Source: Nitrospira sp. (GTDB lineage: Bacteria > Nitrospirota > Nitrospiria > Nitrospirales > Nitrospiraceae). From it: a DNA stretch of 64,000 bases. Every line of letters starts with the position of its first letter. Position 1 is the first letter of the stretch. A program made the translations under genes and the position numbers. Location: NCBI GenBank assembly GCA_022226935.1, contig CP092081.1, positions 1,164,734 through 1,228,733 of the forward strand, read 5' to 3'. This document shows positions 1 through 64,000 of the stretch, one piece after another. The notes beneath the pieces are model-generated. The model had not been told where the DNA came from. It made no database searches and saw only the letters and a program-made list of their open reading frames with translations.

Positions 1-1
1 A

Positions 2-859
2 GCCAGCCTGAGGTCGAGCGCGCTGGTGCGTGAAATCGAACGCACCCGCGACGATCTGGATCGATCCCACCGCCTCCTGTCCGCCAAACAAGCCGAACTG
101 GAGAGCGAGCTGCAATCGGCCGCGGAGTTCGTCCGGGCGCAATTGCCTCTGCCCGGTATACCGGCCGCGGGAGTCAGCATGCAGTGGGCCTATCAGCCGT
201 CCCTCGCCCTGGGCGGGGACCTGTTTCAAGTCTGCTCCTGGGGAGCCGATGCTCTCGGATTATACATTCTTGACGCCTCGGGGCACGGAGTGGCCGCCGC
301 TTTGCGCGCCGTTGCGCTCATGAGTTTTCTGCGTGAAGACAATCTCGCGAAAGCGGTCGGGAGTCTGGACCCTGGGGCCATTATTACGGAAGCGAACCGT
401 TTATTTCCGCTGACGCCGGATGGGGAATATTTCACGTTATGGGTGGGGCGGCTGGACATCTCCTCGCGCATGCTGTCCTATGCCACCGCGGGTCATAGCG
501 GAGCGTTTCTGCAGGGCGCCGGCAACGGATCCCGATGGCTGTCCATGGCCAGCCTTCCTTTAGGATTCGACCCGCACAGTATGTTTGAAAGCATGCATAC
601 CCCGCTTCTCTCGCTCGACCGTCTGTATTTGCTGAGCGACGGCATCTATGAAGCCCCGTCGCCGACCGGGGAACTTTGGGGGCGAGATCGCTTGCAAGCG
701 ACGCTGGAAGCGCACCGGAGTCATAGTCTTGGGCAGAGCATCGCCGACACCATGGCGACGGCCCGGCAATGGCTGGCGGGGGATATTTTCCCGGACGACG
801 TGGCCTTGTTGGGTTTGGAAATGTTGGAGAACCCCGCCTGCCAAAAGGAGAGGGCGTGA
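2..859 (+). CDS. PP2C/SpoIIE-type serine phosphatase (5' end cut by window edge)
   Basis: Phosphatase of the RsbU/SpoIIE family, which dephosphorylates anti-anti-sigma or similar partner proteins. The first visible residues are a charged coiled coil of the type that links a sensor or receiver domain to the catalytic domain. The metal-binding PP2C motifs follow in order: GGDLFQV, LYILDASGHG, ATAGHSGAFL, LLSDGIYEA and the terminal DDVALLGL. The frame is open to the left edge with no stop, and the GTG at 26 has no clear ribosome site, so the true start and an N-terminal domain lie outside the window. The stop overlaps the next start (ATGA), so it is translationally coupled to the Hpt gene. The family call is secure; the partner proteins are inferred from the neighbours. 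Confidence 0.9.
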   Translation, partial: ASLRSSALVREIERTRDDLDRSHRLLSAKQAELESELQSAAEFVRAQLPLPGIPAAGVSMQWAYQPSLALGGDLFQVCSWGADALGLYILDASGHGVAAALRAVALMSFLREDNLAKAVGSLDPGAIITEANRLFPLTPDGEYFTLWVGRLDISSRMLSYATAGHSGAFLQGAGNGSRWLSMASLPLGFDPHSMFESMHTPLLSLDRLYLLSDGIYEAPSPTGELWGRDRLQATLEAHRSHSLGQSIADTMATARQWLAGDIFPDDVALLGLEMLENPACQKERA

Positions 860-1218
860 TGGAGTCGCAACCGGTCATGGACCTTGCCGCCGCCTTGGAT
901 CGTTTGGACGGAGACCACGAACTCTTTCTCACCCTCGCCGGCCTCTTTGTCGAGCGCTCGGGACAGGCGCTGAGCGCCCTCCAGACAGCGCTCTCGGCAC
1001 AGGATCTTCCTGTGCTGGTCAAGGAGGCGCACAAATTAAAAGGATCGGCCATGGAGTTTTGTGCCCGTCCCGCCGTCGCCGCCGCCGCACACCTTGAGGA
1101 ATCCGCCCGGAAGGCTGCCGTGCAGGATCTCCCGGCAGCGGCCGACCAGGCTCGTGCGGAGGTCCAACGACTGACCGCCGCCCTGGTGGAGATCATGGAC
1201 AAAGGATTTCCCTCATGA
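859..1218 (+). CDS. Hpt (histidine phosphotransfer) domain protein
   Basis: A 119-residue single-domain phosphotransfer protein. It carries the Hpt signature HKLKGSA with the predicted phospho-histidine at about His58, and the rest is helical with alanine-rich stretches typical of the four-helix Hpt bundle. I chose the ATG at 859, which overlaps the upstream stop, over an upstream in-frame start because it begins exactly at the domain and fits the coupled operon. It overlaps the next gene by ATGA. It probably relays phosphate between a hybrid histidine kinase (not in the window) and a receiver such as the one encoded next. Confidence 0.88.
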   Translation: MESQPVMDLAAALDRLDGDHELFLTLAGLFVERSGQALSALQTALSAQDLPVLVKEAHKLKGSAMEFCARPAVAAAAHLEESARKAAVQDLPAAADQARAEVQRLTAALVEIMDKGFPS

Positions 1219-2114
1219 CTGGCCACGCCGCATCGCCCACGATGCTGGTCGTCGACTCCTCTGCCGAGATCTGGGCCCTCGTGATGGAGCAGGCCAAGCT
1301 CCGTGGCATCTCGGTCATCACAGCGCCTGATCCGCAGGTGGCCTTGGCGATGATCGATATGGCGATACCTCACATTCTCATGACCGATCTGTTCTTACCC
1401 AACCAGGGCGGGCTCACATTGATCCGTGACGTCCGCGCACGATCTGCCAAAACCGTGATCATTGCGAGCGGGGAGTCGGGGCAGATCGTCACGGCTCTTG
1501 AGGTCGTACGCGCGGGCGCAGGAGACTACCTGCAGAAGCCGGTGCTCGCGGAAGAACTGGGCTGGGCGCTGGACCGGGCGCTCCGGCAGATTCCATCGAC
1601 GATCGAAAACGTCCCTGGCATCGAACAGGCGGACTACCGTCTGGTGTTAGGCACCAATCCCGATCACGTCGAGGCCTGCGTGACCTGGTTGATCCAGCAG
1701 ACCGCGCTGTCGCTTCCCGAGATGCAGCGCCTGCACCTCCGCACCACGTTGATCGAACTCATCGTCAATGCCGTGGAACATGGCAGTCTTGAGATCTTGT
1801 ACCAGGAAAAACACGAGGCGTTGAGCACCGACCAGTTTGAGAGGCTGATTGCGGAGCGCCGCCGCCATCCGCGGTTTGCCAAGCGGCGTGTCGTGGTCCA
1901 AGCGGCGTATGACAAAGACCGCCGCCGCCTCCGCTATGCGATCACGGATGAGGGAAAAGGTTTTGCCTGGAACCGCTTTGTGGAGACTCCCGACCAACCC
2001 TGTGACAGCCGCCAGGCCAACGGCCGGGGGGTCTTTCTCGCCAAGACGTTTTTTCCTGACATGACCTACAACGAGCGCGGGACGGAGGTGACGTTTTCGG
2101 TGCCATTGCCCTGA
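1215..2114 (+). CDS. Receiver domain fused to HATPase (anti-sigma-type) domain
   Basis: 299 residues in two domains. Residues 8-125 form a CheY-like receiver with the phospho-acceptor at about Asp58 (LMTDLFLPN) and the conserved lysine at about 108 (YLQKPV). The usual acidic pair is reduced to DSS at 14-16. Residues 150-299 form a GHKL ATPase of the RsbW/anti-sigma kind, with an N-box (LIELIVNAVEHG), a G1 box (ITDEGKGFAW) and a glycine loop (NGRGVFLAK). There is no dimerisation/phospho-histidine helix, so it is not an ordinary histidine kinase. With the PP2C phosphatase and Hpt protein upstream it looks like a phosphorelay-controlled partner-switching unit. The target sigma or antagonist is not visible here. 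Confidence 0.88.
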   Translation: MTGHAASPTMLVVDSSAEIWALVMEQAKLRGISVITAPDPQVALAMIDMAIPHILMTDLFLPNQGGLTLIRDVRARSAKTVIIASGESGQIVTALEVVRAGAGDYLQKPVLAEELGWALDRALRQIPSTIENVPGIEQADYRLVLGTNPDHVEACVTWLIQQTALSLPEMQRLHLRTTLIELIVNAVEHGSLEILYQEKHEALSTDQFERLIAERRRHPRFAKRRVVVQAAYDKDRRRLRYAITDEGKGFAWNRFVETPDQPCDSRQANGRGVFLAKTFFPDMTYNERGTEVTFSVPLP

Positions 2115-2218
2115 GTGGCACGCTCCGGAATTGCTGAGGCTTGACGCGCTTCCTCCTCGCGGTTTATCTTCCCCTCGCTGATTCCATGAACAACTGAGTG
2201 CCACCCACGAGGCTCCCC

Positions 2219-2458
2219 ATGACTCGTCTCGCACGAGCGGTGTTTTTTCTCGCGGTCTGCTCTTTGGCGGCTGGTTGCAGCAGCGCCGAGTGGGTTCATC
2301 CCAATCGGCCGAAGGACCAGTTCACCCTGGACTATAACAAGTGTCAGGCCGACACCATGCGCGATCCCAAACTGCAGCAGGGCATTCAACTCCTGATCAT
2401 CCAAGCAACGGAACGCTGTGTGCAAAAGCAGGGCTGGCGGCTGGTGGAAAAAGAGTAG
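2219..2458 (+). CDS. Small lipoprotein of unknown function
   Basis: 79 residues. The N-terminus is a short lipoprotein signal (charged MTRLAR, hydrophobic core, lipobox LAAGC), so the mature protein should be membrane-anchored through Cys. The mature part contains WVHPNR and a cysteine-bearing YNKCQADT segment, plus a second cysteine near the end, a pattern seen in small envelope lipoproteins of Nitrospira-like bacteria. I preferred the ATG at 2219, with GAGG just upstream, over the GTG at 2198. It lies 105 bp after the signalling operon and ahead of the polysaccharide genes. No specific function can be assigned. Confidence 0.7.
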   Translation: MTRLARAVFFLAVCSLAAGCSSAEWVHPNRPKDQFTLDYNKCQADTMRDPKLQQGIQLLIIQATERCVQKQGWRLVEKE

Positions 2459-2578
2459 CGAGTCCCGGCTCAGATCTGCATGCGCGCCGACTTCCGGCGG
2501 AGGTTTCGGCCCCTCCCATTCGCTGCGTGACACCTTCTCCCCAAATTCTTTACGTCGCTCGTTTTCGCGTCGTTTTTG

Positions 2579-2609
2579 TTGACGGATGGACCAAGGTTCG
2601 TTATGTAAT
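2579..2609 (+). promoter_or_regulatory. Possible sigma-70-type promoter upstream of wecB
   Basis: TTGACG (2579-2584) matches the -35 consensus at five of six bases. A TATGTAAT stretch follows, giving either TATGTA at a 17-bp spacing or TGTAAT at 19 bp. It lies about 50 bp before the wecB start in an otherwise gene-free 200-bp gap. Only sequence resemblance supports it. Confidence 0.3.
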
Positions 2610-2656
2610 GAACTGATCGACCATCTACCATCCGCCGCCGTACAGGAAACCATGCC

Positions 2657-3757
2657 ATGACACGCATCGATCTCATCGCCGGAGCGCGCCCGAATTTTAT
2701 GAAAATTGCGCCAATCATCGACGCGCTGCATGCCGCGCAGTCGCGTGGGGGCCACCTTCGTTTTCGACTTATTCATACTGGGCAACACTACGACCGCGCC
2801 ATGTCGGGCAGTTTTTTCGAGGAATTGGGCATCCCTGATCCGGACATCAATCTGGAAGTCGGGTCCGGCACGCAAGCCGAACAAACGGCCGCCATCATGG
2901 TGAACTATGAGAAAGTTCTGGTCAAAGACAGAAGCCACCTCTGCCTGGTCGTCGGGGACGTGACCTCGACCATGGCCTGTTCGATTGTGGCCCGCAAAAT
3001 GGGAATTCCCGTGGCCCATGTGGAGGGCGGCATCCGCTCGCACGATTGGACCATGCCGGAGGAGATCAATCGCGTCGTCACGGATTCCATCACCAATTGG
3101 TTCTTCACGACGAGTGATACGGCCAATGACAATTTGCGGCGAGCCGGCGTGGCAGACGACCGCATTTTTTTCGTCGGCAATACCATGATCGACACGCTGC
3201 TCAAACACGCGGACCGGTTGCGGCCGCCGGCCTGCTGGAGCGCTCTCGCCTTGAAACCGAACCACTACTTTGTCGTCACGTTGCATCGTCCAGCAAACGT
3301 GGACGGCGAGCAGCAACTCCTTGGATTGTTGCGAGCCATCGCGGAGGGCACGCAAGGCTTGCCGGTGATCTTTCCGGTACATCCGCGAACCGCCAAGAAT
3401 CTCCGTGAAGCCGGGCAGGCGCTTCCGTCGCTGCACTATGTCGATCCGTTGGGGTATTTGGAATTCAACTATCTGGTAAAACATGCCAAGGGTGTGATCA
3501 CCGATTCAGGCGGCATCACCGAGGAAACGACCGTGCTCGGCGTTCCCTGCTTGACCTTGCGCGATAACACCGAACGACCCGAAACGGTGACGATCGGCAC
3601 CAATGAACTGATCGGCACCGATCCTGCGAAACTGGCTCCCGCGTTGCAACGATTGATGTCAGGGCAGTGGAAGAAAGGGGCCATCCCTCCGCTGTGGGAT
3701 GGGAAGACGGCCGAGCGGATCGTGGAACAGCTGGAGGCACTGCTCGTACGAAGGTGA
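2657..3757 (+). CDS. wecB: UDP-N-acetylglucosamine 2-epimerase (non-hydrolysing)
   Basis: 366 residues, the normal length for the non-hydrolysing epimerase that interconverts UDP-GlcNAc and UDP-ManNAc. The N-terminus has the family start LIAGARPNFMKIAPI. The catalytic acidic residues lie in VVGDVTSTMA, HVEGGIRSHD and MPEEINR, and the UDP-binding C-terminal half has HPRTAKN and DSGGITEETT. The product feeds cytoplasmic synthesis of ManNAc-containing surface polysaccharide. It is the first gene of the polysaccharide block and converges with the heparinase-like gene downstream. Confidence 0.93.
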   Translation: MTRIDLIAGARPNFMKIAPIIDALHAAQSRGGHLRFRLIHTGQHYDRAMSGSFFEELGIPDPDINLEVGSGTQAEQTAAIMVNYEKVLVKDRSHLCLVVGDVTSTMACSIVARKMGIPVAHVEGGIRSHDWTMPEEINRVVTDSITNWFFTTSDTANDNLRRAGVADDRIFFVGNTMIDTLLKHADRLRPPACWSALALKPNHYFVVTLHRPANVDGEQQLLGLLRAIAEGTQGLPVIFPVHPRTAKNLREAGQALPSLHYVDPLGYLEFNYLVKHAKGVITDSGGITEETTVLGVPCLTLRDNTERPETVTIGTNELIGTDPAKLAPALQRLMSGQWKKGAIPPLWDGKTAERIVEQLEALLVRR

Positions 3758-3839
3758 CGAGAGCGGTTCGTGTGATTCTCCACGCCAACCGGAAAGGCTT
3801 GGAGTGCAGTCAGCGCAAGGACGGCACAGCAGAGCCGCG

Positions 3840-5714
3840 CTACGAGATGATGCGCACACGAGTCATGAATTCATGCGGTATCGGACCGGTATATTCGACT
3901 CGTAGCGTTGTGATCGGATGTTTCGATCCGTACAGCGCCGAGGCCCATCCGCCGACCGGTTGCACCGTCCCCTCACACAGCGTGCTCGTGCCGCCTTCGA
4001 CGGTAAGCAGCAGCGGAGGATCACACCCTTCCAAACGATAACCTCCCTCAACGGGGATCGGCCGGCATCCTAAGTGCCAGTTCAGTTCAACATGATGCGT
4101 GCCGGTGCCCGTCAGCCAGTCCCAGATCATCCAGGAGCCGGGCGGCTCATACGAGACTCCCCGCAAATGAGTCACCCCTAACCGTTCCTTGTATCCATAG
4201 TGTCTGGCGATGACGGTTATTTTTCCCTCCGGCGTCTCGTCTTTGTACACGAGATGCGTATCGAAGGGCAGGGACCACGCCATCGGCCCGTCTTGTATGG
4301 CCTGGTCCAGTCCGTCGACCGTCACCGTATTGTGAGCGCGGGTCCCACGAAAATATCTCCGCCACTCTTCCTGGCCGGTGAAGGTATAGGTACCGGGGTC
4401 GATCAACACATCCCGTGAGCCGACTTGGAGGAACAAAGAGAGCGCATCCGCATGCCCGTGCGTATAGCGAGGAGCCATGCCCAACGGGCCGTGATCAAAA
4501 ATCGCTTTTTCATGTTTCCGGCCACGGATAATCGAATAGCCGGATAGATGAAAGGTCGTCAGACCGGGAGCTTGCACCTTGGTGCTCCCGGAAAAATGCA
4601 TGGAAGAAGACAGCGCGCACTCATGTTCGCCTTCGCCGATCGGAGGAAGGCTGCCATCAGCGGAACTGCGAAACTCACTGAGAAACTCGCGGCTACGGGC
4701 GAATACCTGGCGGATCTTGTCCGGAACCGACGCCTCCTGACGATCGAGCAACGCCAACACCATCCCGTAGAGATCCGTGGAGAACTGCAGGTAGCCGAGG
4801 CCCTGTTCCTGACCGCCGCCGTCGTGACTGATGTGCCGCGGAGTTTCTTCTTCCAATAAATAGTGTCCAAACGCGAGCCATCGCTCAGCCATGTCCATTT
4901 CAGGGAACAGACTACCGGCATAGATCAATGCCACCGCCGCGGCGAGCGTGTCGTGCGGCGTGGTCAAGCGGAGCGACAGCCGTTTCCGGATCAATTCAGC
5001 ATGACCGGAAATAAGGGTCAACAGCGCCGGCCACACTGCGCTCGTGCCGGGCAGGCAGGGGCGGAGGAGATCGACAGCATGGCAGACAGCCAGAAGGCGG
5101 AGTGCACATTCCGCCGGAGCGATATAGTGGATGCCTTTCAAAAACGGATTGGCCTCGACCCACGACACAACTTGAGCTTCTACCGTGGCTGCGGCGCGTC
5201 GCCGCACGGACGCTTCGGCATGCTCCACCCACACAGCCAGGAGCGCGAGGTGCTGAAGGCGCGCAGGCTCCCATGCAATGCGAATGTCTCCGCAGGGATT
5301 GCCGGGATGAATCGGAATATCCGCGAAAAACCTCCGCGGCCACATGGCTCCGGTATCCGGCGCTTTGTGCCAGCAGGAACCTTCGCGGTCCCAGGTCCAG
5401 GTATACCCGAAGACCGTTGCGCTACCTTTCAGCAAGACCTCAATCTGTCCGTCATCGGGGGGGAGAGACCAAGGCAGAGGAGGCAGTACGGGCGACGGAC
5501 TTGTGCAGAAGGAGTAGCGCGACACGTCCTGCGCGGTAAATATTCGATGCAGTGAGCGCCGCCCCAGTCCCTGACGCAAGTGAAGGAGCGAAAACACGGC
5601 CCGTTCCCTCGCGTACCTCCACCATTCCACACGACCGGGACCGGCCAGCGCTTTCACCGATGAGGCGAGGCGGTGAGGAAGTGCATCGGGATTGAATGAC
5701 AACGTGACGCGCAA
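3840..5714 (-). CDS. Heparinase II/III family protein
   Basis: 624 residues with the layout of heparinase II/III-like polysaccharide lyases. An N-terminal alpha/alpha toroid (residues about 60-380) precedes a beta-sandwich with the conserved HGHADALSLFLQ and DPGTYTF motifs, including the lyase histidine. Family members near exopolysaccharide loci cleave or trim uronic-acid-containing polymers. The predicted start is TTG at 5714 with AAGG eight bases upstream. An internal GTG near 5658 is an alternative, and I see no strong signal peptide with either. It runs against its neighbours, divergent from gmd and convergent with wecB. The substrate is not determinable from sequence. Confidence 0.85.
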   Translation of the reverse strand: MRVTLSFNPDALPHRLASSVKALAGPGRVEWWRYARERAVFSLLHLRQGLGRRSLHRIFTAQDVSRYSFCTSPSPVLPPLPWSLPPDDGQIEVLLKGSATVFGYTWTWDREGSCWHKAPDTGAMWPRRFFADIPIHPGNPCGDIRIAWEPARLQHLALLAVWVEHAEASVRRRAAATVEAQVVSWVEANPFLKGIHYIAPAECALRLLAVCHAVDLLRPCLPGTSAVWPALLTLISGHAELIRKRLSLRLTTPHDTLAAAVALIYAGSLFPEMDMAERWLAFGHYLLEEETPRHISHDGGGQEQGLGYLQFSTDLYGMVLALLDRQEASVPDKIRQVFARSREFLSEFRSSADGSLPPIGEGEHECALSSSMHFSGSTKVQAPGLTTFHLSGYSIIRGRKHEKAIFDHGPLGMAPRYTHGHADALSLFLQVGSRDVLIDPGTYTFTGQEEWRRYFRGTRAHNTVTVDGLDQAIQDGPMAWSLPFDTHLVYKDETPEGKITVIARHYGYKERLGVTHLRGVSYEPPGSWMIWDWLTGTGTHHVELNWHLGCRPIPVEGGYRLEGCDPPLLLTVEGGTSTLCEGTVQPVGGWASALYGSKHPITTLRVEYTGPIPHEFMTRVRIIS

Positions 5715-6061
5715 TGACGAACCTTACGGGGCGAGTCTGAATGAAACCGGTGAGCAAGGCTCTGTCCATTCGACCGTGAAAGTGTTCAATGTGACAGTGG
5801 CACAGTACCTTCGTCAGAGGCTCAGGTCAATGCCGAAAAACCACGTATCAACCGTCACCATGTGCGACACAACCGTATCAGCAGAAGAGACACGTGCGTC
5901 AGAATGAGACAGTCACTGTATGGATTTTCAGTCGGAGACGGACGGCACTAACACTACGTAAACGAATTGTGATAAGGATCAGCTTCTCTCGGTGCAGATC
6001 AGCCGACAGTGCGCGACGCACCGGCCATGTCCTTCTCAACAAACCAGGAGAATGCGAGAGC
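5715..6061. other. Divergent intergenic region without a gene
   Basis: 347 bp between the minus-strand heparinase-like gene and plus-strand gmd. Short reading frames here lack ribosome sites and recognisable protein features. It presumably holds both divergent promoters, but I see no convincing -35/-10 pair. A TGGCAC at about 5797 resembles half of a sigma-54 promoter but lacks the matching GC element at the required distance. Confidence 0.5.
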
Positions 6062-7117
6062 GTGAAAAAGGCACTGATCACGGGAATCAGCGGACAAGAC
6101 GGGTCATATCTGGCGGAATTACTGCTGGCCAAAGGCTACGAAGTTCACGGGATTGTCCGCCGCTCTAGTTCGCTTAACACCGCCCGGATTGATGGCATAT
6201 ATCAGGACCCCCACGTGCCGGAGGCACGGTTGCGACTTGTATACGGAGACCTGAACGACGCGAGTTCTCTTAATCGTATTCTGCGGACCATTCAACCGGA
6301 TGAAATTTACAACCTGGGGGCACAGAGCCACGTGCGCGTGAGCTTCGACATTCCGGAGTACACGGCTGAAGTCACCGCACTGGGGACCGTCCGCCTCTTA
6401 GAGGCAATCCGGGAATCGGGCATCAAACCCAAGTTCTACCAGGCCTCATCCAGTGAAATGTTCGGCAAGGTGCAGGAGATTCCGCAACGGGAGACCACGC
6501 CATTTTACCCGCGCAGTCCCTATGGCGCAGCCAAGATGTACGGCCATTGGATTACGGTGAACTATCGCGAGGCCTACAATCTGTTTGCCTGTAGCGGCAT
6601 TCTCTTCAATCACGAGTCCCCACGGCGTGGAGAGACATTCGTCACGAGAAAGATTACTCGCGCCGCAGCACGCATCAAATTGGGTGTCCAGAAGGAACTA
6701 TTCCTCGGCAATCTCGATGCCAAGCGAGATTGGGGATTTGCGGGGGACTACGTGCAAGCCATGTGGATGATGCTGCAAGCCGAACAGCCGGACGACTATG
6801 TCATCGCGACTGGGGAGACCCATACGGTGCGCGAGTTCCTCGACCGCGCGTTCGGCCACCTCGATCTCGACTGGAAGCGCTACATCAAAATCGATCCGCG
6901 CTACTACCGGCCCACCGAAGTCGACCTCTTGATCGGCGATGCATCCAAGGCCAAGCGGACGCTCGGATGGGAACCGAAGGTCTCGTTTGAAGAGTTAGTG
7001 ACCATGATGGTGGACGCGGACGTGCGCGCAGAGCGGCAGACGTTGGAAGGCATGAGGGGAGGGCCTGGCCAACATGAGTGGTTCACGCAGCAGTCTCAAA
7101 AAATGACAGCACGATGA
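6062..7117 (+). CDS. gmd: GDP-mannose 4,6-dehydratase
   Basis: 351 residues. It converts GDP-D-mannose to GDP-4-keto-6-deoxy-D-mannose, precursor of fucose, rhamnose or perosamine-type sugars. It has the NAD(P)-binding [12 protein letters not shown] motif at the N-terminus, the SDR catalytic YGAAK, and the Gmd-specific stretch [17 protein letters not shown] start it at GTG 6062 because the GxxGxxG motif normally begins within 10 residues of the N-terminus and AGGAG lies 11 bases upstream. The frame is open to 5894 but those residues look non-coding. No partner reductase or epimerase (Fcl, Rmd, Per) is in the window, so the final sugar is unknown. Confidence 0.93.
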
Positions 7118-7359
7118 GGCTCAGTTCCTGTCTGAGATTGATCGTGCAGTCCTATTTCCCGCACCCTCTGAATGAAGAACAGGCGAGACATCGATACCCA
7201 ATGGTCACCGATCCCCGTTATCCGCCATCGCACGGTCAGAGTTCGTGAGTCCGCATCCCATGTGCTGTAAGCCCCCCCGAATCAGAAAGCTGCAACAGGG
7301 AAATTATGCGTGCCTAGGCACTCACGTTCTCTTTATCGTCTCGTACGGGCAGGGGAACA

Positions 7360-10300
7360 ATGGGGACTGAGCAACATTCTTCTCAGATGAAACACCTCAT
7401 ACCTAAACAGATACTCGCGGAGGCGATCCTAGCCCTTCTGTTTGCGTCGATTGCCGCGAGTGTCTTTTACACACTGTATGGGCAACATGATACCGCGCTG
7501 CTCACCGAGATCAACGATGTGTGGTTTCAAAGTGACCTCAAGAGGGTATTCGAGAACATGACGGACCGCTTCGCTCGGGGTCACTATCGAGTGAAAGTAC
7601 ATCCGCTCCATTCACTTCTCACATATTCTCCCACGCTCGTCCTCCAGAAGATGGGGTTCGACCCATTGCACGCGGTACAGATCGTCACCGCCGGCATCGC
7701 AGGAGGATACCTCGTCGCCGTCTATGCCTTACTCAGGGTAGTCGGTTGCTTGCGAGTGGATGCATTCGTCTTCTCACTCTTAGGAGCCTGCAGCACGGCA
7801 GCACTCTTCTGGCTGTCTGTTCCGGAATCATATGGTCTGGGTGCCAGCAGTATCACCATCGGCCTCCTGTTGGCGGCCACAGCCACTCATCGCCGGCAAG
7901 CTCAGTGGAAGTATGTTGTGGTCAGCGCATTGACCCTCAGCATAACCGTCACGAACTGGATGGTAGGGATACTCGTCACCCTCACGGCGTATACCCTCAG
8001 ACGCGCAGTGATCATTACGCTCATCGCGTTTTCCCTGGTCGCTCTCTTGTGGGGGCTCGAAAAACAGATCTTTCCGACGGCGGTGTTCTTTGTCGGCGAT
8101 CGGGAGGAGGGACGCTATCTTTTCTGGCCCACGATCACGAGAATCCTATCGGTAATCGACACCCTATTCTTCCATACGATGGTCTCTCCGACCATTACCA
8201 TCGCAGGCACGACAGGTCTCGGCTGGCCGTTATTGAGTATGCAAACCTCAACACCTGGTTCGTCCGGTGTGCTCGGCATGGTCGGAATCATCCTCTGGAG
8301 CCTGTTGTTGGGATTGGGTTTCTGGGCGCTGTTCTCCAGCAGAACGCCCCAGGCGATCCGGCTTGCCCTTGGCCTCACGGTCCTCGGCCAATGGGTCCTG
8401 CATACGCTGTATGGTGAAGAGACGTTTCTCTACGCACTGCATTTTCTCCCACTGCTGATCACTGTTGCTGCCCTCACAACATTGACCCATCTGCGTGGAC
8501 CGGCCATGGCACTTGCGCTCATGCTCATACCGATAGCCGGCGCGAACAACTGGCAGCAATTCAATGAGGCCATGACCCTAGCCGCTTCTCCTAGGCAGGA
8601 AGTCAAAATGCACATGCAAGCGCGACCGAAGGATCCATGGCCGCGCAGCGTCGGCCATGTCGTGCTTGCCCAGCCGGGGAGCCTGGAGGCCGAAAAGGCC
8701 TATCATGAGCCGGGTGGAAATTTCAGTCCCGGAGTGGGAACGTTTGGCATTTCACTGTGGATGACAGACACACAAGGGAAACCAACGGTGACGAGTGAGA
8801 CAACTCCGCTTGAAGCGCTCACACAATCATTTGTATGGACCGTTGGAGCCATCCTTCCCACAGTAAGAACGAGCACAGATTCATATGCCGCAGAATGGTC
8901 ACAACCAACGTGGGGAGAATGGCTCCTGGATCTCACCGTGCCGGACAAGGTGAGTCTTTTTCCTACCGTGATGATCCGCAGTGCCGGGCCGGCCGGAGGA
9001 CCGATCCGCGAGTTGGAGTGGAATGGGAAGTTTTTGCTCGTAAACGGGCGATGGTCTATTGCTGTGCACCCTATCCCCAGCGCCGTGCAACTGGGCGAGG
9101 AGACGAGAGTCGGCTGGGAATGGTCTGCAGGGGAAACCCGTCGTCTGGTAAGTCGGCAGGGATGGGCATTCGCTCGGATTGCGCTTGGAAAAGGAGCGCG
9201 GTGGACCGTACGTGTGCGCGACGAACAACCGAGTGGTACACCGGAGCACGTTGCGGAAAAGACGTCCGCCGACCTCCGACTCGATCTGCCTGACAAACGC
9301 TTTCAACAGAGCCTCGACTCGCAGATCGCTCACCTCATGATGGGACTGGTCGGAGGGGAAACACGACCCGGCGACCCCACGAACTACCCGCTCGCCTGGC
9401 AGCGGGATGGGGCCTATGCACTCGTCGCCCTGGCGCGCGCAGGAAAGCTTGAGACCGCACGACATCTCTCCAAACAGTTCGCCGAGAAAGATTTCTTTGG
9501 TGGATTCGGGCCGGAAGCCGATGCCCCGGGATTGTCCCTTTGGGCACTGAGCACGGTTGCCAGCCAACTGCGCCAGGAGGAGTTTGATCAATGGCTCTGG
9601 CCGCATATCAGCCGAAAAGCGACGTTGATCGAAACGATGCTTCGGACATCATCGAATCTGCACCAGAAAGTCGAGGGGCCGATCGTTCCAAAGTACAAAG
9701 GGAACCCGAACCTCTCGCTCGTTGCCGAGCCGACTCGAGACGGGCTGATCGTCGGCAAAATGGACCACCACCGTCCCATCTTGTTCGTCAACGCGATCAG
9801 CTACCGCGGCCTTATGGAGGCAGCGCAACTGGCCCATCGACTCCATCATGTCGAAGAAGCGCGCCGCTGGGCTTTCATGGCCGAGGGGATCCGGAAAGCC
9901 TGGGAAACTCAGTTCACGCCGCCTTTTACAGAGAATGACCGGACATTTATCAGTGCCCTCTGGCCGAGTTGGGTAGCGACCGCAACACGTCCTGCCCTTA
10001 AGCTGCTTGCTGAACAACGATGGCATGCGCGACATGATGACAATGACGCGTATACGACGACACCGCTCTGGACATATTTCGAGTTGGCGGAAACGCATCA
10101 ATGGCTATTCCTCGATCGCCCGGATCGCACCTGGGCGACAGTGAACTGGTTTTGGGACCACCAGAGCTCGCCAGGGCTGTACACCTGGTGGGAAGGCAAG
10201 GGGGAAGAGAACTCGTTCGGCAGATGGACACGTGTCCGCGGGTGGGTGGCGCCTCCTCACGTCACGCCGCACTACTGGACTGCGGCGGAAATGGCATTAC

Positions 10301-10587
10301 TCCAGATGGACATGCTCGGCTATCTCGACGAGCGCGATAAGGAGCCGGTCCTGGTCATCGGTGGCGGAATACCGAAAGACTGGCTTTCTCATAGCATGCA
10401 TGTCTGCGGTCTTCGAGTGGGGCAGTACTTATTGGATTGGGATTGGGACGGCCAGAAAATGAAGGCAAGCCTTCAGGGGGGAAGACAGATTGACATAAGG
10501 CTAGGAGCCGCTTTTCCCGGTCATACGAATCTCGAATTGACTTATGAAGCTACACCGTTCCCTCCCAGGAGTGCTCATGCCCTTTGA
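7360..10587 (+). CDS. Large fusion: multi-pass membrane (GT-C-like) domain plus six-hairpin glycosidase-like domain
   Basis: 1075 residues. Residues 20-420 contain about ten hydrophobic membrane segments with an extracytoplasmic first loop, a layout like GT-C glycosyltransferases. Residues 430-640 are a soluble beta-rich linker. Residues 650-1060 resemble an (alpha/alpha)6 six-hairpin glycosidase (GH15/GH78-like fold), with WQRDGAYALVALARAG, NAISYRGLMEAAQLAH, DDNDAYTTTPLW and PHVTPHYWTAAEMALLQ. A small beta domain ends the protein. AGGGGAA precedes the ATG. It may build or trim the polysaccharide at the outer face of the inner membrane. The domain assignments rest on motif and hydropathy reading only; no specific reaction can be named. 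Confidence 0.7.
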   Translation: MGTEQHSSQMKHLIPKQILAEAILALLFASIAASVFYTLYGQHDTALLTEINDVWFQSDLKRVFENMTDRFARGHYRVKVHPLHSLLTYSPTLVLQKMGFDPLHAVQIVTAGIAGGYLVAVYALLRVVGCLRVDAFVFSLLGACSTAALFWLSVPESYGLGASSITIGLLLAATATHRRQAQWKYVVVSALTLSITVTNWMVGILVTLTAYTLRRAVIITLIAFSLVALLWGLEKQIFPTAVFFVGDREEGRYLFWPTITRILSVIDTLFFHTMVSPTITIAGTTGLGWPLLSMQTSTPGSSGVLGMVGIILWSLLLGLGFWALFSSRTPQAIRLALGLTVLGQWVLHTLYGEETFLYALHFLPLLITVAALTTLTHLRGPAMALALMLIPIAGANNWQQFNEAMTLAASPRQEVKMHMQARPKDPWPRSVGHVVLAQPGSLEAEKAYHEPGGNFSPGVGTFGISLWMTDTQGKPTVTSETTPLEALTQSFVWTVGAILPTVRTSTDSYAAEWSQPTWGEWLLDLTVPDKVSLFPTVMIRSAGPAGGPIRELEWNGKFLLVNGRWSIAVHPIPSAVQLGEETRVGWEWSAGETRRLVSRQGWAFARIALGKGARWTVRVRDEQPSGTPEHVAEKTSADLRLDLPDKRFQQSLDSQIAHLMMGLVGGETRPGDPTNYPLAWQRDGAYALVALARAGKLETARHLSKQFAEKDFFGGFGPEADAPGLSLWALSTVASQLRQEEFDQWLWPHISRKATLIETMLRTSSNLHQKVEGPIVPKYKGNPNLSLVAEPTRDGLIVGKMDHHRPILFVNAISYRGLMEAAQLAHRLHHVEEARRWAFMAEGIRKAWETQFTPPFTENDRTFISALWPSWVATATRPALKLLAEQRWHARHDDNDAYTTTPLWTYFELAETHQWLFLDRPDRTWATVNWFWDHQSSPGLYTWWEGKGEENSFGRWTRVRGWVAPPHVTPHYWTAAEMALLQMDMLGYLDERDKEPVLVIGGGIPKDWLSHSMHVCGLRVGQYLLDWDWDGQKMKASLQGGRQIDIRLGAAFPGHTNLELTYEATPFPPRSAHAL

Positions 10588-10658
10588 GCCTTTCTTAAAT
10601 TACCCAATTGAGCTTGAGGGCAACCTCATTAGCTACGGTCACATTCTGGGGAAGGTCG

Positions 10659-11333
10659 ATGGCAAAGATTAGACTGCTTGTTAGCATGGGTATTAGCCTA
10701 TGCCCCCTCAATTGGATGCGCAGACTCCTTTATCAACTGCTCTTGGGATATAAAATTGACCGGAAGGCATACATTGGATTCATGACCATAATCGCGGTCC
10801 AAAATGCAGATATCGAAGTTGTGAACATAGGCATGTTCAACAAATTTGTTGGGCCCTATGATTTGACGATTAAAAAGGGGACGTCCATTGGCAAAGGCAA
10901 CGAGTTCAGTTGTGGGGAATGGGTTACAGCGCAACGCTATCAACAAAGCGGGTATGAGCGGTTTTGTAAAATTGGGGAAGACTGCGTAGTAACTCGCTCA
11001 CATTACTTTGACACGACAGGCGGATTTAGTCTTGGCGATCGATCCTGGATAGCAGGGTACTCCTCGCAATTCTGGACGCACGGAATAGGAACCAGAGATC
11101 GGGCCATTTCAATCGGGGAGGACTGTTACATTGGTTCTGCAGCCAGGTTTGCACCAGGATCCTCCGTGTACAACAATAGCCTCGTAGGGCTGGGTAGTAT
11201 AGTAGTCGGAAGTTTTAGCAAGGAAAACGTCTTGATTACCGGGACACCAGCCAGGGTGATCAAGACCGAGTATCACTGGCGTACACGATACAACTCCCCC
11301 CTCAATGATTCGGATGAACTCAAGGGTGGCTAG
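10659..11333 (+). CDS. Hexapeptide-repeat acyltransferase
   Basis: 224 residues. The middle and C-terminal half are left-handed beta-helix hexapeptide repeats (ISIGEDCYIGSAARFAPG, NNSLVGLGSIVVG) ending in the classic TGTPARVIK of the LbH acetyltransferases that O-acetylate sugars of O-antigen or exopolysaccharide. A histidine in the THGIGTRD segment could be catalytic. I start at ATG 10659 because GGGGAAGG precedes it, rather than the frame opening at 10608. Base composition turns clearly A+T-richer here than in the genes before it, and stays so to about 17 kb. Confidence 0.82.
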   Translation: MAKIRLLVSMGISLCPLNWMRRLLYQLLLGYKIDRKAYIGFMTIIAVQNADIEVVNIGMFNKFVGPYDLTIKKGTSIGKGNEFSCGEWVTAQRYQQSGYERFCKIGEDCVVTRSHYFDTTGGFSLGDRSWIAGYSSQFWTHGIGTRDRAISIGEDCYIGSAARFAPGSSVYNNSLVGLGSIVVGSFSKENVLITGTPARVIKTEYHWRTRYNSPLNDSDELKGG

Positions 11334-11614
11334 ATGAAGATCAACCGTCCCTATACTCGTGCCGAAGGGTCGTCTTCATTAAGATGCTTATGGGCGATAA
11401 ATACTTAGACCTGGCTGCGCCTCTCGCGCATTCAGCCCCAATATCGCCAGAAGCATACGCGAGGTTTACGCAGCAAATGTTGGATGCACTGTTTACTAAA
11501 CTTGATGTTTTAGCCAAAGAATGCGCTATTTACCTCATCGTGTTTTCCGTGCGCAATATTTTCAGGCAGACGACACCAGCCTCCGTTCACGACTAAGTCT
11601 CCTGCGCCTACGCT
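11334..11614. other. Gene-poor A+T-rich spacer
   Basis: 281 bp between the acyltransferase and flippase genes. It contains one 70-codon frame (11384-11596, plus strand) without a good ribosome site or recognisable motif, possibly a remnant of a lost gene. I do not call it a gene. Confidence 0.4.
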
Positions 11615-13084
11615 ATGAGGAAAGACAGAAGCCAGTATCTGTTCGGAATTGCCCTTTCTGGTACGGCCAATCTACTTGGGATGGGGGCCTCGTTAGGAAC
11701 TATAATGGTGGCCGCACGACTTCTTTCCCAAGATGATTTGGGCTCATTTTTCTTGGTCATGCTGGTGGTTCAATTCACCGCCGTGCTAGGAGATGTCGGT
11801 CTTAAAAACACCGCGATCAGGATTCTCTCGTCCTTCCCATCTATGTCTGTGGAGTTTATCCAAACATCTCGCTATCTCCTGACCATAACAATGATCACGT
11901 CTTTGATAGCATGCCTTGCGGTAACCCTCGCCATACCGCTTCTAACTAAAGTATGGCCTTATGAAAGCTTTCAGAAGCAAACTACGTTCATTGCGCCAAT
12001 CGTCCTCTTTACAACTGGCAATCAATTAATAATGTCTCTACTGGTGGGTGGAAAACACTTCAGAACCCTTTCCATACTAAGCATCGGAACTGAATTGTTC
12101 CGCGCGGGCCTCTCTATCACAGGATTGCTTGCTGGGTTTGGCGTAGTCGCTCTATTTTGGGGAATGATCGTTTCACGACTCATCGGCATTGGAGCAATAT
12201 GGCTTTGGATGCCGTCCCTTTTCGCCGTCACGATTCGGCATCCACAAAGTGCTGAGCTCTTAAAGTTTGGAGGATGGCTATATGGCTGCTCCCTCGTTTC
12301 GATGGTTATGATACGAGCCTCCGACGCAATACTCACTACCTATATGGGCACAGCTGCACTCGCAGTGTACTCAGCTGCAATGCAGGTCCCTAGCGTCTTA
12401 CAGCGTGTTTTCGAGTCAATTCGACCAGCGCTATTGGGCTACATATCATCACAGAAAACAGGCAGCGAAAATCCTCAGATCGCAGCTGTCCGAATCGTGA
12501 CGGCCCTCTTAGCCGTGGCGGCAACATTCCTTATAGTCTTGTCCAGACCACTCATGACCATGTTGTATTCGGAAAAATACGAGAGCGGGGTCACGATCAT
12601 GCAGGCGTTGAACGTGTGGGCTGCATTCACGATCATCAACTACCTGTTCTCGATCATTCTCATTGGAAACGGACAATCGAGAAGGGCATTTCTTCTCACG
12701 CTACCACAGCTAGCCATGATCATTATTTCCACGGGTTTTCTCGTGCCTTTATACGAAGGTTTTGGCGCGGCCATCGCATTGATCGCAACCGCATTTCTAG
12801 GAAACATCATCGGTGCAAAGCTGGTTGCCGGAGGTGACAAGTCTATATGCCATACACTAATCATGGTGTTCCTTCGAGCTGCTGCTCCGCTCTTGCTGCT
12901 TCTCCTTGTTGTATTATCCACAAGGCCTTCGTTTCTGCTTTTGGTTCTCCTTTCCAGCCTGACGATAGTACTGCTGATCGCTTCCAGAGTCGTTACTCAG
13001 AAAGATATCAACATGCTCAGTGCGGCAATTTCCGGGTTAGCAGGGCGCGGCTCGGCACAGGTCAGCAAAGAATCAAAGCCATAA
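11615..13084 (+). CDS. Wzx-type polysaccharide flippase (MATE/MVF superfamily)
   Basis: 489 residues with about 12-14 strongly hydrophobic helices and few charged loops, the size and profile of lipid-linked oligosaccharide flippases. Segments such as GASLGTIMVAARLLSQDDLG near residue 25 and GDVGLKNTAIRIL match the N-terminal signature of the PST/RfbX family. It should move undecaprenyl-diphosphate-linked repeat units across the inner membrane for polymerisation. A short gap separates it from the GT4 gene downstream, in the same orientation. Transport substrate unknown. Confidence 0.87.
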   Translation: MRKDRSQYLFGIALSGTANLLGMGASLGTIMVAARLLSQDDLGSFFLVMLVVQFTAVLGDVGLKNTAIRILSSFPSMSVEFIQTSRYLLTITMITSLIACLAVTLAIPLLTKVWPYESFQKQTTFIAPIVLFTTGNQLIMSLLVGGKHFRTLSILSIGTELFRAGLSITGLLAGFGVVALFWGMIVSRLIGIGAIWLWMPSLFAVTIRHPQSAELLKFGGWLYGCSLVSMVMIRASDAILTTYMGTAALAVYSAAMQVPSVLQRVFESIRPALLGYISSQKTGSENPQIAAVRIVTALLAVAATFLIVLSRPLMTMLYSEKYESGVTIMQALNVWAAFTIINYLFSIILIGNGQSRRAFLLTLPQLAMIIISTGFLVPLYEGFGAAIALIATAFLGNIIGAKLVAGGDKSICHTLIMVFLRAAAPLLLLLLVVLSTRPSFLLLVLLSSLTIVLLIASRVVTQKDINMLSAAISGLAGRGSAQVSKESKP

Positions 13085-13108
13085 CTCACTGAACTGCGAG
13101 ATACACGC

Positions 13109-14161
13109 ATGAGAGTGCTCTTTCTTACATATCCCCGAATCGGCATGAACAGGGGAGGGTTGCAGATTCAAATTGAAGAAACTGCACAGGGGTTGACCGA
13201 CATAGGCGTGGAAGTCATCCGCTACAATCCCTGGCAAAACCAGATTCCAAGTGTAGACGCCTGCCATGTGTTCAGCGTTGACGGGTCGATGGTGTATCAC
13301 ACGTCGAGAGCGGTGGGCTTGGGGGTGCCGGTAATTCTCTCGCCGGTGCTCAACTCATTTGATACCCCCCCCATCGTCACAATGCTGAAACGACGATTAT
13401 CAGCCTTGCCTGGCTGCTATTCCGATCTGCGACGAGCAGGAATGATGCTTCATGCGGCATCAACAGTCGTCGCTCTGAATCCCGCAGAACGGGAGATGCT
13501 GATTAAAGTGTTCAATGTTGAATCCTCTAAATGCTGCGTGATACCCAACGGGATAAACATGGCCTTCAGTCAAGGCCACCCAGCATTATTCGAGCGCACG
13601 CACGGAATTAGAAATTTTATTCTGAATGTGGCCTCGATCGAACCGCGCAAAAATCAGCTGGCACTCGTTCGAGCGGTGAAGAATATGCGGTCTCCATTGG
13701 TGCTGATCGGAAAGGCCACACCCGAGAATGACGCATATCTGGCACAATGCAAGGCCGAAGCTGGACCCAATGTGAGGTTCCTTGGGGCACTCAACCATGA
13801 TGACCCGATGCTGGCCGCCGCCTATGCCGCGGCCAAGCTGTTCGTCATGCCAAGTTTTTCCGAGGTTATGCCACTCACGCTATACGAAGCCGCTGTTGCC
13901 GGATGCCGCATTCTCACATCGGATCAAGTGCCGGTCTCCGCATCGCTCGTGCCACTCATCAAGCAATGTCCGCCGAAAGATGTTGCCACGCTCTCTCGGC
14001 TCATAGACGCTGAGATGCTAGCAGAGCGAACTGATGCAATCCGCCAAGCGGTTACGGCCATGCCGACCTGGAAGGATATCTGCCAGCAGCTCTTATCGGT
14101 CTATCAAGAAGCCACGGTACCGGGTAGCCAAATGAAAGCCGTATCTCGTCAACAGTTGTAA
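13109..14161 (+). CDS. Glycosyltransferase family 4
   Basis: 350 residues, GT-B fold. The C-terminal donor-binding half has VASIEPRKNQLALVRAV, a KATPENDAYL segment and the EX7E motif in SFSEVMPLTLYEAAVAG. It should add a sugar to the polyprenyl-linked repeat unit on the cytoplasmic face. The first 20 residues (LFLTYPRIGMNRGGLQIQ) form the usual acceptor-side strand and glycine loop. A run of eight C lies at 13365-13372 inside the frame. Sugar specificity cannot be read from the sequence. Confidence 0.88.
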   Translation: MRVLFLTYPRIGMNRGGLQIQIEETAQGLTDIGVEVIRYNPWQNQIPSVDACHVFSVDGSMVYHTSRAVGLGVPVILSPVLNSFDTPPIVTMLKRRLSALPGCYSDLRRAGMMLHAASTVVALNPAEREMLIKVFNVESSKCCVIPNGINMAFSQGHPALFERTHGIRNFILNVASIEPRKNQLALVRAVKNMRSPLVLIGKATPENDAYLAQCKAEAGPNVRFLGALNHDDPMLAAAYAAAKLFVMPSFSEVMPLTLYEAAVAGCRILTSDQVPVSASLVPLIKQCPPKDVATLSRLIDAEMLAERTDAIRQAVTAMPTWKDICQQLLSVYQEATVPGSQMKAVSRQQL

Positions 14162-14207
14162 TAGCACATTCCACATTCTTATTGATGATTGCGAGGGTGG
14201 ATACCTG

Positions 14208-15494
14208 GTGAGAACACGAGAAGAAATGACGGCAATTGATAGCTTTTCTAGTGCTGGCCCACGGCTGCTTGCAAAGCCTACTGGAACGACGGCCTGCGTT
14301 CTGGCTTTTTCAATTGGCGCCTTCATTCAACTGTCAATGCCGTTGACGGATTTGTATCAAATCCCCAACGTTCGGGGCATTTTCTTCGCTTTTATCGTTG
14401 CGATCTTCACGTTTCGCTTCTTGAGTGGCGAGCCCATTAAATCCGGGTCGCCACTCATAATGTCGTACTTAGCGTTAAGCCTTTTCTGGGCGGTAGGGAT
14501 CTCATACTCGCGAGCGCCTACATATGGCATGAGCAAGGCAGTTCTGGCAGCGTCGTACATCTGGGCACTCGGAACGGTAATCTACAACCTTATCGATGAT
14601 TTAAGGGTCGGCAAGGCATTTCTCGACGGTCTTGTCGTGGGCGGAATACTGCTAGTCGGAATCACCGCGGCAGAATTTGGAAATCCCATCGAATTAATTC
14701 GTAGCTCAAATAGATTTTTCCGCCTTCGGTTGGGGGAAGAAGGGAACCCCATTATGCTGGCTCGGCATCTGGCCTTGGTATTGACAACCATGGCGACCTT
14801 CATCGCAGTTCGACGCAAATGGATCGATCTGACATGGAGCGTACCCATTGGTCTTCTTACGTGTGCGTATCTTGTGGCGACCGGATCGAAAGGCCCCTTA
14901 CTCGCCCTACTCACATCATTAGCGTGCGCTCCTATATTTCTCGTCAAGAAAACGATGACCCGACTCGTCATGATCGTTGGTCTCCTAGCGATTTCATTCA
15001 CGGGTGGCCTCGCACTACTTGAGTTGCTCCCGAAGGCGTTTATCCAGGAACGATTTCTTGACAAGATTCAGAATCTCTCCTTGCGGCTTCCTGGATATAC
15101 CGCAGCGATAAACGCCATTCTGAACGGAGACCCGGTGGCATTGATGATTGGCCATGGAACAGGAGATTTTGGGTATCTCGAGCTGCGACATGACGGCCGG
15201 GCATACCCGCATAACCTTTTTCTCGAGGTAGCGTACGAAAACGGTGTGGTTGGACTAGCAATCTTGCTCACAGCGCTTTCGATTCCTCTGCTGGCTACCA
15301 TGCGTGCAGCCAAATATCCGCTTTATATGGCTCATAAGGCGTTACTGGCAGGACTCGCGGCCAGCTACATTGCTTCGGTGATCAATGCACAGTTCAGCGG
15401 CGATCTTGGAGCAAACCTGCTTATTGGCATGCTCGGAGCGGCAACTGTAAGTATCACTCGACTGGAAGCAAAGACTGACTTCGGCAAGGCATAG
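14208..15494 (+). CDS. O-antigen ligase/polymerase (Wzy/WaaL-like) membrane protein
   Basis: 428 residues, about ten to twelve membrane helices. Near residues 300-330 is a hydrophilic periplasmic segment with GHGTGDFGYLELRHDGRAYP followed by HNLFLEVAYENGVVGL. The HN(L/I)xLE..YE.G motif is characteristic of the Wzy_C/O-antigen ligase family. It should polymerise repeat units or ligate finished glycan in the periplasm. The start is uncertain between GTG 14208 and ATG 14226, which both have purine-rich upstream sequence. Confidence 0.87.
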   Translation: MRTREEMTAIDSFSSAGPRLLAKPTGTTACVLAFSIGAFIQLSMPLTDLYQIPNVRGIFFAFIVAIFTFRFLSGEPIKSGSPLIMSYLALSLFWAVGISYSRAPTYGMSKAVLAASYIWALGTVIYNLIDDLRVGKAFLDGLVVGGILLVGITAAEFGNPIELIRSSNRFFRLRLGEEGNPIMLARHLALVLTTMATFIAVRRKWIDLTWSVPIGLLTCAYLVATGSKGPLLALLTSLACAPIFLVKKTMTRLVMIVGLLAISFTGGLALLELLPKAFIQERFLDKIQNLSLRLPGYTAAINAILNGDPVALMIGHGTGDFGYLELRHDGRAYPHNLFLEVAYENGVVGLAILLTALSIPLLATMRAAKYPLYMAHKALLAGLAASYIASVINAQFSGDLGANLLIGMLGAATVSITRLEAKTDFGKA

Positions 15495-15603
15495 ACGAAT
15501 AGTCCGTCGCAGCAGGCAGTAGATCCAGGTAGGAGTGTATGGCTCCCAGGTCGGGAGATTTGATACACAAGCAAGCAATGTAGCCGATCGTTGGATGCAC
15601 ACA

Positions 15604-16788
15604 ATGACAACTGAAGTACTTTTCTTTGTACCTGAGTGGCCAGCATTGGATAACCCAATCCTGCATGCCCAAGTTCTTTCAGTCGCGTCGTTCCTGAAAC
15701 AACAGGGAATAGCGTGTCGATTTGCAGGCGCCGAAACTTCTCATTCCCGTGCTCAGCAAGCAGCAGCCGCAATTAAGGCCGAATATGATATTCAAGCCTA
15801 CATTGTTCCTGGTCTTCCTCCTCATGCTGGCGCATGGGATTACTGGGCGTCCTGTAGGAGAGTCTATGGTCATATGCAATCAGAATTATCCAGTACCCCA
15901 ATCACGCATGTGTATGCGCGCTCATTTCTTGGCTCAATGTGGGGCAGGAGATTGGCACGCAGGCTCAATGCGATTTCGATCTTCGACGTTCGCGGCGTGG
16001 TGGGCCTAGAGAAACAACTAGGCATGAAATCAACTATCAAGTCTCGCCTTCTTTCATATTTAGAATTAAGGGAAAGTCAGAAAGTTGATCGACTCAGCAC
16101 GGTTTCCCAAAACCTAAAGCGATATCTGAGTCTCAAGACTAACAGCCGCGACATTATCGTTATTCCCTCCTGCGTGAACGAGACCAGGATTTTCTTTGAC
16201 CTGACCGCACGGAATGAAATACGTAAGGCTCTAGGGCTAGACCAGAACACTATTTTGCTGTGCTACTCCGGCGGCAGCAGTGCGTGGCAGCGAATGGGCG
16301 ACATTGTCTCTTTACTCAAAGACATTTGCCTCACCAGTCCACGATATAGATCACTTTTCTTAACCACAAGCCTGCCAGAAGTTACCAGTATGATCGAACA
16401 GGCAAAGTTCCCGCCCGGACAAGCTTTCATTCTCAGTACCCCTCATAATGAGGTTCACCGCTATCTTTCCGCTGCTGATGTTGGTGTGATCATGCGCCAC
16501 GACACAATAGTAAACAATGTGGCGAGCCCTGTGAAGGTAGGAGAGTATTTAGCCTGTGGACTACCCGTCATTCTTACACGCGGTATTGGCGATTACAGCG
16601 ACCTGCTTCCAGCCGCCAGCGTAGGGCTCCTTCTCAATGAAGATACGGACATGGTGAACCAGGTCGTTACATTCCTTGAAAGAAATGATCTTGCACGCTT
16701 AAAGCACGCAGCTATCCGCTTCACAAAGAGCAAGCTCACAATGTCTGCGAATCTAAACCAGTACCGTTTGCTCTATGCCCCCAAATAA
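15604..16788 (+). CDS. Glycosyltransferase, GT4-like
   Basis: About 394 residues, GT-B fold. The C-terminal half contains IVIPSCVNETRI, LLCYSGGSSAWQRM, a AADVGVIMRHD segment and VGEYLACGLPVILTRGIGDY, which match the donor-binding region of GT4 enzymes. The usual EX7E is modified: the first glutamate is replaced near MRHDTIVNNVASPVKVGE. I start at ATG 15604 because the protein strand TEVLFFVPEWP begins there; earlier in-frame ATGs at 15535 and 15595 remain possible. It lies in the A+T-rich portion of the cluster. Confidence 0.78.
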   Translation: MTTEVLFFVPEWPALDNPILHAQVLSVASFLKQQGIACRFAGAETSHSRAQQAAAAIKAEYDIQAYIVPGLPPHAGAWDYWASCRRVYGHMQSELSSTPITHVYARSFLGSMWGRRLARRLNAISIFDVRGVVGLEKQLGMKSTIKSRLLSYLELRESQKVDRLSTVSQNLKRYLSLKTNSRDIIVIPSCVNETRIFFDLTARNEIRKALGLDQNTILLCYSGGSSAWQRMGDIVSLLKDICLTSPRYRSLFLTTSLPEVTSMIEQAKFPPGQAFILSTPHNEVHRYLSAADVGVIMRHDTIVNNVASPVKVGEYLACGLPVILTRGIGDYSDLLPAASVGLLLNEDTDMVNQVVTFLERNDLARLKHAAIRFTKSKLTMSANLNQYRLLYAPK

Positions 16789-16993
16789 TCAGAGAGGCGT
16801 GTACGATGTGCTCCCTGGCTTTACCGAATACGAAATGGCTCTTAAATCCAGATCCTATTCGCAAACCGGTTGCAATTGGTGGATATGCCCAGAGGCCAGC
16901 ACGTTCCTTTCACATCTAATTTTATAGAAGGGTTTTCGCCAGTAGTCTAAGAAGGCTTGATCCAAAAATGCTCCGCAATAATTAGTCATCTAT

Positions 16994-18049
16994 ATGACAA
17001 GACCACAAATAAACCTTCTCCTGATCGGCGCGCTACCACCACCTGTAGGTGGCACAACTGTCTTGTTTAAACAGCTGGTCGACGACTTAAGGGAAAGCGA
17101 TCACATCTGCATTCGCGTCATTGACGTTTCGCGCCCAAATGTTGCCGGTATTCACAATACCCTCTATGCCCTCCGTTGTCTGGCGCTCTTGTTCCGCCAA
17201 CTTCCCTGGGCTTCAGTTGTATCGTTCCACGCGTCGCTCACCGGCGCCATTACCTTTGGACCGATAGTGCATCTGGCTGCGCGGCTGTTTCGGCGCAAAT
17301 GGGTTTTCAGGGGGTTCGGGGGGGATCTCGACACTTGGCATCGCTCGACATGGCCATTCGCCAGGATCGTATTTGACCGCACTGTCCTCCGCGCCGACCG
17401 CCTCTTGCTTGAGCGCAAAGCTAGCGTGGCCTACTTCACGCCACAGACATCGTCCCCTGTGGAATGGTATCCCAACAGCCGGCGCCGGTCCGGTATGCAG
17501 GGTTCCACGGCCCCAAACCGGACCGCCCGCCGCTTTGTGTTTGTAGGCCACGTCAAACCCGCCAAAGGCATCAAGGAAATCGTCCAGGCCGCTCAGTCGC
17601 TGGCCACGAGTGGTCTCGTGGTCGATGTGTATGGTCCGTTGCAGGACGGAGTGGACTCGTCCTGGTTCGCCCATTCGCCAGTTACCTATCGCGGCCCGCT
17701 GGCCGCGCACGACGTCATCCCGAAACTCTCGGAGTACGACGTGCTTCTGATGCCGAGCTATGCGCTCATCGAGGGATACCCCGGGGTCATCCTGGAAGCC
17801 TATTGCGCTGGCCTTCCCGTCATAGCTACTCGCTGGGGGGGCATTCCGGAAATCGTCGATTCGGAGACCGGCATTCTCGTCGAACCACGCGATGTTACTG
17901 GACTAGCTAACGCGATGCAGACTTTGATTGATTCCGATCAACTTCTCGCGAAGCTAAGGCGCGGCGCGCGATCCAAAGCGGCTGAATTCGAGGCGGATCG
18001 ATGGACCCAATATTTCGTGAACCTGTGTCATCAACTGGCAACGGTCTAA
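16994..18049 (+). CDS. Glycosyltransferase family 4
   Basis: 351 residues. It starts with LLLIGALPPPVGGTTVLFKQ, the acceptor-side glycine loop, and has in the second half VFVGHVKPAKGIKEIVQAA, then the EX7E motif in IEGYPGVILEAYCAGLPVIA and GGIPEIVDSETGILVEP. This is a complete GT4 donor site. Downstream, 10 bp separate it from the asnB-like gene, so the two are likely co-transcribed. A 205-bp gap without recognisable features precedes it. Base composition returns to the G+C-richer level of the flanks within this gene. The sugar is unknown. Confidence 0.9.
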   Translation: MTRPQINLLLIGALPPPVGGTTVLFKQLVDDLRESDHICIRVIDVSRPNVAGIHNTLYALRCLALLFRQLPWASVVSFHASLTGAITFGPIVHLAARLFRRKWVFRGFGGDLDTWHRSTWPFARIVFDRTVLRADRLLLERKASVAYFTPQTSSPVEWYPNSRRRSGMQGSTAPNRTARRFVFVGHVKPAKGIKEIVQAAQSLATSGLVVDVYGPLQDGVDSSWFAHSPVTYRGPLAAHDVIPKLSEYDVLLMPSYALIEGYPGVILEAYCAGLPVIATRWGGIPEIVDSETGILVEPRDVTGLANAMQTLIDSDQLLAKLRRGARSKAAEFEADRWTQYFVNLCHQLATV

Positions 18050-18059
18050 AGGAGCCCTT

Positions 18060-19937
18060 GTGTGCGGAATTGCCGGAACAGTCGGATATGATCCTGCCCT
18101 CTTGAGCGGAATGTTGAACCGCTTGCAGCATCGCGGCCCAGACAACTCGGGGTCGGCCCGAATCCCCGGGGCGCAGTGCGCGCTTGGGCACACGCGCCTA
18201 AGCATCATCGATCTTGACCCGCGCAGTCATCAGCCGTTTGTGTCGCCTTGCGGGCGATATGTCATGGTCTTCAATGGTGAAATTTATAACTTCACGGCAC
18301 TGCGGCAGACGCTGGAGCAAAGCGGCATTCGTTTTCAGACGACCTCGGATACGGAGGTCTTGCTCCACTGGTTTATCGAGCGAGGGATCGCGGGCCTCCC
18401 TGACCTCGATGGCATGTACGCGTTCGGATTTGTCGACATCGTTGCCCGTACGTTACTGCTCGCGCGCGACGCCATCGGGGAGAAGCCGCTCTACTTTAGC
18501 GAGACGCTAGCTAGCGGTAGATCGCAATTTGCCTTTGCCTCTGAAATAAAAGCTCTCCGAGAGCTTCCGCACGTTGATCGATCACTCAACCGCACGGCGC
18601 TCCTCGACTTCATGCGATTTCTGTACACCGCACCGCCGCATACCCTGTATACAGGCATTCAAGAACTTCTACCAGGCCATTGGCTGCAAGTCGACCTGGC
18701 TACCGGCCGGTCGCAACCACCACAGGCATTCTATTCCCTCGAGGCCAGTCTCTCCTACGATGAGACGGCAACTCCGCAGAGTGCCGCCGAGGCTTTTCGC
18801 ATACTGTTCGAGGACAGCGTCGGCTTGCGACTGGTCAGCGATGCGGAGATTGGCATTTTTCTCAGCGCCGGCATCGATTCAAATGCTATCCTGGCCGCCG
18901 CCCAGAGTTCGAGCCGACTGAAGGGCCTCTATACATACACCTTGCAGTATGCCTCCGGGCACGACGAGAGCGCGCTGGCTCGGGAAATCGCCACGACCAA
19001 CAGACTGCCCAATGAAACCATCCTGTTCGACAAGCTTGAATTCCATCCGGCACTGAGGCGCGTGGTCGATATCTTCGATCAGCCATTCGGCAATGCCACA
19101 GCCCTCGTCTCGGACCGTATTGCCCAGCAGGCATCGCACACCTGCAAAGTCTGCCTGGTTGGGGATGGGGGAGACGAGCTGGCCATCGGGTACCCGCGCT
19201 ACAGAGCCATCGATCACTTTCAGACATTGTCGAGCCTACCGCGTCCACTGACGCGCTTGCTTCGCAATCTCGCTCACTGGATTCCAGAAAGGGGGCGCTA
19301 TGCGATTCCCATTCGGCGAGCCAAACAGTTTCTCCACACAGTCGGGCAGCCGCTCGCTGAGAGCTTTCTCGATTGGTCGACTTATCTTGATACGCCCACA
19401 CTCGCGTGGGCGACTGGTACAAAGGAGTGCCGCACCGAATTTTATATGGAACTCATCGCGACCTTCCTGCGGCAGCAACAGGATCCGATCCGCGCAGCTG
19501 CCATCGTCGATCTAAAATCCTTTGTCCCGTACAACCTTCTGCAAAGCGCTGATCGAACCAGCATGGCGCACTCAATTGAGCTGCGGAGCCCATTTCTCTC
19601 GCCCCGCCTGATTCGAGGGATTTCCGGGCTCCCGTCACGCGTCAGGATGAGCCAGCAGACCAAGCCACTTATTACCACCGCCTTTGCCGACCGGTTGCCA
19701 GCGGCCATTCTGAATCAGCCCAAGCATCCGTTCAATCCGCCGATCGGAACCTTACTGCGGGCCAACCTCGATGAACTCGACCGCTATTTGACCGCGCCGT
19801 CTGCCCGCATCGGGGCCCTGCTCGATCCGGCGTTCGTCCGCCGAGAGGTGGCCGATTTTGCAGCACAACGGCGCGACAATTCCACCTTTTTGTGGGGCCT
19901 GGCCACGTTGGAGCATTGGCTTCAGGAGGGGGACTAA
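18060..19937 (+). CDS. asnB: Asparagine synthase-like glutamine amidotransferase
   Basis: 625 residues. GTG start gives MCGIAG, so after Met removal Cys1 is the N-terminal nucleophile of class II amidotransferases. The glutaminase domain (1-200) has QHRGPDNSG, LGHTRLSIIDL and FNGEIYN. The synthetase domain (about 240-600) has the ATP pyrophosphatase loop as FLSAGIDSNAIL, with Ala in place of the first Gly of SGGxDS, and VGDGGDELAIGYPRY. AAAGGAG precedes the start. Family members in exopolysaccharide loci probably amidate uronic-acid or peptide substituents of the glycan rather than make free asparagine; that role is inferred from context. TAATG overlap couples it to the next gene. Confidence 0.88.
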   Translation: MCGIAGTVGYDPALLSGMLNRLQHRGPDNSGSARIPGAQCALGHTRLSIIDLDPRSHQPFVSPCGRYVMVFNGEIYNFTALRQTLEQSGIRFQTTSDTEVLLHWFIERGIAGLPDLDGMYAFGFVDIVARTLLLARDAIGEKPLYFSETLASGRSQFAFASEIKALRELPHVDRSLNRTALLDFMRFLYTAPPHTLYTGIQELLPGHWLQVDLATGRSQPPQAFYSLEASLSYDETATPQSAAEAFRILFEDSVGLRLVSDAEIGIFLSAGIDSNAILAAAQSSSRLKGLYTYTLQYASGHDESALAREIATTNRLPNETILFDKLEFHPALRRVVDIFDQPFGNATALVSDRIAQQASHTCKVCLVGDGGDELAIGYPRYRAIDHFQTLSSLPRPLTRLLRNLAHWIPERGRYAIPIRRAKQFLHTVGQPLAESFLDWSTYLDTPTLAWATGTKECRTEFYMELIATFLRQQQDPIRAAAIVDLKSFVPYNLLQSADRTSMAHSIELRSPFLSPRLIRGISGLPSRVRMSQQTKPLITTAFADRLPAAILNQPKHPFNPPIGTLLRANLDELDRYLTAPSARIGALLDPAFVRREVADFAAQRRDNSTFLWGLATLEHWLQEGD

Positions 19938-22078
19938 TGCGCAAGTTACTTGCCGTCATCGCTGCTAGTTGTGCCGTATGTCTGAATTCTATCGGCCCTG
20001 CGGGAGCGAACACGCTTGCCGTGGAGACGTTCAATCATCCGCCCAATTACGCGCTCAGTACGGACCCCTACGACATCCGCCAATTGACAGATGGCGTTCT
20101 CGCCCCCTTTCCCATCTGGACGAGCAAGCAGGCCGTCGGCTGGGCGGCCCTCACGCCAATCGCCATCCGGCTTCGTGTCCCCAAGGGTGAAGCAAATCAT
20201 CCGATGCAAGCCGGCACGATTCGCGTACATTCCGCGAAAGGTTTAGGTGCAGGAGTAGATATCCCGCGGCACATCGATGTCTATACGCAAGGCCCCGGCG
20301 GCCAATTTCAACTCGTCGGCTCAGCCGACCCGAATTCGGAAGCGCTGGCCGACAAATCTTCGCATTGGCTCGCCATTTCGGTCAGCGCCGCAACGCATAC
20401 GCTTGTGGTCGTCCTTCATGCGGCCGGTGACTATGTGTTTCTCGATGAACTGGAGTGGAGCCCTATCGGAGCCGGAAACATTCCCACAGCCGTGGCACTC
20501 CCTGATGTGAACGCCGTCATCGCGGATAGTACGCGTCGAACTCGTGACGCGCTCACACGAGCCATCGAAGCAGAGATTCGAGATGCCACGATTCCCCTGG
20601 CGGCGAACGCCATGCATACCTGGCTTGAAGATCCTTGGGGAACAATTGATCCTAAAAGCGCACACGGACGGGTCAACGCGGCGCTACCTGCCTTGCACAT
20701 CCAGGGATATGCGGGTGAGCACGAGAGCCTCTGTCTGGGAGTGGTGGCAGGGAAGGACGCGAGCAGTTCAGGACTGCGCCCAACCATAACCGGCATCATG
20801 CCGGATGCGATCCGCCTGTTTGAGGTTCGCCCAGTGCTGGCTGCAAATGGGCAGCGCGTGTACGATCCGCTTGTTCCGCTAGGTATGAACCCGGGTATCG
20901 CATTGCGTCCCGGCGAGCCGATCTATCTCTGGTTAGACTTTAATTTAGCCGCGCTCGGGCCAGGGATGCATCGCTGGACACTTCACTTGGAGGGAGCCGG
21001 CCGAACGATCTCGATCGATGGCACAGCAACGGTCATTGGATACGATGGCGTCCATCTCAAACCGCTCAGCGCGATCAATTGGGCGTACCTGTCAGATCTG
21101 CCGATTCTGCGCCAGCGGGATGCAGCGATCCGCGATCTTGCCGCCCACGGCATCAATACGTTTGTCGTGCACCCAGGCGATATTCCAGGGCTGCCCCTCG
21201 ATGGCCGATGGGATGCAGTGCAAGAAGCTCGACTTGCGCACACCATAGCCCTGGCCAAACAGGGCGGCACGCTGCTGCTGTATCTCGGTTGGGCGGCCAA
21301 CAAAAATCCGCTCGGATTTTCACTGCCTCATCAAACCATTGGTCCAGCTGCCAGTCATCGATTGCTGGCATGGGTTGAAACTCTCGATGCGTATCTGACG
21401 GCGCAGGGACTCTCCCGCGAGCAATGGGCTTTGTACCCGGTCGATGAGCCTAACCTGCCCGGCCTGCGTCTGCTCCACGCTCTTGCTGACGCGGTCAAAC
21501 GCCAGCACCCGACAATCCAAATCTATGCCAATCTGAGCGCGTTTGCAGACCCAGCGGTTCGCACCTCTGACCTGGAAGACATGCGCCCGCTTGTCGACTA
21601 TTGGCAACCGAGCCTGGCCGTAGTGCGTGGCCCGCTAGGTTCGTGGTTTGCCACGCTCCACCGCGACTGGTGGCTGTACAGCAACCCGAAATCTCCAGCG
21701 AAACTCGCGTCACCGCTACATGATTTCCGCTTGCTTGCATGGTGGGCGTGGCACTACGGAGCCAGAGGCATTGGGTTTTGGTCCTACAGCGATACCAATG
21801 GGAGTTCGGCATGGGACGATCTCGATAGCCGCCGGCCAGATTGGGCAGTGGTTTATGAATCTCCCGATGGGATTGTGAGCAGCCGGCGGTGGGAGGCCTT
21901 TCGCGAAGGCCTGGAAGACTATGTCCTCCTGTGCACCCGGCGCACCGCCAAGGAACGCATTCAACACATCAGGAAATCAAATTTCGATCAGTGGAATACT
22001 GCCGATGTCGAATCGGTTCGCCAGGCGCTTCTGCATGATCCGTTGCTCTCTCCATCTACACAAGCAGTGGCACCATGA
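19937..22078 (+). CDS. Secreted GH123/DUF4091-like glycosidase
   Basis: 713 residues. A signal peptide (MRKLLAVIAASCAVC, cleavage near AGA-NT) indicates export. Residues 30-200 are beta-rich, probably carbohydrate-binding. Residues 370-690 resemble the DUF4091/GH123 catalytic domain, with DLAAHGINTFVVHPGDI, the acid-rich ALYPVDEPNLPGL, a WQPSLAVVRG strand and the closing RRWEAFREGLEDYVLLCTRR that marks DUF4091. GH123 enzymes cleave N-acetylgalactosaminides by substrate-assisted catalysis; whether this one does is not known. The start is ATG 19937, overlapping the asnB stop; its stop overlaps the heparinase gene. Probably a periplasmic or surface glycan-trimming enzyme. Confidence 0.75.
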   Translation: MRKLLAVIAASCAVCLNSIGPAGANTLAVETFNHPPNYALSTDPYDIRQLTDGVLAPFPIWTSKQAVGWAALTPIAIRLRVPKGEANHPMQAGTIRVHSAKGLGAGVDIPRHIDVYTQGPGGQFQLVGSADPNSEALADKSSHWLAISVSAATHTLVVVLHAAGDYVFLDELEWSPIGAGNIPTAVALPDVNAVIADSTRRTRDALTRAIEAEIRDATIPLAANAMHTWLEDPWGTIDPKSAHGRVNAALPALHIQGYAGEHESLCLGVVAGKDASSSGLRPTITGIMPDAIRLFEVRPVLAANGQRVYDPLVPLGMNPGIALRPGEPIYLWLDFNLAALGPGMHRWTLHLEGAGRTISIDGTATVIGYDGVHLKPLSAINWAYLSDLPILRQRDAAIRDLAAHGINTFVVHPGDIPGLPLDGRWDAVQEARLAHTIALAKQGGTLLLYLGWAANKNPLGFSLPHQTIGPAASHRLLAWVETLDAYLTAQGLSREQWALYPVDEPNLPGLRLLHALADAVKRQHPTIQIYANLSAFADPAVRTSDLEDMRPLVDYWQPSLAVVRGPLGSWFATLHRDWWLYSNPKSPAKLASPLHDFRLLAWWAWHYGARGIGFWSYSDTNGSSAWDDLDSRRPDWAVVYESPDGIVSSRRWEAFREGLEDYVLLCTRRTAKERIQHIRKSNFDQWNTADVESVRQALLHDPLLSPSTQAVAP

Positions 22079-23808
22079 ATGGCGCTTCTTTTCAGCGTTA
22101 TATCCGTACTCTCCGTCACCTCCGCGTCAGCCAATGGTGGCATCAGCTCCTGCACCGCCTACCGACGTGGCAACCAACGCTCCCTCTCTCAAAGAAGATT
22201 TCACTCAGGCCTGGTACGCTGCCCCTTCATCGTATAGCCATACCCCCATCTATCCATACGGACGCCGCATTCACCTTCCTGCATCTTGAAAAAGTCTTCG
22301 ACCTAGGCCGCATTGATTGGACTAATACCGATATGCCGAAGCTCTGGCGATACAACCTGCACTATTTCGATTATCTCCAAGACTCTCGGCGCTCAATCGA
22401 AAACAAGGCTTACCTGGTCACTGATTGGATCGAGCACAATCCGCAGGGTACCGTGGATGCCTGGGAACCCTACACTGCCTCTCTCAGAATCGTGAATTGG
22501 GTGAAATTTTTTTTGTCGCTGTCGCCCACTTCTCTTTGCCTAAATTCTTTGCAGGAAGGTAGTCCAAAGGGTGAGTGGCATGTAGGGCAGAAAATCGAAT
22601 GGCTCAAGAGTCTTTACTCCCAAGCGCTGTGGCTCGAACAGAATATTGAATATCACATTCTGGCCAATCACTATTTGAAGAATGGCGTCGCACTGTTTTT
22701 CGCCGGGGCGTATTTCCAGGGAGTGGATGCGGACCGATGGCTCAAGAAAGGTGTCCAGATCCTGCGCGAGGAATTGGACGAGCAGTTCCTCGCAGACCAC
22801 GGGCACTTCGAACGAAGCCCCATGTACCATTCTATTTGCGTGACGGACTATCTCGATGTGTTGAATCTCGCCCGACAGTCACACTGCGTGCTGTCCCCGG
22901 AGGATCAGACCAAATTCGTCCAGCAGATTACGACAAGCCTCAATTTTCTGAGCGACATTTGTTTGCCCGACAATGAGATTCCTCTTTTTAACGATTCGGC
23001 CTTTGGAATTGCCCCCCCCCCCAGTCAAATATTCGACTACGCACACAAGGTGATCGGGTATGAGCCCCCCGTAAGACCATCAAGTCTGACGACTCACAGC
23101 CACGCAGCAAGCGGCTACTTTGTCTGCCGCAACGGTGATGATGCCATCATTATCGACTGCGGGTCCATTGGCCCTGACTATCAACCGGGCCATGCCCACT
23201 GTGATACCCTCAGTTTTGAATTGGCTATTGAGGGACGGCGAGTCGTTGTTGACAGCGGAGTGCATGATTATGAGCCAAGCCCTGAACGAGCCTATGCCAG
23301 AAGCACCAAGGCCCACAATACAGTGGCAGTTGACGGAGAAGAACAATCAGAAATCTGGGGGGTCTTTCGCGTGGCACGGAGAGCCAGACCGCTTGAAGCC
23401 CGGCTCGAGCGACGGCCGGATGGATCAGTTTGGTTCACCGGCGCTCACGATGGTTACAGAAGTCTCCGTGGGAGACCGATCCATAGGCGAAGCATCGCAT
23501 ATGATGGGAAAGCAACCTGGAAAATTGAGGACCGCCTCGAAGGAAACGGAGGCCACCGGATGGAAAGCTATTTGCACATCCACCCGGACTATCGTATTGA
23601 GAAGAATGGGGCCTCTTTTCACATCACCGAAACGAGCGGGAAGACCATCGCGCTGATAGAGGCCCTTGAGGCTAACGAAGTGAGGATGGAAAGGGGATGG
23701 TATTTCCCGGAATTCGGCAGGCGATATGAAAACGATGTGATGATCTTCATCGGCTCCGGGACCATGCCTCTGACTCTCAGCTATCAAATCAGAAAACGAC
23801 CGACTTAG
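22075..23808 (+). CDS. Heparinase II/III family protein with long homopolymer tracts
   Basis: 577 residues. The N-terminal alpha-toroid has the signature of exopolysaccharide-locus family members (LWRYNLHYFDYLQD, HNPQGTVDAWEPYTASLRI, EYHILANHYLKNG). The C-terminal beta domain carries the lyase-type GHAHCDTLSFEL and VDSGVHDYEPS. No signal peptide is evident. The frame contains eight T at 22507-22514 and eleven C at 23012-23022, the latter encoding part of a Pro run; slippage at either would truncate the protein. It overlaps the preceding gene by ATGA. It is distinct from the minus-strand heparinase-like gene at 3.8-5.7 kb. Confidence 0.87.
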   Translation: MNGASFQRYIRTLRHLRVSQWWHQLLHRLPTWQPTLPLSKKISLRPGTLPLHRIAIPPSIHTDAAFTFLHLEKVFDLGRIDWTNTDMPKLWRYNLHYFDYLQDSRRSIENKAYLVTDWIEHNPQGTVDAWEPYTASLRIVNWVKFFLSLSPTSLCLNSLQEGSPKGEWHVGQKIEWLKSLYSQALWLEQNIEYHILANHYLKNGVALFFAGAYFQGVDADRWLKKGVQILREELDEQFLADHGHFERSPMYHSICVTDYLDVLNLARQSHCVLSPEDQTKFVQQITTSLNFLSDICLPDNEIPLFNDSAFGIAPPPSQIFDYAHKVIGYEPPVRPSSLTTHSHAASGYFVCRNGDDAIIIDCGSIGPDYQPGHAHCDTLSFELAIEGRRVVVDSGVHDYEPSPERAYARSTKAHNTVAVDGEEQSEIWGVFRVARRARPLEARLERRPDGSVWFTGAHDGYRSLRGRPIHRRSIAYDGKATWKIEDRLEGNGGHRMESYLHIHPDYRIEKNGASFHITETSGKTIALIEALEANEVRMERGWYFPEFGRRYENDVMIFIGSGTMPLTLSYQIRKRPT

Positions 23809-23832
23809 AGTTGCTAGACCATTAAGGACACA

Positions 23833-25056
23833 ATGCGTATTCTCTTTCTCTCCCACTACTTTCCCCCGGAAGTGAACGCTCCAGCCTCCCGAACCTACGA
23901 GCACTGCAGGCAATGGGTGAAAGATGGGCACAAGGTTACTGTTGTTACCTGTGTGCCAAATCACCCGCAGGGCACGGTCTATGAAGGCTATCGCAACAAA
24001 CTCATTCAGTGGGAAAACCAAGATGGAATAAGCGTGGTGCGCCTCTGGACCTATGTAACAGCCAACGAAGGGTTCTTGAAACGAACAGTAAATTACATTT
24101 CATTTATGTTCGCGGCAATTTTGTCTGTTCCCTTTCTCCCCGGCTACGATATCACGATCTCAACCTCTCCCCAATTCTTTAATGGGCTGGCGGGATATGT
24201 AGTAAGCCGCCTCAAGCGTACCCCTTGGATTCTTGAAATTCGAGATCTCTGGCCAGACTCTATCGTAGCCGTCGGTGCTATAACCAACCGCACCATTATC
24301 GGGCTGCTGGAAGCATTGGAATTGTTTGCTTATCGTAGAGCAGATCATATCGTTGTGGTGACTGACTCCTTCAAGACAACTATACAGGCCAAAGGAATCG
24401 GTAAGCAGAAGATCACGGTCATCAAGAACGGAGTGGATTCTTCTCTCTATAGTAGACCTACGGTCGATCCAGCATCTCTGGCGGCACAGATCGGGGTCGA
24501 AGGGAAATTTGTGGCCTCCTACATGGGCACCCACGGTATGGCTCACCATCTCGAAACTGTACTGGAAGCAGCGTTTGCACTTCGAGAGTGGCGGGATATT
24601 GTATTCCTTCTTGTCGGTTCCGGCGCTGAGCGCGAGCGGCTTTTATCCATGAAAGACAGTATGAATCTGTCGAATGTCGTCATGCTCGATCAGCAGCCGA
24701 AGACCGCCATGCCGCATTTCTGGTCACTCTCCAGTGTAAGCCTTATCCTCCTGAGGAAGAGTGAGTTGTTCAAGACAGTCATTCCATCGAAGATTTTTGA
24801 GAGTATGGCAATGGAGCGGCCGATTATTCTCGGAGTTGAAGGGGAGAGCAGGGAACTGTTGAGGTGCGCAGAAGCGGGAGTATCTATTGAGCCTGAAAAT
24901 GCAAAAGAGCTTGCCGATCAGGTCTTGAACCTGTATCAGAATCCTAGGCGCTGCCAGGAACTCGGATCGAACGGGAGGAAATATGTTCTAGAGAATTTTG
25001 ATCGCCTAATCCTAGCGAAACGATTTGCAGATCTTATGCAGATTGTCTGCAAATAG
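23833..25056 (+). CDS. Glycosyltransferase family 4, WbuB-like
   Basis: 407 residues. N-terminal MRILFLSHYFPPEVNAPASR and VPNHPQGTVYEGY are typical of the WbuB group, whose best-known member transfers L-fucosamine in O-antigen synthesis. A central ILEIRDLWPDSIVAVGA and C-terminal SKIFESMAMERPIILGV with an E at the EX7E positions complete the GT-B fold. It should act at the cytoplasmic membrane face on lipid-linked glycan. A perfect 9-bp inverted repeat (ATTTGCAGA/TCTGCAAAT, 25023-25054) lies in its last codons. Sugar specificity is not certain. Confidence 0.9.
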   Translation: MRILFLSHYFPPEVNAPASRTYEHCRQWVKDGHKVTVVTCVPNHPQGTVYEGYRNKLIQWENQDGISVVRLWTYVTANEGFLKRTVNYISFMFAAILSVPFLPGYDITISTSPQFFNGLAGYVVSRLKRTPWILEIRDLWPDSIVAVGAITNRTIIGLLEALELFAYRRADHIVVVTDSFKTTIQAKGIGKQKITVIKNGVDSSLYSRPTVDPASLAAQIGVEGKFVASYMGTHGMAHHLETVLEAAFALREWRDIVFLLVGSGAERERLLSMKDSMNLSNVVMLDQQPKTAMPHFWSLSSVSLILLRKSELFKTVIPSKIFESMAMERPIILGVEGESRELLRCAEAGVSIEPENAKELADQVLNLYQNPRRCQELGSNGRKYVLENFDRLILAKRFADLMQIVCK

Positions 25057-25332
25057 GGTAGGTCTGTCAGAGTTTTACCCTAGTACTATCATCATTCCAG
25101 TAGCATACTCTAAGGTCATGTATGCTGCCAACCCGTGACTATAGAACCCACCCTTACTAGTCCCTAGCCCGCGCGTTCCGCTGCGGCATTTTCCTACCCC
25201 ACCTGGTGAGAAGCTACGGCTCTCAAATTGGTAAAGTCATCATCCGATCCAGCCGATTCAGAACTGTTGAGAATATCCTGAATCAGATTACTTCACTCTG
25301 GCAAATGCATTCTCATTGGAGGGATTGGCTAC

Positions 25333-26232
25333 ATGAAACTGATAGAGGGAGGATTACTTTCAACTGCACTTGCGATCTTGATTCTATTTCATACGTCGGT
25401 CGGCCGGAGTGAATCTATTACAGCCCGACATCCCTTTATAGTATTCGATGCTACGGGATACTCCAATAAACCGGATCTATCGGAGCATGGAATTCGCTCA
25501 ATCGGCCTGGCTTATACGGCAGAGTTTGGTGCGGACTGGTTTAGGCACTCAGACAAACTTCCAGATCCCCAGGCAGTACGTAGTATCGCTGCGCGAAAGG
25601 CACAAGAAAAGACCGGTCTGGTTGTTCTGGATATAGAACACTGGCCACTCAATGGTCCAGTCGAACAAGTAGGAGCCAGCTTAACAAAATATATGACCGT
25701 CCTTAAGTGGTTTCGAGACGCTGCTCCTGGCGTAGCCCTTGGCTATTACGGCACACCACCGATTCGTGACTATGGCCGGGCGATTCTTGATACCAGCAGT
25801 CCAGGTCGCCAGGCATGGATGGAAGAAAATGATCAAATCCGCTCTCTCTCGAATGCCGTGGATGTCCTCTTCCCGTCTCTTTACACCTTTTCTTCGGATC
25901 GGGTGGGATGGAAGAAATATGCTATTGCTCAGATAGACGAAGCGCGCCGATCAGCCGGAGGGAAACCTGTTTACGTTTTCTTATGGCCCCAATATCATCC
26001 TGCCAACCTCTCGCTCGGTGAAAAGTATCTTGCGGCTGATCACTGGCTTCTTGAGCTGGAAACTGCCAGAGCATACGCGGACGGTGTCGTAATCTGGGGC
26101 GGATGGGATTTAAGAAATAATGTTCCGCTACCGTGGGACGACAACGCTCCGTGGTGGAGGGTCACCAAGGAGTTCCTGACAACCTCCGATCGGACGCCTC
26201 CTGCGTCTCCCACCATAATCGCGGTATTTTGA
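25333..26232 (+). CDS. Secreted TIM-barrel-like protein (hyaluronidase/glycosidase-like)
   Basis: 299 residues with an N-terminal signal sequence (hydrophobic stretch to about residue 25). GGAGGG lies about ten bases before the ATG. The body alternates beta and alpha as in a TIM barrel and has an acidic pair in VVLDIEHWPL (about residues 98-107), the position of the catalytic acids in hyaluronidase-like (GH56) folds. It also has ALGYYGTPPIRDYG, DVLFPSLYTFSSD and VVIWGGWD strand ends. I do not recognise a named bacterial family. Lying in a polysaccharide locus it may be a periplasmic glycan hydrolase, but this is inference from fold-like motifs. Confidence 0.6.
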   Translation: MKLIEGGLLSTALAILILFHTSVGRSESITARHPFIVFDATGYSNKPDLSEHGIRSIGLAYTAEFGADWFRHSDKLPDPQAVRSIAARKAQEKTGLVVLDIEHWPLNGPVEQVGASLTKYMTVLKWFRDAAPGVALGYYGTPPIRDYGRAILDTSSPGRQAWMEENDQIRSLSNAVDVLFPSLYTFSSDRVGWKKYAIAQIDEARRSAGGKPVYVFLWPQYHPANLSLGEKYLAADHWLLELETARAYADGVVIWGGWDLRNNVPLPWDDNAPWWRVTKEFLTTSDRTPPASPTIIAVF

Positions 26233-26579
26233 GGTCGAGATCACATCTGTGGTGGCTACGGCACGCTCTTCGGCAACAAAATCTCAACTTCAGTCCGCAC
26301 TCGAAGTAGGCCCGTATGGCCAGGGCCATAACGACCTACCAGGAGACATGCGGCAACCATTTGTACCTTTTTGGCACAACTCACGCGAATTCTCGTCTCA
26401 TCATGAATCAATTAATAGTGTTTTAGACGACTCGCGGAATTACGTATCACTTTTTTCGCGAAAATTTTAAAAAAACCTTGCTTGATTTCTTGCATTTAAG
26501 TAATCTCCCAAACTAATACTGTCCAAACCATTGCAATGAATTTTAAAGGTGCCTTCCTCGCGTCAGCAAAGGAGATACG
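26233..26579. other. A+T-rich gene-free region, probable promoter of the VPLPA-CTERM gene
   Basis: 347 bp with no believable gene. The last 130 bp are strikingly A+T-rich (runs at 26460-26475) and probably carry the promoter of the downstream gene. TTGC at 26478-26481 and TTGCA at 26490-26494 sit 12 bp apart, the spacing of sigma-54 -24/-12 elements, but the -24 half lacks the required GG. A weak TTGCTT/TAATCT sigma-70-like pair with 17-bp spacing overlaps it. No site can be fixed. Confidence 0.4.
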
Positions 26580-27263
26580 ATGACCACTGTGAAAAAGAGA
26601 ATTGGAACACGTGCCATTCGAATAGTGTTTATTTCATCATGTGTGCTTGCCATGGCTGTGCCGAGCAACGCAGCGAACGTATCGTTCAATTTCACTGGCT
26701 CAGTCTCTGATGTCCAAGGGGGAGTCTTTACCTCCGGCGGTTCTGGCCTTAATGGATTCGGCTCATCCCTTCCCATGTCGGGGAGCTTTAAGTTTAACTC
26801 TGCTACGCCGGACGTCTTACCTGGCGATGGGAGTTGGGGCCTATACCCGAACCCTATTCAGAGCATGAGCGTCAAAGTAGGAAATTACACGGCGACGTTT
26901 TCACCTGGCTCCAGCGTCATGCAGGTAATCAAAAACCCTGGGCTCGGTGACACTTTTAAAGTGACGCTGAATAATTTCTCCGGCAGCACAGTGAATGGGT
27001 TGACGCCGACAACATTCGAAATGGAATTGGTTAACCCGAACGGTAACGTATTCACAAATGATCATCTACCAACTACTCCTCCGAGTCTCTCCTCATTCGC
27101 GTCGAATCAATGGCGCTTGGTATTTAGCGGCGTGGGGAACAGGGTGCAGGGAGCGTTGACGTCTCTAGTTCCATTACCTGCGGCCGTGTGGTTGTTCGGA
27201 GCCGGGCTGATTGCGTTGGTTGGATTAGGTTCCCGAGGCTTGACCTCTCGAAAAGAATCGTAA
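26580..27263 (+). CDS. VPLPA-CTERM sorting-domain protein
   Basis: 227 residues, an exported protein processed by an exosortase. The N-terminus has a signal peptide (charged start, VFISSCVLAMAVPSNA with cleavage after NA). The mature part is Ser/Gly/Asn-rich, beta-prone and low in Cys. The C-terminus is a textbook sorting tail: VPLPAAVWLFGAGLIALVGL, one membrane helix, then basic residues (RGLTSRKES). VPLPA is the variant recognised by exosortase D, encoded directly downstream. GGAGATACG precedes the ATG. A terminator hairpin follows, so it is likely a separate, possibly highly expressed transcript. It is the only such substrate I see in the window. Confidence 0.9.
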   Translation: MTTVKKRIGTRAIRIVFISSCVLAMAVPSNAANVSFNFTGSVSDVQGGVFTSGGSGLNGFGSSLPMSGSFKFNSATPDVLPGDGSWGLYPNPIQSMSVKVGNYTATFSPGSSVMQVIKNPGLGDTFKVTLNNFSGSTVNGLTPTTFEMELVNPNGNVFTNDHLPTTPPSLSSFASNQWRLVFSGVGNRVQGALTSLVPLPAAVWLFGAGLIALVGLGSRGLTSRKES

Positions 27264-27356
27264 GTTTCGTGAGAATCAGTTCTTCCGCCTTGACGTATTG
27301 CGATAACGTTACCCTCGTCGACACTCTCAGGACCCACGTAACTCGACGGCATGTAT

Positions 27357-27390
27357 CCTCTCCTCCACCCGGAGGAGAGGACTAGTTTTC
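27357..27390 (+). terminator. Intrinsic terminator after the VPLPA-CTERM gene
   Basis: A perfect 10-bp stem, CCTCTCCTCC (27357-27366) and GGAGGAGAGG (27371-27380), closes a four-base loop and is followed by ACTAGTTTTC. It lies between the VPLPA-CTERM gene and the exosortase gene. The T run is short, so termination may be partial. Confidence 0.7.
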
Positions 27391-27408
27391 AATCAAGGTG
27401 TATCTATC

Positions 27409-28953
27409 TTGGCCGTCATCGCGTTCATCCTTGTCGCCCTTCTGGGCTACATGTACGCCGACAGCCTGAGATTTCTCTTCGGACAATGGACTAGTGATGA
27501 CTATGGTCATGGGATATTTGTGCCTTTCATCAGCGCCTTTCTTGTGTGGCAGACTCGGCACAGATTGACCAGGCTGAGGCTGGCTCCTTCCTGGTTGGGG
27601 CCGCTTGTAGTTCTGGCTGGTCTCCTCCTTTACACTGCAGGTAATCTGGCGACCCTATATGTAATCTCGCATCTCTCCTTGTGGATTCTCATCATCGGAC
27701 TTGTACTCTCCTTTTTTGGATTCAAAGCTTTGCGCGAGACGGCCTTCCCTCTCGCCTATCTTTTGACGGCCATCCCACTCCCGGTCTTCCTATACAATGC
27801 GCTTTCTAGCCAATTGCAGCTCTGGTCATCGGCCTTGGGTGTCGGAGTGCTGCAGTTCATCGGGGTTACCGCATTTCGTGAAGGCAATATCATCGATCTC
27901 GGCCCAGTGCAGTTGCAGGTCGCAGAGGCCTGCAGCGGAATTCGTTATCTATTCCCGCTAACATCGCTGGCGCTGTTGTGTGCCTACTTCTTCCGCGATC
28001 GCATGTGGAAACGAACTTTGTTAGTGATCTCAGCCTTACCACTTTCGGTGCTGGTAAATGGTTTCCGTATCGGGGTCGTTGGCATTCTTGTAGAGCAGTA
28101 TGGAGCCCAGGCGGCGGAGGGATTTCTGCACCTCTTCGAAGGATGGGTCCTGTTTCTCTTCACCCTGGCCTTGCTGGTGGTGGAAATGTGGGCCTTCTCA
28201 CGCATGCAACCGTTGCCCGGTGCTCACGGCTTCCTTGACCAATTCCGGCTTTCTGATAGGTCGATTGTTCCGGAACCGATGCAAGGGACTACACTGGCTG
28301 CACCGGCCATAGTATTGAGGGTTCCGGCCTATGTCGGAAGCCTCGCGCTAACCCTCCCCTTCGCGTTTTTTTGTTGGTCGACTGGCGAGAGGCTAGAGAT
28401 ACCGCCCGAACGTATCGCCTTTATCAATTTTTCCATGCACATCGGGGAATGGCAGGGAAACCCGCAGCCGGTGGAGCCTCAACTTATCTCGGCCTTACGC
28501 TTTGATGATTACCTGCTGGCCGACTATGCGGCGCCGGGAGGAGGGCCGCTCACACTGTACATGGCCTATTATCAATCGCAACGAAAGGGCCAATCCGCAC
28601 ATTCCCCGCAAAGCTGTATTCCAGGCGGCGGGTGGGAAATCACGTCCAAGCGAATGGTGGATCTGCCGATGGGCAAACTCACCGAACCAGTCAATCGCGT
28701 CCTCATCCAAAAGGATCGTCAGAAGCAGCTGGTGCTCTACTGGTTTAAGCAGCGTGATCGGATGCTCTCGAACGAGTACCTGGTGAAACTGTATTTGCTG
28801 TGGGACGCCCTGACCAGACAACGGAGCGACGGGGCCCTCATTCGATTGTCCGCCGCCGTCGACCCCGGCGAAGATGAGCAAGCGGTCGAAGAGCGATTGT
28901 TGCGATTCGCGCAGACCATTCAACCTCAACTGCATCGGTATATTCCGGACTAA
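27409..28953 (+). CDS. xrtD: Exosortase D (VPLPA-CTERM type) fused to EpsI domain
   Basis: 514 residues. Residues 1-275 form a multi-pass exosortase with the catalytic triad in place: Cys175 in VAEACSGIRYL, Arg220 in VNGFRIGVVG and His241 in GFLHLFEGW. Residues about 305-514 form an EpsI-like periplasmic domain (IGEWQGNPQPVEPQ, HSPQSCIPGGGWEITS). The fusion is the arrangement expected for exosortase D, the enzyme paired with VPLPA-CTERM tails. It cleaves the tail and transfers the protein, probably to a glycan or to the exterior. The start is TTG with AAGGTG upstream. It heads the export module, with the transferase 3 bp downstream. Confidence 0.9.
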   Translation: MAVIAFILVALLGYMYADSLRFLFGQWTSDDYGHGIFVPFISAFLVWQTRHRLTRLRLAPSWLGPLVVLAGLLLYTAGNLATLYVISHLSLWILIIGLVLSFFGFKALRETAFPLAYLLTAIPLPVFLYNALSSQLQLWSSALGVGVLQFIGVTAFREGNIIDLGPVQLQVAEACSGIRYLFPLTSLALLCAYFFRDRMWKRTLLVISALPLSVLVNGFRIGVVGILVEQYGAQAAEGFLHLFEGWVLFLFTLALLVVEMWAFSRMQPLPGAHGFLDQFRLSDRSIVPEPMQGTTLAAPAIVLRVPAYVGSLALTLPFAFFCWSTGERLEIPPERIAFINFSMHIGEWQGNPQPVEPQLISALRFDDYLLADYAAPGGGPLTLYMAYYQSQRKGQSAHSPQSCIPGGGWEITSKRMVDLPMGKLTEPVNRVLIQKDRQKQLVLYWFKQRDRMLSNEYLVKLYLLWDALTRQRSDGALIRLSAAVDPGEDEQAVEERLLRFAQTIQPQLHRYIPD

Positions 28954-28955
28954 CC

Positions 28956-30584
28956 ATGACCAGTGCAGTCTTTTTCAGCTTCATCACCTCGCTGTTCATC
29001 TGCATGGCGTTGATCCAGCCGTTGCAGGCAAATGCCGGCCGTTGGCGGTTCATGGATCTTCCAGGCGAGAGAAAGGTCCATGCGAATCCAATTCCCCGGA
29101 TCGGCGGAATTGCGTTCGGCTTTGCGGCACTCCTGTCTATTTCCTTCTGGGTGCCGCAGGATCCGATCATCACCCCGGTGTTGGTGAGCGCCTCGATCCT
29201 CCTGGCGTTCGGCATTTGGGACGACCGGGCCAATCTGAACTACCGCACCAAACTCGTCGGGCAATTGCTGGCTGTCCTGGTGGTGATCGGCATCGGCCAC
29301 ATTCGTTTCGAACAGATCCCGTTTTTCTACGAGGAGGAAGCGCCACTGTGGCTGACGGTGCCCCTGACCGTGGTCTTTCTGGTCGGGGCCTCGAACGCCG
29401 TCAACCTTTCAGACGGCCTCGACGGATTGGCAGGCGGTCTAGCTTTCCTCAGTTTTGCCGGCATTGCCTATCTCGCCTATCTGTCGCACGACACCACTGT
29501 GCTAGTGCTGGCCGGGGGATTTTTGGGCGGCTTGCTGGGATTCTTGCGCTACAACACCTATCCAGCCAGGATTTTCATGGGCGACGCGGGCAGTCAATTG
29601 CTCGGCTTCTCAATGGGTATCCTCGTACTCGTCATGGGCGACCCTGCACGTGACCCTTTCCCGGTTTCCATCGGCCTCCTTCTGCTTGGGCTGCCCTTCC
29701 TCGATACGATTGCCGTCATTGGGCAGCGGCTCGCAAAAGGCCGATCGCCCTTCATCGGCGACCGGAACCATGTCCACCACAAGCTGCTGGCGCTGGGACT
29801 CTCGCACTATGAAGCGGTCATCGTGATCTATGGGATTCAGGCGGTGATGGTCGGCCTTGCGTACCTTCTTCGCTGGCAGTCCGATGGCTTGATTTGCACC
29901 ATATATGGCGGCTTTGCCGCGGCCATGTTGGCCCTGCTCATCGCCACAGAGCGGCGCCTGGCTCCGTCGTCGGTTCCATCGAGCGGCCGCGTCCTTTCCG
30001 ACAGCAAACTGGCCAGAGCAGGATTGTGGCTCAGCGAGATGGCACCGCGGTTTCTTGCAGTCGTGGTCCCGGTGTTTTTGATCGCGAACGTTTTTGTGCC
30101 GGGACATGTCCCGATGGATGTCGGATACGCCGCCCTCACCCTGTTTGCTGTCGTGTTGGGAGGTTTCTGGCTCATGCCACAGTATCGTTCTCATTTTGTT
30201 CGGGGTGGGCTGTATGTAGGCAGTGCCTTTCTCATGTACATGGGGGAGCAATCGGGGATGTCCGACATCTGGCCCATCTATGTCACGCACAATGCGCTCT
30301 TGGCCCTGATTGCCCTTCTCGTGTTGTTGAGTATGCGCTTCAGTCGAGGTAATCGATTCCAGACGACGCCGTTAGATTACTTGATGGTCTTCTTTGCGTT
30401 GATCGTGCCGCTCCTGCCAGAAATGCGTGCCGACATGCCGACCCTGAGCATTCTGGCAGCCAAACTCATTGTGCTGTATTTTTCGTTCGAACTATTGCTC
30501 CATACGTTTACCGATCGGGTCAAGCAACTGGGTCTGGTCTCGTTGTGGATCCTGCTCGGGCTGGGAGTTCGGGCATGGCTGTAG
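28956..30584 (+). CDS. Polyprenyl-phosphate sugar-1-phosphate transferase (MraY/WecA family), extended
   Basis: 542 residues. The first about 340 residues are the WecA-type transferase that loads the first sugar phosphate onto undecaprenyl phosphate: GRWRFMDLPGERKVHANPIP, NAVNLSDGLDGLAGG (Mg-binding acids), MGDAGSQLLGF and the HVHHKLL histidine motif. The remaining about 200 residues contain further membrane helices not present in standard WecA (about 350 residues). The gene lies between the exosortase and the PrsT gene and would start repeat-unit assembly for the polymer. The role of the C-terminal membrane extension is unknown. Confidence 0.9.
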   Translation: MTSAVFFSFITSLFICMALIQPLQANAGRWRFMDLPGERKVHANPIPRIGGIAFGFAALLSISFWVPQDPIITPVLVSASILLAFGIWDDRANLNYRTKLVGQLLAVLVVIGIGHIRFEQIPFFYEEEAPLWLTVPLTVVFLVGASNAVNLSDGLDGLAGGLAFLSFAGIAYLAYLSHDTTVLVLAGGFLGGLLGFLRYNTYPARIFMGDAGSQLLGFSMGILVLVMGDPARDPFPVSIGLLLLGLPFLDTIAVIGQRLAKGRSPFIGDRNHVHHKLLALGLSHYEAVIVIYGIQAVMVGLAYLLRWQSDGLICTIYGGFAAAMLALLIATERRLAPSSVPSSGRVLSDSKLARAGLWLSEMAPRFLAVVVPVFLIANVFVPGHVPMDVGYAALTLFAVVLGGFWLMPQYRSHFVRGGLYVGSAFLMYMGEQSGMSDIWPIYVTHNALLALIALLVLLSMRFSRGNRFQTTPLDYLMVFFALIVPLLPEMRADMPTLSILAAKLIVLYFSFELLLHTFTDRVKQLGLVSLWILLGLGVRAWL

Positions 30585-30592
30585 GAAGCAAA

Positions 30593-32971
30593 ATGAAATT
30601 GGAATTCTGTGTCCTTCTGCTGATGATGTCACTGCTGGCGTGTGGTGGACCACAGGAACGGAAGGCGCAATACCGCGCCAAGGCACAGGATTATATCCAG
30701 GCAGGGAACTTTCCGAAGGCCCGGGTGGCGTTGCGAAATGTCTTGAAGATCGATCCAAAAGACGCGGACGCGTACTTTCTCGTGGCCCAGGTCGAAGAAA
30801 AGGAAAAAAATTGGCGTAACGCCGTTGCCAATTACCAACAAGTCGTCGAACTGGTGCCGGACCACAAAGAGGCGCTGATTGTCCTGGCCAAGTACTATCT
30901 CGAAGCCAAACTGGCGGATGAGGTGGGGCGTGTGGCCGACAAGGTACTCGCCACACATCCGCAGGACCCGCAGGCGCAGGCATTGAAGATCGCCCTGCTG
31001 GCGCAGCAGGGCCAGGTGAGCCAGGCGATGGTGCGGGCAGAGCAGCTGAGCCAACAGCATCCGACCGAGCCGGATGTCGCCATTCTGCTGGCGACGCTGT
31101 ACGGTCAGATACACCGCCTGTCTGATGCCAGGGTGACGTTACAACGTGCGATTCAAACACATCCGCATCACCTGGACCTCTTGCAGAATTTAAAGACCAT
31201 CCTCGTCGAAGCGCACGACGCCAAGGCTACGGAACAGGTGTTACGTCAGATCATTCAGGAAGAGCCGACGGTCTATGATCATCGTCTGAAACTGGCCCGT
31301 TTTTTCGATCAGCTTCACGCGCCTGATCAGGCCGAAGCCGTGCTGCGCGAGGCGCTCACGGTGTTCCCTGAGAATGACCAGGCCTGGTTGGCCTTGGCCG
31401 ACTTCTTGAATATGCGACGGGGGATGGGGGAAGCGCGGGTCGCCTTAGGGCAAGCTGCGAAACGGTTGGCCTATTCAACGCAGATCCAGTTCGCCCTGGC
31501 CACGCTGTATGAGTCTCATAAAGATTTCGCTGAAGCGAAACGGGTCTATGAAGCCTTGGAAAAAGATTACGACAAGAAACCGGCGGGATTGGATGCGCAG
31601 GTCAAGATTGCACAGCTAGACTTCAACGCCGGTCGGCAGGAGGAAGCAGAGCGGCGACTGTCGGCCGTGTTACGGCAAAATCCCCGTTCAGCCCAGGGGT
31701 TGATCCTCCAGGGAAAGATGGCATTGATCCGGCGAAACGGCAAGGACGCCGTACAGGCCTTCCGGACCGTGCTTCGTGATCAACCGGAACTCGCCCATGT
31801 GCACTACCTGCTCGGACAGGCCTACCTGACGACGAGTGACTCATCGTTAGCCCGTGAAAGTTTCGAACGTGCCGTGGCACTTCAGCCCGACTTGCTCGAT
31901 GCGAATATGACGCTTGCCGCGATGGAAAGCCGGAATGGGCAATCACAAATCGCCAGGACGCGCTTGAAGACCATCCTGAAATCCCATCCTGATCATCGGC
32001 AGGTGATGGAGATGTTGTTCGGCTTGGATCTTGCGGCCGGCGACTGGAATCATGCCGCGTCGGTGCTGAGCCGTCTACGGCAATTGGAGGGAGAAACACC
32101 CGCTATACTTATGGCGGAAGGTAAGCTCTACGAGAGCCGAAAGGAGTTCGCTCAAGCCATTGTCGCCTATGAGCGCGCGGCGACCATGGCCGTCGATACG
32201 CAGGAACCTCTGGTGGCGGTCGTGCAGCTCGATCTCCAGAATAAGCAGCCTGAACGTGCCAAACGCCGCTTGGAAGGTATTCTAGCCGCACATCCCGATC
32301 ATCCCTATGCCAACGGGTTGATGGGAGAAGTTTTGACGCTTATGGGACGCCGGGATTCGGCCATGGCCCATTTCCGCGACGCGATCAGAATCAACCCGCG
32401 CTGGCTTACCCCGTGGCTTGATGCAGCTACACTCTCGATCGCACAGGGGCAGGCAGACAGCGCGATTCGAATGCTGAGAGAAGGGTTGAACACGAACCCC
32501 GCCAGTGAAGAGTTACACATGTTGTTGGCGTCGGTACTGGCGAGCCAGAATGCGGTCGATGAGGCCATTGCAGCCTATGACGCCGTGCTCCGCATGAATC
32601 CGCGCAATATATTCTCAGCGAACAATCTAGCGGCACTGCTGGCCGATCACAAACAGGATGCGCCGAATCTCGAACGTGCGTTTCGCTTGAGCCGTGAGTT
32701 CGAAAAAGACGCCCCGCATCCGCTGTTTCTCGATACGCTAGCCTGGGTGAGGCTGAAAATGGGGCATTTGGAGGAGGCGCTGCGCATCATGCGGCAGGCG
32801 ATCGTAAAAGCCCCGGATCTCCCGACACTCAATTATCACCTGGGTGCAGCCCTGTACCAGTCAGGCCGCAATGGTGAAGCCAAGGTGTATCTCGCAAAAG
32901 CGCTCAAAAGCACAGAACAATTCCAAGGGCGAAGTGAAGCACAACAACTGCTCGCCCGGTCGAACGGATAG
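30593..32971 (+). CDS. prsT: PEP-CTERM/exosortase-system TPR lipoprotein PrsT
   Basis: 792 residues. A lipoprotein signal with lipobox SLLACGG is followed by near-continuous tetratricopeptide repeats to the C-terminus (for example AGNFPKARVALRNVLKIDPK, YANGLMGEVLTLMGRRDSAM). This is the size and layout of PrsT, a periplasmic scaffold found with exosortases, analogous to TPR proteins that guide alginate or cellulose export. I start at ATG 30593, just ahead of the hydrophobic core, instead of the in-frame codons within the preceding gene. It should couple polymerisation in the inner membrane to the outer-membrane export proteins encoded downstream. Confidence 0.88.
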   Translation: MKLEFCVLLLMMSLLACGGPQERKAQYRAKAQDYIQAGNFPKARVALRNVLKIDPKDADAYFLVAQVEEKEKNWRNAVANYQQVVELVPDHKEALIVLAKYYLEAKLADEVGRVADKVLATHPQDPQAQALKIALLAQQGQVSQAMVRAEQLSQQHPTEPDVAILLATLYGQIHRLSDARVTLQRAIQTHPHHLDLLQNLKTILVEAHDAKATEQVLRQIIQEEPTVYDHRLKLARFFDQLHAPDQAEAVLREALTVFPENDQAWLALADFLNMRRGMGEARVALGQAAKRLAYSTQIQFALATLYESHKDFAEAKRVYEALEKDYDKKPAGLDAQVKIAQLDFNAGRQEEAERRLSAVLRQNPRSAQGLILQGKMALIRRNGKDAVQAFRTVLRDQPELAHVHYLLGQAYLTTSDSSLARESFERAVALQPDLLDANMTLAAMESRNGQSQIARTRLKTILKSHPDHRQVMEMLFGLDLAAGDWNHAASVLSRLRQLEGETPAILMAEGKLYESRKEFAQAIVAYERAATMAVDTQEPLVAVVQLDLQNKQPERAKRRLEGILAAHPDHPYANGLMGEVLTLMGRRDSAMAHFRDAIRINPRWLTPWLDAATLSIAQGQADSAIRMLREGLNTNPASEELHMLLASVLASQNAVDEAIAAYDAVLRMNPRNIFSANNLAALLADHKQDAPNLERAFRLSREFEKDAPHPLFLDTLAWVRLKMGHLEEALRIMRQAIVKAPDLPTLNYHLGAALYQSGRNGEAKVYLAKALKSTEQFQGRSEAQQLLARSNG

Positions 32972-32983
32972 GAGTCGTACATT

Positions 32984-33595
32984 ATGCAGCTGGGTTTCAA
33001 GATCGTTCAGAACATCACGTTGGCATGGATCATCGGCATGCTCCTGACCGTCGCTGTGAGTTGTCAGTCCATTGACCAGCGAGGCACCGCCCAGGAGGCT
33101 CTAAATTCTGACCTTGGGTACCAGCTTGGCCCCGAAGATGTATTGCTCATTTCGGTCTGGAAAGATGAACACCTGACACGTGAGGTGGTCGTCAGGCCGG
33201 ATGGTTTGATTTCCTTTCCCCTGGTAGGGGATGTTCCTGCGGAGGGCCGGACAGTTGAGGACCTGCGCATGGATCTCGCCAAACGATTGATCAAGTACAT
33301 TCCTGCGGTGAATCTCACGGTCGCTGTGATTAAGCCGCTAAGCTATAAAGTGTATGTCGTCGGACGCGTGGCCAAGCCTGGCGAATTCCTGGTCGGTCAC
33401 TATACTGATGTCCTCCAAGCCCTGAGCCTTGCCGGCGGATTGACACCCTTTGCGGCAGAAAACGACATCAAGGTCGTACGCCGAGTAATGGGACAACAGC
33501 AGACATTCTCGTTTCGGTATGGTGATGTGCGAAAGGGGATGGATCTCGAGCAGAATATTATCTTGCAGCGCGGCGACGTCGTGATGGTGCCGTAG
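32984..33595 (+). CDS. Polysaccharide biosynthesis/export lipoprotein (Wza-like, exosortase-associated)
   Basis: 203 residues. A lipoprotein-type signal (hydrophobic segment ending AVSC) precedes a Poly_export domain, YQLGPEDVLLISVWKDEHLT and VVRPDGLISFPLVGDVPAEG, and then a SLBB-type segment with VYVVGRVAKPGEF and QALSLAGGLTPFA. It is shorter than Wza (about 380), like other exosortase-linked members. It should form the periplasmic or outer-membrane portal for the polymer. AGGAG lies upstream. It is spaced 3 bp from the following outer-membrane protein gene. Confidence 0.9.
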   Translation: MQLGFKIVQNITLAWIIGMLLTVAVSCQSIDQRGTAQEALNSDLGYQLGPEDVLLISVWKDEHLTREVVVRPDGLISFPLVGDVPAEGRTVEDLRMDLAKRLIKYIPAVNLTVAVIKPLSYKVYVVGRVAKPGEFLVGHYTDVLQALSLAGGLTPFAAENDIKVVRRVMGQQQTFSFRYGDVRKGMDLEQNIILQRGDVVMVP

Positions 33596-33598
33596 TTC

Positions 33599-34837
33599 GT
33601 GAAGGCGTCATTGTTCTACAAGCGTTGGGGGAGATATACGTGCTTGGGGGCGGAGACGGGATCTCTCTGTCTGCTGCTCGTCGCCATCCTCGCATGTTGG
33701 AATGCTATAGGCCTGGCTGCCGAATGGTCACTTGTGCCCTCGATGAGTACCAAGGCCTATTATAACGACAACCTGCTGTTGACACAGTCTCCGCATAGCT
33801 CGACCTACGGGTACGTAGTCTCTCCTGCAACGGAGTTTGCAGGAAAAACGGAACAGCTAGAGGTGAGTGGTAAGGCGGCGTTGGACTTCGTGGACTACTA
33901 TGGCGGTGAAAACACCCGATTTACCAACATATTTCTTCCAATTACAGCGCGATATCGAACCGAACGGGATGAGTGGGGATTTACTGGGGGATTCACGAGA
34001 GACAATACCTTGATGGGAGAACTACAAACGACTGGTGTAGTCCTCCGATTCACGCAGCGCAACCTCTGGGCCGTAAACCCATCTTGGACCAGAATGCTTA
34101 CCGAGAGGCTCTCCTTCCAAGGGACATTTCAGTTCAACCTAGCTAGTTATGAAGATGGCCTACGCTTGGGACTACTCGATTATAGGACCTATGGTGGCTC
34201 TGCAGGCTTCCTTTACCACATCACAGAGCAAGATGACCTTTCACTTGCTGGAACTTATACAAACTTTTCTACGAGCAATGCTCCTTTCGGTTTGCGCGCA
34301 AGCTTTCCCGGCGTAGTGCTGACTTTCAATCATACATTTACAGAATCTCTCAGGGGAACAGCCTACGGAGGGCCACGTTTCATATCCTCGACTAGTCGAT
34401 TTGCCGGCGGCGAGCTAACCACTCAAGACTCAATCTGGGTCTTCGGCGCAGGGTTGACAAAACAATTCGACAGCGCCTCTATTCAAGCGACTATCAGTCG
34501 GGAAGTTTTCCCAAGTGGATTTGGCTTACTACTTCAGACAGATCGGGTAGGATTAGCTGCGTCTTATAAGTTATCTGAAAGGGTGACGGCCTTCCTCGGC
34601 ACTTCTGCTTATATTGTTTCCGGAGCCACAACACGTGCCCAAGGGGGCAAGCTATCGAATCAAAACCTTTTCTTTACAACACCCAGCGTCTCTTGGAAAT
34701 TTTCTGAGTGGTGGAAGGCAGAGGCTTCCTATACTTACGGATGGCGGGAAGTGGAAAACTTCGGTGACCCGGCAATGGCCAACACCGTCATGCTTACCTT
34801 GACCTATTATCCGCCAAAACTCGCAATTTCAAATTGA
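33599..34837 (+). CDS. Outer-membrane beta-barrel protein of the exosortase locus
   Basis: 412 residues with a signal sequence (hydrophobic residues 20-45, ending near LAAEW). The rest is alternating hydrophobic/polar beta strands with aromatic girdles, and ends with a barrel-like strand (ANTVMLTLTYYPPKLAI). It matches the outer-membrane proteins that accompany exosortase systems, probably the secretion channel partner of the export lipoprotein. The GTG start lacks a strong ribosome site, and translational coupling to the previous gene is likely. The central part is more A+T-rich than its neighbours, suggesting faster evolution or exchange of this surface gene. Confidence 0.75.
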   Translation: MKASLFYKRWGRYTCLGAETGSLCLLLVAILACWNAIGLAAEWSLVPSMSTKAYYNDNLLLTQSPHSSTYGYVVSPATEFAGKTEQLEVSGKAALDFVDYYGGENTRFTNIFLPITARYRTERDEWGFTGGFTRDNTLMGELQTTGVVLRFTQRNLWAVNPSWTRMLTERLSFQGTFQFNLASYEDGLRLGLLDYRTYGGSAGFLYHITEQDDLSLAGTYTNFSTSNAPFGLRASFPGVVLTFNHTFTESLRGTAYGGPRFISSTSRFAGGELTTQDSIWVFGAGLTKQFDSASIQATISREVFPSGFGLLLQTDRVGLAASYKLSERVTAFLGTSAYIVSGATTRAQGGKLSNQNLFFTTPSVSWKFSEWWKAEASYTYGWREVENFGDPAMANTVMLTLTYYPPKLAISN

Positions 34838-34840
34838 TTT

Positions 34841-34864
34841 AAACGGCGACACCTTGTGCCGTTT
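34841..34864 (+). repeat. Hairpin between outer-membrane protein and Wzz genes
   Basis: Inverted repeat AAACGGC/GCCGTTT with a 10-base loop, followed by CAATCT. It sits in the 47-bp gap before the Wzz gene. It might be a weak terminator or RNA-processing site. No T tract, so a terminator call is not supported. Confidence 0.4.
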
Positions 34865-34884
34865 CAATCTAGGAAGTATTTTTT

Positions 34885-36654
34885 ATGATGACAACTCAAC
34901 ATATTCAGGAACTTGAATCGAGGCTAAACCTACGCGAGTACCTGGCCATCGTTCAGCGAAGACGACCGTCGATTCTCTTGATTGGGGGCTTACTACTCTG
35001 TTTGAGCATGACCGCGGCAATCATATGGCCTCCGACTTATAAGTCCACCGCAACTATTCTGATCGAAGAACAGGAGGTCCCAGCCGAGTTAGTCCATAGC
35101 ACGATCACCAGTTACGCCGACCAACGCATTGAAATGATCAAGCAGCAGGTCATGAGCCGTTCCAGTCTTTGGAAAGTAGTCGAGCAGTACAATCTCTATG
35201 ACGGAATGCGGAAGGAAAACCCCACAGAGGAGGTCATTAAACGCTTCATCAAGGATATCGAAGTCGAGGTCATCAGCGCCGACGTGATCGATAAACGGAC
35301 GCACAATGCGACCAAAGCGACGATTGCCTTTACCGTCTCGTATAACAGCCGCACTCCGGAGATTGCCCAACGTGTAGCCAACGAATTGACCAGCCTCTTT
35401 CTCGGTGAAAACTTGAAAAGCCGGGAGCGACAGGCGCAGGAGACGACCACATTTCTCAAACAGGAGGCGGAGAGCCTCTCCGCACATATCGAGGAGGTTG
35501 AAGCCAAACTCTCCAAGTTCAAGCAGCGCGCCAGCGGCGCCTTGCCGGAGCTGATGCCGCTCAACCTTCAGATGATGAACCAGGCCGACCGCGAGTTGGT
35601 GGATCTCGACCAGCAAATCCGGAGCCTCGAGGAACGCAAGAACTACCTTGAAGGAGAACTTGCAACGATCAAACCGAACACGCCAATCCTGTCGGTCACC
35701 GGCGAACGCATCCTGGATAGCGTCGAGCGTCTACGTGCATTACGCGCCGAATATGCTTCGGCCTCCGCGAATTTCGCTGCAGACCATCCAGATGTGATCC
35801 GCATGAAGCAGGAAATTGCCGCGCTGGAGCGCGAAACCGGCGCAGGCCCGGAAGGGGAGGAAATCGCGAAACAACTCATCGATGCCAAGGCCAGATTGGC
35901 GACGTTGACGGATCGTCTGGGTTCCGAGCACCCCGATGTCACGCAGACGAAGCGTACGATCGCGGCATTGCAGCGGGATCTGGGCCGACTCGGTGCCGGT
36001 GCGCTCAATAGAACTCAGCAGCGGCCTGAAAATCCGGCCTACATCAACATTCAGGCCCAACATAATTCTGTGGTCTCCTCGCTCGACGGCTTGAAAAACA
36101 GCCGCACGATCGTGAAACGCCGGCTGCAAGACTATGCCTCGCGTGTGGAGAAAACCCCGGCGCTCGAACCGGACTATCTGGTCTTGATCCGTGACCGCGA
36201 TACCTCTGCCCAAAAATATCAGGACATCCGCTCACGGTTGCTGGAAGCGAAGGTATCGGAAGGCCTCGAGGTGCAGCGGAAAGGCGAACGGTTCTCGCTC
36301 ATCGATCCACCAGGATTGCCGGAAAGCCCGGAGAAGCCGAACAGGAAAGCCATTGTATTGCTGGGATTCATCTTGGCAATGGCAGGGGGTGCCGGGGCGG
36401 CTGCCTTGGCCGAACATCTCGACCATTCCATCCGGACGCCTGAACAACTGGTGCGGGTCGCACAGGCCTTTCCGCTGGCCGTCATTCCCTATCTGCCGAA
36501 CCAGACGGATCTGGCTCGCGCGATGAGGCGTCGGAGCAGGATCAGGCTTGCCGGCCTGGGTGCCGTTGCCATCGCGCTCTTGCTCTGTCATGTTTTCTGG
36601 ACGCCCCTGGATGTGGTGTGGTACGCGACGTTAAAACGGTTCGGGGTTGAGTGA
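34885..36654 (+). CDS. Wzz/GNVR chain-length determinant protein
   Basis: 589 residues. An N-terminal Wzz domain starts at LNLREYLAIVQRRRPSIL with the first membrane helix at about 30-52. A long periplasmic coiled coil (about 180-450) follows, and a second helix lies near 490-515. The segment before it has PPGLPESPEKPNRKAIVL, the Pro-rich signature of polysaccharide co-polymerases. A third hydrophobic stretch lies near 555-575. It regulates polymer length and partners the kinase encoded next. AGGAAG precedes the ATG pair. Confidence 0.9.
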   Translation: MMTTQHIQELESRLNLREYLAIVQRRRPSILLIGGLLLCLSMTAAIIWPPTYKSTATILIEEQEVPAELVHSTITSYADQRIEMIKQQVMSRSSLWKVVEQYNLYDGMRKENPTEEVIKRFIKDIEVEVISADVIDKRTHNATKATIAFTVSYNSRTPEIAQRVANELTSLFLGENLKSRERQAQETTTFLKQEAESLSAHIEEVEAKLSKFKQRASGALPELMPLNLQMMNQADRELVDLDQQIRSLEERKNYLEGELATIKPNTPILSVTGERILDSVERLRALRAEYASASANFAADHPDVIRMKQEIAALERETGAGPEGEEIAKQLIDAKARLATLTDRLGSEHPDVTQTKRTIAALQRDLGRLGAGALNRTQQRPENPAYINIQAQHNSVVSSLDGLKNSRTIVKRRLQDYASRVEKTPALEPDYLVLIRDRDTSAQKYQDIRSRLLEAKVSEGLEVQRKGERFSLIDPPGLPESPEKPNRKAIVLLGFILAMAGGAGAAALAEHLDHSIRTPEQLVRVAQAFPLAVIPYLPNQTDLARAMRRRSRIRLAGLGAVAIALLLCHVFWTPLDVVWYATLKRFGVE

Positions 36655-36726
36655 TCGTCGTCTCCGTACCTTTGACATCCACGGTGCAGGTGAGACTTCA
36701 CGAACGACGAAGGAAAAGGGATCGCC

Positions 36727-37551
36727 ATGGAATGGTTTCAAGCGGCGCTCGATCGCTATAAGCAACAGCAGCATCCAAATCCTCCCAGATCCGGTACGGG
36801 ACGGACCCAGCCCATTCGGCCGGTACCGGCCACGATCGTCTACACCCGCACCCGCTCAGTGCAAATTCCCGAACCCGTGCTGCGAGAACAGCGCATTTTA
36901 GCCGGCTTTGAGTCGGGCCCGTTCGTGGATGCGTTCAAAATTCTGCGCACGCAGGTGTTGCATCGGGTCAGGGAGAAGGGCTGGAATGTCATCGGCGTGT
37001 CCAGTCCCGGCGAGCGAGAGGGAAAAACATTCACCGCCGTCAACCTGGCTGCCAGTCTGGCCATGGATGTCACGCAGTCCGTCCTCCTTGTGGATGCCAA
37101 TCTCCGGCATCCCAGCGTCCATGAGATGTTTGATCTGGGTGACTCCCAAGGCCTGGCTGACTATTTGCTGGACGATGTCCCCATTGAAGAATTGTTGGTG
37201 CATCCCGGAATCGGCCGCTTCGTCCTACTGCCGGGAGGTCGCACCGTGTCACACTCAGCGGAAGCCCTGACGTCGCCTAAAATGCTGTCCCTCGTCGACG
37301 AGTTTAAACATCGCTATCAATCGCGTATGATCCTTTTCGACTTGCCTCCGATTCTGCAGACCTCAGATGTGCTGGCCTTTTCGCCGTATCTCGATGCCAT
37401 GCTGGTGGTGATTGAAGAAGGGCGCACAAAAGCGGAAGATGTGGAACGAGCCCTGTCGCTGGTCAAACATTCGACGCCGGTACTGGGGACGGTGGTCAAC
37501 AAAGTGGGGCACGCGACGGCCACGCCGGCGAGCATGAAAAGGATGATATAG
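36727..37551 (+). CDS. CpsD/CapB-type tyrosine autokinase (exosortase-associated)
   Basis: 274 residues. The cytoplasmic P-loop protein has Walker A in SSPGEREGKTFTAVNLA, Walker A' in VLLVDANLRHPSVHEMF and Walker B in MILFDLPPIL, the order that defines bacterial tyrosine kinases acting with Wzz proteins. The C-terminus (VNKVGHATATPASMKRMI) has no tyrosine cluster, so autophosphorylation as in CpsD may not occur or may use other residues. The ATG is at 36727 with a purine run upstream. It lies directly between wzz and the ATPase gene and probably controls polymerisation cycles. Confidence 0.87.
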   Translation: MEWFQAALDRYKQQQHPNPPRSGTGRTQPIRPVPATIVYTRTRSVQIPEPVLREQRILAGFESGPFVDAFKILRTQVLHRVREKGWNVIGVSSPGEREGKTFTAVNLAASLAMDVTQSVLLVDANLRHPSVHEMFDLGDSQGLADYLLDDVPIEELLVHPGIGRFVLLPGGRTVSHSAEALTSPKMLSLVDEFKHRYQSRMILFDLPPILQTSDVLAFSPYLDAMLVVIEEGRTKAEDVERALSLVKHSTPVLGTVVNKVGHATATPASMKRMI

Positions 37552-37558
37552 GCCATCG

Positions 37559-38956
37559 ATGTATAAAAGTTTCTACCAACTCCACAGCAAACCGTTTTCG
37601 CTGCTGCCGGACAGCGACTTTCTCTACCTCGGCTCGACTCACCGCACCGCCTACAGCCTGTTGGAGTATGGCCTCCTCACCGAAGCTCCGTTCATGGTGC
37701 TGACCGGCGATCCCGGCACGGGAAAAACCTCCTTGCTGCACCGGTTGATCGCCGACAATCGTGACACCTACTCCATCGGGTTCCTGAGCAATGCCCGCTA
37801 TGACGTCGAGTATCTGTTGCCCTGGATTTTATTGGCCTTGGGTCTCAACACCAAACAGCTCGATCCCGTCGAAGCCCAGCACCTGTTCGCCAAGTTTCTG
37901 GCAGAACAAGCGATCCGCAAACGGAGAGTGGTGCTGATCATGGACGAGGCGCAAAATCTCGGCGTGAAACTTCTGGAGGAGTTGCGACTCCTCTCCAATT
38001 TGAATCAGGAAAAGACCCTCCAGCTGCAAATCATCCTCTCGGGCCAACCTGATTTGCAAACCTTGCTGCGCCGGGTCGATATGACCCAGTTCGCCCAGCG
38101 GGTGGTGGTGGACTACCATATTCAGCCCTTCACCGAAGATGAGGTTGCACAGTACATTCATCACCGCATCCAGCTGTCCGGCTCATCCAGACCGCTGTTC
38201 ACTCCTCAGGCGTGCGCCCTGACGTATCGACTGAGTCAGGGCAATCCGCGGTTAATCAATCAGGTCTGTGAAATGGCCTTGACCTACGGCTTTGCCCAGC
38301 AATCTCCACACATCACGACACAATTGCTGGCGCAGGCTGCACTTGACCGGAGAAAGAATCGCATTCTTCCTCTGTCGGAACTGGAAGATCTGGCTAATAT
38401 TGCCGCCGCTGATGGAGCAGAGGAGACGGAGCGGACGGAAATACGGAAGGAACCGGGACCTCCGCAGGAGGCCTTGCCCGCCGCGACTCACAACAGGCCT
38501 CGCCAATCGGCAGAGCACTTTTATGAGCAGGGCATGGCATTGAGAAAGTCGCAGAAGTTTATCGCCGCCATTGCCCAGTTCCAACAGGCTGCACAAGACC
38601 CCGCGTATCATTTGCGGTCGTTCGGCCAGATCGGTCTGTGCTATCGTGCGCTAGGCCAGGTTCCACAGGCTGTAGCGGCATTTCGAAACGCCTGTGCCGA
38701 TTACAACGCGCCACGCCAACAGAGCCTGAGTGTCCGATACCTGCTCGGACGCACACTGGAACAACTGGGGGACAAGCCCGAGGCGTTGGAACAGTACCGC
38801 CTGATTTTTCACACGGACCGCACGTTCAAGGATACGGCGACCCGGCTCTCCAATCTGGAAGGCAACCGCTCTTTACCTGCGGACCATGAACGTCCGGCGT
38901 GGGGGATCGGCCAGGCATGGAGACAGGTGCGTCACCTCTTAAAAGGGGACCGCTAA
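37559..38956 (+). CDS. ExeA-like AAA ATPase with C-terminal TPRs (exosortase-associated)
   Basis: 465 residues. Residues 1-270 form an ExeA/GspA-type AAA ATPase: YKSFYQLHSKPFSLLPDSDF, Walker A TGDPGTGKTSLL, Walker B VVLIMDEAQNL, and a sensor region HYRIQL-like (YIHHRIQLSGSS). Residues 320-440 hold tetratricopeptide-like repeats (YEQGMALRKSQKFIAAIAQF). The family is a standard member of exosortase loci; no membrane segment is seen, so it is cytoplasmic. It starts 7 bp after the kinase gene. Confidence 0.87.
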   Translation: MYKSFYQLHSKPFSLLPDSDFLYLGSTHRTAYSLLEYGLLTEAPFMVLTGDPGTGKTSLLHRLIADNRDTYSIGFLSNARYDVEYLLPWILLALGLNTKQLDPVEAQHLFAKFLAEQAIRKRRVVLIMDEAQNLGVKLLEELRLLSNLNQEKTLQLQIILSGQPDLQTLLRRVDMTQFAQRVVVDYHIQPFTEDEVAQYIHHRIQLSGSSRPLFTPQACALTYRLSQGNPRLINQVCEMALTYGFAQQSPHITTQLLAQAALDRRKNRILPLSELEDLANIAAADGAEETERTEIRKEPGPPQEALPAATHNRPRQSAEHFYEQGMALRKSQKFIAAIAQFQQAAQDPAYHLRSFGQIGLCYRALGQVPQAVAAFRNACADYNAPRQQSLSVRYLLGRTLEQLGDKPEALEQYRLIFHTDRTFKDTATRLSNLEGNRSLPADHERPAWGIGQAWRQVRHLLKGDR

Positions 38957-38993
38957 GCTCACGAGCGTCTCTCATGACATCGCGTCCAGTATT

Positions 38994-41144
38994 ATGAAAC
39001 AAATTCTGCAATATAATCGTTCAAGCACGATTCAGGTGGGGGAGGTACCACCGCCTACCTTACGCGGAAGCGGATTATTAGTGCTCAATGAAGCCTCGCT
39101 CATTAGTCCCGGAACAGAAAAATCCACGGTCCGAGGCGCGCAACAGTCGCTCGTGAGCCGGGCGATGGAACGGCCGGAAAAAGTCAAAAAAGTTCTGACG
39201 GCCTTACACCAGGATGGACTGACCCAGACCTTGGCGCGCGTCTTCGACAAACTGGATACCCCGATTGCGCTGGGTTATAGCTGCGCAGGCACGGTCGTCG
39301 ATCTGGCCCGGGATGCAGGCAGCTTCTCGATCGGTGATCGCGTCGCTTGTGCAGGGCAAAACTATGCGTCTCACGCCGAAATGGTCTACGTCCCGAAGCA
39401 TCTCTGCGTGAAGATTCCCGAGGCGGTCGATTTCGAAGATGCCTCTTTTGTGACACTGGGTGCAATCGCACTCCAGGGCGTCCGCCAGGCAGAACCCCGA
39501 CTCGGCGACCGCATCGCAGTGATCGGCCTCGGTCTTTTAGGCCAACTCACCGTGCAGTTATTGAAAGCCTCCGGCTGCCGCGTACTGGGATCGGATCTTG
39601 ACCCTGCCAAACTGGAACTGGCGCGTCAGTTTGGCGCGGATCTGGCCATCCGTCCCCAGGAATTGACTGAAGCCGCGGAAATGTTTTCGGAAGGGCATGG
39701 CGTGGATGCGGTGATCATTACCGCGAGCACCAAAGACAACGGGCCAATAGAAGTCGCGGGTGACATTGCGCGCAAGAAGGGCAGGGTCGTGGTCGTCGGC
39801 GCCGTGGGTATGAATGTGCCGCGCGAATCGTACTACAAGAAAGAATTGGAACTGCGGCTGTCTATGTCGTATGGGCCAGGCCGATACGACCCCCAGTACG
39901 AGGAGCAGGGCCGGGATTATCCGTTCGCCTATGTTCGCTGGACTGAACAACGCAACATGCAGTCATTTCTCGAGTTGGTTGCGGAGCGCAAAGTGCTGCT
40001 CAAGCCGTTGATCACCCATCGGTTCCCTATCGAACAGGCCGAGTCCGCCTACGCCTTGATGATGGAAGGCCAGGCGCCATATATCGCCATGGTGATCACC
40101 TATCCCTCCGATCGCGCTCGAACATTGCCGCGCACGATACCGATCGGCGCAGCCCAACCTGCGCGCGCGGTTACTCTTGGCATAATCGGGGCAGGCAATC
40201 ATGTGAAGGCGATGCTGCTGCCGCCGTTACAGACGATGAAGAGCGTGGCCATTCAGGGGATTTGCACCGCATCCGGAATCACGGCGAAGACACTCGCCGG
40301 GAAAATCGGCGCCGGCTACTGCACGAGCGACCACCAGGCGATCATGAACGACGGTGCGATCAATACCGTGCTGATCGGCACGCGCCATGACAGCCATGCC
40401 GCTTTAGTCGTCAAATCGTTACTCGCCGACAAACATGTCTTCGTCGAGAAACCCCTCTGCCTCACGGAAGACGAACTGCAGGAGATCCGCGCGACCTATG
40501 AAAAAAAGGCCGCAGAGGGTCTACAGCTTCTGGCGGGATTCAATCGACGATTTTCTCCACACGCGAAGGAAGCCCGGGCCTTTTTTGCGTCACGCGCCAA
40601 CCCGCTGGTGATGCTCTATCGCATCAATGCCGGTCGCGTTCCTCCAGACCACTGGGTGCAGGATCCCAATATCGGTGGAGGACGCATCCTTGGCGAAGTC
40701 TGCCATTTCGTGGACTACATGCAGGCTCTGTCAGGAGCCCTGCCGACTTCCGTCTTCGCGCGTCGGGTGGGGCGCCACAGTTCAGGCATTACGGAAGATC
40801 AATGCAGTCTCACGCTCACCTTCGGCGACGGATCGATGGGAACCATCCTCTATGCCGCCGAAGGCAACTCCGGACTTCCCAAGGAACGCTTTGAAGCTCA
40901 CGCGGACGGCAGGTCGCTCGTCATGGATGATTTCATGGAGACCTCCTTCTACGAAGGTAGCCGCCACCGCACCTTTAAAACGGCAAAACGCGACAAGGGA
41001 TTTGCCGACGAAATGACAGCATTCGTCCAAGCCGTCGAACAGGGCGGGCCGCCGGTGATTCCGTTCGATCAGATCGAAGCAGTCACTCGTACCTGCCTGT
41101 TGGCCGTCCGAAGCCTGCAATCCGGCACCGCATACTCCGTCTAG
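38994..41144 (+). CDS. Bi-domain oxidoreductase (zinc-type dehydrogenase plus Gfo/Idh/MocA)
   Basis: 716 residues in two modules. Residues 1-370 resemble a medium-chain dehydrogenase with GDRVACAGQNYASHAE and the Rossmann loop IAVIGLGLLGQLTVQLL. Residues 390-716 form a Gfo/Idh/MocA domain with TLGIIGAGNHVKAMLL, HVFVEKPLCLTEDEL and GEVCHFVDYMQAL. Such fusions occur in polysaccharide loci and probably modify a sugar nucleotide by oxidation/reduction. It closes the exopolysaccharide block in the same direction as the ATPase gene. The exact sugar is unknown. Confidence 0.87.
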   Translation: MKQILQYNRSSTIQVGEVPPPTLRGSGLLVLNEASLISPGTEKSTVRGAQQSLVSRAMERPEKVKKVLTALHQDGLTQTLARVFDKLDTPIALGYSCAGTVVDLARDAGSFSIGDRVACAGQNYASHAEMVYVPKHLCVKIPEAVDFEDASFVTLGAIALQGVRQAEPRLGDRIAVIGLGLLGQLTVQLLKASGCRVLGSDLDPAKLELARQFGADLAIRPQELTEAAEMFSEGHGVDAVIITASTKDNGPIEVAGDIARKKGRVVVVGAVGMNVPRESYYKKELELRLSMSYGPGRYDPQYEEQGRDYPFAYVRWTEQRNMQSFLELVAERKVLLKPLITHRFPIEQAESAYALMMEGQAPYIAMVITYPSDRARTLPRTIPIGAAQPARAVTLGIIGAGNHVKAMLLPPLQTMKSVAIQGICTASGITAKTLAGKIGAGYCTSDHQAIMNDGAINTVLIGTRHDSHAALVVKSLLADKHVFVEKPLCLTEDELQEIRATYEKKAAEGLQLLAGFNRRFSPHAKEARAFFASRANPLVMLYRINAGRVPPDHWVQDPNIGGGRILGEVCHFVDYMQALSGALPTSVFARRVGRHSSGITEDQCSLTLTFGDGSMGTILYAAEGNSGLPKERFEAHADGRSLVMDDFMETSFYEGSRHRTFKTAKRDKGFADEMTAFVQAVEQGGPPVIPFDQIEAVTRTCLLAVRSLQSGTAYSV

Positions 41145-41237
41145 CGCCTTCTCCTTTCAGGGTTTCAGCCACAGCTCAGGCAGGAGGTCTCAAGTTTCGC
41201 CCTCCGCAAGCCGATGACGTGGGAGGGGAGTATTTCC

Positions 41238-41960
41238 ATGGCCTTAGAAATCATCGAAATTGTCGAGGACGACCAGAGTCAGGCCAAGTTGCTTGATCAG
41301 ATTCTCCGGCAGGCGTCATTCCGGACCAATGTCGCATTCGACGGGCCGGCGGGCATGCAGGATGTCTGGCGGATCAAACCCTCCCTCATCATGGCCGATG
41401 ACAACCTTCCCGGACTGACTGGCCGGGAAATGTGCAAACGGTTACGGCAGGATCCTTCGACGAAACACATTCCTATCATTGTCATGTCGGGGTTTTCGTC
41501 CGAGGAACGCCGGGCGGAAGCACTGGACGCGGGGGCCGACGACTTTATCGTCAAACCCTATTCAGGGACGGAACTCCTCGCGCGCGTACGCGCGCTGCTG
41601 CGCCGTTGCCGGCAGAGCCAACCGCACGATGAAGAACTCGCCGAAGATCTCGCGCTCACTGAACATCTGTATCTCGCGGTGTATCGAGGAAAAAAGATCA
41701 CGCTGTCTGCGCACGAGTGGAACGCTCTGCGCCGATTGGCGACGACGGTCGGAAGCGTGGTCCCGCGCGAGGAACTCAAATCCCTGCTGTGGGGGGACGA
41801 CACACTCATGCACGACGGGGAGCTCGATCGATGCCTGGAACAGCTCAATCGAAAATTGTCGGATGACACCCCACCGGTGGACACAATCAAGATTGTTCCC
41901 GGAGGTTTCCGCCTGACGATGCTAGCCTCAGACGACTCCGGTGGACGTGCGATGCATTGA
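41238..41960 (+). CDS. Response regulator, receiver plus winged-helix output domain
   Basis: 240 residues. The receiver has the acidic cluster EDD at 10-12, phospho-acceptor about Asp54 (LIMADDNLPG) and Lys106 (FIVKPYS). The C-terminal domain (about 135-235) resembles a trans_reg_C winged helix: ITLSAHEWNALRRLATT, VPREELKSLLWG and the terminal IKIVPGGFRLT. I start at ATG 41238, preceded by GGAGGGGAG, rather than the frame opening at 41214. No histidine kinase is adjacent. It lies at the border of the exopolysaccharide and phosphate blocks and converges, with a 33-bp overlap, with the CHAD gene. Confidence 0.86.
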   Translation: MALEIIEIVEDDQSQAKLLDQILRQASFRTNVAFDGPAGMQDVWRIKPSLIMADDNLPGLTGREMCKRLRQDPSTKHIPIIVMSGFSSEERRAEALDAGADDFIVKPYSGTELLARVRALLRRCRQSQPHDEELAEDLALTEHLYLAVYRGKKITLSAHEWNALRRLATTVGSVVPREELKSLLWGDDTLMHDGELDRCLEQLNRKLSDDTPPVDTIKIVPGGFRLTMLASDDSGGRAMH

Positions 41961-42800
41961 CGAGGGGTCAAGACCTTCAGCAGTCCATACCTGGCCCGAT
42001 GCCAACGCATCCAATAACCACTGCAACCTAGCGGGAACATGCCGGGCTCGTTTCCGGGCTCGCTGCCAATCCTTGTGAATACGTGTCTGCGCCGACCGGC
42101 TTAGCTTCTTGCCCCAACGATGAAAATCGGCCAGTTCCTCATACCTTCCCAAAACGGCTTGAGCTCGTTTGAGCTGTGACAGCATGTCGCATTTGGCTGC
42201 CGCGCGTCCGGGCAACCATTCCGTCTGATACCGGATCGTCTTCAGGGCAAGACGGAGGGCATGGAGGCGTTTCCGTCTGGGCTTATCCGACGCATCTGCA
42301 ATGAGCTGTGTGAGCAGGCACTCGTGCTCATGACGCAAGTCGGCGAGTCGGCGGCTCCACGCATGAAGAGGGGAGCAGATCGCAGCCCGCGCCTGCTTCG
42401 AGACGACAAGCTCGATTTGGCGATAGGTCTCTGCGCGGTTTAGTTTTTTCTTCTGTTTCGTGAGCCGGTCACCGACCAGGGCCAGATCTTTTTGTCTGGC
42501 GTCACACCGGATCAAGTATTGCCGGAAGACCTGGAGCGCGCGCAGTTTGCTCAAGCCTCCCACACAATCCGCCACTGCTCGGGCCTGTTCCACTCTCCCA
42601 CAGAGTTCCAGCAATGCTTGAAGTCTTCGGCAGTACGTGCGGATGGCATGTATCGTGTCGGCATACTCCTTTCCCGCCATCACTTGGCGCAGCAAACGGA
42701 CAACCCTTGCGTGGTGAGAGGCAACCATCTTGCCCAACGCTTGAGTAGCGGACTGCGATACGGTATGAATAGAACCTCGCGGCCGCCTCATAGCAATCAA
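41928..42800 (-). CDS. CHAD domain protein (probable polyphosphate-binding)
   Basis: 290 residues, very basic. It contains the paired helical repeats of CHAD domains, each with conserved His and Arg/Lys: IHAIRTYCRRLQALLELCG in the first half and LHALRLALKTIRYQTEWL in the second. CHAD proteins bind polyphosphate and associate with polyphosphate granules. SixA on one side and the pst-phoU-ppx/gppA operon beyond support that role here. The 3' end overlaps the response regulator gene tail to tail. It has no catalytic motif, so it should be a structural or targeting protein. Confidence 0.87.
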   Translation of the reverse strand: MIAMRRPRGSIHTVSQSATQALGKMVASHHARVVRLLRQVMAGKEYADTIHAIRTYCRRLQALLELCGRVEQARAVADCVGGLSKLRALQVFRQYLIRCDARQKDLALVGDRLTKQKKKLNRAETYRQIELVVSKQARAAICSPLHAWSRRLADLRHEHECLLTQLIADASDKPRRKRLHALRLALKTIRYQTEWLPGRAAAKCDMLSQLKRAQAVLGRYEELADFHRWGKKLSRSAQTRIHKDWQRARKRARHVPARLQWLLDALASGQVWTAEGLDPSSMHRTSTGVV

Positions 42801-42887
42801 TCCAATTCTGCGCAGAGGCCCGACAGAAGATCACCCATTGCTTGAATTATCGCCTGTCCTGGGACTTGTCGTCTATCCCGAAGGAGA

Positions 42888-43391
42888 ATGCTGGTGGATT
42901 GTCTCTTGTTTCGACACGGCGTTGCTTACGATCGTGAGGACTGGCGGGGGAGCGACCAGAACCGGCCGCTCACAGAAAAAGGCCGGATTCGTACCAGGCA
43001 ATCGAGCAAAGGATTGCTCGCTCTGGGCCTTATCCCGACGCACATCCTTTCAAGCCCGCTGACACGCGCTCACGACACGGCCAAGATTGTGAAAGCGTTG
43101 ATGTCCACCGCACCACCGCTGCGGGTTTGTCAGGAGCTCCATCCGGAGGTCCCTCCGCGCGCGTTGATTGCATTGCTCAACACACTGCCGTCCGACGCGG
43201 TGGTCTTGTGCGTGGGGCACGAACCCCACTTGAGCGCGACAGCCGGAATTCTCCTGACAGGAAAGCGCTGCACCGGGCTCTCGCTCAAGAAGGCAGGCGC
43301 CTGCTCGATTCATCTCGAAGGATCCGTGCGGCCGGCGAAGGGCCACCTTAATTGGTGGCTCACGGCATCGCAGTTGCGGGAACTGGCGTGA
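42888..43391 (+). CDS. sixA: Phosphohistidine phosphatase SixA (histidine phosphatase family)
   Basis: About 167 residues. The catalytic RHG motif is at the N-terminus (CLLFRHGVAYDRED), followed by RPLTEKGRIRTRQ, the phosphate-pocket arginine in SSPLTRAHDTAKIV, and a second histidine in LCVGHEPHLSATAG. This is the short SixA form that removes phosphate from phosphohistidine of Hpt or PTS proteins. AAGGAG lies only one base before ATG 42888 but seven bases before GTG 42894, so the latter is a possible real start. It diverges from the CHAD gene and converges with ppx/gppA, a setting that links it to phosphate signalling. Confidence 0.87.
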   Translation: MLVDCLLFRHGVAYDREDWRGSDQNRPLTEKGRIRTRQSSKGLLALGLIPTHILSSPLTRAHDTAKIVKALMSTAPPLRVCQELHPEVPPRALIALLNTLPSDAVVLCVGHEPHLSATAGILLTGKRCTGLSLKKAGACSIHLEGSVRPAKGHLNWWLTASQLRELA

Positions 43392-43441
43392 ACCTATGCC
43401 CAGGAATGGTCAGAGACGCACGCGTTCCCAAGAGGCCCGAG

Positions 43442-44995
43442 TCAGCCGGCGTCGTCGTCTCGAGTGGTCGTAATGAACTGCACCGGCCGCTTGAAGACTT
43501 TCTCGAATAAATCGCTGCGGCCGCGCGCGGCCCAGATTTCCAACTCGGCATCCCCCGATACCTGCGCAGTGATCACCACCGTCTTGCCGACTCTGACCTC
43601 GACATTTTGCACCACCGAGAACTGGCTTCGATCCAAGCCGTCGGCGATTCGCAGTAGTGCCGACAACACATTGATGGCGCGCTGAGAGCCAGCCGGCAAC
43701 ACCGTAAATTCGTCATGCTTGCGGGTAGGTACTGAGCGCCGATGATACCGGGCGACATTCGCGATCAGATCGATTTCCTCGGCGGTAAATCCGGAGAGAT
43801 CACTGTTCTTGATCAAGTAGTACGCATGCTTGTGATGTTGTCGCGAATTGATCATGTAGCCGATGTCGTGCAGGATCGCCGCACACTCCAGCCATTCGCG
43901 TTCCCGTGGCCCGAACCCGTGCAACTCCTTCGTCTGGTCGAAGAGGCGCAACGCCAATCCTGCGACGTGCAGGGCATGCGTCTCCGAGACATGGCAGCGA
44001 TGGGCGAGGGCAAGGATGTTTCGTTTCCGCACATCCGGAATGTCCCGTTCCGCCTGAATACGTTCGTGGTGCCGCTGAATGAAGTCGTAAATAATGCCTT
44101 CGCGGATGGCTTTATCGCAGATGGTAAGCTCCGTTTTCTGCAGCAACTCCAGCAGAATTCTGAACACCATGGCGGCCGGAAGCAGGGTGTCCACACGCTT
44201 GGGATCGAGCCCTGGCATGGCCAGACGGGTTTTCAACGACGCCTCGGCGAGACGCTTTTCGACGGCTGCAATTTCTTTGGCGGATACCCTGGCCAGATTC
44301 AGCTGGGGGAGCGGGCGGCCGGTGCGTTGCAGGTGAATCACCTCGGCCAGGTTGCCTGCCATGCCGGACGTCGCGATAATCTGTTCCACCCGTTTGGTTT
44401 TATACGAGCCCAAGGCATTCTTAAGTTGAACGGTTACCGCCGCTTCCAACTCCCGAAGCATCGATTTGGACGGAGGTGTTTTGGACAGGTACAGATCCTT
44501 TAACCGAATCGCGCCCAGCTTCAGACTCCGAGCCTGAAAAATGGCCTCGCGATTCCCGACGATCACTTCCACCGAACCACCACCGATATCAATCACCAGC
44601 GTGGGCGATTCAGGCAGGGCCACGCTGTTCTGCACGCCGAGGAAAATCAATCGGGCTTCTTCCGCACCGGTAATCACCCGCACGGTGAGGCCGGTTTGCT
44701 GCATGACGTGATCTAAGAACTCGCCGCCGTTCTTCGCCTCCCGCACGGCGCTGGTCGCCACGCCTTCGATCTGTTCGTAGCCCTTATTCCGGGCCAGATT
44801 CACCAGGGTACGGATCACTTCCAATCCGCGCATCATGGCTTGATCGGACAGGCGCCGGGAGGTAAACACCCCGTCGCCCAGGCGCGTCATATCTTTAAAC
44901 CGGTCGAGGATTTTATAGGAGTAGTCCGGCTGGACCTCGGCTAACACCATATGAATGGAGTTGGTGCCGATATCCAGAACAGCCAGCTTGGGCAT
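43442..44995 (-). CDS. Ppx/GppA exopolyphosphatase family protein with HD domain
   Basis: 517 residues. The N-terminal ASKHA phosphatase domain (1-310) has LDIGTNSIHMVLAE and VIDIGGGSVEVIVG. The C-terminal part (about 320-500) is an HD-type domain with CAAILHDIGYMINSRQHHKH. Proteins of this form hydrolyse polyphosphate or pppGpp; which one cannot be decided here. It is the last gene of the pst operon, one base from phoU, which favours polyphosphate turnover under phosphate control. Confidence 0.9.
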   Translation of the reverse strand: MPKLAVLDIGTNSIHMVLAEVQPDYSYKILDRFKDMTRLGDGVFTSRRLSDQAMMRGLEVIRTLVNLARNKGYEQIEGVATSAVREAKNGGEFLDHVMQQTGLTVRVITGAEEARLIFLGVQNSVALPESPTLVIDIGGGSVEVIVGNREAIFQARSLKLGAIRLKDLYLSKTPPSKSMLRELEAAVTVQLKNALGSYKTKRVEQIIATSGMAGNLAEVIHLQRTGRPLPQLNLARVSAKEIAAVEKRLAEASLKTRLAMPGLDPKRVDTLLPAAMVFRILLELLQKTELTICDKAIREGIIYDFIQRHHERIQAERDIPDVRKRNILALAHRCHVSETHALHVAGLALRLFDQTKELHGFGPREREWLECAAILHDIGYMINSRQHHKHAYYLIKNSDLSGFTAEEIDLIANVARYHRRSVPTRKHDEFTVLPAGSQRAINVLSALLRIADGLDRSQFSVVQNVEVRVGKTVVITAQVSGDAELEIWAARGRSDLFEKVFKRPVQFITTTRDDDAG

Positions 44996-45664
44996 CTAGA
45001 AACTCGCGGTAGGAGCGACGTGCCGGATGTTCTTGCCTTCAACCATATAGACGACAAGTTCCGCAATGTTGGTCGCGTGATCGGCAATACGTTCGAGCGA
45101 TTTGGCCACGAACGTCAAACGAATCGCGCGGGTAATGGTGCGCGTGTCCTCCAGCATAAAGGAGAGCAATTCTCGAAACAACTGTTCGTTCAACTCGTCG
45201 ACGAAATCGTCGTCCGCGCAGACCTTCCTCGCCAACACCGGATCGGAATTCACGAAGGCGTCCAGGCACTCCTTGACCATGCGCATGGTCCAATTCGCCA
45301 TGCGTGGAATGTCGATGTATGGTTTGAGCTGCGGCTCGCCGTTCAATTCCAATGCACGCTGCGCGATGTTGTCGGCCAGGTCACCCATCCGTTCCAACTC
45401 GGAAGAAATCTTCATCCCCGTCGTGACGAATCGCAAGTCGCGCGCCGTCGGCTGCTGAAGCGCCAATAACTGGACGCAGAGTTCATCAATCTCGACATCC
45501 AAGCCATTGACGTCGTGATCCTGCTTGATGACGTCGACGGCCAAGTCGGAGTCGCGATCCACCAGAGCCTGCAAAGCCTGCTGAATTTGCGACTCGACCA
45601 GGCCGCCCATGCGGAGCAACTGCTGTTTAAGATGCGCGAGGTCTTGATCGAAGTGTCGTTGCAT
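44996..45664 (-). CDS. phoU: Phosphate signalling/transport accessory protein PhoU
   Basis: 222 residues, two homologous three-helix PhoU repeats. The N-terminal repeat starts HFDQDLAHLKQQLLRMGGL and contains VIKQDHDVNGLDVEIDE; the second has MVKECLDAF and AKSLERIADHATNIAEL, with the acidic metal-binding motifs E/DxxxD in each. PhoU represses PhoR/PhoB signalling through the Pst complex and limits uptake. It lies 21 bp after pstB and immediately before ppx/gppA on the same strand. Its length is slightly shorter than E. coli PhoU (241). Confidence 0.95.
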   Translation of the reverse strand: MQRHFDQDLAHLKQQLLRMGGLVESQIQQALQALVDRDSDLAVDVIKQDHDVNGLDVEIDELCVQLLALQQPTARDLRFVTTGMKISSELERMGDLADNIAQRALELNGEPQLKPYIDIPRMANWTMRMVKECLDAFVNSDPVLARKVCADDDFVDELNEQLFRELLSFMLEDTRTITRAIRLTFVAKSLERIADHATNIAELVVYMVEGKNIRHVAPTASF

Positions 45665-45685
45665 GGCGCCCGCTCCTCTCGCGAT

Positions 45686-46549
45686 TTATCCGAATCGCCC
45701 GGTGATGTAATCTTCCGTTCGCTTGTCCCGAGGCGTGGTGAAAATGGTTTTGGTATCGCCGAACTCGACGAGCTCGCCCATGAGAAAAAACCCGCACTGA
45801 TCGGAGACCCGTGCCGCCTGTTGCATATTGTGCGTCACAATGACAACCGTGTAGGTCTCCTTCAAGCGATAGATGAGCTCTTCAATCTTTCCGGTGGCAA
45901 TTGGATCCAGCGCGGAACAGGGTTCATCCATCAGAATGACTTCCGGTTGCACGGCCAAGGCGCGGGCGATACACAACCGTTGTTGCTGGCCGCCGGAGAG
46001 CCCGACGGCACTGTGCTGAAGGCGATCCTTCACTTCCTCCCAGAGTCCCGCGCCTTGCAAACTATGCTGCACCAACTCATCGAGCGACCGTCTGTCTTTC
46101 GTCCCATGTAAACGCGGTCCGTAGGCCACATTGTCATAGATCGATTTGGGAAAGGGATTCGATTTTTGAAACACCATTCCCACACGTTTCCGCAGATCGG
46201 TCACATCAATGGCTGCCTCATAGATATCGACCCCGTCCAGCTCCACACGGCCTACCGCGCGCGCGCCTTCCACCAGGTCATTCATGCGATTCAAGCACCG
46301 GAGCAGGGTAGACTTTCCACAACCGGACGGCCCAATGAAGGCTGTCACGGAATGGCTGCGTACCGTCAATCCCACATGAAAGAGTGCCTGCCGGTGGCCG
46401 TAATAAAAGTCGAGATCACGAACCGAAATTTTCGCCTGCACGGGCGACTCGATAGTCCGGGACGGAGACACGAGCCTGGATGGGGATACGGGCGGGCGGA
46501 GCGACACCATCGGCGCCATCGCCGTCATCCTGTCTGATCGCACTTCCAT
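45686..46549 (-). CDS. pstB: Phosphate ABC transporter ATP-binding protein PstB
   Basis: 287 residues. Walker [21 protein letters not shown]-loop near [16 protein letters not shown], signature [16 protein letters not shown], Walker [14 protein letters not shown] and the switch His in [10 protein letters not shown] are all intact. An N-terminal extension of about 30 residues precedes the domain, including [11 protein letters not shown]; an internal start near [10 protein letters not shown] would give the usual 255. It energises phosphate import through PstC/PstA at the inner membrane. It lies 18 bp after pstA. Confidence 0.95.
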
Positions 46550-46567
46550 ACGAACTCCTCTCTGTGA

Positions 46568-48229
46568 TCACACCGCCGAGGTCGCGAATCGTTTCCGAAG
46601 ACGATTGCGCAACATCACCGCCGTCAGATTCAATAGCACCACCACCAGAATCAGAATCAGGGTCGTCATGTAGACCATCGGCTTGGCCGCTTCGACATTC
46701 GGCGACTGAAATCCCACGTCATAAATGTGAAAACCCAGGTGCATGAATTTTCGTTCGAGATGGAGAAAGGGCAGATACTCATCCAGCGGGAGCGCCGGAG
46801 CCAACTTCACCACACCCGTGAGCATCAGCGGCGCGACTTCGCCGGCGGCTCTAGCCATGGCGAGAATCAATCCCGTCAAAATTCCGGGTAGCGCGCAGGG
46901 AAGAATGACATGCCGGATGGTCTCGAATTTCGTGGCGCCCAGACCGACTGATCCCTCGCGAAAATCGCGCGGCACTGCCGAGAGGCCTTCCTCGGTTGCG
47001 ACGATCACGACTGGAACCGTCAGTAAGGCCAGCGTCAACGAGGCCCAGAGAATACCGCCAGTGCCGAACGTGGGATTGGGCAACGCTTCAGGAAACAGGA
47101 TCTGGTCGATGCTGCCTCCCAACGCATAGACAAAGAACGCCAAACCGAACACGCCGAACACAATCGAGGGGACCCCTGCCAGATTGTTCACCGCGATTCT
47201 GACCAGACGGACGAGCGGTCCTTGCTTCGCATACTCCCGCAAGTACACCGCCGCCATGACCCCGAAGGGCATCACGGCCATGGTCATCAAAAACACCATC
47301 AGCACTGTGCCGAAAATGGCAGGGAAGATGCCGCCTTCCGTATTGGCCTCTCTGGGTTCGCTCGAAACAAAGAGCCACAGATTCCGCACATAAGCCTCCA
47401 GCTTCTCGAGCCAGTTCATCGCATTCGGCCGACTCACAGCGATGATCTGATCGAGCGACAGGCGCACCGACCGTCCGGTTGACAAAGTGAGGAGCAGCGC
47501 ATCCCGGCTTGCCTCTTTGTGCAACTGCTCCAACGCTTCGCTCTTAGAACGATATTCACGATCAAGTACGACAATTTCATCGACAAGACGCCGATCTGCT
47601 TCCGCAATGGCCGGATCAAGCCCGCCTTTCAACACCAAAGCCTGCCGCGCAAGTCTGGCCTTTTCGATACGATAGTTGATGGACCCGATTTCCTCCCGCT
47701 CAAGATGCTCGATTCGCTGGCGCAGCTGGTTGGCTTGGGCGACAAGTCTCAAGGCGGTTTCCCAGGTGGTTTCCAAGGCGCTTTCGCCGGCGGGCGTTGC
47801 CGCAGCGCCTTCTGCTGCCAAACTGATGCGGCCATAGGCGGGGCCCCATTCACGACGTTCCACGAACGTGAGATCTTCGGGAAAGGTCATCGACGCGATC
47901 TCTGCCTCGTTGATCCACCGGTATTCGGAACCGAATTGATCCCGGTTGCCGACTCGATATCGGAAGCGACGCTGTCCTGTTTGCGACTCGATCGTCATCG
48001 AGTGAGGTATCGTCTCCTCGCTGACGAGTTGTCCGATCACCGTCTCCTGGGTGTTCAACGTCACCTGCTGCAGCGCGCGCGGCCAGAACTGCCCCAGGCC
48101 ATTGATCATGATCAGAACCAGCATCCCGGCCACCATCAATAAGCTGATGGCCACACCAGATGCCGTCATCCAGACGAAGAGCTCCCCACCTCGCCAAAAC
48201 TTCTTCATGCGCGTGGATGGTTTACCCAT
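46568..48229 (-). CDS. pstA: Phosphate ABC transporter permease PstA with large periplasmic insert
   Basis: 553 residues, about 260 longer than E. coli PstA. The first membrane helix (about 18-42) is followed by a soluble region of about 250 residues with a coiled coil (LVAQANQLRQRIEHLEREE, DREYRSKSEALEQLHKE), resembling the DUF3333-containing PstA forms of marine gammaproteobacteria. The permease domain then begins near FPAIFGTVLMVFLMTMAV and has the EAA loop EEGLSAVPRDFREGSVGLGA. I start at ATG 48229, 8 bp inside the end of pstC, because the helix begins shortly after; the frame opens further upstream. It partners the similarly enlarged PstC. Confidence 0.9.
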   Translation of the reverse strand: MGKPSTRMKKFWRGGELFVWMTASGVAISLLMVAGMLVLIMINGLGQFWPRALQQVTLNTQETVIGQLVSEETIPHSMTIESQTGQRRFRYRVGNRDQFGSEYRWINEAEIASMTFPEDLTFVERREWGPAYGRISLAAEGAAATPAGESALETTWETALRLVAQANQLRQRIEHLEREEIGSINYRIEKARLARQALVLKGGLDPAIAEADRRLVDEIVVLDREYRSKSEALEQLHKEASRDALLLTLSTGRSVRLSLDQIIAVSRPNAMNWLEKLEAYVRNLWLFVSSEPREANTEGGIFPAIFGTVLMVFLMTMAVMPFGVMAAVYLREYAKQGPLVRLVRIAVNNLAGVPSIVFGVFGLAFFVYALGGSIDQILFPEALPNPTFGTGGILWASLTLALLTVPVVIVATEEGLSAVPRDFREGSVGLGATKFETIRHVILPCALPGILTGLILAMARAAGEVAPLMLTGVVKLAPALPLDEYLPFLHLERKFMHLGFHIYDVGFQSPNVEAAKPMVYMTTLILILVVVLLNLTAVMLRNRLRKRFATSAV

Positions 48230-50450
48230 GGCTATATTTATCCCGAAGCCGTTGGCGGATGAGTTCGGCCAGCGAATTGATGGCAAAGGTGACAATGAAC
48301 AGGAGGAGAGCCGCCAGGAACAACACCCGGTACAGACTTCCGCCGTGCGGCGCCTCCGGAATTTCGACGGCTATATTGGCCGACAACGTCCGGAACCCGT
48401 TGGCCCAATTCCAGTCCAGAATCGGCGTGTTTCCCGTGGCCATCAACACGATCATGGTTTCGCCGATCGCACGCCCAAAACCGATCATCACGCCCGAAAA
48501 AATTCCCGGGCTGGCCGACAACAACACCAGGTGCAATACGGTTTGCCAACGGGTGGCGCCTAACGCCAGAGACCCGGCGATGTGGGATTTCGGCACGTTG
48601 GAGAGCGCTTCTTCGGCAATGCTGTAGATCACTGGTACGATGGCAAATCCCATCACGATGCCGACCACCAAGGCGTTACGTTGATCATATTGGATACCGA
48701 GCCGATTCGAGAGCCAGGCCTTGATGTTGCCGTCGAACCACCAGACTTCGAACAAAGAATGGGCCCAGAGACAACCGCCGATCCCGAGAGCCAGAATGGG
48801 CATCAACAGCAGCGCTTCATGCCCCGGTGCGAAGTGCCGCTTGATGGATACGGGACAGAGATGCCAGGAGAAGGACGCCACGATGACCAGCATCGGCAAG
48901 ACCAGCACCATGCCGGCAAGCGCCGGAAGCATACGCTCGAGAAGGGGAGCCAGCCAGAGTCCGGCCAGAAAGCCAAGCACCACGGTCGGCAAGGCGGCCA
49001 TGACTTCAATAATCGGTTTAACTTTTGAGCGAAAATCATGATGCATGAACTGGGACGTGCAGATCGCGGCGAGAATGGCGATAGGCACGGCAAGGAACAG
49101 GGCGTAGATCGTTCCTTTCAGGGTTCCGAAGGCCAGCGGAAGCAGGCCCAGCTTCGGTTCCACATCGTCCGACCCGGAAGACGATTGCCAGACATAGGCA
49201 GGCTGATCGTACCCCTCGTACCAGACCTTGCCGAAGAGGGTTTCCAAGGTGACTTCGGGATAGAGGTTCTGGACCTGGTAGAGCGACAGTTGTCCGGCTC
49301 CATCCAGAGCGATCACCGCATCTCCCTTCGGCGCAAATGCGACGGCACGAATAGGAAATTCGCCGATGGCCACGCGCAGCAACGTTTGCGAAGAGGTAGC
49401 ATGGTGCAAGAACACATGTCCCTTCGCATCACCCGTGACAAATCCTTTGACCCGTTGCGACGGAGCAAACGCGGTCACCGGCGCAGCGTGAGAGCGGAAC
49501 GTATGCATTTGGGTGAGCGTCCATCCCGATGGCACGTCGGAACGCCGAACGAGCCCCCACGTTGATACGGATCCGTCGGCCGCCGTGACCACGAGGCTAC
49601 GATCACCGCTGAGAAACCCCAACATGCTCACCTCGGTGTTCGAAGCAGCGACCGCATAGGACGCTCTCACCTCCGGCGGTTGCGTTTCTGACAATCCGAT
49701 GTGGACGACATGCCCGTCGGAAGTACCGACGTACAGATGTTCAAGCGACGCATCCAACGCCAGGGATGTGATCGCGCCGGGCAGTTGAGGCAACTCCGCG
49801 ATCTTCAGATCGGTTCCCGCCGGATCATCAAGAGCAATTCTCGCAATGAGCAGCCGTCCTGCTTTGGTGGCAAAAGCAAGGAGACTGCCCTGGTCGTTGG
49901 AGCGATAGGCCAGACGGACAATGGAGCTATTCGTCACGGGAATGGGTGCGCCGGCTTGGATGTTCGGTCGTTTCCGCCGTTCGCCCTGTTCGGAAAACTC
50001 CGTCGCGGTGCCGATCTTCAACAATAAGATTTCGCCGTCGGCCGTACCCACGGCAAGACGCGCGCTGTGGCCACCACCTGAGGCCATTGCCGTCACGTGC
50101 CTCGCGGTCAGCTGCGCCGGCAGTTCCAACGGAATCGGCCGGCCGGAGGCCAGGTCAAAAAATTGAATCGCACCGGAGGTGAAGACCTGCGCGATTTCCC
50201 GATGTTCGTCCACTGCCACCTGCGCGGGACTTCCGTCGGATAATAAGGCAGGGACACTCAAGCGTTGGCTCAATTTCGCACTCGGCGCCGTGAAGAGCGG
50301 GGTCACCTCGCGAAACAGAAAAAAGAAGATCCCCAGAATACTGACAATAGTCGCCAGCCCGCCCACGGTAATGACGGCGCGGGCAAGCCGGTCGATCAGT
50401 GACCGCAACCGCACAGGCGTGAAAAGGAATCGTAGAGAGTTCGTCTGCAT
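48222..50450 (-). CDS. pstC: Phosphate ABC transporter permease PstC with a seven-bladed propeller-like periplasmic domain
   Basis: 742 residues, more than twice the usual PstC length (about 320). One membrane helix at about 28-50 is followed by about 370 soluble residues with seven similar strand motifs (GAIQFFDL, DGEILLLKI, AGRLLIARI, DGHVVHIGL, DGSVSTWGL, KGHVFLHHA, AGQLSLYQV), the spacing of a beta-propeller. From about residue 450 the permease domain follows: LKGTIYALFLAVPIAILAA, then EAA loop EEALSNVPKSHIAGSLALGA. The start ATG overlaps the pstS stop (TGATG). It forms the channel with PstA. The propeller likely faces the periplasm and could bind PstS or the PstA insert. Confidence 0.92.
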   Translation of the reverse strand: MQTNSLRFLFTPVRLRSLIDRLARAVITVGGLATIVSILGIFFFLFREVTPLFTAPSAKLSQRLSVPALLSDGSPAQVAVDEHREIAQVFTSGAIQFFDLASGRPIPLELPAQLTARHVTAMASGGGHSARLAVGTADGEILLLKIGTATEFSEQGERRKRPNIQAGAPIPVTNSSIVRLAYRSNDQGSLLAFATKAGRLLIARIALDDPAGTDLKIAELPQLPGAITSLALDASLEHLYVGTSDGHVVHIGLSETQPPEVRASYAVAASNTEVSMLGFLSGDRSLVVTAADGSVSTWGLVRRSDVPSGWTLTQMHTFRSHAAPVTAFAPSQRVKGFVTGDAKGHVFLHHATSSQTLLRVAIGEFPIRAVAFAPKGDAVIALDGAGQLSLYQVQNLYPEVTLETLFGKVWYEGYDQPAYVWQSSSGSDDVEPKLGLLPLAFGTLKGTIYALFLAVPIAILAAICTSQFMHHDFRSKVKPIIEVMAALPTVVLGFLAGLWLAPLLERMLPALAGMVLVLPMLVIVASFSWHLCPVSIKRHFAPGHEALLLMPILALGIGGCLWAHSLFEVWWFDGNIKAWLSNRLGIQYDQRNALVVGIVMGFAIVPVIYSIAEEALSNVPKSHIAGSLALGATRWQTVLHLVLLSASPGIFSGVMIGFGRAIGETMIVLMATGNTPILDWNWANGFRTLSANIAVEIPEAPHGGSLYRVLFLAALLLFIVTFAINSLAELIRQRLRDKYSHG

Positions 50451-51460
50451 CAGCGAATCTTGCCGAGTTGTTTCTCAGCCAGTTGCCCGGAGACGGGAAA
50501 GTATCCATCCCTGAGCACGTCGGACTGCCCCTCTTTGCTGTAGACGTACGCCAGAAACTCTTTGACGATCGGGGAGAGGGGTTTACCTGGAGCCTGGTTC
50601 ACATAGATGTAGAGATACCGCCACAGGGGATACGTTCCGTTCTTCGTATTGGCATGCGTCGGCTCAATGAACGGCTGTCCTGCCTTCGCCGCCAGCGGAA
50701 TCATTCTCACTCCCGACGTGCTATATCCGATTCCGCTGTATCCGATGCCGTATCGATCTTCGCTGATGCCCTGCACTACGGAGGCGGATCCCGGCTGCTC
50801 CTTCACCTGATCCTTGAAGTCGCCATTTTTCAGCGCATGTTCCTTGAAGAAGCCATACGTACCGGATGCGGAGTTTCGGCCATAAAGACTGATGGGCGCA
50901 TTGGCCCAATCCCCGTTATGGCCGAGTTGCCCCCACCGAGTCATGTCGGTGGGGTGCCCCTGGCGGCGCGACTTGGAAAACAGGGCATCCACTTCGGCCA
51001 TGGTGAGCCCTGCCACTGGGTTGTCCTTGTTCACGAAAAGCGCCAGCGCATCCACCGCGACCGGGTAGGCCGTGGGGGGGTACCCGAACTTGGCCTCGAA
51101 GGCGTCGATCTCGCTGGACTTCATCGTCCGTGACATGGGTCCCAACTGAGCCGTATTTTCGATCAACGCGGGCGGGGCCGTGCTCGATCCTTTACCTTCC
51201 ACTTGAATTTTCACATTGGGATACTGTTTGCGAAATCCCTCCGCCCACAGGGTGATGAGATTGTTCAACGTATCGGACCCGATGCTGTTGATCGTCCCGG
51301 ACACGCCGCTGACCTTTGCATAGGGCTTGATCTCGGCATCGATGGTAATCGTTTCAGGTGCGGGAGCATCAGCCGGCGCGGCGCTGACCAGACAGGTCGT
51401 CATAAACGGACCCAACACGGTCAGCGTGAGACTCAAACAAATCTGACGTGAGACGACCAT
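50450..51460 (-). CDS. pstS: Phosphate-binding protein PstS (operon copy)
   Basis: 336 residues. A signal peptide (MVVSRQICLSLTLTVLG, cleavage near VSA) exports it. The phosphate-site segments are SIGSDTLNN, QVEGKGSSTAPPALIE and MSRTMKSSEI, then VDALALFVNKDNP and the loop NSASGTYGFFKE with the conserved S-G-T binding residues. GGAGGAAT precedes ATG 51460, which is why I reject the earlier frame opening at 51535. It is the first gene of pstSCAB-phoU-ppx/gppA. A phased TAACG/TTACA/TGATG repeat lies 73 bp upstream (51533-51559), shared with the two other pstS genes. Confidence 0.93.
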   Translation of the reverse strand: MVVSRQICLSLTLTVLGPFMTTCLVSAAPADAPAPETITIDAEIKPYAKVSGVSGTINSIGSDTLNNLITLWAEGFRKQYPNVKIQVEGKGSSTAPPALIENTAQLGPMSRTMKSSEIDAFEAKFGYPPTAYPVAVDALALFVNKDNPVAGLTMAEVDALFSKSRRQGHPTDMTRWGQLGHNGDWANAPISLYGRNSASGTYGFFKEHALKNGDFKDQVKEQPGSASVVQGISEDRYGIGYSGIGYSTSGVRMIPLAAKAGQPFIEPTHANTKNGTYPLWRYLYIYVNQAPGKPLSPIVKEFLAYVYSKEGQSDVLRDGYFPVSGQLAEKQLGKIR

Positions 51461-51532
51461 AGAAAAGATTCCTCCGGTTAAAAAATAATGAACGATTGCA
51501 CCGTCGAGCATAGGGTTGTGGCATTTCCTGGC

Positions 51533-51559
51533 CATCAGTTCTATGTAAACACCACGTTA
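51533..51559 (-). promoter_or_regulatory. Pho-box-like phased direct repeat upstream of operon pstS
   Basis: Reading the minus strand, TAACG (51559-51555), TTACA (51548-51544) and TGATG (51537-51533) are spaced exactly 11 bp apart. PhoB/PhoP regulators bind 7-bp-plus-4 or 5+6 direct repeats in this phase. The same three-unit order occurs upstream of the other two pstS genes. The last unit ends 73 bp before the pstS start. Binding is inferred. Confidence 0.6.
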
Positions 51560-51671
51560 ACTTTCCTTCGGTGCGCTCCCTCCGCAGCGGTCTCCGATCA
51601 CTGGGCAAATTAACAACACCGACAACCGCCGTTGAGGCACCTGCAACAGTGACCCCCTACCATGTCGCGTC

Positions 51672-52364
51672 ATGACCATTTCCATCGTACACATCATTGA
51701 GGACGAACCGCTCCACGCCGCACTTCTTGATCGCGCCTTGCGCCTGGCGGGCCTTGACACCTTGCTGTCCGACGACGGCGCCAACGGATGGCGGGATATT
51801 CAACGCCGCCGACCGACACTCATTCTGCTTGATCTCATGTTGCCAGGACTCAGTGGTCAGGAGATCTGTCGGATGGTGCGCCAAAGCTCCGCAACCCGGC
51901 ATATCCCGATCATTATGCTGACGGCGGTCGGCGGAGAAACCGAACGGATCGCCGGCCTGGATATGGGCGCAGACGATTATGTCGTGAAGCCGTTTAGTCC
52001 AAAAGAGGTCGTCTCGCGCGTGCGGGCCGTTCTTCGCCGAAGCGAAGCATCAGCCGTGGGGCTCGGGCCCATCGTGAATGCGGCTGTCAGGATGCAGGGA
52101 CCTTACGTTGCGGTTCTGTTGGGGGAACGAGAACTCATCCTGTCACGAAAAGAAACGGTGCTGCTCCAGGCGCTACTGGATCGCGAGAACACGCTAGTGG
52201 ATGCAGAGGAATTGATACCGCTTCCGAAAGGGGAGCGGCCTATATTGCCACTCCAAGAGTTGGATCGCGACATCCGTGATCTTCGCCGAAAACTGGAGAA
52301 TGCCGGTGCGGGGTCCGTCGACGTGTTGCCTGGATTTCGCTATCGATTCACGTCGCGCCTCTGA
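51672..52364 (+). CDS. PhoB-like response regulator (receiver plus winged-helix-like domain)
   Basis: 230 residues. A canonical receiver has acidic EDE at 10-12, Asp54 (LILLDLMLPG) and Lys106 (YVVKPFS). The C-terminal half has a helix-turn-helix-like LSRKETVLLQALLDREN and RDIRDLRRKLENAG followed by VDVLPGFRYRFTS, a diverged trans_reg_C domain. It is divergent from pstS across a 212-bp gap that carries the phased repeat, so it may control or be controlled with the pst operon. A histidine kinase partner is not in the window. Confidence 0.85.
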   Translation: MTISIVHIIEDEPLHAALLDRALRLAGLDTLLSDDGANGWRDIQRRRPTLILLDLMLPGLSGQEICRMVRQSSATRHIPIIMLTAVGGETERIAGLDMGADDYVVKPFSPKEVVSRVRAVLRRSEASAVGLGPIVNAAVRMQGPYVAVLLGERELILSRKETVLLQALLDRENTLVDAEELIPLPKGERPILPLQELDRDIRDLRRKLENAGAGSVDVLPGFRYRFTSRL

Positions 52365-52409
52365 CGGCAGCCGTGCGTACACAGGCCAGAATCCCCCTGA
52401 TCGCGGCCC

Positions 52410-52649
52410 TTACCCCATGCAGGACAATGCGGGTTGTCTGGGAGAGACCCGTGCGATTTCGTAGTCAAACCCTCTTCGCAAGAGGATGATCTTCCCATGC
52501 CGGCTCAGCTCATCGATCGTTTTGAAGACCTGATTCCAGCTCAATTCAGGAAGTAAGGCCACCGCCTGCTCCAGCGTGAGGGACTTCCTCACCTGTAATA
52601 ACTCAAGAATCCTAAATTCACTGCTCAGCAATGCAACGTGATGGACCAT
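52410..52649 (-). CDS. Small winged-helix-like protein
   Basis: 79 residues. Composition and pattern (HVALLSSEFRILELLQVRK, SLTLEQAVALLP, WNQVFKTIDELSRHGKIIL followed by a beta hairpin) resemble a single winged-helix DNA-binding domain. GGAGG lies seven bases before ATG 52649, so I prefer it to the frame opening at 52721. Upstream, TAACG/TCACA on the minus strand (52784-52769) are 11 bp apart, hinting at phosphate control. No named family is recognised, so transcription regulation is an inference. Confidence 0.65.
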   Translation of the reverse strand: MVHHVALLSSEFRILELLQVRKSLTLEQAVALLPELSWNQVFKTIDELSRHGKIILLRRGFDYEIARVSPRQPALSCMG

Positions 52650-52757
52650 GACAAAGCCTCCTCGTTGAATGAGTCTCACGCGCAGGAAACGATGGGCCCT
52701 GGAACCGGATGATCGCTGCAACCTGTGCCCTCATCTTGTGGCCCCTCTCTATCCACG

Positions 52758-52784
52758 GACTCAGTTAGTGTGACGATTGCGTTA
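52758..52784 (-). promoter_or_regulatory. Possible two-unit Pho-box-like repeat
   Basis: Minus-strand TAACG (52784-52780) and TCACA (52773-52769) are 11 bp apart; the third position (GAGTC, 52762-52758) does not match. It precedes the small winged-helix gene. Weaker than the pstS arrays. Confidence 0.35.
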
Positions 52785-52806
52785 ACGTGTCACTATGGCG
52801 ACAGGG

Positions 52807-53325
52807 CTAGATTCCTTCCCGGCAGGACCCAGCGCACTTTCCGCCGCCTTCTCCTTGCGCAGGCGAACAGCGCACCGCGACAACTCGTACTGCCCCCAAT
52901 GCCAGAACGATGGCCCCTAACGACAGGAGCTTCGCTTGATCGGCTTCTTTGAACCACAGGGAAATGATTTCCGTCAGCATGACGACCAGAATCGTATCGA
53001 CGATAAACGTCACTTTGACGCGCCCTTCCGAGAAATAGGTCAGCGTCGTCTTGAAGACCTCGACGACCGCGAGAAGGATCAGCGTATCCACAATAATCTG
53101 CCGAAGCCCGACTTCAACCGGTGCATCAAGTAACAGCTTGATATCCAGAAACGTTTTGATGACTCCTCCCGTCAGGGCGATGAGGATCGTCAGAATCAGA
53201 AGACTCAACACGCCTTTGATGCCCTTCATCCAGAGGTCGGTGAGATCCATTGCGATGGCGCGCCCGGCGAAGTCTGCGACACGTGGAACCCGCATCGGGA
53301 AATTGGTGAACGTCATAACCTGCAT
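52807..53325 (-). CDS. PsiE-family membrane protein
   Basis: About 172 residues with four predicted membrane helices: GVLSLLILTILIALTGGVI, IIVDTLILLAVVEVFKT, VTFIVDTILVVMLTEIISLW and LLSLGAIVLALGAVRVVAV. The layout and motifs match the phosphate-starvation-inducible PsiE family. Its function is not established in any organism I know. The start is chosen at ATG 53325 with AAGGAGG closely upstream; ATG 53316 is also possible. Its place in the phosphate block agrees with the family name. The C-terminus is basic and cytoplasmic. Confidence 0.8.
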   Translation of the reverse strand: MQVMTFTNFPMRVPRVADFAGRAIAMDLTDLWMKGIKGVLSLLILTILIALTGGVIKTFLDIKLLLDAPVEVGLRQIIVDTLILLAVVEVFKTTLTYFSEGRVKVTFIVDTILVVMLTEIISLWFKEADQAKLLSLGAIVLALGAVRVVAVRCSPAQGEGGGKCAGSCREGI

Positions 53326-53440
53326 CGTCCTCCTTGTGAATGACAGAATCATGGTTGAGCAACTTGCCCGGTGGGTCCTTTTCGGATCCCGTGGACCACA
53401 ACGGTCATCGCGAATGTACCTCGTGATTGTTCCGTGATAT

Positions 53441-53467
53441 TCACAACGGCATTACAACAGGGTTACG
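53441..53467 (+). promoter_or_regulatory. Phased direct repeat, distal array upstream of the 53.6-kb regulator
   Basis: TCACA (53441), TTACA (53452) and TTACG (53463) are each 11 bp apart on the plus strand, in the gap between the PsiE-like gene and the plus-strand regulator. It resembles the pstS arrays except for the third unit. Confidence 0.5.
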
Positions 53468-53520
53468 TTTTCTCGACTCGAGCGGCCATCCCGGACTATG
53501 CCGAGATCACGATGCGGTAT

Positions 53521-53547
53521 TTACACAGCCGTAACAAGCGGGATACA
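53521..53547 (+). promoter_or_regulatory. Phased direct repeat, proximal array upstream of the 53.6-kb regulator
   Basis: TTACA (53521), TAACA (53532) and ATACA (53543) at exact 11-bp spacing, ending 32 bp before the regulator start. Almost the same sequence recurs at 54341-54356 before the porin gene (TTACACAG...GTAACA). Suggests autoregulation or PhoB control. Confidence 0.55.
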
Positions 53548-53579
53548 GGCAGGCAACTCGGCGCCGCTAGCATCAGGCT

Positions 53580-54290
53580 ATGCAGCAGGCGACGGAACCA
53601 CTACGCCATCAGAGTATCGCGGTGCTTCTTGTGACCAAGGACAAAGAATTTGCCACGATCCTCCACCATCTCTTGCGACCGAACGGATATCAGGTGTCCC
53701 TCGCGCCGACCGCTGAAGTCGCCTTGTCCCTCGCTTCTCGTGCCGCCTTCAAGCTGGCGCTCATCGACCGGCGTCACAACGTCGTGTCTGCGTTGCGGCA
53801 GGACCAGACATTGCGGCACATTCCGATGATTGGGCTTCAACCACAAGGAGAAGCGTGCACGGAAGAACAGATGGTGGAAGAGCTGGCCGCAGGATTTGAC
53901 ATCGTGATCGAGTCTCATCGGCATCGAGAATGGCTGGCGATCATCAAAGCGCTGCTCCGAAGACAGGAATTGCAGGCCGCGCCCCTCAGGGAGTTTCGAG
54001 TCCATGCGCTCTCCATGAACCTCGATCGACACGAGGTCAAAGTCAAAGGCAAATCGATCCAGCTCACGCTCAAGGAGTTCCACATTCTGCGCGCGCTCTT
54101 GCAACACCCGGGACGCGTGCTGACGCGCCAGGAACTGCTCAACCTTGTCTGGGGAGAAGACTACGCGCTCGAGGAACATGCATTAGACGTGCATATCCAC
54201 GCGCTCCGTCAGAAGCTGGAAGACAAGCCCTCAGTGCCACAATGGATTCTCACGGTCAGGGGCGTGGGATACAAATTGTCCGCCGACTGA
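53580..54290 (+). CDS. PhoB-like regulator with degenerate receiver domain
   Basis: 236 residues. The C-terminal half (about 135-236) is a well-kept OmpR/PhoB winged helix: LTLKEFHILRALLQHPGRVL, TRQELLNLVWG, DVHIHALRQKLEDK, WILTVRGVGYKLS. The receiver is unusual. The acidic pair is replaced by Thr19-Lys20, the conserved Lys is replaced by Glu111 (DIVIESHRH) and the conserved Thr/Ser by Gly, although an Asp63 remains (LIDRRHN). It may therefore act without standard phosphorylation. Two phased repeats lie upstream, and a porin gene follows 70 bp downstream. Confidence 0.85.
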   Translation: MQQATEPLRHQSIAVLLVTKDKEFATILHHLLRPNGYQVSLAPTAEVALSLASRAAFKLALIDRRHNVVSALRQDQTLRHIPMIGLQPQGEACTEEQMVEELAAGFDIVIESHRHREWLAIIKALLRRQELQAAPLREFRVHALSMNLDRHEVKVKGKSIQLTLKEFHILRALLQHPGRVLTRQELLNLVWGEDYALEEHALDVHIHALRQKLEDKPSVPQWILTVRGVGYKLSAD

Positions 54291-54340
54291 ACGCCGGCGG
54301 CGCAAAACATCCACCCTGTCGCGAAATCAACGGCATGGTT

Positions 54341-54367
54341 TTACACAGTGGTAACAGGGCTTGAACG
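54341..54367 (+). promoter_or_regulatory. Pho-box-like phased repeat upstream of the porin gene
   Basis: TTACA (54341), TAACA (54352) and GAACG (54363), each 11 bp apart. It ends about 70 bp before the porin ATG. TGTGAT at 54372-54377 could be a -10 element at the distance expected for PhoB-type activation. It partly duplicates the array at 53521. Confidence 0.5.
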
Positions 54368-54438
54368 TGGGTGTGATGCCGACCGCCTACCGTCCGCCCG
54401 CGTTCACGAAATCAACAGACACAAGGAGGATGTTCGTA

Positions 54439-55986
54439 ATGCACAGACGCCCGTTGATTGCATCCATCAGTGGCCTCGTCGGGACCGCGATGTTCAGCCT
54501 GTCCCTGACTGCATCCTGGGCCGATGATTCTTCACGGTTGGCCCCCCATGCCCCGCCGTCACCGACCGTCGTAGCCCAAACGATGGGCCCGGCTCCGAAC
54601 GGAACCGGCACTCCGCCGCCTGCGCCCGACATTCCTCTCGGCGGCACGTCGATCGAAGACCTGCTGATGCAGAAGGGAACGATTACCAAAGAAGAGTGGA
54701 TTCAGATTCGGGCCGAACAAGAATACAGGGGCGGGGAGCGGGACAAGCGGATCGACACCCTGGACGAATGGAAGTCGAAAGCGGAGTTGCTGCCGATCCT
54801 CAGAGATAAGGTGAATTTCGGACTGAACGCGCTCCAATGGTTGTACACCCACCAGGATGCGCATGTGCCTGAAGGACGAAGTCAGGACAACCTGTCCATC
54901 CGGCGGTCGGAAATTCTCTTCTGGGGCCGTATCAGCGACACCCTGCCGCGCTGGCACACGTTGATGGAGTTCCAAAGCATCAATCTCTTGAACAACACAC
55001 CGACCGGAGGCAGCGCCGCCACCGGTGGCGTACCGACCTCGTCGACATTCTTCCGGGAAGCCTACCTCGACATACGGCCGGTGCAGTCCTGGGCGCCGAA
55101 CGTCAATTATTTTCGCATGGGTATCTTTCGAATGCCCTTCGGGATCTTCACGGAAACCTCCGGCGGCTTGCGCGATGTCATCAGCTCTCCGTACCTCACG
55201 TCGGTCGGCTCCGGAGTCGGCAATCGTACCGGATCGGCCGGGACCGTCGAATTTCTCCAAGAGCGTGACTACTTCCTCGATATGCGCGGGAAACTGTTCA
55301 ACCGGCTCGAGTATGTGGTCGGTATTATGAACAACAACAATTATGAGGCCAACGCGACCGGATCGAACGCCCCGAAAAGTTTCTACTCCCGCGTACGATT
55401 ATTCGGAAGCGACGTGTCGTTCATCAGTTTCACCACGATTCAAGGCGAATCGAACAACGCCAATACCAATATCAACGGCCGGGGCAAGGGCGCTTTCGAT
55501 CGCTACGGATTAGACTTCCGCTATACGTCAAAAATTTTGCCCGGCTTCATGGTGCAGGGAGAAGTTTGGCAGGGGCATGACGGGGCCAACCAGACCACGG
55601 TCGGGCGGCCGGCCAACGGTGCCTGCGATGTCCAAGCCATCTGCGGCGGCTCCGGTGCACCCGGGGTGCAACGGCGCACCTGGTACGTACTGGCCAAATA
55701 TCTCATCACTGACGGACCCTTCGAAAACTTCGAGCCGGTGGTCATGTACGAACAATTCGACCCGAATACCAGAATCGACAATGACCTCTACACCAGAACC
55801 ATCGTCGGCCTGAGCTACTATTTCGAAAACTTTCCTCCCAAGGTGCAGTCCAAGCTGCAAGTCAATTACGAGTTCCGCCATCACTCGGGCAACGGTCCCA
55901 ACAATGTCGTCGATCCGACACGCGGCGTCGGCGACCCTTTCGCCCAGAATGCCTTCTTGGTACAGTGGCAAATACGATTCATGTAA
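54439..55986 (+). CDS. Porin_O_P-type outer-membrane porin (probable phosphate porin)
   Basis: 515 residues. Signal peptide with cleavage near SWA-DD. A Pro-rich linker and then IEDLLMQKGTITKEEWIQI, a short helical N-terminal motif also present in the second porin (LEDLMLSKGQMSIDEW), precede the beta-barrel. The barrel has alternating aromatic strands (YFLDMRGKLFNRLEYVVGI, RLFGSDVSFISFTT) and ends with QNAFLVQWQIRFM, a terminal aromatic typical of outer-membrane insertion. It resembles phosphate/pyrophosphate-selective porins. I choose ATG 54439 because AGGAGG is nine bases upstream. A phased repeat precedes it. Solute specificity is inferred from context. Confidence 0.83.
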   Translation: MHRRPLIASISGLVGTAMFSLSLTASWADDSSRLAPHAPPSPTVVAQTMGPAPNGTGTPPPAPDIPLGGTSIEDLLMQKGTITKEEWIQIRAEQEYRGGERDKRIDTLDEWKSKAELLPILRDKVNFGLNALQWLYTHQDAHVPEGRSQDNLSIRRSEILFWGRISDTLPRWHTLMEFQSINLLNNTPTGGSAATGGVPTSSTFFREAYLDIRPVQSWAPNVNYFRMGIFRMPFGIFTETSGGLRDVISSPYLTSVGSGVGNRTGSAGTVEFLQERDYFLDMRGKLFNRLEYVVGIMNNNNYEANATGSNAPKSFYSRVRLFGSDVSFISFTTIQGESNNANTNINGRGKGAFDRYGLDFRYTSKILPGFMVQGEVWQGHDGANQTTVGRPANGACDVQAICGGSGAPGVQRRTWYVLAKYLITDGPFENFEPVVMYEQFDPNTRIDNDLYTRTIVGLSYYFENFPPKVQSKLQVNYEFRHHSGNGPNNVVDPTRGVGDPFAQNAFLVQWQIRFM

Positions 55987-56054
55987 TGAGACGCATGCGA
56001 ATGCGGCAACGAATGTCTAACCGACTCAGTCTCTCGAAAAGAGAAAGGCATGCA

Positions 56055-56594
56055 ATGAAGATATCCCGGGGAGCGATCGTGGGCGTGCTGATCGGCATGG
56101 TCCTCAGCGGATGCGGACCTCAACGCGTCTTCTCACCTCAGGTACTGGACGGGGTGGACCAGAATTTCGACTTTATGGCCTGGCGTATGGTTCCTAATGC
56201 CAAGGCCGGCAAGAAGGTGCAGCTGGGTGGCCGTATCCTGCAGGCGCCTCAAAAAGACGGTGTGGTGACCATGGTCCTGACGCAACTGCCGATCGTCGAG
56301 CATCCGGCCTATGGTCCGACGGACAGGGAGCGGGGACGGGGAGAATTCCTGGTCTATTTCAACGGAAAAGTTCCCACAAACCATTTGCAGCCCGGGAACC
56401 GCGTCATTGCCATCGGAACCACGCAACATGCCGCGGTGGTCGCCATTGAAGACAGCCAGCGCAGTCTCCCGGCCCTGACGGCCCAATGCCTGCACATCTG
56501 GAACACGGGGGGAAAAGAGATTGCTGATTTCCCGAACTTTGGAGCAGGATATCAGCCATTGGAAGAGGAGACCTATTGCGCCGAATCACGCTGA
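56055..56594 (+). CDS. Slp-family outer-membrane lipoprotein
   Basis: 179 residues. Lipoprotein signal MKISRGAIVGVLIGMV with lipobox LSGCG. The mature domain has KVQLGGRILQAPQKDGVVTM, LPIVEHPAYGPTD, GEFLVYFNGK and QPGNRVIAIGTTQ, which fit the Slp (starvation-induced lipoprotein) OB-like domain. I start at ATG 56055 immediately before the signal, although the frame opens at 55965 overlapping the porin. It lies 68 bp after the porin and is probably co-transcribed. Confidence 0.8.
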   Translation: MKISRGAIVGVLIGMVLSGCGPQRVFSPQVLDGVDQNFDFMAWRMVPNAKAGKKVQLGGRILQAPQKDGVVTMVLTQLPIVEHPAYGPTDRERGRGEFLVYFNGKVPTNHLQPGNRVIAIGTTQHAAVVAIEDSQRSLPALTAQCLHIWNTGGKEIADFPNFGAGYQPLEEETYCAESR

Positions 56595-56938
56595 CAAGCC
56601 TTGACCGCATTCCACCAGCACGAAGGCGGCGCGGTCTGTTCGATGTGAGCGCTGCGCTCGTGCTGATGTGGGCATGCAGCGCCTGCGGAGCTGGCGTGAC
56701 GCTAGTCCGCGATACGCCGACAGGAGGACTCGTCACGTACCCGTTCCAAAATGAAGTGGATGTCCTCACATCCAGCGAGCGGCGCGACGCGATGGAGTTG
56801 ATCAACCGCAAATGCCCGGGTGGATTCAAAGTTCAGCAAGAAGGCGAAATACCAAAGGTGAGCCGCGCTGCGGATCGAGCCTGGCGAGGGCAAATGGGAG
56901 GAGATCGATTGTGGGGAATTCAGTTCACATGCCAATAA
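56576..56938 (+). CDS. Small putative lipoprotein of unknown function
   Basis: 120 residues from TTG 56576 with GGAAGAGGAG upstream, overlapping the Slp gene end by 19 bp. The N-terminus is basic, then hydrophobic (AALVLMWACSACGAGV) with Cys in a loose lipobox. The mature part includes TPTGGLVTYPFQNEV, SERRDAMELINRKCPGGF and WGIQFTCQ with two cysteines. Family not recognised. Its stop overlaps the next ATG (TAATG). The start is the uncertain part. Confidence 0.65.
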   Translation: MRRITLTSLDRIPPARRRRGLFDVSAALVLMWACSACGAGVTLVRDTPTGGLVTYPFQNEVDVLTSSERRDAMELINRKCPGGFKVQQEGEIPKVSRAADRAWRGQMGGDRLWGIQFTCQ

Positions 56939-57903
56939 TGCCGATGGTCACCACAACCTATCCCCCGATGATATTGCGCCGCAGCCTCTGCCTTGTTCTC
57001 CTCATGTGCCTGACCTCCGCGTGCTCGCTACTAACTGGAGGAAAGGTATTGTACGACCAGCAGGACAGTCAAATAGGGCTGCAAGCGGACCCGACTATCC
57101 ATCGCGGGTCTGCTCTCATGGAGAATAACCATCCTGCACAACTGACCACGGAGGAGGTTCGCGTGCTTCTCGGTTCGCTGATGGTGAGCGGCTGGAGCGG
57201 AACGCTTGTCGGCATCCTGGAACGCCCCCGTCCGATTCCTGTCTTCACCGATCTGGAATTGAACCGTATTGCCGCGCCGGTTGCAACGGCCTTTCAACAA
57301 GCCGCTCCCACCGAACGCGTATTTTTCTCTCTACCCAAATCACAGACGACCTACAGTGAAGAGCGGACCACCGGTGCGCTCTTTCTGCGGGGACGGTATC
57401 TTCATGTCGTCCTCTCGGATCACTCCGCCTTCACGAGGGCTGACACGGCCGGAGGAGAGGTTAAGGATCTCCGAGATACAAAAGGAATGAAGTTGTGGGT
57501 CGCCCCGCCGGCAATCGCAGCCACGGTACCAGATGCGGAAGAGCCACGGTGGGCTCATTTTGAAACCGTACACATCTCGCTGAATGCCAAGGAAGTCATC
57601 GCTGCCAGAAACCGGCCATCTTCTCCCTCGACTGACGCCTCACCCTCACTACCGCTCTCCACAACAGACGCAGCAGGAGCCGCCGCAAAAATCGCCGGAC
57701 CAGCGGACACGACCAGCAATCAGGCCGATGTGCTTCGCCTCCAGGTTCGTGAGCTGACGACCTCAAATCTGGAACTGCGGAATCGTTTAGACACCCAAAT
57801 GAAGCAGATGCAGGCGTTGCAGGATCAATTAACAAAACTCCAGCAAGACCTCGACTCCGCTCGAGCAAAAAGCAAGACACCTCGCCGATCTACTACGCAA
57901 TAG
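56938..57903 (+). CDS. Lipoprotein of an unrecognised family with C-terminal coiled coil (paralogue of the 61.7-kb gene)
   Basis: 321 residues. Lipoprotein signal with lipobox LTSACS. Residues about 55-180 form a domain with HPAQLTTEEVRVLLGSLM, PVFTDLELNRIAAPVATAF, TGALFLRGRYLHVVLSDH. This aligns by eye along its length with the gene at 61.7-62.4 kb. A Pro/Ser/Thr linker and a C-terminal coiled coil (LRLQVRELTTSNLELRNRL, QMKQMQALQDQL) follow. I start at ATG 56938 (TAATG with the previous stop). It is the last gene of the porin operon. I do not recognise the family; it may connect porin function to PstS, as inferred from the two loci. Confidence 0.72.
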   Translation: MPMVTTTYPPMILRRSLCLVLLMCLTSACSLLTGGKVLYDQQDSQIGLQADPTIHRGSALMENNHPAQLTTEEVRVLLGSLMVSGWSGTLVGILERPRPIPVFTDLELNRIAAPVATAFQQAAPTERVFFSLPKSQTTYSEERTTGALFLRGRYLHVVLSDHSAFTRADTAGGEVKDLRDTKGMKLWVAPPAIAATVPDAEEPRWAHFETVHISLNAKEVIAARNRPSSPSTDASPSLPLSTTDAAGAAAKIAGPADTTSNQADVLRLQVRELTTSNLELRNRLDTQMKQMQALQDQLTKLQQDLDSARAKSKTPRRSTTQ

Positions 57904-57954
57904 TTGCCTTTCCGAGACCTGTAGATCCTCAATGCAGTATTCGTCGGCGAGAGC

Positions 57955-58701
57955 TCATTTTTTCTCGTGAAACATGATGGCCCGTGCCACACCAGAAAGA
58001 CCGAAGGCTTTATGGGCGGGGCATTGCGCCTGTTCGATTCACCGAAGAGCTCCTTCCGCGTCCCCGCGTCGTGCTTGCTTGAAGGAAAGCTCTCCAAGCG
58101 TGCGTCCACTTTCATCCGGCTCCACGATCATGAGCGCATAGCCCAACGCTTCTTCCAGAGCACCGACATCGACGCATGAGAGGCGATCCCACGCAACGTG
58201 CCTCTTACCGCGCCCTGCCATGCTAATAAGCTAAGCCTGCATCCCTGAATACATATTGTTCTGCCTCTTTCGATGTCTCAGATGGGTCATGGAGTTGCGG
58301 AGTGTTTGCTTTGGCTTCGCGCTGTATCCGAAGGAAACCGAGCGCGGTACCGATCTGACCTGCTTCTCCGGCATCAACTCCGGCAACGGCAAGAGCGCTA
58401 CGTTTCAACTCGTCACTTTGAATGCTCGCTATCGTTGCCATCGCTTCATCGAGCGCCGTCAGTGCCGCTTGTCGTGCAGCAATGCGGCCGATCGCATAGT
58501 CTGTAAAAGAACCATCGTCCGTCCAAGTAGTGCCGTCTGTAACGCTCCTGAGTAGTCCTGATCCTTGGACTGAACATCAATGATCTCTCGCAGAGCGGCC
58601 TCCCGGTGCACTGCTTGTTCGATGCCGCCGGCGACCGTGCACGGAGGTAGGTCGTCAAAAGGAAGGAGAATGCGAAAGGGTATGCCGCAGGCATCGACCA
58701 A
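57955..58701 (-). pseudogene. Decayed repeat-protein (TPR-like) gene
   Basis: Pieces in three frames form one broken protein. IIDVQSKDQDYSGALQTALL (58.5-58.7 kb) shifts frame into DDGSFTDYAIGRIAARQAAL and MATIASIQSDELKRSAL, shifts again near 58225 into WDRLSCVDVGALEEALGYAL and LSFKQARRGDAEGALR, then meets an in-frame TGA at 58039-58041. Beyond it IEQAQCPAHKAFGLSGVARA continues to a stop at 57955. The recurring xAGDxxGALxxA pattern is typical of TPR-like secreted proteins. At least two frameshifts and one nonsense codon indicate a pseudogene. It lies downstream of the second pstS on the same strand. Confidence 0.75.
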
Positions 58702-58746
58702 ATTCCTGTCGATAACCTGCGGCTGCTGAGGATTGACGAGAGAAGC

Positions 58747-59865
58747 TCAGTTGGTCAGGGTCGCATTCTGGCCGGGGAGGCCGAGTGCCAGGACATTTTT
58801 CTTGACCTGTTTCATCGGAAGAGGGAAAAATCCCGCCTTCATCACGGCTTCCTGGCCTTCGCGACTCGTCACAAAGGTGAGAAACTCTTGCACGGCGGGC
58901 GCGAGGGGAGCCTTGGGAGATTTGTCGACGTAGAGATACAGCATCCGGCGAAGGGGATAGGTTTGGTCGGAGACAGTTGCCGCCGTAGGCGCGACAAAGG
59001 GCATGCCCTGATTTTCTGCGAGCGGAACGATTCGCACGTTGGACGTTTCCAGCCCCAATCCACTGTAGCCGATCCCCAGTTGATCACGCGTGAGGTCGAG
59101 AATAACGGAAGCCGCCCCGGGTTCCTCACGAACAGTGGGGACAAATTCACCACCGGCCAGACAATGTTCTTGAAAGAACGCGCGCGTTCCGGATCGCCGG
59201 TCCCGTCCATACAGTCTGACAGGAGCCTTCTCCCAACCGTCTTGAAGGCCCAGCGCGCCCCATTGAGACAGGGTCGCTTGTAACCCGCGGTTATGGGTTG
59301 TTGAAAACATGGCATCGACCTGGTCGAGCGTGAGACCCTGGATGGGATTGTCACGATGGACGTAGAGCGCCACGGCGTCAACCGCCACAGGAATGCCGGT
59401 CGGTTCATAGCCATGTTGTGCGACAAATTGTTTCACTTCCGCATCAAGCAACTCGCGTGAGGAAGCCACCAGGGAAACAAAGGTCGGTCGTTCTTCTTTA
59501 AGGGCAATTTTCCCGCTCAATTTGGCCGGTGGCTGAATGAACTCATTGACCGCTTTGGTCGATCCGCCTCCGCTCACGTTGACCGAGACATTCGGCTGGC
59601 GCCGTTGAAACTCACCCGCAAGACGACTCATGAGGAGGGACATCGTATCGGAGCCCTGAACGCGAAGACTTCCTGCCGCTTGAGTGTGCGGATTGTATGG
59701 CACCAATCCTTCTTCCATTGCCAGACTTGCCGTCGGCCCTGCGTTCTCAGCCTGCGCCACCGGCATCGGAATCACGGCCAAGGCACCGGCTGTCGCCATG
59801 ATTCCCGCGAAGCCCACAACGACGGTTCGCCGTCCCCATTCCTGCCTGTGTCCCTGACTCAGCAT
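58747..59865 (-). CDS. pstS: PstS-like phosphate-binding protein (second copy)
   Basis: 372 residues. The signal segment TVVVGFAGIMATAGALAV ends at a possible cleavage after VAQA. Binding segments are VQGSDTMSLLMSRL, VNVSGGGSTKAVNEFI, VASSRELLDAEV, VDAVALYVHRDNP, RDRRSGTRAFFQEH and TRDQLGIGYSGLG. GGAGG lies eight bases before ATG 59865, so I choose it over the upstream ATGs up to 59949. The phased array TAACA/TAACA/TGATG is 73 bp upstream, the same distance as for the operon pstS. It has no adjacent permease genes and presumably uses the one PstCAB. Confidence 0.9.
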   Translation of the reverse strand: MLSQGHRQEWGRRTVVVGFAGIMATAGALAVIPMPVAQAENAGPTASLAMEEGLVPYNPHTQAAGSLRVQGSDTMSLLMSRLAGEFQRRQPNVSVNVSGGGSTKAVNEFIQPPAKLSGKIALKEERPTFVSLVASSRELLDAEVKQFVAQHGYEPTGIPVAVDAVALYVHRDNPIQGLTLDQVDAMFSTTHNRGLQATLSQWGALGLQDGWEKAPVRLYGRDRRSGTRAFFQEHCLAGGEFVPTVREEPGAASVILDLTRDQLGIGYSGLGLETSNVRIVPLAENQGMPFVAPTAATVSDQTYPLRRMLYLYVDKSPKAPLAPAVQEFLTFVTSREGQEAVMKAGFFPLPMKQVKKNVLALGLPGQNATLTN

Positions 59866-59937
59866 GCTCATATCCTCCGCTAGAGTAGTGGTCTCGTCTG
59901 TAGCTCGACTCATCCTACGAATCCATGATTGCTGGCA

Positions 59938-59964
59938 CATCACTGGCATGTTACGGATGTGTTA
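59938..59964 (-). promoter_or_regulatory. Pho-box-like phased repeat upstream of second pstS
   Basis: Minus strand TAACA (59964-59960), TAACA (59953-59949), TGATG (59942-59938), all 11 bp apart, with CAATC at the next 11-bp step. It ends 73 bp before the start at 59865. Same unit order as at the other two pstS genes. Confidence 0.6.
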
Positions 59965-60133
59965 AATCCACCTGTAGGGGCTGACGACACTCCAGCAGGC
60001 CTAGCTCGCGCTCGTTCATCTGAATTGATCTCCTCGCCAACTTCGACCATTTCCTCCCTTCCTATCACACGCCCAACGCCAATGGGTCCCTCCCATATTC
60101 CAGTTCATGCCGTGCGATCAACTCATTGCTTTT

Positions 60134-60171
60134 TAACCTCTGCGTAACTACGTATTTACTATCTTCGCTAC
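60134..60171 (+). promoter_or_regulatory. Four-unit phased repeat upstream of second porin
   Basis: TAACC (60134), TAACT (60145), TTACT (60156) and GCTAC (60167) are exactly 11 bp apart. A TATCTAAT follows at 60179. Fits a PhoB-type operator with a -10 downstream. Confidence 0.5.
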
Positions 60172-60251
60172 GCCGAAATATCTAATCACTCTGCTCGTCC
60201 TCGATGTCGCTTCCAGAATCTTTGAGAGTTAACTGCGACCATAGGTCTCTG

Positions 60252-60278
60252 TAATGCCTCGGTAACGCCTCCTCATTA
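60252..60278 (+). repeat. 11-bp direct repeat TAATGCCTC/TAACGCCTC before the second porin
   Basis: GTAATGCCTC and GTAACGCCTC are tandem 11-bp repeats, followed by CATTA at the same phase, ending about 50 bp before the porin ATG. May be a second operator. Confidence 0.4.
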
Positions 60279-60327
60279 CCCTCCGGCCGACACGACGGGT
60301 TCAACTCAACCAATTGGGAGGGCAAGC

Positions 60328-61686
60328 ATGAGGCGACGATGGGGTCGGTACGTAATGAGCGCGTGTGCTGTGATGGCACTGTGTGGCCTGCAAGCGGGAG
60401 TGGCGCGAGCCGGTGGGTTGGAAGACCTGATGCTCAGCAAGGGACAAATGTCGATCGACGAGTGGGTGGAACTGAAGGCTGAAGAGGAAAAACGCGAAGC
60501 CAAAGTCTTTGAAGAAAGCCGCGGCGTCGGCGATACACCGGTCAAGGCCAAGTGGTACGAAAAGATCAGCATCCGCGGGTATAGCCAGATGCGTTTTAAT
60601 CGATTGGGCAACCCGAACGGCAATTTGCTCAGCGATCAAGGTGATAAATCGATCGGAGATAATAACGGCTTTTTCCTACGACGCGCCCGAATGATTTTGA
60701 GCGGCGAGGTGCATCCGCGGTTGTTCGTCTATATCCAGCCGGATTTTGCCTCCACCGTCGGAGGCACGAACCATGCTGTGCAGTTGCGCGACTGGTATGC
60801 GGATTTATTCCTCACGGAAAACAAGGAATGGCGTATCAGAGCAGGTCAATCTAAAGTCCCCTATGGGTTCGAGAATCTGCAATCCAGTCAAAACCGACTG
60901 GCGCTCGACCGGAACGACGCCTTGAATAGCGCGGTGTCGAACGAGCGTGATTTCGGTTTGTTTCTGTACTACGCGCCTACCCATGTCCGCGAACGATTCC
61001 GCCGACTGGTGGACAGCGGTCTGAAGGGATCCGGTGACTACGGCATGCTGGGTTTCGGTGTATACAATGGTCAAACCGCCAACCAGCCTGAGCGCAACGA
61101 CGATAAACACATGATCGTCCGTGCTGCCTATCCCTACGAATTTGCGAACGGGCAGATATTCGAGGTCGGAGTCAGTGCCTATCAAGGTATGTTTAATGTA
61201 ACGAAAGCCGCTATCGTGCCACTCGGAGGAGGTGCGGCTGTCACACCACGAGGAAACAACAATATCAGGGACGAACGAGTCGCGGCGTACTTTGTGCTCT
61301 ATCCACAACCGTTCGGCATACAGGCGGAATATACCGTCGGACAGGGACCACAACTGAGCGCCGACAGGCGATCGATCGACCAAAGCGATCTCTACGGCGG
61401 CTATGTCCAAGCCATGTACAACTATAAATGTTCGACCTACTGCCTGAACGTATTTCCATTCGTGCGCTACCAGGAATATTACGGCGGAAAAAAGCACGAG
61501 GCCAATGCACCGAGAAACGTCGTGCGTGAACTGGAACTCGGAGTCGAGTATCAGTTTAACCAGGCCATCGAGCTCACTGCGATGTACGCCTTTACGAATC
61601 GAACGTCGTCTGCTGCGACGGGATCGAATCCGTACCAGGAAAACTATGGGAATTTGATCCGGTTTCAGCTGCAGTGGAATTATTAG
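60328..61686 (+). CDS. Porin_O_P-type phosphate porin (second copy)
   Basis: 452 residues. GGGAGGG precedes the ATG. Signal peptide ends near ARA-GG. LEDLMLSKGQMSIDEWVEL near the mature N-terminus matches the first porin. The barrel includes ISIRGYSQMRFNRLG, FFLRRARMILSGEVHPRLFVY and QAGSTKVPYGFENLQ-like IRAGQSKVPYGFENLQSSQN, hallmark of the phosphate-selective OprP/OprO group. It ends QENYGNLIRFQLQWNY. It should sit in the outer membrane for phosphate or polyphosphate uptake. It diverges from the second pstS across a repeat-rich regulatory region. Confidence 0.88.
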   Translation: MRRRWGRYVMSACAVMALCGLQAGVARAGGLEDLMLSKGQMSIDEWVELKAEEEKREAKVFEESRGVGDTPVKAKWYEKISIRGYSQMRFNRLGNPNGNLLSDQGDKSIGDNNGFFLRRARMILSGEVHPRLFVYIQPDFASTVGGTNHAVQLRDWYADLFLTENKEWRIRAGQSKVPYGFENLQSSQNRLALDRNDALNSAVSNERDFGLFLYYAPTHVRERFRRLVDSGLKGSGDYGMLGFGVYNGQTANQPERNDDKHMIVRAAYPYEFANGQIFEVGVSAYQGMFNVTKAAIVPLGGGAAVTPRGNNNIRDERVAAYFVLYPQPFGIQAEYTVGQGPQLSADRRSIDQSDLYGGYVQAMYNYKCSTYCLNVFPFVRYQEYYGGKKHEANAPRNVVRELELGVEYQFNQAIELTAMYAFTNRTSSAATGSNPYQENYGNLIRFQLQWNY

Positions 61687-61749
61687 AGGAAGCGGGCTAC
61701 GTATCTTGTGAAGAGCTCATCTCGATTCATCCATCCAATCTATCCTGTA

Positions 61750-62439
61750 CTACCTGGCGCCGGCTTTGGCCGGCGCCAGGTGCCGAAAGCGCACCACCAC
61801 TTCGCGACGCTCAGCACTAAAGAGACTCGATAAAAAGGTTTCCTGAGGCGGAACAGTTGCACTCGCCGGCTCGAACTCAAGGCGAGCCTCCTGCGGAGCA
61901 ATTCTGCGCATAGGGGTCAACCTGTCATCCGTCGTATCGTCCACGCCGGGATCGGAAGCCGCATGTGTCGGTGAGCGATAGTTGCTCAGCACGATGTGGA
62001 GATCCTCACCATCGACAAACACTCCCCCCGACGTCACCTTTCTGATAATCGCCGTATCCTGATGCGTCTGATAAAAGGTCACCACCTCCTCCGATGTGGC
62101 TTGGCCTAAGCCTTTCGCCAGTAACGGCGAGAGGAACTGCACTTCCGCGTCATTGAAGGCCGGATGGCGTTGTGGCTCTTTGTTCTTGTCGAAAAAAGAC
62201 AGCAGACGCGATGGTTCCTCGATCATGAGCCCAGACCACACGGCCGCCATCTCCTCCGGCGTAATCGTGACCGGATGCGAGTGCCCCTGGTTCTCGCGGG
62301 CCGTCGGATCACGTTCGAGACGCACAAAGCTCGCCGGACTTTCATAAAGAGTCAGCGTCGGAAATTGTCGGTTTTCGCAGGCAGCGAGTCCTAGAAACAG
62401 TGTCATGCAGCATAACGGGACTATTCGAGTCAGATTCAT
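61750..62439 (-). CDS. Lipoprotein of the same unrecognised family as the 57-kb gene
   Basis: 229 residues. Lipoprotein signal ending LGLAACE. The domain resembles residues 55-180 of the 56.9-57.9-kb protein: HPVTITPEEMAAVWSGLM, HPAFNDAEVQFLSPLLAKGL, VTSGGVFVDGEDLHIVLSNY. It lacks the long coiled coil and instead ends RREVVVRFRHLAPAKAGAR, whose codons are part of a 12-bp perfect hairpin (61753-61780). GAGGAAG precedes the ATG. It lies 110 bp after the third pstS, with a terminator between. Function unknown; the phosphate link is contextual. Confidence 0.72.
   Translation of the reverse strand: MNLTRIVPLCCMTLFLGLAACENRQFPTLTLYESPASFVRLERDPTARENQGHSHPVTITPEEMAAVWSGLMIEEPSRLLSFFDKNKEPQRHPAFNDAEVQFLSPLLAKGLGQATSEEVVTFYQTHQDTAIIRKVTSGGVFVDGEDLHIVLSNYRSPTHAASDPGVDDTTDDRLTPMRRIAPQEARLEFEPASATVPPQETFLSSLFSAERREVVVRFRHLAPAKAGAR
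61753..61780. repeat. 12-bp perfect inverted repeat at the end of the lipoprotein gene
   Basis: CCTGGCGCCGGC and GCCGGCGCCAGG pair perfectly around a TTTG loop, starting at the base next to the minus-strand stop codon. It lies between convergent porin and lipoprotein genes. It lacks a T tract on either side, so a two-way terminator is possible but not shown. Confidence 0.6.
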
Positions 62440-62490
62440 GTCTTCCTCATGAAAAAGAAGGTGGAGTGTACCACGAGGTTGGAAAGCAAA

Positions 62491-62522
62491 GAAAATTGCG
62501 CCGCCCGAGAGGGGGGCGGCGC
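62491..62522 (-). terminator. Intrinsic terminator after the third pstS
   Basis: A nine-pair stem of GCGCCGCCC (62498-62506) with GGGCGGCGC (62514-62522) around a seven-base loop. On the minus strand AATTTTC follows. It ends transcription of the third pstS 28 bp after its stop. Confidence 0.8.
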
Positions 62523-62549
62523 GCAGGGGAGAACATTCACGTGTTGCGG

Positions 62550-63581
62550 TTAATTGCGGGCAGGCGTCGCATGGGCAGCGGTCGCCGCCTGAAGAGGCTG
62601 AGACCAGGCAGCAAACAGACTGTTGAGCTGAGCAGTCGGCAAAGGGAAGAATCCCTCCTGGATCACCGCCTGCTGTCCTTCAAAACTCACCGCAAACTTC
62701 ACAAATTCCATCACTGCAGGAGACATGGCCTGTTTGGGGGATTTGTTGACATACAAAAACAGGTGCCGACGCAACGGATACGTCCCATCGGTAACCGTTT
62801 CAAACGTCGGTTCAATAAAAGGCTTGCCCTTCGCCACCGCGATGGATATAGGTTTTACGGCTGAGATTCGATACCCAATTCCGCTGAAGCCGACGGCATA
62901 ACGGTCTTTCTTGACGCCCATGACGACGGAGGCCGCGCCGGCCTCTGCTTTTAGACTGTCCTTGAAGTCGCCGTTTCCACAGACCTGTTCGCGAAAGAAG
63001 GTGGCGGTCCCGGACACCTTGTTTCGTCCGATCAGCGTAATCGATGCGTCGCTCCATTCGCCGGATAGCCCGAATTGGGACCAGCTGATGCGATCTTCGT
63101 TCAACCCGAGGCGATGTTCCTTGCAAAACACCGCGTCGAGCTCAGGGAGGGTCATGCCGGAAATAGGGTTATCCCGATGCACGAACACGGACAAGGCATC
63201 TGCCGCGACCGGCACTTCGGTCGGTTCATAGCCATACCGTTTGGTGAATTCTTCGATTTCCTTTTTGGTCAACTGACGAGACATGGCCGCAATTTGAGCT
63301 TTGCCTTCCAGGAGCGCCGGCGGACCGGTCTCCGATCCAATACCTTGGATATGAATGGCCAAGCCCGGATAGAACTCTCTCAATTTGCTCTCCCATCGAT
63401 GTGAAAGCGCCTTCATCATCTCAGACCCGGCGACCGTCAGCGCACCGGTCACGCCTGTGGCCTTTGCATACGATTGGATCTGCGGATCCACGACCGGCTT
63501 GAGTTGAGCGTTGGAAACGGATGGACCCACCAACACGCCCATCAGGCTTATGAGTGCGGATGCTTGGAGCACACTTCTCAT
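62550..63581 (-). CDS. pstS: PstS-like phosphate-binding protein (third copy)
   Basis: 343 residues. Signal peptide ends near SNA-QL. Phosphate-site segments: TVAGSEMMKALSHRW, IQGIGSETGPPALLEG, MSRQLTKKEIEEF, VDA-like ADALSVFVHRDNP, NKVSGTATFFREQ, DRYAVGFSGIGYR. AAGGAGG lies about seven bases before ATG 63581. It is closer in pattern to the operon copy than to the second. TAACA/TAACG/TGATT repeats lie upstream at 63684-63710. It lacks adjacent permease genes. Confidence 0.9.
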   Translation of the reverse strand: MRSVLQASALISLMGVLVGPSVSNAQLKPVVDPQIQSYAKATGVTGALTVAGSEMMKALSHRWESKLREFYPGLAIHIQGIGSETGPPALLEGKAQIAAMSRQLTKKEIEEFTKRYGYEPTEVPVAADALSVFVHRDNPISGMTLPELDAVFCKEHRLGLNEDRISWSQFGLSGEWSDASITLIGRNKVSGTATFFREQVCGNGDFKDSLKAEAGAASVVMGVKKDRYAVGFSGIGYRISAVKPISIAVAKGKPFIEPTFETVTDGTYPLRRHLFLYVNKSPKQAMSPAVMEFVKFAVSFEGQQAVIQEGFFPLPTAQLNSLFAAWSQPLQAATAAHATPARN

Positions 63582-63923
63582 TATCGAACCTCCTTCGTGA
63601 GAGTATTGTCATTCAACAAATTGTGCCATGAGCTCTTGCAAATCTTCATACGCCGACATCCTATAGCGAAACCGTTGCAACGGAATCACTCCAGCGTTAC
63701 AGCCCTGTTAATCCTTGTGATGCTTTCCGATGTTTCGAAAGAAAACGGAGGGGCGGGAGCGATGCGTGAGGAAAACTGCCGGCTGAAGTCTGTGAGTGAT
63801 GCAAGGAAGAGTGAAGGGAGAGAGGTTTCAGAACCAACGTCTTGTCGCTGTCGGAACTCCGACCACACACGCGATCAGAGCGCTCAGCCAAACGACGAAC
63901 ACAAACGCCACGTGGAAGAAGAA
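63582..63923. other. Gene-free upstream region of third pstS
   Basis: 342 bp. Apart from the phased repeat at 63684-63710 I see no gene or terminator. Short open frames lack ribosome sites and recognisable motifs. Confidence 0.45.
63684..63710 (-). promoter_or_regulatory. Pho-box-like phased repeat upstream of third pstS
   Basis: Minus strand TAACA (63710-63706), TAACG (63699-63695), TGATT (63688-63684), spaced 11 bp, and CAACG at the next step (63677-63673). Third occurrence of the same unit order. Confidence 0.6.
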
Positions 63924-64000
63924 TTAGAACTCATCCACCGCGACCGGCTGCAATAGATCGCGTACCGACAAGACACCGACGATCGCGCCGCTCTGCAACA
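63924..64000 (-). CDS. CBS-domain protein, C-terminal end only
   Basis: The minus strand is open from the right edge for 24 codons to a TAA at 63924-63926. It encodes LQSGAIVGVLSVRDLLQ and then a short acidic tail (VAVDEF). The xIVGVLSVRDLL pattern is the final strand and helix of a CBS domain, usually a ligand-binding regulatory module. The rest lies outside the window, so the protein type is unknown. Confidence 0.6.
   Translation of the reverse strand, partial: LQSGAIVGVLSVRDLLQPVAVDEF

Follow-up and report, generated by a model that had tools for sequence, protein, structure and literature searches.

The window, a stretch of 64,000 nucleotides (C1:1164734-1228733) from a Nitrospira genome that was searched over all of its 4,229,538 bases (4.23 Mb), holds a cluster of phosphate genes that includes three paralogous copies of pstS, all on the minus strand. 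The first copy, pstS1 (50450-51460, PBP_like_2), heads a pstS-C-A-B-phoU operon and has its ATG at 51460 with a Shine-Dalgarno sequence; pstS2 occupies 58747-59865, with a likely ATG at 59865 and the Shine-Dalgarno sequence GGAGG 8 nt upstream; and pstS3 occupies 62550-63581. Between and beside them lie rr1, a response regulator divergent from pstS1 (51672-52364, plus strand), a psiE-family gene (52807-53352, minus; PF06146, E 2.6e-12), rr2, an OmpR/PhoB-type regulator with an intact winged helix and a degenerate receiver domain (53580-54290, plus), and two genes of the Porin_O_P family, porin1 (54439-55986, plus, with a Shine-Dalgarno-supported start at about 54439) and porin2 (60328-61686, plus; E 1.4e-37). 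PstC (48222-50450, minus) is 742 aa long and carries a beta-propeller/WD40-like insert at about residues 160-400, before the permease domain, which is unusual in a phosphate permease subunit. A hint of polyphosphate links comes from the interval 41214-44995, adjoining phoU (44996-45664, minus) and the pst operon, which holds a Ppx/GppA-HD gene, a gene with a CHAD domain and, at 41.2 kb, a third odd regulator of the OmpR type.

Each pstS gene is preceded by a phased array that a sequence-only reading had described as TWACR-N6-TWACR-N6-TGATK, and the coordinates and strand of all three arrays are as it gave them. On the minus strand, the pstS1 promoter (51507-51559) contains the units TAACG (51559-51555), TTACA (51548-51544) and TGATG (51537-51533), followed by a fourth, AAATG (51526-51522), and the -10 hexamer TATGCT (51512-51507). 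The pstS2 promoter (59912-59964, minus) reads TAACA, TAACA, TGATG and CAATC with the -10 TAGGAT at 59917-59912, and the pstS3 promoter (63658-63710, minus) reads TAACA, TAACG, TGATT and CAACG with the -10 TAGGAT at 63663-63658; the three-unit spans initially recognized were 59964-59938 and 63710-63684, respectively. The fourth unit, 11 bp beyond the third, had been missed, as had the -10 hexamer and the further arrays that precede psiE, both porins and the regulator at 53.6 kb. As a spelling of the unit, YGTWACR is preferable to TWACR. The TGATK form of the third unit is a degenerate one seen in this lineage, and TAAYR or TTACA stands in its place elsewhere.

The 27-bp pattern has exactly three exact matches on both strands of the whole genome, each before one of the clustered pstS genes, and its backward-read control has none genome-wide. 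Allowing one mismatch adds a single site in the genome, which precedes the Porin_O_P gene located at 54.4 kb. With up to two mismatches the window contains seven matches against 0.99 expected in shuffles, and the array thus survives the comparison with shuffled sequence that the sequence-only reading had proposed. Subtracting the coordinates bears out the spacing of 73 bp to the start codon at two of the sites, those of pstS1 (with its start at 51460) and pstS2 (at 59865), these being the starts with a well-placed Shine-Dalgarno sequence; the corresponding distance for pstS3 is 103 bp. We rejected the 73-bp distance as a meaningful constraint, because the constant distance runs instead to the -10: TANNNT starts exactly 20 bp after TGATK at all three pstS sites. 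The mechanically called starts of pstS1 (51535) and pstS2 (59949) fall within the operator and ahead of the predicted -10; the Shine-Dalgarno-supported starts are to be preferred.

As an independent test, we used a position weight matrix (PWM) trained on other genomes and two models that left the window genome out, namely R1, built on sequence only from 58 promoters, and R2, built from close relatives. In the window the matrix picked out seven sites, which span 51.5 to 63.7 kb, fall within a single 12-kb phosphate island and precede the three pstS genes, rr2, porin1, psiE and porin2; the weakest of them scored 9.0, compared with a best score of 6.8 in 20 simulated windows. Over the whole window genome R1 returned four hits with E up to 10, at pstS2 (E 7.8e-9; PWM 53.6), pstS3 (3.9e-5; PWM 36.2), pstS1 (7.1e-5; PWM 39.3) and the rr2 promoter (0.047; PWM 23.8). 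R2 gave its six top ranks to island promoters, with E values from 3.5e-8 to 0.026. A search for two half-sites plus TANNNT at +47 gave exactly five matches in 4.23 Mb, all inside the island. In these pattern and model searches, which pre-filter candidates, strong operators turned up in the genome only within the island. Matches of R2 at 4.053 Mb (E 0.59) and 0.196 Mb (E 1.5) were too weak to be accepted as regulon members outside the island. The former, an array-like match at G000:C1:4053177-4053211 (minus; L164), is flanked by a polyphosphate-kinase-like gene and by a short gene for a zinc-finger (DksA/TraR-like) protein.

Among the additional island promoters, that of rr2 (53521-53573, plus; R2 E 3.5e-5) has the units TTACA, TAACA, ATACA and CAACT and the -10 TAGCAT (53568-53573). 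Its mRNA is probably leaderless, since exactly 6 nt separate the -10 from the ATG (53568-53582); the same layout occurs in five relatives (L005-L008 and L011), and rr2 in L018-L020 has a leader with a Shine-Dalgarno sequence instead. The porin1 promoter (54341-54393, plus; PWM 15.8, R2 E 8.4e-4) contains TTACA, TAACA, GAACG and TGATG with TACCGT at 54388-54393. The remaining promoters are weak scorers. That of psiE (53413-53465, minus; PWM 13.3, R2 E 0.026) reads TAACC, TAATG, TGAAT and GAACA with TACATT at 53418-53413, and its array is kept in close relatives; that of porin2 (60230-60282, plus; PWM 9.0, E 0.18) reads TAACT, ATAGG, TAATG and TAACG with TACCCT at 60277-60282. A possible array before rr1 (51611-51663, plus; TAACA, ACAAC, TGAGG and CAACA, with TACCAT at 51658-51663) gave an R2 E value of 0.36, which is not significant alone.

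Conservation was examined in 80 loci from Nitrospira and other Nitrospirota genomes, recovered with PstS1 as query, from which 96 pstS upstream regions were taken. Of the 96 regions, 82 contain a pair of TWACR units at a distance of 11 bp, against an average of 0.42 in shuffles, and every other spacing occurs in three regions at most, except 22 bp (39 regions), where the third unit falls. Overall, the full element comprises four half-sites in 11-bp phase (approximately KTAACR, KTAACR, TRAYR and YAAYR), nine bases and a -10 hexamer TANNNT that starts 47 bp from the first TAAC, and it contains no separate -35. Because the alignment was anchored on units 1 and 2, their conservation is to some extent built in, unlike that of units 3 and 4 and the -10. 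The conserved non-anchor columns comprise G-TRAYR in the third unit, G-YAAYR in the fourth, T-A-N-N-N-T at +47 and an A three bases before the first unit. TANNNT, a weak consensus when taken alone, is found at +47, or 9 bp after unit 4, in 61 of 82 regions; other offsets from +23 to +99 account for four at most, and the 18 matches at +22 are unit 3 itself. The same 9-bp spacing is present in all seven window sites.

By matrix score (>11), 93 of the 96 pstS regions carry the array, although these relatives are not independent samples, and absence of conservation before orthologous pstS genes, which the sequence-only reading had named as grounds for dismissing the operator, is not what we found. 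Across the 80 loci the matrix gave 225 hits above 11, compared with one for the reversed matrix, mainly before pstS, porins, psiE and rr2; matches upstream of porin and psiE genes had been foreseen. Within the family R1 was positive in 53 of 59 genomes, covering 16 of 18 genera, and the other six genomes gave nothing at E 0.01. Across the phylum it was positive in 61 of 148 genomes; outside the family, most genomes lacked a hit at 1e-3 with strict filters. Twelve loci were fetched from the phylum hits, eleven from outside the window's order and one from inside it. In most of them the array lies directly before a pstS or pstC gene only distantly related to that of the window, as in L147, L149, L153 and L156.

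The clustering of three paralogous pstS genes could suggest that the arrays are functionless sequence inherited with duplicated upstream regions, or else chance. We consider this vanishingly improbable. The spacers differ among the three pstS sites while the units and the -10 spacing are held, and the array also precedes non-homologous genes (porins, psiE and rr2) and the diverged pst genes of other families. Chance expectation is far lower than the observed counts, and a chance origin was rejected by shuffles, the backward-read control, simulated windows and spacing counts alike. Instead, the arrays are predicted to be the PHO boxes, or PhoB-type operators, of this Nitrospira lineage, a reading to which we assign a probability of roughly 0.9. 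At least two direct-repeat units with an 11-nt period are present, and four were resolved; the array takes the place of a -35, with a -10 hexamer following about 10 bp downstream; and it lies upstream of phosphate-acquisition genes, above all pstS. These are the testable defining features of a PHO box; PhoB binding and phosphate induction are predictions. The operator is most likely part of a phylum-wide Nitrospirota PHO-box promoter, of a known kind with a lineage-specific consensus. The proposal of a lineage-specific Pho operator is accordingly supported by the 11-bp repeats and by their conservation before pstS, porin and psiE genes.

The genome's highest-scoring PhoB and PhoR candidates are neighbors at 3.36 Mb, unlinked to the island. 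PhoR is the best match by about 100 bits; both proteins score below the NCBI equivalog cut-offs (234 bits versus 296 for PhoB and 317 versus 334 for PhoR), and their orthology therefore rests on best hit, tree and linkage. Of the 59 family genomes, 58 encode a PhoB homologue, at an identity of 70% or more and often as two copies, and a close homologue lies downstream of pstB in L022, L028, L047, L050, L063 and L073, with the gene order pstSCAB-phoU-phoB in L063 and pstSCAB-phoU-phoB-phoR in L047. In the tree, these pst-operon proteins of sister lineages group with the 3.36-Mb protein, and the window's genus appears to have kept the unlinked copy only. Several genera (for example G025, G032 and G036) have at least two PhoB copies about 70-78% identical to P0001, compared with one in the window's genus, and one of the copies is apparently on the same contig as pst-type arrays. 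phoB is absent from the island; because no array precedes it, autoregulation as in E. coli was rejected.

The sequence-only reading had looked to the regulators at 51.7 kb (rr1) and 53.6 kb (rr2) as binders. The arrays would then be the operator of one or both island regulators, with PhoB uninvolved. Both are OmpR-type and adjacent to arrays, and the winged helix of rr2 is a good match (PF00486, E 2.5e-29). However, the array is intact in L008, L010 and L013, which have no adjacent rr1, and it extends throughout other genera and into other Nitrospirota families, whereas close homologues of rr1 and rr2 were found only in the loci nearest the window (L005-L021); among the loci examined the two did not track the motif. 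The recognition helix RTVDVH[IV]RRL is common to the PhoB group and E. coli PhoB in our alignment, and rr1 and rr2 have LDRDIRDL and LDVHIHAL in place of VDVHIRRL. Aligned with E. coli PhoB, the rr2 receiver has also lost the acidic pair and the conserved lysine, which suggests that rr2 may act independently of phosphorylation. Finally, rr2 itself bears an array. On phyletic range, recognition helix and the status of rr2 as a target we discarded the window regulators as binders, and their sole control of the arrays is very unlikely. The 3.36-Mb PhoB is probably the protein that binds the arrays, judging from these comparisons. Being lineage-restricted, with a changed recognition helix and lost receiver residues, rr2 is more likely a target than a master, and at least this one of the two window regulators is probably controlled by the operator.

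Compatible with the PHO-box reading, and possible though doubtful, is a second-tier role in which PhoB would switch on rr2, which in turn would compete with PhoB or assist it at the pst and porin promoters. The strong rr2 array (R2 E 3.5e-5), its PhoB-like DNA-binding domain and degenerate receiver, and a start that is conserved and probably leaderless in the closest relatives would fit such a role. Against it, the rr2 recognition helix is unlike that of PhoB, rr2 is missing from most genera, and no rr2-specific variant of the motif was found. A further speculation, which we hold to be improbable, is that the genus has its whole Pho regulon contracted into the 12-kb island, under the control of just one, unlinked PhoB, with the leaderless, array-controlled rr2 as a phosphorylation-independent feed-forward or shut-off arm on the same boxes.

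In the PhoB family, the phosphorylated regulator occupies one face of the DNA as tandem dimers and recruits sigma factor in place of a -35 contact. Transferred to the PHO boxes described here, phosphate limitation would lead the sensor PhoR to phosphorylate the PhoB orthologue; two tandem PhoB dimers would occupy the four half-sites on one DNA face; and bound PhoB would recruit the housekeeping sigma factor in place of the -35 contact. As a result, pstS1-pstCAB-phoU, the two extra pstS genes, the outer-membrane porins, psiE and the auxiliary regulator rr2 would be switched on. In this scheme, sequence, spacing, -10 register, conservation, target genes and the phoB and phoR candidates were obtained directly, and binding, phosphorylation, sigma recruitment and the phosphate response are carried over from the PhoB family. 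The PhoB-sigma step draws in part on PMC4415409.

Nitrospira are major nitrite oxidizers, and none of the literature searched describes a PHO box from Nitrospira or Nitrospirota, an absence that does not prove novelty. Most likely, the switch itself is of a known type, and what is new is its placement in these organisms. An operator defined together with its -10 register makes the phosphate regulon readable from genomes and metagenome bins, and it corrects the start codons of pstS1 and pstS2. The question of the binder is directly testable, since PhoB and rr1/rr2 predict opposite outcomes.

The PhoP box of Bacillus subtilis consists of TT(A/C/T)ACA repeats at an 11-bp phase, letters that are very close to the Nitrospira KTAACA, the regulators there being the Gram-positive PhoP/PhoR. 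B. subtilis boxes share the 11-nt repeat features (PMC4415409). The Streptomyces PHO box GTTCACC, bound by PhoP, likewise forms 11-nt direct repeats (PMC4415409), with different letters in a high-GC actinobacterial consensus. The box of cyanobacterial SphR (PhoB), CTTAACCT, occurs in at least three tandem copies with 3-bp linkers and has both the 11-bp period and the TTAAC core in common with the Nitrospira array (PMC1906773); its consensus continues CCT where Nitrospira has R, and the two, from different phyla, were compared on their repeat units. In general, a PHO box is built from two direct repeats of 11 nt whose consensus depends on the species (PMC4415409), and that of E. coli lies 10 bp upstream of TAN3T/A (PMC1906773). 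The pstS promoter of E. coli MG1655 reads CTGTCAT-N4-CTGTCAT-N4-CTTACAT-N4-CTGTCAC-N10-TATTTT, which puts the start of the -10 at 50 nt from the first C, and Nitrospira likewise has four half-sites, an 11-bp period, no -35 and a -10 at 50 nt. In a common register CTGTCAT corresponds to NKGTAAC, and the third E. coli unit, CTTACAT, itself contains TTACA. Scanned over 6 kb of E. coli sequence, the Nitrospirota matrix placed its best position in exactly this register (score -5.7, compared with -32 to -93 for its neighbors). E. coli autoregulates phoB, whereas Nitrospira phoB has no box of its own in this genome. The Nitrospirota unit, YGTWACR, does not match the E. coli consensus CTGTCAT, a mismatch that does not exclude membership of the broader PHO-box family because the consensus varies between species. 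The earlier statement that the array differs from the E. coli box holds for the half-site letters (GTAAC versus GTCAT) but not for the architecture, which is identical in both: between Nitrospirota and E. coli, the geometry of the PhoB promoter has been held to the base while the letters of its half-sites changed.
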